From positions 1 through 29,789 of IMG/VR virus record IMGVR_UViG_3300027969_000315: a DNA stretch of 29,789 bases, one strand, 5' to 3'. Origin of the DNA: a virus. This document shows, piece after piece, positions 1 to 29,789 of the stretch. The notes under the pieces were generated by a model that saw nothing but the letters and a program-made list of their open reading frames with translations, did not search any database and had not been told where the DNA came from. Each line of letters starts with the position of its first letter. Within the stretch, counting starts at the first letter, position 1. Made by a program: the position numbers and the translations under genes.

Positions 1-176
1 GGTTCTGAGCTACTGGAAAAATTTTCTAATAACTTTATCAAGTTTTCATTAAACACTTGACCAAAGTTTGTAACATTTTTTCCTATTAACGTAAGACTAC
101 TACTGCCAGTATCAAATTGACCGTCTGGAATCTCTGCTAATACGTTACCGTCAGTTTTATTAATTTTATATGTCAT
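1..176 (-). CDS. Tail fibre-like protein, N-terminal fragment (runs off the left edge)
   Basis: Only the first 58 codons are in the window; the gene continues beyond base 1. The reading begins MTYKINKTDG and can be aligned with the start of the 815-residue fibre immediately upstream: both share an M-x-Y-x-I start, a TD pair, a G-(K/R)-N-x-T-x-(Y/F)-GQ block, an EN pair and the segment LLENF followed by SEP. This shared block probably forms the attachment domain that docks such proteins on the baseplate, with different distal parts; that role is inferred. The ATG overlaps the TAA of the upstream gene in a TAATG arrangement and no strong Shine-Dalgarno (SD) sequence precedes it, so translation is probably coupled. 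The function of the missing C-terminal part cannot be judged from here. Confidence 0.8.
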   Translation of the reverse strand, partial: MTYKINKTDGNVLAEIPDGQFDTGSSSLTLIGKNVTNFGQVFNENLIKLLENFSSSSE

Positions 177-178
177 TA
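174..178 (-). promoter_or_regulatory. TAATG stop/start overlap coupling two fibre genes
   Basis: The stop codon of the 815-residue fibre gene (TAA, 178-176) and the start codon of its paralogue (ATG, 176-174) share one base. With no clear SD sequence in front of the second gene, re-initiation by the terminating ribosome is the simplest way to translate it and would keep the two products in fixed proportion. The overlap is seen directly; the coupling is inferred. Confidence 0.6.
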
Positions 179-2623
179 TCTGTAGTCCGAATCGTAATCT
201 GTTAGTTTACCTGTCCAAATAATCATATTTAGAGCTAGGAACGGGTTCATAATACTAAACGGTTGGCCAAATGGTCCGCCAACTGGTTCTGTTAATATGC
301 CACCGCTTGTTCTTAAAAGTCTGCCTGTATCGTTTGCACCGCCTAATCCCTTAACCGGGATAGAATCAGTATCGGCTAATTCTGTTGGGCTATAAGCACC
401 GAATCGCCCATCTCGATTTCCTGTTAAATCATGTTCGTGATCTGGAAGATTATTTACTGTCAAATTCATCTGTTCATCGCCTGCGCCAATACGTACAACT
501 GTGGGGTCAGCATAATCAATAGTTGCGTTTGGATCAGTAACTCGGCCAGCTGGACTTGTAATAGTATCAATCTTTGACGAAATACTATTTCTATCAGGAA
601 CTTTTTTACCATTAAACATATTGTCAGCACCAAGAGGGAATCGACCTCGTAAGTCAGGAAGTTTAAATGTGTCAAATCCTTTTGTTCCTAACGGATTATT
701 TGTAGCATCATATGCATTGGCATTACCGTATAGTCCAGAAATTACATTGTATAATGCTTCATATCGTATTCTAGGAACTTCTGATCCGTCACACAATAAC
801 CAACCCATTGGAGGTGTAAGGCCTGCGTATGGCACAACGGTACCCACCGGCAATTGAGGGATTGCTGAAAATAGTGTATTCTTTTTAATTTTCTTAAGAC
901 CAGCAGTTCCTTGACTTATTAAGAAATCATCAGCTTCGCCTAACCCTGCTGGGGTTGTAACTTCTGCTTTATCAGAAACAAATGTTTCACTAAGGTTTGT
1001 AACAAACTGTTTTCTATTACCCAGTACTCCAGACGGACTGATAGTTCCAGCAATTGCTTGCGGGCCTGTAGCGGTTCCATTAAATGTTATGTAAGTTCTT
1101 GTTCCTTCAATAACATTATATGTTCCACGATATGCTACTGGAGTAATATTAGATACAACTACTACAGTACCTGCTGGGAACGGAATTACTGTTTGAGCGT
1201 CAAACTCAAGTTTAATAACAGTTCCGTTACCCGATGCAACTGTAGTAGTTACTGGATTAGTTCCTGTCTTACCGTCAAACTCAATTTCATTACTGGTTAC
1301 ATCGCCGATCATTTCAAATATTGTTGAGCTAGCTAGGTTTGTAGCGGATCCATCTACTGAACCTTTAACTGTACCTATTAGCTTACCATTAAATTCAGTT
1401 GCGGCAAATACTTTATTAGCATATATGTTATTGAATTGTTTTCCGCCCTCAATTGTAGGATCGGATCCAATTGAAGAGCCGTTATTAGTTGCAGGTAATA
1501 TATTAGTTCCAACTGTAAGTCTACCATCTAAACTAATATTTCCGCCAACAAATAAACTTTTTTCAATGCCTGCGCCGCCTGCTAGTTGAAATGCTCCGGT
1601 AACAATACTTGTAGAATCTGCTGTTCCTTTAATGAATAACTGTCCTGACGAGTCTGGATTTTCTTCTGTTAGCCCGAGTCGGATATTTCCACTAATGTCT
1701 AATGCTTCTTGTGGGGCAATATTATTAATACCCACACGCTCTTGGCTGTCTACACGAATAACAACTCGTTCATTACCGTTATTATTGACACGAATATCTA
1801 GACTAGATCCAGATGTTTTTTGGTAAATGTATCCTACACCGTTGTCAACTGCAAGTTCCATTTGGCCGTCTGCACCAATTTGAATACCTGTATTGCTTTT
1901 AACGTTAAGACCTTTATAATTGTTAGTAATTACATCGCCACGTAAAAAATTGTCTGCTTCTAGGCCTGTTGACAGGTATCCCGATACAATTAGTTTACTA
2001 GCTTTTTCTGCTGTACCAAAATAACCGTTGTATAAACTACTAAGTGTTACACCTGCGTAGATATAAGGAAAGCCAGGTAAGGTAGTCTTAGGTTGAAATT
2101 TTTCAGTGCTGAATATTGCTACACGGAATCCACCAACGTAATTACTAATAACAGTGCGTTCAATATTATCAGTGTCTCTAAAACTTTCTGGCTCAGCTCC
2201 TGTTCTAGCTCCTGCACTAAAACGTGGGCCAACTAGGATCCAACCTGATCCAGAGAATAAAAATAATTGTTGTGTGTCAGTGTTAACCCATAGATCGCCC
2301 GGTAAACTGTTACCAGCGTCGGGTTGATTGCCACTTGATTTTTTAAGACCGCCGGCCGCTACCCACTGAGTGCCGTCATAAACATTTAATTGCTTTATAC
2401 TAGCATTAGTGTCGTACCATAGTTGACCCTTAACTGGATTAACTGGCTCGCTAGTGTTTGCAAAATTTTCTAATAGGTGCAGGAAGTTTTCACCAAGTGC
2501 TTGTCCATAACCTGTAGTGTTTCGTCCTGGAAAATTAAGACTAGTAACTGAATTCGTAGTGTTATCATCTACGGCTAACGGAGTGTTATTAATTTGATCG
2601 GTAAAACGAATTTGATATGCCAT
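176..2623 (-). CDS. Collar-domain tail fibre / short-fibre-like adhesin (815 aa)
   Basis: A virion appendage protein, probably involved in host binding. Residues 1-60 are the N-terminal block shared with the next gene. Two short repeats follow at about 65-90 and 108-133, both of the form G-(Q/D)-LW-x-(D/N)-T ... W (QLWYDTNASIKQLNVYDG; DLWVNTDTQQLFLFSGSG). Residues about 328-374 contain a fibre-shaft type segment (LAGGAGIEKSLFVGG). Residues about 591-665 are a phage tail collar domain (PF07484 type): PPMGWLLCDGSEV, then FKLPDLRGRFPLGAD. Near residue 727 the motif LPDHEHDL supplies a His-x-His pair like the metal-binding pair of T4 gp12. An SD (GGAG, 2631-2634) lies 7 bases before the ATG, inside the last codons of the upstream gene. 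T4 gp12 is 527 aa and gp10 602 aa, so this is longer and cannot be equated with either. No endosialidase-type chaperone domain is visible. Confidence 0.85.
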   Translation of the reverse strand: MAYQIRFTDQINNTPLAVDDNTTNSVTSLNFPGRNTTGYGQALGENFLHLLENFANTSEPVNPVKGQLWYDTNASIKQLNVYDGTQWVAAGGLKKSSGNQPDAGNSLPGDLWVNTDTQQLFLFSGSGWILVGPRFSAGARTGAEPESFRDTDNIERTVISNYVGGFRVAIFSTEKFQPKTTLPGFPYIYAGVTLSSLYNGYFGTAEKASKLIVSGYLSTGLEADNFLRGDVITNNYKGLNVKSNTGIQIGADGQMELAVDNGVGYIYQKTSGSSLDIRVNNNGNERVVIRVDSQERVGINNIAPQEALDISGNIRLGLTEENPDSSGQLFIKGTADSTSIVTGAFQLAGGAGIEKSLFVGGNISLDGRLTVGTNILPATNNGSSIGSDPTIEGGKQFNNIYANKVFAATEFNGKLIGTVKGSVDGSATNLASSTIFEMIGDVTSNEIEFDGKTGTNPVTTTVASGNGTVIKLEFDAQTVIPFPAGTVVVVSNITPVAYRGTYNVIEGTRTYITFNGTATGPQAIAGTISPSGVLGNRKQFVTNLSETFVSDKAEVTTPAGLGEADDFLISQGTAGLKKIKKNTLFSAIPQLPVGTVVPYAGLTPPMGWLLCDGSEVPRIRYEALYNVISGLYGNANAYDATNNPLGTKGFDTFKLPDLRGRFPLGADNMFNGKKVPDRNSISSKIDTITSPAGRVTDPNATIDYADPTVVRIGAGDEQMNLTVNNLPDHEHDLTGNRDGRFGAYSPTELADTDSIPVKGLGGANDTGRLLRTSGGILTEPVGGPFGQPFSIMNPFLALNMIIWTGKLTDYDSDYR

Positions 2624-2625
2624 GT

Positions 2626-3240
2626 TTACGCTCCGTTAAAACCGGTTAGACTTTGTACTCTAACGGTGTAATCAATTTGAATTAATCTATTCAATGATTT
2701 TTGTACAGGGTGAAAAATAACATGAGTTAATAATTTGCCGGTTCCTGTTGGGTTATATGCTCTTAGACCTAACTCATCAAACACATATTCACCGTCTAAG
2801 TATGTTGTATTATCAAATGCTTCTTGATTGTTAGGCTCGCCGTAGTCTAGCAAGCAGGTAACTAAAATATCTGTATAGTTTGTTCCTGTAACGTGACGAA
2901 CATCAATCTTATTACGAGTTGGATCAACGTTATTTGTGCTACGATCGTTGACTACTTTAGTATAGGTTTCATTATACAAACTGCTATTTGATCCTGTAGT
3001 ATTTGGGGTCAAATATGTAATAATCCCTGTTGGGTCTACTGCTGTGCCTCCGTTTCCAAAGCTCATTTGATATATTGTTCCTATACCCTCGTTTGCGAGA
3101 CTCTGTGCCAAGGCAATGCTCATATTCTCATAATGAATAGCGTTGCGCTTGTTAACTATAATCTCTTGAGAGACGGGATCCCAAATTTTAATATGTCCTT
3201 GGAGTAATATTCCCGAATTTTCATCTGGTTTTGTTGTCAT
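2626..3240 (-). CDS. Conserved baseplate/tail structural protein of T4-like phages (204 aa)
   Basis: Not tied to a T4 gene with certainty. The segment NAIHYENMSIALAQSLANEG (about residues 33-52) followed by YQMSFGNGG is a pattern I associate with small structural proteins of marine and other T4-like myoviruses. The remainder is rich in Asn, Thr and Tyr with alternating hydrophobic residues, consistent with a beta-rich virion protein; there is no signal peptide, membrane segment or catalytic motif. It is the first gene behind the late promoter at 3262-3268, with an SD (AGGTG, 3249-3253) 8 bases before the ATG. Its stop lies 2 bases before the collar fibre ATG and the fibre's SD is inside its final codons. 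Position between the giant and the fibres suggests a connector between the baseplate periphery and the fibres; this is inference. Confidence 0.75.
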   Translation of the reverse strand: MTTKPDENSGILLQGHIKIWDPVSQEIIVNKRNAIHYENMSIALAQSLANEGIGTIYQMSFGNGGTAVDPTGIITYLTPNTTGSNSSLYNETYTKVVNDRSTNNVDPTRNKIDVRHVTGTNYTDILVTCLLDYGEPNNQEAFDNTTYLDGEYVFDELGLRAYNPTGTGKLLTHVIFHPVQKSLNRLIQIDYTVRVQSLTGFNGA

Positions 3241-3261
3241 GTTGTTTTCACCTATACAATG

Positions 3262-3268
3262 TATTTAT
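3262..3268 (-). promoter_or_regulatory. T4-type late promoter (ATAAATA) for the 204-aa/fibre genes
   Basis: On the minus strand the gap between the giant and the 204-aa gene reads AAATAAATACATTG. ATAAATA matches seven of the eight bases of the T4 late -10 element TATAAATA and, as in T4, no -35 box is needed. Its 3' end is 22 bases from the ATG, giving a predicted leader of about 16 bases that includes the SD AGGTG. It would drive the 204-aa gene, the 815-aa fibre and the paralogue. Confidence 0.72.
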
Positions 3269-3281
3269 TTTAATAGTTTTC

Positions 3282-6200
3282 TTATACTTTATTCTTGTCC
3301 GGCAACAGAGCGTAAGTCGATCTAATAAACTTAGCCGGGTCGGACCCAGAGTCAGCTAAACCAACACCCTCTGTAGTCCATGCTTGTCCTACACGCTTTT
3401 GAACTACAATATACTGCCCTGCTTCGGGTACTTCAGTTAATCGAATTTGCATTGGCTGTTGATTACTTGTAGAAATTACTGAAAATTCTGCTTCGTATGC
3501 CTGATCACCGCTAGGGCTATCTGGACCTAAATTAGGATTCCAAATAGTATATGAGGTTTTACGCAATCTACGGCCCGCTACAAATACCTCTACATCATTA
3601 CACTGATTATATGCTGACGGTATAGTTTTTCTATACCAAGTATTATCTGCAACAGGTGTAGTTAGTTTAAAGTCTAATTGTATCTTTAGATACTTAATGC
3701 CCTTAGAAATTACTCTGCTAGTTGGTACTTGATTATTAATGTTGAATATTAATGATCCTGCTGTATTTGCACTAGTGGCCGTAACTGTAAATGTGGTCAA
3801 GCTATCAATAGATGTAATAATTGCCAATGCTCCAAAATTTCCAGTACCGGACACTTTACTAACAACTTGTCCTACAAGTAGGCCGCTTGTATTATTAGGA
3901 ATAGTTATTCCATTTTTTACATAAAAACCAGTTAGTGTAACTGTAGACACTAGTCCCGCAGTATTAACAGTACCAGCAATGGTTACAGTTTTTACATCTT
4001 CTGTTCCCTTAAACACTATAGCACCGTAGGTATTTGCAGTAGTTGATTTAATAGTAATTTGCGTATTACTATTAACTTCAGTAATTACAGTAAGGCCGCC
4101 AATTGACCCGTCGCCACTAATTTTAGTTAGTACCATACCTGCACGGAATATACTGGTAGCATTTGATAGGCTAGTTATTGTAGTAGTTAGACTTGCATCT
4201 GTTACTATGCCGCTAGCTGAAACTGTTGTAAATTGTGGTAGTGACGAAATTGGAGGATTATATATTACTAAATCATATGCGCCGACTGATTTTGCAGGAG
4301 TTACAAAAGTTAATTGTGTATTGCTTATTCTGTTAACTACACAATCAACATCACCAACAAATACCTTAACATTGATTTTAAATCCGGTTCCAGTAACAGT
4401 CACTGTTTGACTTCCAGATAAGTCAGCTGTTTGATCTTCCCCTGGGAATGTCACTGATGTTATTGTTAGTTCTGGAGAGTTAGTATAAATGCTAGCGCCA
4501 TTGGTGTAGCCGTCTGATACAGTTACTGATGAAATAAATTCATCTTTATACGGAACAGTTTGAATGACACTTTGATCTCTTACTAGAGTTCCTTCAGCAT
4601 GAACAGTTCTAACTCCAGTGCCTAAGGTGCCTCGTTTTAGTTGTCGAATAACATTGCCGTCTTTTTTCAAGTACTCAATACGTTCACTATCAATAAAAAC
4701 TACACCAGGTTTATTTAATCTAGCACTTGGTTCAGGTAGTACTGATCCGTCAACTAACTCTATAGAGTTGTCATAATAATTTAATGTCTTGGCTAGTGTA
4801 GTCGAAGAAGCATCATCAATTCTTGAGTAAGAATTTTTGTTTAGCATATCTTTGAATATTTTATAACCAAAACTACTTCGTGTTACTTTATTGCTAAATG
4901 CAATTATATCTATAATATCAGTTTCTACAAAACTCATAGTTGGTGTGAAACTAATATGATTCATATTGCTTTCTAATGCATAATCAACATCCGGGGTTAA
5001 TAACTTATTGTTTAGCGTTATCCAAACATATTGAGAAGCCACAGCGGGTCTACGTAATTTAATACGACCGCCGGCCAACTGATTATATCTATAATATTCT
5101 TTAGCGCCTGCAACTAGTGTTGATGCTGAAGTAGTTCTATCATACTCTCGTTCAATTTCAAGTATGTCATGGTTACTAAAGGTAATAACAGTAATTACGG
5201 TGTTGGCACTATAGTCTCCTAATAATTCAATAGATAAATTATCGTCTACGGAAATTATATTATAATCAGAATTAGAAACTATTGATAATGAAATTTTATC
5301 TCCAGTTTTTGCAACACCTTTTTTAACTTTAAGTTGGTTGTTAATTGGGAACCAAAAGTAGTCAATACCTTGTGCAATGTTTACACCGTTGACTGCTACA
5401 ATAACTGTGCTACTGTCTATGGTATTAAATGCATATCTTGAGCTGTCAACAGTATATGTTCTACTGGTGCCCGCTACTATAAAATAGAAAGTGTCAGCTG
5501 GTCTTAAAATACTGCCGGCAGTTACTACTAAGACATTATTGGCTAAAGGTTTAACAAATGCAGGATCTGTTGTTAGATCGTATATTGTGTCTACACCGTT
5601 ATGTACAATAATTTGTTTTTGTACTTTACTAATTGAGTCAACTGCTGATCCTAAAATTGTATAGTTAATAATTGCGCCGTCAATAGGTGGTTGGGCAAAT
5701 CGTATACCAATAGTTCCAACTAAGGTATATTGACTATCTGTTTTAAAAACAGTTACGTCAACTGCTTCTCCGTCAATAGTTACAAATGCTGTTGCATCGG
5801 TACTCCATCTAGCAACTGATACAAACTCATCAGTAGTTCCGTCTCCAACAAAATAATCTAAATCAAGAATATTTAAACCGTTTTGACTTAGGCTAGTAAT
5901 AACAATTTCTGAGCCAACCGGGTAAGATGTTATTAATTCAATTTGATTTGTAGTTATATTAACTGAATAATCAACGTTTTGTTTAATAACATTTCCAGCA
6001 ACTTTTACAATAACAGAAGATGACGTTCCTGGACGCTGGCCAATGTCATAGGCATTACTAGCAGGAGCATAGTTGTTACTAGCAATAATTATTGGAAAAC
6101 CGGTAGGGTTTGCAGGCCAAGTACCTGTTAATGTATAGACGTTGGTGCCGCCTTGTGGCCCACTAATGCTACTAATAGCAACATTACTTGGTCCTCCATT

Positions 6201-9200
6201 AAAGCTAAGACGATAATTACTAGGGTTAGATATAATAGCAGACGCCCAATTTGGATTAGGAAGCCCGACTGTTAATGAGTTTGTCTGTACAGTGGTGCCG
6301 CCGGGTCCGTTGCTTGGTGCTGTGTAACTAAATCCAATATCACCTGCAATTAGATAACGATTGCTTTCAATTACAGGAGCACCGTCACCAATTTTATGGT
6401 AGACTGTGATATCAACAGTATCTACTACTTGACCAGTAACTACTTCTTCTGGAGCATAGCTCGAAGTGGGCGTAACAAATCCGTCACCGTCAACATTAAT
6501 GTCCTCTGCGGCTAAACCGGTAGCACTTACATAGGCAAAATCTCCGCCAAATAATTGAGTGTCATATTGTATATCACTGGGTTTAAAACTGCCATCACTG
6601 GTATTCTTTCTCAATATAATACTATCCCCAGCCTGAATGTCTATACCATATGCTGTGGTAAATGTTGCATTATTAGGTATTACAATTGGTCCGGTACTTA
6701 CGCCATCACCAATAAAGGAATTCATAATAGCATCTTGATTTACAATACTTGGGAAATTCCCAATTTCATTTTGTACAGTATTAACCTTTCCACTAATTGT
6801 AACTGTGGCCCCTGGAGTTATTACCCCAGCAGTTGTTACAACATCAAATCTATTGTTTCCAGTAGCCAATGCTTTAGCGTATGTGCTTGTTAAACGCACA
6901 CTGGTATTGTTAATAACTTCACCAATGTAATAAGTAGTGCCAGAAACATATCCTTGAATAGAACCATTGCTTAGTGTTCCGGTTATTCTAATACTTTGTC
7001 CAACTAATCTTAAACCACTTGGTAAAATTAATCTTCCAAAAATGTCAAATATTTGTACAGAAGCAATGATGCTTGTTCCTTCGTATGCAACTAGTTGACT
7101 AGCACCGGTAGCTATTAGAGCAATTGCGTTGTCTCTAGCAAATTGTGCGGTAACTGCATTTTGCTGAGTAACAATATAATCTGAATTTAAATTATCGTAT
7201 ATGGCCTGCTTGGCATCTTTTACTTCTTGTCGTTGATCTATTAACTGTTGATCACCAAAAACAATTGCATTGTCTAATGCAATTTGCGCTTGAAGCAATA
7301 AAGCTTCGGCGGCAGTTCTAGCATCAAATAGTATATCAAGTTGGCGTGTTAGATCCGCAAGTAATGCAATATTAAAGTCTTTATCTTCTTGAGCAGTGGC
7401 TAAGCCATTTACAATAGCTAGTTTTTCATTTTTAACAGCAATTAATTTGTCAAGTAAGGGTTTAACTTTAATATAATTTGGATCGTCTAGTCGTCTATTA
7501 AAAGTCTCTGTTGTTCTAAACGAGTATACTCCAGACGCTGCCTGCACTAATGCTTTGGTTAATGTTATTTTTGCGCCGACAATGTCTGATACAATAGTAT
7601 TTGACTGAATACCGGTTCCTAAAACTAACTGACCTTTTTTAATTCCATTAGCGTTGGTAACAGATAAAGAAGAACTATTAACATCTCCGGTACCTAGCGG
7701 AGTTGCTGTAATATAACTCCTATTGCCGGTCCAATATACGTTAATATATTCTATTTCTGTAGGCGCATAGTTTAAGGTAAATGACCTAGCAATGCCGTCA
7801 CTCTTAATTAAGAAGTCTGTAAAGTCTGGATCAAATTGATCGTAGCCTGTAGTAAACCAAGGCAATGCATCATATCCCGAGCCTACATCAAAACCAATAC
7901 CTGCAATTTCTACACCGCCGTAATCAACGCCTTGCATTAGTTGTCCAAGGTCTTTGCCCAGCTGGCCAGACTTAGGATTATAAAAATAATTGATTCTATC
8001 GGCCGCATCTAACAAGCTAATATTTTTGTGGTACTCAATTACAACTTTAGATAAGTTTGCTGGTGCAGAATTAAACTGTAATATTCCTTTATAACGAGGA
8101 TATGAGTAACTAGAATCAAGTTCGTTGAATACTATATAATCAGCTCCTAAAATTTCTCCGTTATTGTCAGCTATTGTAGTACGTGTTTTAATAACATCAA
8201 TTGGCCATTTTAATTCAAATCTAGTTTTAGATCCGCTGGCAATAAATGTTTCATTGGCTACAATTGAACCAAACGTATATTCTGGAGATACTCTATCAAA
8301 TTTAATACCAATCTTTGTTGATCGTACTAGACTGTTAGATAATATAGCCACTGCTCTAGCAGGAGTGCCGCCGTCAGCAAGTGATCCTTCTATTCTGATA
8401 GTAGGAGTTACTAGGAAATTTTCTTTGAACGGATCGCTAATAACAATAGTAGAAATTCGACCAGATGATAGATACGCTTTAGCAGTAATAGTAGCAGGCG
8501 CCGGTTCAATAGTTACAATAGGAGCGGTTACATAGCCCGATCCACTGTCTACTATTCGTATTTCTGTTAAATTAAATCCAGTACTGTATAACCAATCACT
8601 GTATGGGGATTGTTTAATGTCGTCACTACTGTATGTTAATATACCATCTGAAATACTAGTTTGAAACGGTATTACTGTATTAGTAGTCTGATCATATTTT
8701 GGAGGTAAATCAAAGTCAGACACTTGACTGCCTGTTGGTTCAAAAATTTCATAGGTGCTAACGAACTCACGAATTTTACTTCTGTAAGGTTTAGCCTCAT
8801 TAATATATTCTTGATAGCTAGGCAAGTTATCGTTTTGATATGTGGGTTTTTGTTTTAAAGGGCCAAGATTATGCTTTGATCGTACAAAACTTGTTTTAAA
8901 GGCCCAGTCAATAGACTTTTGCTCACTAAACGCATATCTTAAACTAGCAAAGAATAATTCTTTATATTCTTTAGCCAAGTTATCAACAAAAATTATATTT
9001 TTAATTGTATTAAGAATAACTGTTAATTCAGCTTTAGGTTGATCGTCAAATACGTAAGAGTCAAATGTTGGGCCGTCAAAGCCTTCTGCATTATCTGCAA
9101 AGCGATATAGATTATCAGTGAACTTAATTGTGCCAGACTGACGTCCAACAATTTTATAATTAACTGTTGTTTCAAGAACTTCTTGATTGTCAATTTTTTC

Positions 9201-12200
9201 TAATAGTACCCAACCGCCAATACCTTGATTATTAACCTTTACTATTTCGCCAATTTCAATATTGGCGCTAGGTAATTGATATGCAAAATCAAGAATATGA
9301 TCTAATTTAGTAAACTCACTGTATCCTGCAGAATACCAATCAATATATTTCCAATAACGAGTAGTGTCATATGTTTGTGAACGTTCTCTAAACCATGTTT
9401 TCTTTAAAGAATTCCATGTGTATAGTGCCCATCTATTGTTTGCAGTTTCATCCGAGGTAACTAAAACAGATAGTGTTCTTACAGATAAAGTAGTTGATTC
9501 AAGGTATCCGTTACCTGGTTTGTCAACGGTTGCTGAAATAATTTGACCTTTTGATCCAAGTATAGTGGTAATCTTTGCGCCGGTACCTATTCCAGTAATA
9601 GTCACTTCAGGCGGATTAATATATCCTTTGCCCGAAGTTATTATGTTAACTCTAACAAGTTTTCCGTTTTCAATTACTGGAGATAGTACTGCTCTAACAA
9701 TCTCATTTGTTCCTACAAATCTAATTTGACTGTAAGAACTAATTTCATAGTCATATTTTCCTGAACCTAAACTTGGTGCTTCATCTTTAGAATTTAAGCT
9801 AGTAAGATCAACATCATCTATTATAGATTGTGCGGCCATTACAGAATTAACACGTTCAATAAACTGTTTAAGTGCTTCAACTCTATTAACAAACATACTT
9901 TGTCTTGGTCGACTCTGAATTCCGTATTTTAATTTTACTGGAAGTTTTGCATCAGGGACTTCGTTGCCTAACTTATCAAAGCCCGATAAACTGTCAATCC
10001 ATTTTTGTTCAATGTATTTGTTAATTGGTTTATCAATGTCACTTGTAGATAGTAATTGATAGTGACTATGTATATTTGATTGTTCAAAATTATCAATAAT
10101 CCAGTAACGAACATTTAACGATACTTTTCTGCTAGCAATTAGATCTTTACAATTGACTAACGAGAACTGATTTGCACCATGGAACGATATGAAGCTAACT
10201 CCCATATTTTTAGGACTGCTAATATAGTTTGCAACATCTCTAGCAGAAACTGCTCTACCGACTACATTTGGTACTGTAACTTTATTTTTAACCCAGAAAT
10301 AATATATGTTTTTAAATGTTTTACTAATTGTATCAAAGATTTTACTAATACTGTAAACAGTACTTCCATATTTGCTAGTACCACTAATACCAAGAGTTAA
10401 TCCTGCTTCAGTGTCAGCTAATCTATCCCATTCTGATGGAGTGTATTCGCTTTGAACCCATTCGTATATACTCACTAATTGATTTTCAAACAGCGTATTC
10501 CATGAGTTAGCTTTATATAATATAGGACCTTGATTGGGATCAATAAACTTGGCGCTACTTAAATCCCACCATAATTGACCAACATTTTTTTCTTTCCAAC
10601 TCATTAGTGTATCTACTACTACTGTATCGTCACCGATTGAGTAGGTTGCTGGATCATAGTATGTTTTAAATTTTAATTCATTTTCAGCAATACTTAAGAT
10701 TTTGCCCTGTAAAGGATCTACAATATCAAGATATGTAATTATACTACTATCTTCAATGTCATATAAGAATACAGATTTAATTTTATCTATATTAACTAAT
10801 TGGCTAGGAGTTCTAAATTTATACCAAGATTTATTTTCAGAATAAAATTCATGAACAGCGCCGTTTAGTATATTGTAATCACTAATGTACACTCTGTCTG
10901 ACATGGCAATTGAAGATCCGTAATTAGATCCAACCGCATCGCCTACATCTAAACTATCAGAGAAAATAAATTTATTTTCGTAGTAATCATATAACATTAC
11001 ACTACCTGATCCTAATTCAGTTTCTAAAAACGTAGTAGCATCTAGGTCAAAAACAGTCTTATTATTATCAAATTGTGTACAAGATAATTGACGTCCGCCG
11101 GCACTGGCAATTGCTAGTTGGTCTCCAACTGTATTAAATTTAACAGTTGATCCAAAATATTCACTACCTCTATTATAAGGATTACTTAATTTTTCTTTAA
11201 GTACATATTCTCCAGGAGTGTATGCTTCCTTAACATTAACAACTAGAGTAGCAGTAGCATCGTCATACGAGGTTACAACACCAACCATATAATTAGATTT
11301 GTCATCTGTGCCGGTTGGCAAGATATGTGTAATAGTAACACCTTGTAGATCTAAAATATTTAAAGGCTTTGGTATAATCTCTGTTGATGGATTAGAATTG
11401 TAATTTGTACCTCTAGTTAATAATTCGCCGGCAACAACTGCACCAGTTGACAGATTAACTTGTGTAACTTTATAAGTTGCTTTGCCATCGCCACCTGAGA
11501 TAAAGACAACATCATTTACTGCGTAGCCGGTTCCTGAATTAGCAATTCCAGGATTTGCTCGTAACGTTCCAAATGTTGCAACTACGTTTAATCGTAATCC
11601 AGTTCCGCTCTTTCGTACAGTAAAAGTTTTTATTCCAGGTTCAATTTTTATGCTAGTTGTACTAGAAGTTGTTACTCCTGGTAATACAACAGACCATGCA
11701 GTAAATGCAGAAGGAATATTATAGTATACTTCAACTGCTCCTTCGTTTAGATGAGCATTAGAGTATGTTGGTGCTCCTATTGCTAATTTGCCGCCATCTT
11801 TAGATACTGCGATAGTAGAACCAAAACTTGATTTTGCTGGTAGTGTAGATTCTATAGTTTGTACGTCTTTATTAAATTCGTAATTATTAGAATAGTTCCA
11901 TACACGAATTTTATCATTTCCATTAATTGAAGCGTCACTAAAAGAAAGAATAACATTACCGTTGGCAGCTACTGACATGTCTTTTAATTCAAGGCTGGCC
12001 GCAAATTCAGAAGTGAATACCACCGGAGCTCCAACTGTTGCACTACTGCTAACAAAGGTTGAGTCGAGGGCATTTGCTACAAGTTTTGAAACGTAATATA
12101 CAGTCAACGAAGGTGCAACAGTTGCGGATCCTTTTGATGCTACAAATAATTTATCACCTACTATTGCTACCTTATGTCCAAAAAATTGATTATTTGTTCT

Positions 12201-15200
12201 AGTAGGTGCAGTTACTAAATTTGAAAATACATAATATCCGTTAGCGTTGCGAGTGTATAACACTACGTACCCATGATTAGCATATACTGGCATTGCTCCT
12301 GTACGATTTTCTAATACAAAAACTTCTCCTCCAGGAGTAGCTGATATTGTAAAACGGATTGGATCTATAATTTGTGACACATAATATGTTTTGCCAGCAA
12401 CTATAGTACCAAGTGCAGTATTTGAAAAGACAATTGGTCCATTGACAATAAAATTAGCAGTAGTTCCTGCTGCCAATATCAGTCTATTACCGTTTGATGT
12501 TGTTGATCCCACAACTAACGGTGAAGCATTGGCGGCCGGTGCTCCTGCGGCCAAGTAAAGACCATCGCCTCTAACGGCAGTTGATGCGGCAAATGAATTA
12601 TTTGTCAACAGTATTGTTGGATTAGGATTGTTAGCATCCTGTGTGGTAACAGGACTTAATTCTTCTCTGTATGCCCAGTTAGACTTGGCAGTAGGTCTAG
12701 TATAGTATAGCATACTATTTTCTATCGAGACAATCATTACGGTACTAACTTCATTTACTGATACACTAATACCAAAGTGTGATTTGTTATTAGCAACTGT
12801 TGTTAGATTGTAGCTGTTTTGATATTTCCAAACTGCCCACTGATTATCGGTGCCGTCTACCCAGACTAAGTCACCGTCTTTCTTAGAGGCTATTCCTAGA
12901 TTATTAATAATTTCAATTGACGGTACTCGTACTGATACAAACTTGTATAAATTTAAAGTTAAGTCAACCGTATCTGCGGTGTTAAGCAATTTTGGTTTAT
13001 CAAATTCAATATAATCTACACCAACCGCAGTAACTTTATAAAATCCTTCTAGCGTTGCTATAGAATTGTTGATACCAATGTAGCTGTCAACGGTAATATC
13101 AGTATCGACAACTCTGTTTAATGTGATTCGAATAGTATTTTGTGTGATTACAAATTTTCTAATTACATTTTCAAATAATGTAAAACGATAAACATTCCAA
13201 GTATTTTTATCATTAGCAGTCCAGAAATAATATCCATCGTTTAGTTTGGTTATATCAATGGATAATATTTCATCTATAGTGTTTAATTTGTATTCAACAT
13301 CTTCAGCGTTGACATATCCCGCCGTTGATACATAGTAATTTGGCAACTGATGAGTTTCAAATGGTGCATGTGAATATGTCTTGCTCTTTAGGTAAACTTG
13401 GTCGGGCAAAATTCTATAAACAAAATCTAATAATGTGTTATCAATGGATTTAACTAGTTCAACAGGCTGAGGATTAATTAAGAACTTAATTTCATCTAGT
13501 CTAAACTCAACTTCATCAAATCCAGCGTTGGCTCCATACTGTCCTATACGGATAGCCCACTCTTCATAAAATTCTAAACTTTCTTTAGTGCTAGTGCTTA
13601 ATGCGTCAAACAACTTAGCAAAACTATTTTCTGTTCCCTTTTCAGTAATGAAGCCTTGATAAAACTTATATTGACTTACATCATCATTGATAATATTTTC
13701 AAGATACTGGCGTTTTTGGTAACCAATAAGATGTTGTGCAAATTTTTGTTGGTCTAGATCAAAACTGTCAGTATCTAAGTCATAGAAGTCAGGAAATTGA
13801 TTAGCTCGGTAATCCCAGTTAGGAATTAACTTAGGTTCAGGTCTAGCTTCTAACTTATTCCACTCTGAATGATTAAATTGTTCGCTGCCAGGAACATTAG
13901 TCTTTGCGCTATAATAAAATTCTTTGTACTTAACAGCATCGCCTAATTTGTAATCAGTCCACACGTTCCAAAATTTAACTATTGCACGGTCGTAAATAAA
14001 TCCTGGAATATCAAAATCTCCATTCCAGTTAGTTGTTCTATATCCAACTACCTTAATACGTTCTTGTCTATATCCCTGTATTTGATCATATATCAAATCA
14101 TTGAATATAGTAGTGTTATCTAAAATAAGAACGTGTTCTTTTTGTACTAAATTTAAAGTAGCATGGTAAATGCCGTCAGCAGTATTTTTAGGAGACAGGG
14201 TGAATAAATTGCCTTCTCTAGTATTACCTGTGTACAACGAAGACAGTGCTGTGCCGTCTTGTTTTAATACTGAATATTCATAAAAACTGTCGTATATGTT
14301 ATCAACTACTGAATATTTCTGACTAAATTTAACTTCTTCAGCACAAGGGCTTACGCTTATTACTGCGCCAAGTGACCAATTTTGAGTAGTCCAGAATGCA
14401 AATTCTTTTGCACTAGTTTGAAAATCAGTTATTGTTCTAATAGTAGAATTAAAATTTTCAAACAGAACGCCAATTGATTTTAAGTAGGCGCCGTAGCCTA
14501 ATAAAAAATCAACCACTTCTTGAATAGTTCTTAATTCTGCACCGTAATGTAATGTAGAAACAACGTCTTCAAACTTTGTTCTAATAACAATTTGTCTGCC
14601 GCCGGTTAGAGGTAACGATGGCAATTTGGCAAAATATTTTATTTCAAATACTGACGATGCTTGATGCGATACCGTTGTCCTGTAATACTGATTATTAAAA
14701 AATATAATTTTATCTTTGGTATAATACTGATTAGCAGTCCAGTCACTAAAACTGGCAGATACGCCACCTATATTAATTTCAGAATCGTGATTAATTATTC
14801 GAGGTTTTAAATATTTAAATGCTGGAAGAAATTTATTATAACCTCGAATAACAAAGCCAGTTGTTGCTTTTTCTATAATTACTGCGCTGTAATCAATAGA
14901 CGATACGGGACTACTGGTATTAAGAATTATATTGTAGTTCTCTTCTGGTATAAACACATTGCCTGTGTTTAACGGATTACGACTATCTAATATTAATTTA
15001 AATTTTTCTTTAGTGGTAAATCCGCCAAGTTTGCTTGACAGACGAACTACGAGATTCGTTAGCTCATTTTTGTAGACTGAAATTTCCGAAAGAGATTGTC
15101 TTCCAATAATATAATCAGTAATATAATTTACTAGTCCAGCAGTATGTACTCTAGATGCACTATCCGATGTGCTAGGAGTAATTAAATTGGCAACATTAAA

Positions 15201-18200
15201 TCTTAAATTTCCGTTATCAACTTTATAAACTATTTGTCTAGTATCATCTCTATACTGTCGAGTACGATCAAAACAACTGGCAAATACTTGAGAAGGCCTT
15301 AAAATAGTCAATGCTGTTATTAAAGAGAATGGGTACTCTGCACTACGTCTCCATGCAGATTCAATCGGTGCTTGGTCTCCAAATCTAAATTTACCTTCAA
15401 TTAATGACGATGTATAACCGTCAATGATTCCAATGTCGCTAGGAGCTAGTAACTCGCCATCTTCATTTACCGGTAGCATTGATAATAGATAAGGTCTTAG
15501 AAATTTAGTGTTCTTAACAAAATTAGTACCAGGCGATCTAACAATACCATCGGCTAGATCATTCCATAAAATTAAGTTGTTACTAGTGTATGGTGCAGGA
15601 CCGTACTCAGCTTCCCACCAAGTTGGCTTGATACTGAACCCTAACATTTCCCATGGATGAGTGTGTGGGCGGTCAGTGTCGTATACTAATTTAAATATAC
15701 CTCTCCAGAATCCAGGAAGTTCTGTACCAGTTGACGATCTAAATTCTCTATAATTATAAGTTTTTGGATTATTACGTACAAAGAAAGAATGTTTAGTATA
15801 GTCGTCGGCTATTAAATTTGACCAGTGCAGGAAGTCTCCTGCCATAATGCTGTTTAGGTCGTCAAACGATACATCAGTAGTTCTGTTATACCCCGGAACA
15901 AAATCATAGATATCAAATAAACTGGTATCATATGCAACCTTAATATTGTTATAAATTCTGCGTTCAAATTCTAATAACAGGTCATCTCTAAAATCATCAA
16001 ATGCTACTATGATACTGCCGTCGTGTCCTTGAATAACTTTAGTCGGTGTTTGGTATGTGTTATCAATAAAAATTTGAGGTTCAAACTTAGGATACAATCC
16101 ATACTTTGTTGGGGTTGGTGGTAAGAAGCATCCGTCTGTTTTTTCATATTGTACAATTTTTAAATTGTCGCCAGATGCAATAGTTGATATAATTTTTACA
16201 AAATTAACGTCAACAAATTCATAATCTTTACCGTAGACTAACAAATTGTCATTCACATATACAAGTATAGCACGTTCACTAGCAGTAGTTAGATCAAAGT
16301 CAAAAATCAAAGGATACTCAGTAATAGAGTCATCAATAATTTCTTGCTCAAAAATAAAGCTAGGGCCCGCAGGTATCATATCGCTTAGATAGTACGGGCT
16401 AGCTGTTGTAAAGTCTTTAACTACTTCTTTTAAAATTAAATCTAGATGAATTCGTGTTACACCGTCATATCCGTAATCAGTTGCCTTACGCAATAGATTT
16501 CTTTTAAATTTTGCATAATCAAGTCTAGCTGTTTTTAATGCATTAATTACATTATAATTTTTATTAGTAATATGATATGCTATAGGCAACAACGGTGCGG
16601 CATGCTGAACGATCTTTGTTCCTAGCGGAGTAATATTTCCTAGATCTCGAAGACTAGCTGATCCAGGCACTGTGCCTATAAACGAATCAATATTGTCCGC
16701 AATTGAGCTTACATGGTTATTAATTTCACCTAGTGTAAATGTATCTAAGTTTAAGTTTTGAGGATTATGTTCTAAGTTAGATGGAAATTCATAATACCCA
16801 TTAATTTTTGGTGCTGACGAATTTGTTTTGAGTATTAACACATCATCAACGGCTAAATCCTTAAAGAATTCAACGTAGGCTTGATTGTTGATAATGCTGA
16901 TTGTATACTCAGTATTATATTTTCTTTGTCCGTTTACATATACTCTAACTGTTAAATCAGTTAATAACCCACTGTCTGCATATGCATCAATTAAAAACAT
17001 ATTACGTACTTGGTCAATTACATATTGTCTAACAACATATTGTTTAGTTTTTGTAGCGGCAATTGACCAACCGTTGGCGTGGTCAAACGAGGTTAATGTA
17101 TTATTAATGCGTAGATAACCTAGTTCTATATCAATAGGTGCTACTAAAGTTGTATTACTTTGATAGGTGTGCTTGTCTGTATGAAGATTAAAATTAAAAA
17201 CGATGTCTCCAAAATTTCCAATATTCCTATATGTAACATTAAATCCCAGTTCAGTATCATATGTGGTACCAGGCTGGTAACTGAATAATTTTGTTCCGCT
17301 AAATGTAGTTCCGGGATACTTTGTTGTATCTCCGTAACTTATTCCGGTAGGATCTACTACTTCAAATAACGGGCTTTGATTAATGTTAGTCTTGGCCTGA
17401 CTCTGCATCCAGGTGCCATCCATATAATGGAACATTGCTCCTTTATAACTACGGCCGTCTGTTACTAAAACACTTTCGCCGTCCTGTGGGTCAGTATCAT
17501 CCGTAGGTAATAATGTGATTCTGCGTTGTCCTAGATGGGTAACAAAACTTACTGTAAATATTCTACCAGAAACTCTAACGTCAGTGTCTGCTGTAAATAG
17601 CACACGCATGCCTTCAACTAGATTAATGTTATCAACATTATATCCATAGCTACCTTCAACTGTAGAAAATACATCTGTAGTAAAGGTATCAACTAATGTT
17701 ACATTCTGTTTAGCAATGCGTCCAAAATTCCATAATTGAATGTTTGAATTAAATTCAATAATAGGGCGTTTAGCTCTTGCTGTTTGATCTAATATTAGTG
17801 GTTGATTATTTGCTGTTGCAGATGCTTCAATTAAATTTTTGTGGAACCAGCGGTTATGGCGACTCCATGGATTTCTATCCTTGCTTCCTCTATTAATAAC
17901 TAGGTAATCTTTATTTGCGGGGAAATTATTGTTTACATCAAATCCCTGTGTATCAAAATTTTCATTATCAAATTCAACTTCTAAATCAGAAGTATATGCA
18001 GACGGTGTTTCAAGATCTTTTTCTGCTACTAATCTAATGGCTGTGCCGACCCCTTCAACATACCAATTACCAGTTGCATATATTTCAGGAGTTACTTGTC
18101 CAGGGAACGATAATTTCATTCCGTTGGATAGAGTAGTTCCACTACTAGTAGTGTAATATTTTTTACCAATGATCTCAGTGTCAACTTCTATAAAAGTTGA

Positions 18201-19064
18201 TTCGGTGATATCAAAAACTGTAAAGTACCCAGAGGTGTTTATATCAGTGTCACTAACATAATACAAAATGTTAGGAGCATTTAACGGCACGGTAAATTCA
18301 ATTGACCCTTTTTTAACATGAGTAGTAGAAGGAACAATTACATTTTTATCATTTCTTATTGTGATGCCGTTAGTGTATAAATCTGCATCGCCTATAGTTC
18401 TAACAGTCTTAAATGCAAATGGACGGTCTTCACAATCTATTTCAAAAGTATAAGTTTGTCCTCGATATAGTTTAAATTTAGGGTTTGCTGTTAGACCGTC
18501 AGGAGTAAACAAATAAGAAATATTATCAACTTCATTGATCAATTTAACAGTATATGTGCTGTTAATATCTGCCGACTGCCCTAACACTGTAATTGGTTGC
18601 GGACCATTTGGTAGCCAATAGTATTCTCTATAGTTAACAAATTTGTCCCAGTCAATATTGGGATTCCATGCATAGTATTCTTCACTGTTGACTTTGCTAT
18701 GATCTAAAGTAGTTCCTGCAAAGAAATTTAACTGATTGATATAATCATTATAATCTTTAAAAAATGTAACATTATCTAAAGAATCTTTAGAGATAATAGC
18801 AGGCTCAAGTTGGTACGCGGCTCTGTCAACACTGACTTCTTCTAAGTATCGGTCTGCTGATGTAAATGCAGGCGTGTTTTTACGACCAATAAAAGCGTTT
18901 ACTTTTCCAACAGTTCCTTCGTTGATCATTTGATCAACTGTAGCACTTAAGAACTTTTGATTTGCAGGAGTTCTATAATACTTGGGAAGAAAATCTAATG
19001 ACGTTCTTTTATTATTGTCGCCAATAGGTAACGCTGATTCTTGTTGGTTGTTATCGAATGCCAT
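3282..19064 (-). CDS. Giant virion structural protein, probable baseplate periphery (5260 aa)
   Basis: It lies where T4 has gene 7, directly after gp6, but T4 gp7 is only 1032 aa. The N-terminus (LDFLPKYYRTPANQKFL, then EYYAWNPNIDW and NYREYYWLPNGP within about 1-155) and a block near 1740-1842 (AQHLIGYQKRQYLENIINDD) resemble structural proteins of cyanophages and pelagiphages. Other parts, with rough residues: two carbohydrate-binding-module-like W/Y motifs (1438-1465, 1700-1735); seven FG-GAP-like propeller motifs (2097-2730); GxGY repeats (2511-3520); a helical coiled coil (3856-3995); VNG/DY beta repeats (706, 935, 3640, 4351-4680); an IPT/TIG domain (4861-4935); a tandem beta repeat (4954-5110). 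No signal peptide, membrane helix or enzyme motif was seen. SD AAGGAA (19071-19076) lies 6 bases before the ATG. A gp7-like wedge role for the N-terminus is inferred from position only. Confidence 0.85.
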   Translation of the reverse strand: MAFDNNQQESALPIGDNNKRTSLDFLPKYYRTPANQKFLSATVDQMINEGTVGKVNAFIGRKNTPAFTSADRYLEEVSVDRAAYQLEPAIISKDSLDNVTFFKDYNDYINQLNFFAGTTLDHSKVNSEEYYAWNPNIDWDKFVNYREYYWLPNGPQPITVLGQSADINSTYTVKLINEVDNISYLFTPDGLTANPKFKLYRGQTYTFEIDCEDRPFAFKTVRTIGDADLYTNGITIRNDKNVIVPSTTHVKKGSIEFTVPLNAPNILYYVSDTDINTSGYFTVFDITESTFIEVDTEIIGKKYYTTSSGTTLSNGMKLSFPGQVTPEIYATGNWYVEGVGTAIRLVAEKDLETPSAYTSDLEVEFDNENFDTQGFDVNNNFPANKDYLVINRGSKDRNPWSRHNRWFHKNLIEASATANNQPLILDQTARAKRPIIEFNSNIQLWNFGRIAKQNVTLVDTFTTDVFSTVEGSYGYNVDNINLVEGMRVLFTADTDVRVSGRIFTVSFVTHLGQRRITLLPTDDTDPQDGESVLVTDGRSYKGAMFHYMDGTWMQSQAKTNINQSPLFEVVDPTGISYGDTTKYPGTTFSGTKLFSYQPGTTYDTELGFNVTYRNIGNFGDIVFNFNLHTDKHTYQSNTTLVAPIDIELGYLRINNTLTSFDHANGWSIAATKTKQYVVRQYVIDQVRNMFLIDAYADSGLLTDLTVRVYVNGQRKYNTEYTISIINNQAYVEFFKDLAVDDVLILKTNSSAPKINGYYEFPSNLEHNPQNLNLDTFTLGEINNHVSSIADNIDSFIGTVPGSASLRDLGNITPLGTKIVQHAAPLLPIAYHITNKNYNVINALKTARLDYAKFKRNLLRKATDYGYDGVTRIHLDLILKEVVKDFTTASPYYLSDMIPAGPSFIFEQEIIDDSITEYPLIFDFDLTTASERAILVYVNDNLLVYGKDYEFVDVNFVKIISTIASGDNLKIVQYEKTDGCFLPPTPTKYGLYPKFEPQIFIDNTYQTPTKVIQGHDGSIIVAFDDFRDDLLLEFERRIYNNIKVAYDTSLFDIYDFVPGYNRTTDVSFDDLNSIMAGDFLHWSNLIADDYTKHSFFVRNNPKTYNYREFRSSTGTELPGFWRGIFKLVYDTDRPHTHPWEMLGFSIKPTWWEAEYGPAPYTSNNLILWNDLADGIVRSPGTNFVKNTKFLRPYLLSMLPVNEDGELLAPSDIGIIDGYTSSLIEGKFRFGDQAPIESAWRRSAEYPFSLITALTILRPSQVFASCFDRTRQYRDDTRQIVYKVDNGNLRFNVANLITPSTSDSASRVHTAGLVNYITDYIIGRQSLSEISVYKNELTNLVVRLSSKLGGFTTKEKFKLILDSRNPLNTGNVFIPEENYNIILNTSSPVSSIDYSAVIIEKATTGFVIRGYNKFLPAFKYLKPRIINHDSEINIGGVSASFSDWTANQYYTKDKIIFFNNQYYRTTVSHQASSVFEIKYFAKLPSLPLTGGRQIVIRTKFEDVVSTLHYGAELRTIQEVVDFLLGYGAYLKSIGVLFENFNSTIRTITDFQTSAKEFAFWTTQNWSLGAVISVSPCAEEVKFSQKYSVVDNIYDSFYEYSVLKQDGTALSSLYTGNTREGNLFTLSPKNTADGIYHATLNLVQKEHVLILDNTTIFNDLIYDQIQGYRQERIKVVGYRTTNWNGDFDIPGFIYDRAIVKFWNVWTDYKLGDAVKYKEFYYSAKTNVPGSEQFNHSEWNKLEARPEPKLIPNWDYRANQFPDFYDLDTDSFDLDQQKFAQHLIGYQKRQYLENIINDDVSQYKFYQGFITEKGTENSFAKLFDALSTSTKESLEFYEEWAIRIGQYGANAGFDEVEFRLDEIKFLINPQPVELVKSIDNTLLDFVYRILPDQVYLKSKTYSHAPFETHQLPNYYVSTAGYVNAEDVEYKLNTIDEILSIDITKLNDGYYFWTANDKNTWNVYRFTLFENVIRKFVITQNTIRITLNRVVDTDITVDSYIGINNSIATLEGFYKVTAVGVDYIEFDKPKLLNTADTVDLTLNLYKFVSVRVPSIEIINNLGIASKKDGDLVWVDGTDNQWAVWKYQNSYNLTTVANNKSHFGISVSVNEVSTVMIVSIENSMLYYTRPTAKSNWAYREELSPVTTQDANNPNPTILLTNNSFAASTAVRGDGLYLAAGAPAANASPLVVGSTTSNGNRLILAAGTTANFIVNGPIVFSNTALGTIVAGKTYYVSQIIDPIRFTISATPGGEVFVLENRTGAMPVYANHGYVVLYTRNANGYYVFSNLVTAPTRTNNQFFGHKVAIVGDKLFVASKGSATVAPSLTVYYVSKLVANALDSTFVSSSATVGAPVVFTSEFAASLELKDMSVAANGNVILSFSDASINGNDKIRVWNYSNNYEFNKDVQTIESTLPAKSSFGSTIAVSKDGGKLAIGAPTYSNAHLNEGAVEVYYNIPSAFTAWSVVLPGVTTSSTTSIKIEPGIKTFTVRKSGTGLRLNVVATFGTLRANPGIANSGTGYAVNDVVFISGGDGKATYKVTQVNLSTGAVVAGELLTRGTNYNSNPSTEIIPKPLNILDLQGVTITHILPTGTDDKSNYMVGVVTSYDDATATLVVNVKEAYTPGEYVLKEKLSNPYNRGSEYFGSTVKFNTVGDQLAIASAGGRQLSCTQFDNNKTVFDLDATTFLETELGSGSVMLYDYYENKFIFSDSLDVGDAVGSNYGSSIAMSDRVYISDYNILNGAVHEFYSENKSWYKFRTPSQLVNIDKIKSVFLYDIEDSSIITYLDIVDPLQGKILSIAENELKFKTYYDPATYSIGDDTVVVDTLMSWKEKNVGQLWWDLSSAKFIDPNQGPILYKANSWNTLFENQLVSIYEWVQSEYTPSEWDRLADTEAGLTLGISGTSKYGSTVYSISKIFDTISKTFKNIYYFWVKNKVTVPNVVGRAVSARDVANYISSPKNMGVSFISFHGANQFSLVNCKDLIASRKVSLNVRYWIIDNFEQSNIHSHYQLLSTSDIDKPINKYIEQKWIDSLSGFDKLGNEVPDAKLPVKLKYGIQSRPRQSMFVNRVEALKQFIERVNSVMAAQSIIDDVDLTSLNSKDEAPSLGSGKYDYEISSYSQIRFVGTNEIVRAVLSPVIENGKLVRVNIITSGKGYINPPEVTITGIGTGAKITTILGSKGQIISATVDKPGNGYLESTTLSVRTLSVLVTSDETANNRWALYTWNSLKKTWFRERSQTYDTTRYWKYIDWYSAGYSEFTKLDHILDFAYQLPSANIEIGEIVKVNNQGIGGWVLLEKIDNQEVLETTVNYKIVGRQSGTIKFTDNLYRFADNAEGFDGPTFDSYVFDDQPKAELTVILNTIKNIIFVDNLAKEYKELFFASLRYAFSEQKSIDWAFKTSFVRSKHNLGPLKQKPTYQNDNLPSYQEYINEAKPYRSKIREFVSTYEIFEPTGSQVSDFDLPPKYDQTTNTVIPFQTSISDGILTYSSDDIKQSPYSDWLYSTGFNLTEIRIVDSGSGYVTAPIVTIEPAPATITAKAYLSSGRISTIVISDPFKENFLVTPTIRIEGSLADGGTPARAVAILSNSLVRSTKIGIKFDRVSPEYTFGSIVANETFIASGSKTRFELKWPIDVIKTRTTIADNNGEILGADYIVFNELDSSYSYPRYKGILQFNSAPANLSKVVIEYHKNISLLDAADRINYFYNPKSGQLGKDLGQLMQGVDYGGVEIAGIGFDVGSGYDALPWFTTGYDQFDPDFTDFLIKSDGIARSFTLNYAPTEIEYINVYWTGNRSYITATPLGTGDVNSSSLSVTNANGIKKGQLVLGTGIQSNTIVSDIVGAKITLTKALVQAASGVYSFRTTETFNRRLDDPNYIKVKPLLDKLIAVKNEKLAIVNGLATAQEDKDFNIALLADLTRQLDILFDARTAAEALLLQAQIALDNAIVFGDQQLIDQRQEVKDAKQAIYDNLNSDYIVTQQNAVTAQFARDNAIALIATGASQLVAYEGTSIIASVQIFDIFGRLILPSGLRLVGQSIRITGTLSNGSIQGYVSGTTYYIGEVINNTSVRLTSTYAKALATGNNRFDVVTTAGVITPGATVTISGKVNTVQNEIGNFPSIVNQDAIMNSFIGDGVSTGPIVIPNNATFTTAYGIDIQAGDSIILRKNTSDGSFKPSDIQYDTQLFGGDFAYVSATGLAAEDINVDGDGFVTPTSSYAPEEVVTGQVVDTVDITVYHKIGDGAPVIESNRYLIAGDIGFSYTAPSNGPGGTTVQTNSLTVGLPNPNWASAIISNPSNYRLSFNGGPSNVAISSISGPQGGTNVYTLTGTWPANPTGFPIIIASNNYAPASNAYDIGQRPGTSSSVIVKVAGNVIKQNVDYSVNITTNQIELITSYPVGSEIVITSLSQNGLNILDLDYFVGDGTTDEFVSVARWSTDATAFVTIDGEAVDVTVFKTDSQYTLVGTIGIRFAQPPIDGAIINYTILGSAVDSISKVQKQIIVHNGVDTIYDLTTDPAFVKPLANNVLVVTAGSILRPADTFYFIVAGTSRTYTVDSSRYAFNTIDSSTVIVAVNGVNIAQGIDYFWFPINNQLKVKKGVAKTGDKISLSIVSNSDYNIISVDDNLSIELLGDYSANTVITVITFSNHDILEIEREYDRTTSASTLVAGAKEYYRYNQLAGGRIKLRRPAVASQYVWITLNNKLLTPDVDYALESNMNHISFTPTMSFVETDIIDIIAFSNKVTRSSFGYKIFKDMLNKNSYSRIDDASSTTLAKTLNYYDNSIELVDGSVLPEPSARLNKPGVVFIDSERIEYLKKDGNVIRQLKRGTLGTGVRTVHAEGTLVRDQSVIQTVPYKDEFISSVTVSDGYTNGASIYTNSPELTITSVTFPGEDQTADLSGSQTVTVTGTGFKINVKVFVGDVDCVVNRISNTQLTFVTPAKSVGAYDLVIYNPPISSLPQFTTVSASGIVTDASLTTTITSLSNATSIFRAGMVLTKISGDGSIGGLTVITEVNSNTQITIKSTTANTYGAIVFKGTEDVKTVTIAGTVNTAGLVSTVTLTGFYVKNGITIPNNTSGLLVGQVVSKVSGTGNFGALAIITSIDSLTTFTVTATSANTAGSLIFNINNQVPTSRVISKGIKYLKIQLDFKLTTPVADNTWYRKTIPSAYNQCNDVEVFVAGRRLRKTSYTIWNPNLGPDSPSGDQAYEAEFSVISTSNQQPMQIRLTEVPEAGQYIVVQKRVGQAWTTEGVGLADSGSDPAKFIRSTYALLPDKNKV
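3735..4205 (-). repeat. Tandem duplicated beta-repeat in the giant protein
   Basis: Two adjacent protein repeats lie at about residues 4954-5020 and 5030-5110. Matching stretches are GMVLTKISGDGSIGG and GQVVSKVSGTGNFGA, then VITEVNSNTQITI and IITSIDSLTTFTV, each closed by ANTxGxxxF. Base identity is low, so the duplication is old or under diversifying drift. It follows the IPT/TIG-like domain directly. Confidence 0.7.
7080..7500 (-). other. Coiled-coil segment inside the giant protein
   Basis: About 140 residues (3856-3995) lack the beta-type alternation of the rest and are rich in Ala, Leu, Gln, Asp and Lys with heptad-like hydrophobic spacing, for example LLDKLIAVKNEKLAIVNGL and LTRQLDILFDARTAAEALLL. 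There is no proline after about residue 3865. This predicts a long helical hairpin or coiled coil that could form a stalk or trimer interface; the oligomeric role is inferred. Confidence 0.7.
10870..12780 (-). repeat. Seven FG-GAP-like repeats (putative beta-propeller) in the giant protein
   Basis: Repeats begin near residues 2097 (FGISVSVNEVSTVMIVS), 2158 (STAVRGDGLYLAAGAP), 2294 (FGHKVAIVGDKLFVAS), 2357 (LKDMSVAANGNVILSF), 2412 (FGSTIAVSKDGGKLAIGAP), 2636 (FGSTVKFNTVGDQLAIAS) and 2714 (YGSSIAMSDRVYIS). The form FGxxVAxxGDxLxxGAP followed by a V-x-VY strand is that of integrin-like FG-GAP blades. Spacing is 55-80 residues except for two large insertions, between repeats 2 and 3 and between 5 and 6. 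Confidence 0.6.
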
Positions 19065-19078
19065 GTAATATTCCTTCT

Positions 19079-22000
19079 TTACGCACTTGTGATGTCATTG
19101 TTGTTTAACGGAATTGATGTTAGTACTGTGCCGCTTGCATTAATTCTTGCCGCGGTAATCTCTGAAATAATCTCAATCTCATCAACTGTTGCAGAGCTAA
19201 TTAGTAACTCGTCTGCATTTGATGTTATTTCAAATAGACTACCAAACGCTAAATCTTGTTGTTTTGGTACAATTACTATGTTTACTAGATTAGGACTTAG
19301 TTGACGAATAATGTATGCAGATAGTTCTCCAAAATAGAACGTGTCTCCAAATTCCCAATTTTCTAAAGCAAAAAATTCGTTAATTGCAGTTATGACTCCA
19401 GACTTAATGTCATTATCACTTATTACTACATTAGAATTTTTTACCACTTTAAATATACCTTGTAAGCTGGCTGCGGCATTTTTACCAAATAAAGGTTTGT
19501 ATTTTGCAGGGTGGTAAACGATTTCGTCGCTTATTGATTTTACTTTGTTGATATTGGTACTAAAATTTGTGTATAGTGAGTCACTGCTAGGAGGTAACGG
19601 TTTAGTAGGCACCTCACCTGCAAGCCATCGTCTGTATGATACATCATATGTTTTAGTTAACATAAAAATATCTATAATGTTTGTTGCGGCCGGATCTAAT
19701 CTTGATGCGTTGTCTGCGGCATGTATGTACTGAAATTTTAAATTGTCTCTGCCTAAGAAACCTCTATATTCATTGGTAATTACAAAGCTAGTTGATGCCT
19801 TGTTAAATGTCTTAACTAGATTTTCTTTAATAATATAAATTAATTGGCCGTCATCTAGTGTTAAAGGAACCGCTTCTTGACTTAGATATACTTTGATTAG
19901 ATCATTAATATTTTCAATATAATAAAAATCTGTGGAACCGTCTAGTGCCACTTGACGCTTTTGAAAAATAAATTTAGATGTAGTATTTGTTGAAGGGCTA
20001 ACAATATTTTTAAATAATTCTGGATCGTCAACTATACCGTCTTCGTTGCTGTCAAAGAAACTAATAGAGATTTTCTTAGTGTCAATATATCCGTCACTGC
20101 CTAAATATTCGTCAATAATTTCCCAATCAAAGTTTTGATTAAACGCAGATAACACATCCGGCTGTGTATTAATACTCATCACCGAAATTTTATCCCTAAT
20201 TACTTTTCCCGTAGATGGATCATAAACTTTAGAAGTACTGTCAAAGAAAAATCTCATTTCTTTAAAACTTTCAAATACATATCTTAAGCCGCGGTATGTT
20301 GCAAGATACGAAGTTCCGTCAGTTTCAAATAATAATATCCAGCTTGCATCAAGTTGTTGATTACTCGAATCGCCTGTTTTTCCTAGGCTAAATGAAGATT
20401 TTTTGTCAATGTTAGATTCTGTAATAATTTTCCATACAGTACTTGCGCTGTCATATCTTAGAGCAAAATTTTTATTGGCTGCAATTAGATCGATAATTTT
20501 ATTCTTAACACTATCTTCAAGTGCAGTAACAAACTTAGGTACCGCAGTGTCACAAACTGCGCCCGTGGGCACAATTTCGTTTAAGATTACTGGGCCTAGT
20601 CCGGTAGGTAATATGCCAGTATTTTTTGCCGAGCCGTCACCGACTACCTGTACAACTCGTGTCCAAATTCCTGTTTTGGCAGATACTGGTGCACCAGCCT
20701 CGTCAATTAGTTTATTATCACTACTGAATAATTTGCCAGGAGGCGGCGTAAATTTTAACATTGCTCCGGGAATGATAAATCTTAAATTTGAAAATGTAGA
20801 AGATCCTAATTTTTTAATTGCAGTAGTCTGCGTATTATCATTAATATACCCAGTTGATATATTTGTAGCAGAAGTGACTTGTGTAAAAGAAGAAAATGCA
20901 ACCCCCAACGATACAAATGCATAGCTGTCTAAATAAAAATCTTTAATTGTACGACTAGCAAGTACTGGTTCAATTTGATTTAATACTGCATTTTCAATAT
21001 CAGTTCTAGTGTTGTATGAAAATTTAAAACTGCCAATGATAGGTTCTTTGTATAAGATACCGTCTGTTCCAAACAAATTAGTATGGCTATATTTTCCGGT
21101 AGAGTCTTTTAGGTCAAAGTATCTACTGATGCCAGAACTTACTCGATTAACTGATTTAACTTTAATAATTTCTTGGTTAACACTCAGCGGAAATACGTTA
21201 TAATCTTCACCGGTAATCATACGGTTTTGTGTATAGTATGTTGCTGGTGCGTTAGTTTTGATGCTGTCACTTGTTTCGCTTACAGAAGCATTTTGAACAG
21301 TGTAATTTAGTCCGGCCGAAACTGATAGTATTTCTTGCTTGCCAGATTTGTTACTGATGTAGGGAATATCAAATGTTACGTTTTTAATATTAGAAGGACT
21401 AATTGCATATTCAAAACCATTACTGACTCTGTAGTATACTCTAAAATTACCTTGAGGCAAATCACCAAAGGTGCCGTCGGCAAAGTTTAAACGAACACGA
21501 TCGCCGGTACGTGTAATTACTGAAAATATTTTTCTAACACTTTTAGAAAGGGAATTATATATGATGTTGTTACCTTCGACTGCATCAACTTTTGTCCATT
21601 CTTGAGATAGTAGGCCGGCACTGTCTAAGCTGTACAACCAAATATCTGAGTTATTAATATTAGAACTGTCTAAGTCAACAGTTTCATTTGTACTTGGTCG
21701 TTGGATAGAAAATGTTCCTTGGTTTAGACTTCCCTGACGGAAGTGAACAAAGAATCCAGTGTTAGTGCTAGGAGATCCACCACCGTCGTCGCGATATAAG
21801 AATGCCAAGTTAGTACCAGGCATTGGTGGTTCTTCATAGATGTTTAGAGAATTTTTAATTGCACAAGATACAATTTCAAAATTCATATTTCTGCCATCGA
21901 TGTTTTTAGTAAATCCATAAATTGGAGTGTCAGTATTAGTTGCATTAAATCGATACTGCTGTGTTCTAATACCTGCAATTATTCCAGAATCTTGTGGTTT

Positions 22001-22513
22001 GCCAAACTGTCCAGTTGATGGCAATGCAGAGTTTACTACTTTTATAAACTGTTCGTACCAATTGGTGTTAGCACTGTCGTTCCACACAATTGTTTGATTG
22101 GCGAGGCTTCGACCGTTGCTGTCTATGATAGCTTCACTAGTTCTTACCGAGCTAAATTTTAGCAGTCCATTAGCACATTGATTTCTTTTAGGGTTATAGC
22201 TGAGTAATCGTGCTAGACGTAGAACGCTTTCACGGCGATCTGCAAGTTCAAGAAAATTTTCACGAGCATTTAAATCAAAGCGGAAGGCTAGGTTTTGTCC
22301 AAGAAAAGCAATTAAATCAATTAGAGCTAGGTACTCACTAGACTCAATATAGTCGTTAAAGTCTTCTGGGTAGTTTTCACGCAGATATGTGATCATTGTT
22401 CGACGTAGATTGTCGAAATCGTAGCTTTTAAAATCAGCGTTTTTAAAGCTCTGGTATACCTTTTTCCAGTCTTCTGCCGCAATTAATTTGTTTTGTCTAT
22501 CTATACTTGACAT
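19079..22513 (-). CDS. 6: Baseplate wedge protein gp6 (1144 aa)
   Basis: gp6 forms the continuous inner ring of the baseplate that ties the wedges together and moves during sheath contraction; it belongs to the baseplate J-like family. The most recognisable part is residues about 1-125: EDWKKVYQSFKNADFKSYDF, YPEDFNDYIESSEYLALI, FRFDLNARENFLELADRRES and RLLSYNPKRNQCANG, a block preserved in gp6 of T4-like phages. The protein is much longer than T4 gp6 (660 aa), the excess lying in the middle and C-terminal parts. SD GAGGA (22520-22524) stands 6 bases before the ATG, and a late promoter lies just upstream. gp25, whose product contacts gp6 in the T4 baseplate, is directly upstream; the giant follows 14 bases downstream, so both are probably transcribed together. 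Confidence 0.93.
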   Translation of the reverse strand: MSSIDRQNKLIAAEDWKKVYQSFKNADFKSYDFDNLRRTMITYLRENYPEDFNDYIESSEYLALIDLIAFLGQNLAFRFDLNARENFLELADRRESVLRLARLLSYNPKRNQCANGLLKFSSVRTSEAIIDSNGRSLANQTIVWNDSANTNWYEQFIKVVNSALPSTGQFGKPQDSGIIAGIRTQQYRFNATNTDTPIYGFTKNIDGRNMNFEIVSCAIKNSLNIYEEPPMPGTNLAFLYRDDGGGSPSTNTGFFVHFRQGSLNQGTFSIQRPSTNETVDLDSSNINNSDIWLYSLDSAGLLSQEWTKVDAVEGNNIIYNSLSKSVRKIFSVITRTGDRVRLNFADGTFGDLPQGNFRVYYRVSNGFEYAISPSNIKNVTFDIPYISNKSGKQEILSVSAGLNYTVQNASVSETSDSIKTNAPATYYTQNRMITGEDYNVFPLSVNQEIIKVKSVNRVSSGISRYFDLKDSTGKYSHTNLFGTDGILYKEPIIGSFKFSYNTRTDIENAVLNQIEPVLASRTIKDFYLDSYAFVSLGVAFSSFTQVTSATNISTGYINDNTQTTAIKKLGSSTFSNLRFIIPGAMLKFTPPPGKLFSSDNKLIDEAGAPVSAKTGIWTRVVQVVGDGSAKNTGILPTGLGPVILNEIVPTGAVCDTAVPKFVTALEDSVKNKIIDLIAANKNFALRYDSASTVWKIITESNIDKKSSFSLGKTGDSSNQQLDASWILLFETDGTSYLATYRGLRYVFESFKEMRFFFDSTSKVYDPSTGKVIRDKISVMSINTQPDVLSAFNQNFDWEIIDEYLGSDGYIDTKKISISFFDSNEDGIVDDPELFKNIVSPSTNTTSKFIFQKRQVALDGSTDFYYIENINDLIKVYLSQEAVPLTLDDGQLIYIIKENLVKTFNKASTSFVITNEYRGFLGRDNLKFQYIHAADNASRLDPAATNIIDIFMLTKTYDVSYRRWLAGEVPTKPLPPSSDSLYTNFSTNINKVKSISDEIVYHPAKYKPLFGKNAAASLQGIFKVVKNSNVVISDNDIKSGVITAINEFFALENWEFGDTFYFGELSAYIIRQLSPNLVNIVIVPKQQDLAFGSLFEITSNADELLISSATVDEIEIISEITAARINASGTVLTSIPLNNNDITSA

Positions 22514-22532
22514 ACTCAGTCCTCATTATAGA

Positions 22533-22539
22533 TATTTAT
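22533..22539 (-). promoter_or_regulatory. T4-type late promoter (ATAAATA) for gp6
   Basis: In the 50-base gap between gp25 and gp6 the minus strand reads CGATAAATATCTATAATGAG. ATAAATA ends 20 bases before the gp6 ATG, leaving a predicted 13-14 base leader with the SD GAGGA. It would drive gp6 and the giant gene. Confidence 0.7.
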
Positions 22540-22551
22540 CGTATAGATAAA
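22535..22551. repeat. Inverted repeat overlapping the gp6 late promoter
   Basis: TTTATC, five bases, GATAAA: a perfect 6-base inverted repeat with one arm inside the ATAAATA element. The stem is A/T-rich and has no T-run after it, so it is a poor terminator. It could be a protein site or chance in AT-rich DNA. Confidence 0.35.
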
Positions 22552-22563
22552 GTGGGCAGTTTA

Positions 22564-23007
22564 TTAACCGAGTAGACTGTTGTCTTTGTCAAACTTAAAT
22601 CGCAGGCTTTCTGATATATTGTATACCAAATAGGTCAACTCACACTCTATTTGTATGCCGCTTTCATACTCACTTACTATGACATTTTGAACGCTAACAC
22701 GAGGATCATAGTTGATAATAGTAGATACATTTTGCACTATGAGATTTTTAACTTCTTCAGTTAATGGGTCAAATAGCAAGTCCCAAATAATAGTACCAAA
22801 GTTTGGATTTTCAAGACGCTCGCCGTAGCGAATATGAAAGTGGTTAACAATATCTTGTTTGATTAATGCTAGATCGTATAGGGCAAACCCCCCGGTTGGA
22901 TTGCCTACAGTACTGATTCCCCTATAAGTTTTGCTTAAAGGAGGTGCTGTAATTTTTCTAACTTCAGGAACAACTGTTCTAGTGTATAGTGATTTTTCTA
23001 TGCTCAT
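22564..23007 (-). CDS. 25: Baseplate wedge protein gp25 (147 aa)
   Basis: A small wedge protein of the GPW/gp25 family (PF04965), conserved in contractile tails and type VI secretion systems; it joins the wedge to the inner ring and helps start sheath assembly. The family signature is clear: YGERLENPNFGTIIWDLLFD followed by PLTEE and then NYDPRVSVQNV, matching the pattern of FG near an FEP/FDP turn and a later Y-(E/D)-PR. Length is close to T4 gp25 (132 aa). The initiator at 23005-23007 is the only Met in the protein and no GTG or TTG alternative lies nearby, so the start is firm although no SD precedes it. It begins 8 bases after the gp5 stop, and a late promoter overlaps that stop, so it may be read from a leaderless message or by re-initiation after gp5. 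Confidence 0.95.
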   Translation of the reverse strand: MSIEKSLYTRTVVPEVRKITAPPLSKTYRGISTVGNPTGGFALYDLALIKQDIVNHFHIRYGERLENPNFGTIIWDLLFDPLTEEVKNLIVQNVSTIINYDPRVSVQNVIVSEYESGIQIECELTYLVYNISESLRFKFDKDNSLLG

Positions 23008-23012
23008 AGTAG

Positions 23013-23019
23013 TATTTAT
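23013..23019 (-). promoter_or_regulatory. T4-type late promoter overlapping the gp5 stop, for gp25
   Basis: The minus strand reads AATAAATACTACTATG, where the last three bases are the gp25 start. ATAAATACTACT resembles the extended T4 late consensus (TATAAATACTATT) and a 13-base stretch is identical to the tube-cap promoter. The element contains the gp5 TAA stop and ends only 6 bases before the ATG, against 20-23 bases at the other three sites, so the predicted transcript starts at or next to the AUG. Confidence 0.65.
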
Positions 23020-24593
23020 TTGCTAATTTTCCTAAATGTATCTGTTGAAGTAGTATACTTTGTTGGGTCCTGACCGTGTAGATTTTCATGGCCGTCCCAG
23101 GGTTCATGCATAGGTGTTCTTGCTACTACAATGGCCAATGCGTCTGGTTGTACTGCGTCTGTTATAGATGCGGCGGTGGCCGCTTCGGCTAATGGTCCGT
23201 TCAGATTAATTTTTGCGCCGCTGGTAAGATTAATATTCGATCCAGCATTAATAGACGTTGCTGTTCCAGAAGTAAACTTATTTCCCCCAGAAGATAGTAA
23301 TGCAATATCTGCTCCCGAAGTTATTTTTACATTTGATCCTGTTTGTAAATTAAGTGCTTGCCCAATAGCTTCGCTACTTGCGCCGGTAACACTGGTATTT
23401 CTATTGGCTCCAATACTTTCATGTTTTGTGCCCACAACGGATATTTTTTGATCTGTGCCAACTATTAAACTGTGTGCAGAACCAACTTCAACGTTGTGTT
23501 TGGCACCTGACCTAATATTGACATTTCTACCGGCATCCATATTAATGTCTTGGTCAGCTTTGATGTTTATATCTTTTTCTGTATGAATACTGACTGAGTC
23601 TTGTGCATAGATATCTATCTTGCCCATGCTGGTTAATTCTATCCAAGTAGTGCCTGCGGCATTACCAATATAAATTAAGTCTTCGCTATTATGTAGAAGA
23701 ATTTGATGTCCTGTGCGAGTACGAATACGTACAAGTTCATTGTGCGGTATATCCGGTTGTCCGCCTGACTCGCCGTTTTCTACACTGACATAATCTGGTG
23801 GTCCTTCACTTGCAGGAGTTTTACGAATAAAACTTTCGTCACCGTCATCCATGACAAACGTAGTTCCGCCTAGTCGACTAACAAATGCGCTTTGAATTCT
23901 ACTTTCTTTCTTGCCTATTTGACCAGTAGGAGCATTAGGTTTTCTATCAACCGGTCCGGGAGTACTAATACCAAATACAGTACTTGGCAATTCTCGACGG
24001 GCACTACTAGATGTTATTCCCCTAGTATCGTCTTTGTTTAACCCCTGGGTAGTTAACACTTTATGAAAAGGATGTACGGGCTTTGGTACTTGTGTAAGAT
24101 CTGCTTGGGTCAATGCTTTGTTGGCTTTTTTGTTATATTCTGCTACAACTTTTCGTTCGTCGCTACCTGCTTCTGTTGTAGTAGATGTTGCTGCCATACC
24201 GGGCACCATAAAATTTACATATTCGTCAGGAGCACAACCAATCCAGTAACCTTTTGCCGCATTACCGTAGGCAAACATAACCATTACAATGGTTCCTACA
24301 TCAGGAGGAACCATCCACATGCCGTAGGCTTTTTGTGTACTATCGTAGTCGTTAGGCGTTTCGTTTGTAAAAGTAATACTAGTCTGTCCAGCGAAAGGAC
24401 TTAGATATCTAACTGTAATTACTGATCCTGTAATACCTGGTTCGTCTCTGCCAACATCGTTAATTAATTCAACTTGCAAAGAACCCATGTACTTTGCGTC
24501 AATGTGACTGACTACTCGAGCCATATAGGGGCCCGGGTAATTAAAGTACCGTTCTTCTGATCTCGAATCTTCTGGGAGGGTATCGTTTATCAT
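23016..24593 (-). CDS. 5: Baseplate central spike, gp5-like, without lysozyme domain (525 aa)
   Basis: The trimeric needle that pierces the host outer membrane. Residues about 15-130 are the OB-fold that seats on the hub (YMARVVSHIDAKYMGSLQVE, then WMVPPDVGTIVMVMFAYGN and GYWIGCAPDEYVN). Residues about 130-310 form a linker including SSARRELPSTVFGISTPG, then RLGGTTFVMDDGDE. From about 310 to 470 a VgrG/gp5-type beta-helix repeats with an 8-residue rhythm (DINIKADQDINMDAGRNVNI). The C-terminal part has PMHEPWDGHENLHG. T4 gp5 (575 aa) carries a roughly 170-residue lysozyme between OB-fold and helix; nothing like it is present here, and a lysozyme-like domain instead begins the neighbouring hub protein. 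The gene starts 3 bases after the hub stop with only a weak SD (GCAGG, 24602-24606). Confidence 0.92.
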   Translation of the reverse strand: MINDTLPEDSRSEERYFNYPGPYMARVVSHIDAKYMGSLQVELINDVGRDEPGITGSVITVRYLSPFAGQTSITFTNETPNDYDSTQKAYGMWMVPPDVGTIVMVMFAYGNAAKGYWIGCAPDEYVNFMVPGMAATSTTTEAGSDERKVVAEYNKKANKALTQADLTQVPKPVHPFHKVLTTQGLNKDDTRGITSSSARRELPSTVFGISTPGPVDRKPNAPTGQIGKKESRIQSAFVSRLGGTTFVMDDGDESFIRKTPASEGPPDYVSVENGESGGQPDIPHNELVRIRTRTGHQILLHNSEDLIYIGNAAGTTWIELTSMGKIDIYAQDSVSIHTEKDINIKADQDINMDAGRNVNIRSGAKHNVEVGSAHSLIVGTDQKISVVGTKHESIGANRNTSVTGASSEAIGQALNLQTGSNVKITSGADIALLSSGGNKFTSGTATSINAGSNINLTSGAKINLNGPLAEAATAASITDAVQPDALAIVVARTPMHEPWDGHENLHGQDPTKYTTSTDTFRKISK

Positions 24594-24596
24594 AAA

Positions 24597-27500
24597 TTAT
24601 GCCTGCTCTGAGGCGGCTTTGGAGTAACCATCTTTACTCGGTGCAAAAGTAATTACGTTTTCTCCTTCAGCCGGAGTAGTTTCAGCTACCCTATTGTTTT
24701 CTTGAGATACAGGTGTTACTTGAGCTCCACGATCGCGATAAAGTACTGCATTGCCTTCACTGTCTGTTCTAAACACGTTGCCTAGACTATCTGTAGATAA
24801 ATCACCTACGTTAGAATTTTCAGACCGATCAAGGGCTGGTAGACCTGGAGGATTTTGATTTGATCTACGTGCTAAATTTAATACCTGTGTAAACTTGCCC
24901 TTAACAAAACTACTCTTTACAGTAATTACTTTATATAATCCACTAAAGGGTATTTCTAATTGTGTGTCAATATCTTCTGGAAATGTTAAACTTCCGCTGG
25001 AATTTAAATCAACTGGTGTACGAAAATTAATTAATATATCTACTTCGCTCGATTGATAATCTATTGCTCCGGTAGCTGTAAGATTCATTCTACCAGTTGC
25101 GTTGGTATTGGTAAAATTTCCTATCCCGCTGTCCGCCAAATAATAAGGATCTCCCAAAATAGTCATATCTGCTTGAACTTTTTCAGTGCCTAGATTTAAT
25201 ATACGAGCTTGAAATTGTTTTGCCACCAGTGTCTTATAAGTATCAGCATCACCAGCGCCATCACTGCTTTGCCATCTATCAACTTTAGCTAGACCCATAG
25301 CCGTTCCTGTTGCAACATCTCCGCCAGAGTTGGCGTTGCCGTTAATTGAAGGAACATATGGGAGCAGACTGTCTGAGGGGGCGGCACCAGCTTGTCCTAA
25401 GCGAGACATTAGTGCTTCGCCTGCGGCGGCACCCAGCCCCTCTGCTAGCAATGGTACGCCAAAGTTATTGTTTAAAGTTAATTTAAAATCTAACACATCA
25501 ACATTTTTTCCAGTATATATGTAATTGTATTCCTTAACTGCCTCATCAACAAGTTGTTGATAACCACTAGCTGTGATATTGGGTGTTGCAAACAGGGATT
25601 GATGAATCTTGTAAGGTACTACTCTAAACACTAATAGTTTAGGATTAACACCAACATTTTCATTTTGTTTATTAGCATTTATTATGTAGGCTTGAGTTTC
25701 AATTCTAAACCAATCATAAAATCCATTTGTGGGAGAATTAGTTACTGCTCCAGTACAATAGTCACTCATTAACATTACTTCTGTAATTGCGTTAATAATA
25801 CTTGTGCCTTTTCTAAATACAAACTCTTTACTATCTTTTTCTAATTGATAAGAGTTTCTTGGATATTTTTTATTTGCTAGCGCAACCACTGTGATATTTT
25901 TATCGTTAGAGTTAGGGTCATCAGGTTTTTTAGGATCGTGGCCTCCTTGTGCTAGAGAAAAATTCATACTAGATTTGCCTAGTTTACTAACTTCATTGTC
26001 GGCTTGTATTAAAATATTAGTCTTATCATTTCGTGTTAATTTAACTCGAGATAATACATTGCCGCCGCCAGCAGTGCCTTCTTTTATTGTTGCACCATTA
26101 TCGGAAGCTTCTTGTGGAGCGATTGTTTGTAATTCTGTAGGGAATACAATGGCAATTTCGTCAGGCAAGTAAGGCTTTTTTTCATCCGTCTTTGATATTT
26201 CTAATAATCTGCTAGTTATTAGATGTTGTAAACTAGTTGCACCGCTTTGTAACATTTCAACAACTGTTTTTCCAGATATTGCAAAATCAGATTTTAAAAA
26301 ATTATAATTGTCGTTTAACGCTAGTTCATTCCACGCTTGCGATTTTACTTGGTACTTGCATCCTGCAGACGTAATGGTCATATTGATGCTGTACATTCTG
26401 ATTGGAAAATATCTAACTGCTATCGTTTCGCTTTCATTTTCGTCAGTATAACCTTTAAATTCTAAACTTAATAGATAAGGAGCCTGTGTATAATCTGTGT
26501 GACCATTTTGTACTGCGGCAATTTGACAGCTTTGTAAAAACTGCCCCATGCTGTAGGGTTCAGTTACTTCAAAATCTAAAGTGATTACGTTGGTTCCTTT
26601 TGTTGATGATGATGGAGTAATTTGACAATACATTTCCACATTGTCAATAAAATAATCATATTTTCCAGAAGGATTATCTAGTGTTTGATATGCGGTTGAT
26701 ACTCTTGACTCTGAAAATCTTCCGCCACTGCTTAGAATAATTTTACCAACTAGGCCTTTTCTATAACTTGTGTCGGGAAAATTTACAGCATCTGCAGACA
26801 AACTACTTAGGGTAAACAAATAATTACTTGAGACAAATTTTTCTAATGGGTTTGCTATTGGTAGTGCAATTTTTTCTTGTCCGCCCGTAGTATTAGAAAT
26901 GTCAAGTGGAGTAGACAAATTTGCTACACTGGATGCAGATATTTCCGAGCCTCTATCAATAGCGGCAGCGGCGGTGGCAGTAGTGTTGGCTGCGTCTTGG
27001 GTTGGAGTAGCGGTATTTGCAGGAACTTGGCCGCCTGCAACAGCAGTTGTGGTTGGTACTCCTGTTGCTCCGCTTACTGATTTTTGTGCTGAGATAAACA
27101 CACTCTTAGGTGTAGTGCCGTTTGCGTCAGGTGGAGCATCGAGTCCTTTATTAGCAATCTCTGTTGGTCCTTTAAGACTTGCGGCTGCTAACCAGCCTGC
27201 ACGTTGTTCTTGCGGAGTGTCAGCAGTTAGTCTATATGTACCTTCAGGAGTTTTTACAGTTTCTAGTGTTCTTGCACCAACTATAGTATATTTCTCATAG
27301 GCTTTATCTTGTGCGGCAGAGTTATATAAAAATTCATTTAGATTTTTAGGCTGGCCGACGGTGCCTGCCCAATTGTTTGGATCATATATTGCGGCATTAC
27401 CTGACTTGGCATAGGCTCCAGGTTTTAGATATCCCACTGTCTCAAGAGCTTGAGCACCCATTTGATATCCACCTGCATAGCTAAGACGGTTTACTCCGTT

Positions 27501-27626
27501 AGGTAATCCCCTGGCAGTTGCCTGCGGGTCTATTGGAATATAGTTACTACCGCTCTCCTCTTTAAACCGTTGAGCTCTAAACTTTTCATAGTTAGCCGGC
27601 GTTAGCCCTGCAATAGTTGCTGCCAT
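24597..27626 (-). CDS. Baseplate hub protein with N-terminal lysozyme-like domain (1009 aa)
   Basis: Probably replaces T4 gp27 (391 aa) and the enzymatic part of gp5. Residues about 1-130 look like a lysozyme/lytic transglycosylase fold: FKEESGSNY holds candidate catalytic Glu23/Glu24, YAGGYQMGAQALETVGYL resembles the G-x-YQFG helix of such domains, and NNWAG and FLYNSAAQDKAYEKY match later conserved helices. Residues about 185-240 are an Ala/Thr/Pro linker. From about 250 on comes the hub: SSNYLFTLSSLSADAVNFPD near the start and YKVITVKSSFVKGKFTQVLN near 925, the latter typical of hub domains whose last strands read F-x-x-G-x-F-x-Q-x-L. Near the C-terminus is a polar tail. SD AGGAA (27633-27637) lies 6 bases before the ATG, which begins one base after the gp53 stop. 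The hub assignment is firm; catalysis is inferred from motifs. Confidence 0.82.
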   Translation of the reverse strand: MAATIAGLTPANYEKFRAQRFKEESGSNYIPIDPQATARGLPNGVNRLSYAGGYQMGAQALETVGYLKPGAYAKSGNAAIYDPNNWAGTVGQPKNLNEFLYNSAAQDKAYEKYTIVGARTLETVKTPEGTYRLTADTPQEQRAGWLAAASLKGPTEIANKGLDAPPDANGTTPKSVFISAQKSVSGATGVPTTTAVAGGQVPANTATPTQDAANTTATAAAAIDRGSEISASSVANLSTPLDISNTTGGQEKIALPIANPLEKFVSSNYLFTLSSLSADAVNFPDTSYRKGLVGKIILSSGGRFSESRVSTAYQTLDNPSGKYDYFIDNVEMYCQITPSSSTKGTNVITLDFEVTEPYSMGQFLQSCQIAAVQNGHTDYTQAPYLLSLEFKGYTDENESETIAVRYFPIRMYSINMTITSAGCKYQVKSQAWNELALNDNYNFLKSDFAISGKTVVEMLQSGATSLQHLITSRLLEISKTDEKKPYLPDEIAIVFPTELQTIAPQEASDNGATIKEGTAGGGNVLSRVKLTRNDKTNILIQADNEVSKLGKSSMNFSLAQGGHDPKKPDDPNSNDKNITVVALANKKYPRNSYQLEKDSKEFVFRKGTSIINAITEVMLMSDYCTGAVTNSPTNGFYDWFRIETQAYIINANKQNENVGVNPKLLVFRVVPYKIHQSLFATPNITASGYQQLVDEAVKEYNYIYTGKNVDVLDFKLTLNNNFGVPLLAEGLGAAAGEALMSRLGQAGAAPSDSLLPYVPSINGNANSGGDVATGTAMGLAKVDRWQSSDGAGDADTYKTLVAKQFQARILNLGTEKVQADMTILGDPYYLADSGIGNFTNTNATGRMNLTATGAIDYQSSEVDILINFRTPVDLNSSGSLTFPEDIDTQLEIPFSGLYKVITVKSSFVKGKFTQVLNLARRSNQNPPGLPALDRSENSNVGDLSTDSLGNVFRTDSEGNAVLYRDRGAQVTPVSQENNRVAETTPAEGENVITFAPSKDGYSKAASEQA

Positions 27627-27627
27627 C

Positions 27628-27924
27628 TTATATTCCTAATACTCTAAATAGCGAAGTTTTTTTAGGAAGATAAATTAGTGTACCTACTTTAAAATCAAAA
27701 ATTGGATCTCGTATAACATTCATATTTCGTTGTGTAAATACCCACCACAACTTAGGTGTACCGTATAAATCTTGAGATAGTAAATCTGGTCTATAATTGT
27801 AGTGAGGATCGATAGTATAAGGAATATCATCAGGTTCTGCACTAACAGGTCGTATATTAAAATTTCCAAGATAGCCGTTTGACATTGCAGTATCATGCCA
27901 CGGACTAGTAATTTTATATGCCAT
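27628..27924 (-). CDS. 53: Baseplate wedge protein gp53-like (98 aa)
   Basis: A small wedge component that in T4 clamps neighbouring wedges together around the gp6/gp25 core. The signature is YNYRPDLLSQDLYGTPKLWW followed by VFTQRNMNVIRDPIFDF, with GTLIYLPKK near the end; the Y-G-(T/N)-P-x-(L/Y)-W-W core and a LysM-like C-terminal strand are characteristic of gp53-type proteins. It is half the length of T4 gp53 (196 aa), as in other marine relatives, so it probably keeps only the LysM-like core. Its ATG overlaps the stop of the tube-cap gene in a TAATG arrangement and a good SD (GGAGG, 27934-27938) lies inside that gene's end, so it has both independent and coupled initiation signals. Confidence 0.88.
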   Translation of the reverse strand: MAYKITSPWHDTAMSNGYLGNFNIRPVSAEPDDIPYTIDPHYNYRPDLLSQDLYGTPKLWWVFTQRNMNVIRDPIFDFKVGTLIYLPKKTSLFRVLGI

Positions 27925-27926
27925 TA
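27922..27926 (-). promoter_or_regulatory. TAATG overlap between tube cap and gp53 genes
   Basis: The TAA of the tube-cap gene (27926-27924) and the ATG of gp53 (27924-27922) share a base; the SD GGAGG at 27934-27938 is 9 bases upstream, within the last codons of the tube-cap gene. The layout is seen directly; translational coupling is inferred. Confidence 0.6.
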
Positions 27927-28760
27927 GATATAACCTCCATCATCTAAATAATTTCCATTAACAAATGCATCCAATGAGAATGTTCGTTGTTGTGTTCTGC
28001 TATAAATTGGCATTAATTGAATTGTCATTGTGCTTTTTACAGGAGCATAACTAATTTTGCCGCCAAATCTGTTTTGGCCGTCTACATCTGTAATACCACC
28101 TACTTCAACAGAAATATAATCAACGTCTTTTGGTAAGTCCATAGTAAATGTTTTAACCACTACAGGAACATTGTTAAAAACATATGAACCGTACCCGTTT
28201 AATCGAACAACAGGTGGGGGTTGACCTGCGTCTGTTGAATCACCAAACGACATTTTTGTTACAGATCGCAAGTAGTGAGTGGCAGCAACCCAATATGCCG
28301 CATCAACACTATTTTCGCAGTAAAAGTCAGCAGTAATACTAATTGTTTCAACTCTGCTGTTCTCATAGGCCATAAAAGTATAATTATTATGTGTGGTGTC
28401 AAGAGAATTATAAGTTGCCGAGTGTGTTAAATTAACTTGTGGCGTAAAAGGAAAAATCAAACTGTTTCCCGAATCTACTAAAGGTGCTAATATTGGACTA
28501 GCCAGGTATGCTGGGTTGTTTGTTGGCAAACTTAATTTTACTCGCCAGTCTGTAGCACCTGCAGAAAACGTTACGGCGCCAGGAATTTGTCCTAAAGGAG
28601 CTTCACTGCCGCCAAACATTGGACCTTTAAATCCGTTAATAAGTGCCGCACCTATTGCAACTCCGCCTGCTATCTTGGCTAACTTGCTATTTCCTGTAGC
28701 GGCGGCAATTCCTGCAATACCCGTTGCTGTGGTTGCAAAACTATTTAAATCGTTGGCCAT
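27924..28760 (-). CDS. Baseplate tail-tube cap/initiator, gp48/gp54-like (278 aa)
   Basis: In T4, gp48 (364 aa) and gp54 (320 aa) sit on the hub and start tube polymerisation; this protein matches the tube-fold type used for both. Evidence is the segment TDWRVKLSLP, then IFPFTPQVNLTHSATYNSLD, FMAYENSRVETISITADFYC, HYLRSVTKMSFGD and MDLPKDVDYISVEV, a pattern shared with the gp48-type tube cap of cyanophages. Residues about 10-47 are rich in Gly, Ala and Ile (GIAGIAAATGN, AGGVAIGAALING) and look like a hydrophobic helical hairpin, unusual for a tube protein and worth separate attention. It is the first gene of the leftward late unit, behind ATAAATA at 28783-28789, with SD GGAG (28771-28774) 10 bases before the ATG. 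Whether it is gp48 or gp54 cannot be settled from this window. Confidence 0.82.
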   Translation of the reverse strand: MANDLNSFATTATGIAGIAAATGNSKLAKIAGGVAIGAALINGFKGPMFGGSEAPLGQIPGAVTFSAGATDWRVKLSLPTNNPAYLASPILAPLVDSGNSLIFPFTPQVNLTHSATYNSLDTTHNNYTFMAYENSRVETISITADFYCENSVDAAYWVAATHYLRSVTKMSFGDSTDAGQPPPVVRLNGYGSYVFNNVPVVVKTFTMDLPKDVDYISVEVGGITDVDGQNRFGGKISYAPVKSTMTIQLMPIYSRTQQRTFSLDAFVNGNYLDDGGYI

Positions 28761-28782
28761 ATTTGGTAATCTCCGTCAGTAG

Positions 28783-28789
28783 TATTTAT
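28783..28789 (-). promoter_or_regulatory. T4-type late promoter (ATAAATA) for the tube cap-gp53-hub-gp5 genes
   Basis: The minus strand reads CAATAAATACTACTGACGG. ATAAATACTACT fits the extended T4 late consensus. It ends 23 bases before the ATG, leaving a predicted leader of about 17 bases that holds the SD. Base 28789 is also the first base of the -35 box of the oppositely oriented gp55 promoter. Confidence 0.75.
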
Positions 28790-28817
28790 TGACTTTATTA
28801 ACTGCTGATATTATAAT
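28789..28817 (+). promoter_or_regulatory. Sigma70-type promoter for gp55
   Basis: TTGACT (28789-28794), a 17-base spacer and TATAAT (28812-28817): 11 of 12 consensus bases at ideal spacing. The predicted start is near 28824, giving a leader of about 17 bases. Host sigma70 holoenzyme should read it without phage factors, as suits a gene needed before late transcription. No MotA-like box was noticed. Confidence 0.82.
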
Positions 28818-28823
28818 GTACAT

Positions 28824-28829
28824 GAGGAG
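28824..28829 (+). promoter_or_regulatory. Ribosome binding site of gp55
   Basis: GAGGAG ends 11 bases before the ATG at 28841. It excludes the out-of-frame ATG at 28822, which overlaps it and would lie upstream of the predicted transcript start. The predicted leader therefore begins essentially at this site. Confidence 0.65.
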
Positions 28830-28840
28830 TCATAAGAACA

Positions 28841-29704
28841 ATGAAAAAAGTAAACTACCTAAATAACAAAGACTTGTTATTAGAAATACATAGAAGTAAA
28901 AACAGTTACTCCAGCTATACAAAACCCGAATATCATCAATACGATCTTATTCTGCCTAGCATAGAAAAGATTAACATTCGAACTATTGCAGAAGCCAAAC
29001 GAGTTCGAGCAAAAAGACTTGGACAACAGGCGTTTGAAGCGGCAAAAGCCGTCAACCCCAAATGCAAGGCCGCTGAATTTGAAGTAGATTATAAAACTAT
29101 CGAAAAGCCCGATGTGGTCTTTCGAATTATGACTTATGATCATATACCGTTAGAGCCGGGACGTAAACGCACACCAAAGACCCTAGCTGATCACAGAGAA
29201 AAAGTTAACTTTCCAGCTTTCCAACATTGGAAGTTTGACGAAAATGACGAGCTTGTTTGCGTTGGCAAAAGTCATTGGAAAGGTCCTATGAAGACTGGTA
29301 AGTTTTGCAAGGATCACGGGCAGGTTACTAATACGCTGGCTCGAATGTATATCAAGTTATGTGAACGATATGCGACCCGTGGCAACGTTCGTGGCTACAC
29401 TTACAATGATGAAATGAAAGGTCAGGCTATTTTACAGCTGACTCAGATTGGTCTACAGTTTGATGAATCTAAATCAGATAATCCCTTTGCCTATTTTACT
29501 GCGGCGGTGACTAACAGTTTTGTTCGAGTAATCAATATTGAAAAGAAAATGCAAAACATTCGAGATGATATTTTAGAAATGAACGGAATGAATCCAAGTT
29601 ATACCAGAATGATCAATGCAGAGTATGCCAGTGCGGCAAAACGTGATGCAGATTCCACTACGGTTGTGCCTGTTGGTGATATTGAAGTTGACCCTGCAGA
29701 GTAA
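28841..29704 (+). CDS. 55: Late-transcription sigma factor gp55 with a large insertion (287 aa)
   Basis: gp55 replaces the host sigma factor on RNA polymerase and recognises the late -10 element. Residues 3-22 (KVNYLNNKDLLLEIHRSK) match the YVNNKELLQAI start of T4 gp55. From about residue 166 the match resumes: MYIKLCERYATRGNVRGYT, YNDEMKGQAILQL, QFDESKSDNPFAYFTAAV and FVRVINIEKKMQNIRDDIL, the sigma region 2 that binds the polymerase clamp and the -10 DNA (T4 has NPHAYITQACFNAFVQRI in the same place). T4 gp55 has about 30 residues between these blocks; here there are about 145, basic and with two Cys and several His. The C-terminus (PVGDIEVDPAE) is acidic but lacks the bulky hydrophobic residues of T4's sliding-clamp-binding end (FLYE). 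The gene is divergent from the tail operon and has its own sigma70 promoter. Confidence 0.93.
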   Translation: MKKVNYLNNKDLLLEIHRSKNSYSSYTKPEYHQYDLILPSIEKINIRTIAEAKRVRAKRLGQQAFEAAKAVNPKCKAAEFEVDYKTIEKPDVVFRIMTYDHIPLEPGRKRTPKTLADHREKVNFPAFQHWKFDENDELVCVGKSHWKGPMKTGKFCKDHGQVTNTLARMYIKLCERYATRGNVRGYTYNDEMKGQAILQLTQIGLQFDESKSDNPFAYFTAAVTNSFVRVINIEKKMQNIRDDILEMNGMNPSYTRMINAEYASAAKRDADSTTVVPVGDIEVDPAE

Positions 29705-29717
29705 CTTCTGCTATAAT
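29688..29717 (+). promoter_or_regulatory. Sigma70-type promoter for the gp47-like gene
   Basis: TTGACC (29688-29693), an 18-base spacer and TATAAT (29712-29717). The -35 box is within the last codons of gp55 and the -10 box lies just after its stop. The predicted start near 29724 falls at the SD AAAGGA (29724-29729). No terminator is visible after gp55, so gp47 could also be read through from the gp55 promoter. Confidence 0.65.
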
Positions 29718-29735
29718 AGTCTAAAAGGACAATGA

Positions 29736-29789
29736 ATGTTTAAAAAAGTAGCCTGTTTCACTGACATACACTTTGGATTAAAATCAAAT
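29736..29789 (+). CDS. 47: Metallophosphoesterase, probable recombination nuclease subunit gp47 (N-terminal fragment)
   Basis: Eighteen codons before the window ends: MFKKVACFTDIHFGLKSN. The D-x-H-x-G motif (DIHFG) right after a hydrophobic strand is motif I of calcineurin-like phosphoesterases and occupies the same place as DWHLG in T4 gp47 (SbcD/Mre11 family), the nuclease partner of gp46 in recombination-dependent replication and host DNA breakdown. gp55 followed by gp47 and gp46 is the order in related marine phages. The start is set by SD AAAGGA 6 bases upstream; the ATG at 29732 is closer to the SD and reads only three codons. Another phosphoesterase cannot be excluded from so short a piece. 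Confidence 0.78.
   Translation, partial: MFKKVACFTDIHFGLKSN

Follow-up and report, generated by a model that had tools for sequence, protein, structure and literature searches.

The 5260-residue protein encoded in a virus DNA of 29,789 bases, an IMG/VR record that is a fragment of a genome and was analysed over its whole length (the window), is most likely a gp7-type baseplate wedge subunit of a jumbo phage of the RaK2, PA5oct and Atu_ph07 kind. The assignment is supported by the position of the gene after gp6, by a core motif common to gp7 proteins, and by homologues that are reported to be present in virions. The gene (positions 3282–19064, minus strand; 582.8 kDa) is 15.8 kb long, starts with ATG 14 bases from the end of gp6 and contains no internal stop codon, and a sequence resembling a ribosome-binding site (AAGGAA) lies shortly 5′ of the start. 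When it was compared with three close relatives (L280–L282) in 11 bins of at most 500 residues that together span residues 1 to 5260, silent codon changes exceeded amino-acid changes in all 11 bins, with gaps in the comparison chiefly at residues 4001–5000. Since this excess holds in every bin, the frame is more than a chance opening. The uninterrupted minus-strand frame that the original prediction had described behind gp6 is therefore a real gene, translated as a single frame over its entire length.

The surrounding genes encode baseplate components. Along the minus strand they run in the order gp53-type protein, a 1009-aa protein, gp5-type hub, gp25-type protein, gp6 and the giant, followed by two genes that encode 204 aa and 815 aa, the second of them of collar/fibre type. 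The far end of the window carries gp55, the late sigma factor, on the plus strand. The baseplate wedge protein gp6 (19079–22513, minus strand, 1144 aa) matches PHROG 10646 at E 0 and PHROG 219 at E 2e-16, and the gp5-type baseplate hub protein (23016–24593, minus strand, 525 aa) matches PHROG 13211 at E 2.9e-52. The 147-aa wedge protein between them (22564–23007, minus strand) matches two ‘baseplate wedge subunit’ families, PHROG 261 and 43, and is read as gp25 from its size and the gene order, while the gp53 name of the 98-aa wedge protein (27628–27924, minus strand; PHROG 7145, ‘baseplate wedge subunit’, E 3.6e-23) rests on the annotated neighbour in Vibrio 2.275.O. Downstream of the giant lie the conserved 204-aa gene (2626–3240, minus strand; PHROG 11259) and the 815-aa collar/fibre-type tail protein (176–2623, minus strand; PHROG 523, 9116, 1858 and others). 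Pfam Baseplate_J has no match anywhere in the window, and a profile search of solved-structure sequences with gp6 gave no match at E 0.1.

This gene order is widely kept. Searches of IMG/VR confirmed 326 stretches with the N-terminal 200 residues of the giant (80 loci kept) and 375 with residues 1480–1900 (80 kept). In all 80 metagenomic loci the gene immediately upstream of the giant is a gp6 homologue, at an estimated gap of 8–177 bases, and the same order is seen in eight of nine named phages, the exception being SCTP-2, where the two are ∼92 kb apart. On the other side, a homologue of the 204-aa gene follows the giant in all 20 metagenomic loci that hold the downstream end, as well as in PA5oct, Atu_ph07, Phosso, Vibrio 2.275.O and SCTP-2; none was found in the loci read of RaK2, PBECO4 and GAP32. 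The proposal that the giant fills the gp7 position is supported by its place directly after the gp25-type and gp6 genes and by the conservation of this slot.

The gp7 proteins of T4, Vibrio VH7D and cyanophages have in common a motif, FYxxKG(T/I)xxSxxxLF, which in T4 reads DFYSTKGIEASYKFLFKVLY around residue 738. A profile of 31 gp7 sequences without jumbo members was aligned by hhalign with a 29-member profile of the giant over the whole chain; 33 gp7-slot sequences had been collected, and Yut3 and Melnitz-3 were left out, the regular expression having missed their variant motif. The sole clear place for the gp7 profile over the 5260 columns was at residues 1803–1828 (13581–13658, minus strand), here termed the gp7 core or KGT motif, with a score of 27.8 (E 0.0024), and the next place scored 12.1 (E 0.86). 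At matched settings none of 500 column shuffles reached 27.8 (best 24.1), and reversed profiles scored 13.2 and 14.8. Other match-column settings gave 27.2 for the real profile, compared with best shuffle scores of 23.8 (500 shuffles), 25.4 (another 500) and 23.3 (60), and 12.0 and 12.6 for reversed profiles. The same place recurs with 21 metagenomic members (E 0.0049), with eight named members (E 0.015) and with the window protein alone (E 0.0096), the shuffle controls applying to the 29-member profile and not to these three runs. With the gp7 profile, none of the eight remaining minus-strand proteins in the window did better than E 0.10. At the level of sequence the motif appears to tie the jumbo-phage ‘virion structural protein’ to gp7, a link that is new here.

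Several observations count against the gp7 reading. The motif is short, was first noticed by eye and then tested, and its 26 columns give a modest E value; early hhalign runs with fewer sequences had given E 0.043 and 0.23 at the same place. Single-sequence HMMER searches stay near the decoy level, a wider motif model scoring at best 0.9 in the window versus 1.0 for the best reversed decoy, and a shorter model −0.6 versus −1.8, with the best place in GAP32 elsewhere in the chain. Across the 29 giants the wider model found its best place at the motif in 18, elsewhere in six and nowhere in five. The ‘LPeF’ helix that stands ahead of the core in cyanophage-type gp7 was not recovered in the giant (best E 0.19, level with reversed controls), a marker that is itself unreliable, since cyanophage and T4 gp7, compared with each other in this way, gave only E 0.065. 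The Pfam models Gp7_helical, Gp7_5th, Gp7_6th and Baseplate_wedge (PF23786) have no match in the window. The same models, applied to the first 600 residues, find nothing in S-SSM7 gp7 and fall below the cut-off in P-SSM2 and P-HM1 gp7, and because annotated cyanophage gp7 proteins also miss the cut-off, these models do not define the family. Also to be set against the gp7 reading are the low AlphaFold confidence of the motif region (pLDDT ∼28–49) and the SCTP-2 giant, which is not beside gp6. Profile searches of solved-structure sequences with two alignments of the giant returned no gp7 at E 10, and no gp7 structure is among the 50 fold matches listed for the model of residues 960–2000, a listing that carries no weight against the reading. 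A split core was considered separately, in which the N-terminal block would be the first half of the gp7 core with ∼1600 residues inserted before the KGT half; it was set aside, the best place lying at residues 833–863 with E 0.19 and a score of 20.0 versus 18.7 and 19.6 for reversed controls.

The giant belongs to PHROG 10938, ‘virion structural protein’, which matches its first half at E 1.2e-247 and its second half at E 3.1e-74 and whose profile also finds RaK2-like, PA5oct, Atu_ph07 and SCTP-2 jumbo phages. Residues 1–1000 match 57 phage records (some phages being present twice, in GenBank and RefSeq), every one at less than 60% identity, and PA5oct, Atu_ph07, SCTP-2, GAP32, CBB, 121Q, PBECO4 and RaK2 are among them. 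None of these records is named gp7 or baseplate; where annotated, they are mostly ‘hypothetical’, ‘structural’ or ‘virion structural’. Eight whole homologues from named phages have 3326, 3333, 3341, 3771, 3807, 3857, 4449 and 4555 residues, and in BLASTP the named members align with the giant chiefly over its first ∼1970 residues and at 2740–3500. The N-terminus is present in all 31 larger metagenomic records searched, some of which look near-identical, and the open frame is 4477–5381 aa in 29 of them, the other two (3628 and 3745 aa) running off the contig. Counted from methionine, 20 whole metagenomic genes encode 4472–5371 aa. Three contigs that carry the giant exceed 200 kb, the longest being 278 kb, so at least three of the carriers are jumbo phages. 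Scans of viral contigs for farther relatives found nothing except Atu_ph07 itself with the Atu_ph07 block, and no match with the Vibrio 2.275.O block.

The survey of homologues does not support the view that the length is exceptional. Because 29 of 31 metagenomic relatives fall between 4477 and 5381 aa, next to 3326–4555 aa in the eight named phages, and because gp7 of the cyanophages P-SSM2 (annotated at 15,588 bases, 5195 aa) and P-HM1 (4446 aa) is similarly huge, 5260 residues is an ordinary size within the group.

Conservation along the chain was assessed in 100-residue bins against 17 diverged relatives. Residues 1–2100 are covered in all 17 and 2601–3800 in 16 or 17; further along, 4101–4200 is covered in all 17, 4301–4800 in 16, 4801–4900 in 14 and the last bin in 16. 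Coverage is intermediate at 2101–2200 (13 of 17) and 5101–5200 (nine of 17), and the variable regions are residues 2201–2600 (11265–12464, minus strand; three to five relatives), 3801–4100 (6765–7664, minus strand; zero to two), 4201–4300 (four) and 4901–5100 (one or two). About three quarters of the giant is alignable in 16 or more of the 17 relatives, and it is thus a big conserved body with variable inserts rather than a short conserved head followed by a free patchwork. The highest mean identity, 0.68, is found at residues 1701–1800, within a block (1701–1900; 13365–13964, minus strand; mean identity 0.68 and 0.60) that could be aligned with eight named jumbo phages and that AlphaFold models as partly helical at low confidence. 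The N-terminal block (residues 1–165; 18570–19064, minus strand) is likewise aligned with eight named phages, with a mean identity of 0.53 over residues 1–100 and 0.63 over 101–200, and is modelled at low confidence as helices up to about residue 125. By eye, the sequence of the giant looks helical at ∼3856–3990.

According to the original prediction, conservation in marine T4-like phages was concentrated in residues 1–155 and 1740–1842, with later parts a patchwork of repeat types. Both blocks are indeed conserved, in jumbo phages of the RaK2, PA5oct and Atu_ph07 type, but conservation is not confined to them, extending over 1–2100, 2601–3800, 4101–4200 and 4301–4900, and neither block has a BLASTP match in marine cyanophage gp7 (four gp7-annotated proteins of three phages), with which the giant has in common only the 26-residue motif, by profile. 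As to repeats, self-BLAST found none at E 1e-3, although weak copies of modules seem to be present. Two kinds, GxGY modules and others that resemble chitin-binding modules, were noticed by eye and are hinted at in other comparisons. When a repeated beta module was searched for with a loose regular expression, seven matches were obtained, compared with 1.6 on average and at most 6 in shuffled sequence; several of the seven are plainly something other than the beta module, and no repeat claim is made from them.

AlphaFold models computed from 60-sequence alignments for residues 1–900 (mean pLDDT 75.7) and 960–2000 (mean pLDDT 74.6) predict the first 2000 residues to be largely beta-rich or mixed, with confident beta domains and low-confidence helical conserved blocks, so that fold comparison bears neither way on a gp7 core. 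Residues 167–288 (18201–18566, minus strand) are modelled as a cupredoxin-like beta-sandwich (VIA-align Z 10.7) that aligns with copper nitrite reductase over 108 residues at an rmsd of 2.5 Å, a likeness that, judged from the model, is one of shared fold only. A predicted chitin-binding (CBM5/12-like) fold occupies residues 1437–1483 (14616–14756, minus strand; VIA-align Z 7.1 to 6.1), and its best 14 matches cover 42–47 residues at rmsd 1.2–2.2, with Z values of a level that the tool describes as common. These matches include baseplate or fibre structures of phage Milano and phage 7-7-1 (Z 7.1 and 6.7; 45–46 residues). By profile, the chitinase A1 domain matches the giant at E 0.035, and CBM5/12 in the PA5oct and Atu_ph07 homologues stays under the Pfam cut-off. 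Fold matches in the viral library that bear names are mostly from uncultured phages and Atu_ph07. Further along the chain, residues 4867–4946 (4227–4466, minus strand) form an IPT/TIG domain over the Pfam cut-off (TIG, E 3.7e-9, 36.9 bits), and a weak FG-GAP_2 (propeller-type) match at residues 2413–2446 (E 0.0019) falls below it. The motif region (∼1745–1854) and residues 1–125 are predicted as helices at low confidence, yet are well conserved, and a natural guess is that they would need partner chains.

The view of the giant as a structural protein gains support from homologues reported in the virions of three phages. The PA5oct homologue is gp355, whose record carries the note ESI-MS/MS. 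In phAPEC6, gp245 (381.88 kDa) was reported with 17 unique peptides and 7.6% coverage, as the next entry after the wedge protein gp244 (131 kDa, 21 unique peptides), and the authors state that phAPEC6 and PBECO4 may be regarded as one species (PMC7247149). We infer that gp245 is a homologue of the giant from its place, from its size (the PBECO4 giant has 383.1 kDa) and from the same-species statement (PMC7247149). The giant of CBB is CBB_236, for which 21 unique peptides and 7.72% coverage are given in PMC5259590. The peptide data from these three phages do not tell a whole chain from pieces.

The giant had also been proposed to form, at perhaps six copies per virion, an outer skirt or antenna around the baseplate, and to take over the roles of gp8 and some fibre proteins. 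With PHROG 438, a gp8 profile, complete gp8 is recovered in P-SSM2, S-SSM7, P-HM1 and Melnitz-3, and T4 gp8 in pieces. With this profile, which a distant gp8 could escape, no whole gp8 was found in seven named jumbo genomes and three large contigs, the matches there being to the middle module (∼166–301) or lacking altogether. Judged by the length of the open reading frames, some of these gp8 modules lie in giants (frames of 4450, 4555, 4648 and 4694 aa) and others in ORFs of 3103–3837 aa. A takeover of fibre proteins finds no support, a separate 815-aa ORF of the collar/fibre family being encoded nearby.

Three other explanations were weighed against a gp7-type wedge subunit. A baseplate-attached protein unrelated to gp7, such as an outer-ring protein or adhesin, might occupy the slot while the gp7 core is encoded elsewhere and the KGT motif is a coincidence: just 26 columns match at a modest E of 0.0024, neither the N-terminal gp7 helix nor the Pfam gp7 models are found in the giant, and a window that is a fragment leaves room for gp7 elsewhere in the genome. 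We consider this unlikely, because the motif is a single outlier over 5260 columns that outscores every one of 500 shuffles under matched settings, holds in two member sets (21 and eight) and is not found in the eight other minus-strand genes, and because the slot is kept in 80 of 80 loci. Less probable still is that the giant forms a long tail fibre, whisker or ‘hair’ and has its gene beside those of the baseplate by chance. Typical host-range fibres are not alignable so widely among diverged relatives as this chain, about three quarters of which aligns in at least 16 of 17. A modular make-up, with a TIG domain and chitin-binding-like and FG-GAP-like modules, would suit such a protein, and CBB, phAPEC6 and Atu_ph07 are reported to carry unusual hair-like fibres; the hairs of CBB could, however, not be assigned, and GAP32, which has the giant, is possibly without hairs (PMC5259590).

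The remaining alternative accepts the gene and its translation but has the product cleaved into a number of mature fragments, in which case the virion would contain no 583-kDa chain. S-SSM7 has two ORFs of ∼3000 aa each, both annotated as gp7, that align to successive parts of P-SSM2 gp7, and since S-SSM7 splits them over two ORFs, parts of gp7 can be separate chains; the ∼8% peptide coverage given for phAPEC6 and CBB does not show a whole chain. Against this stands the conservation of a single frame in all 29 metagenomic members with room for it and in the eight whole named members, and cutting into pieces seems to us improbable, if somewhat easier to entertain than an unrelated protein in the slot.

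The favoured reading, a gp7-type wedge subunit, can be set into the known architecture of the baseplate. In T4, gp7 and two chains of gp6 form the wedge core, with one gp7 per wedge and six per virion; together the wedges encircle the hub and relay the signal for contraction to the sheath. By analogy, the conserved core around the motif at residues 1803–1828 would bind two gp6 chains and build the wedge that rings the tube, with one giant chain per wedge and six per virion that together would amount to ∼3.5 MDa. The other long conserved stretches (to ∼2100 and 2600–3800) would build the outer body of the wedge, and the variable modules (2201–2600, 3801–4100 and 4901–5100) would be exposed, host-dependent parts at its surface. 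The chitin-binding-like fold at 1437–1483 may touch sugars or other baseplate proteins. A broader proposal, which we offer tentatively and which in its entirety is rather doubtful, is that gp7 grew as entire domains were added around a small core of the wedge, in parallel in jumbo phages and cyanophages; that most of an enlarged outer baseplate consists of six such chains, each of about half a megadalton; that a separate gp8 became unnecessary in the jumbo lineage; and that the variable modules are built-in host-contact sites. The motif link would give the giant a place and a job, that of gp7 in the wedge, and offers a precise target for cryo-EM in the cultured relatives PA5oct, RaK2, 121Q and CBB. 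Why a wedge subunit should range from ∼500 to more than 5000 residues across T4-like phages is a question that can be tested.

Giant gp7 proteins are already on record in public annotations of marine cyanophages. Besides those of P-SSM2 and P-HM1, the ‘baseplate wedge initiator’ of ACG-2014f has 4225 aa. A motif-bearing structural protein of 6422 aa in ACG-2014b is a further candidate. Motif-bearing proteins encoded directly after gp6 in other T4-like phages range from 503 to 5195 aa, the smallest here being those of Yut3 (503 aa) and Melnitz-3 (896 aa), and PHROG profiles with matches to gp7-slot proteins have lengths of, among others, 497, 765, 978, 1030, 1266, 3231, 4179 and 6136. A comparison of T4-like genomes from 2010 found gp7, gp10 and gp12 so divergent that they fall into up to nine clusters (PMC3037559). 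In another paper, T4 Gp7 is stated to be absent from pelagi- and cyanomyophages, with VrlC in its place (PMC7029224); the motif in the cyanophage giants compared here speaks against such an absence from cyanomyophages. Among the titles and passages covered by a literature search, with most subscription journals beyond its reach, none treats the jumbo-phage giant as gp7.

T4 gp7 (1032 aa) occupies the same slot after gp6, but the giant is five times longer, the Pfam domains of T4 gp7 are not found in it, and the core motif sits in the last third of T4 gp7, at residue 738, compared with residue 1809 in the giant. Between the giant and T4 or cyanophage gp7, BLASTP gave no match in the two conserved blocks and weak module-level matches only, such as P-HM1 residues 847–915 to giant residues 3125–3192 (E 4e-4). 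The giant cyanophage gp7 proteins (P-SSM2 and P-HM1; PHROG 2885, 4406 and 701) are encoded in the same slot, are of similar size and have the core motif by profile, although they do not match the window giant end to end in sequence; their motif lies near residue 200–220 rather than 1809, and the next gene is gp8 in P-SSM2 and P-HM1, whereas it is the 204-aa gene in the window. A module from the middle of the gp8 profile is found within cyanophage giants and jumbo giants alike. The closest relation is with the jumbo phages of PHROG 10938, to whose family the giant belongs and with which it has in common the slot after gp6 in eight of nine named phages, while being longer, at 5260 aa, than the 3326–4555 aa of the eight whole homologues in named phages.

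Within the coding sequence of the 5260-residue giant protein (window 3282-19064, minus strand), a cupredoxin-like domain is predicted from the fold of residues 167-288 (window 18201-18566). A single tandem repeat is reported in the window, at 4388-4440, in the region encoding the TIG domain; it comprises 2.2 copies of a 24-base period.

The 1009-residue protein encoded at window 24597-27626 matches the PHROG 27932 profile ('hub and tail lysozyme'), its residues 3-220 aligning with profile positions 333-527. A separate part of the same profile, positions 551-742, is matched by the 525-residue gp5-type protein (window 23016-24593, minus strand), as if the hub functions were divided between these two genes.

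In the jumbo phage SCTP-2 (L004), gp6 is located ∼92 kb away from the giant homologue, which adjoins another very long open reading frame, of 3096 residues; the two frames occupy L004 6609-15899 and 15977-27400. Small proteins occupy the position after gp6 in Melnitz-3 (896 residues) and Yut3 (503 residues), the L302/L304 pair of loci; both are annotated as hypothetical, and both contain variants of the short gp7 core (KGT) motif.

According to PMC7029224, pelagimyophages and cyanomyophages lack T4 Gp7. The presence of the gp7 motif in the compared cyanophage giants speaks against that statement. The cyanophage S-SSM7 (L011) has two open reading frames named gp7 (21861-30884 and 31950 to the end of the locus), which align with successive parts of the single gp7 of P-SSM2 (L010), as though a single giant gp7 had been divided or two had been joined.
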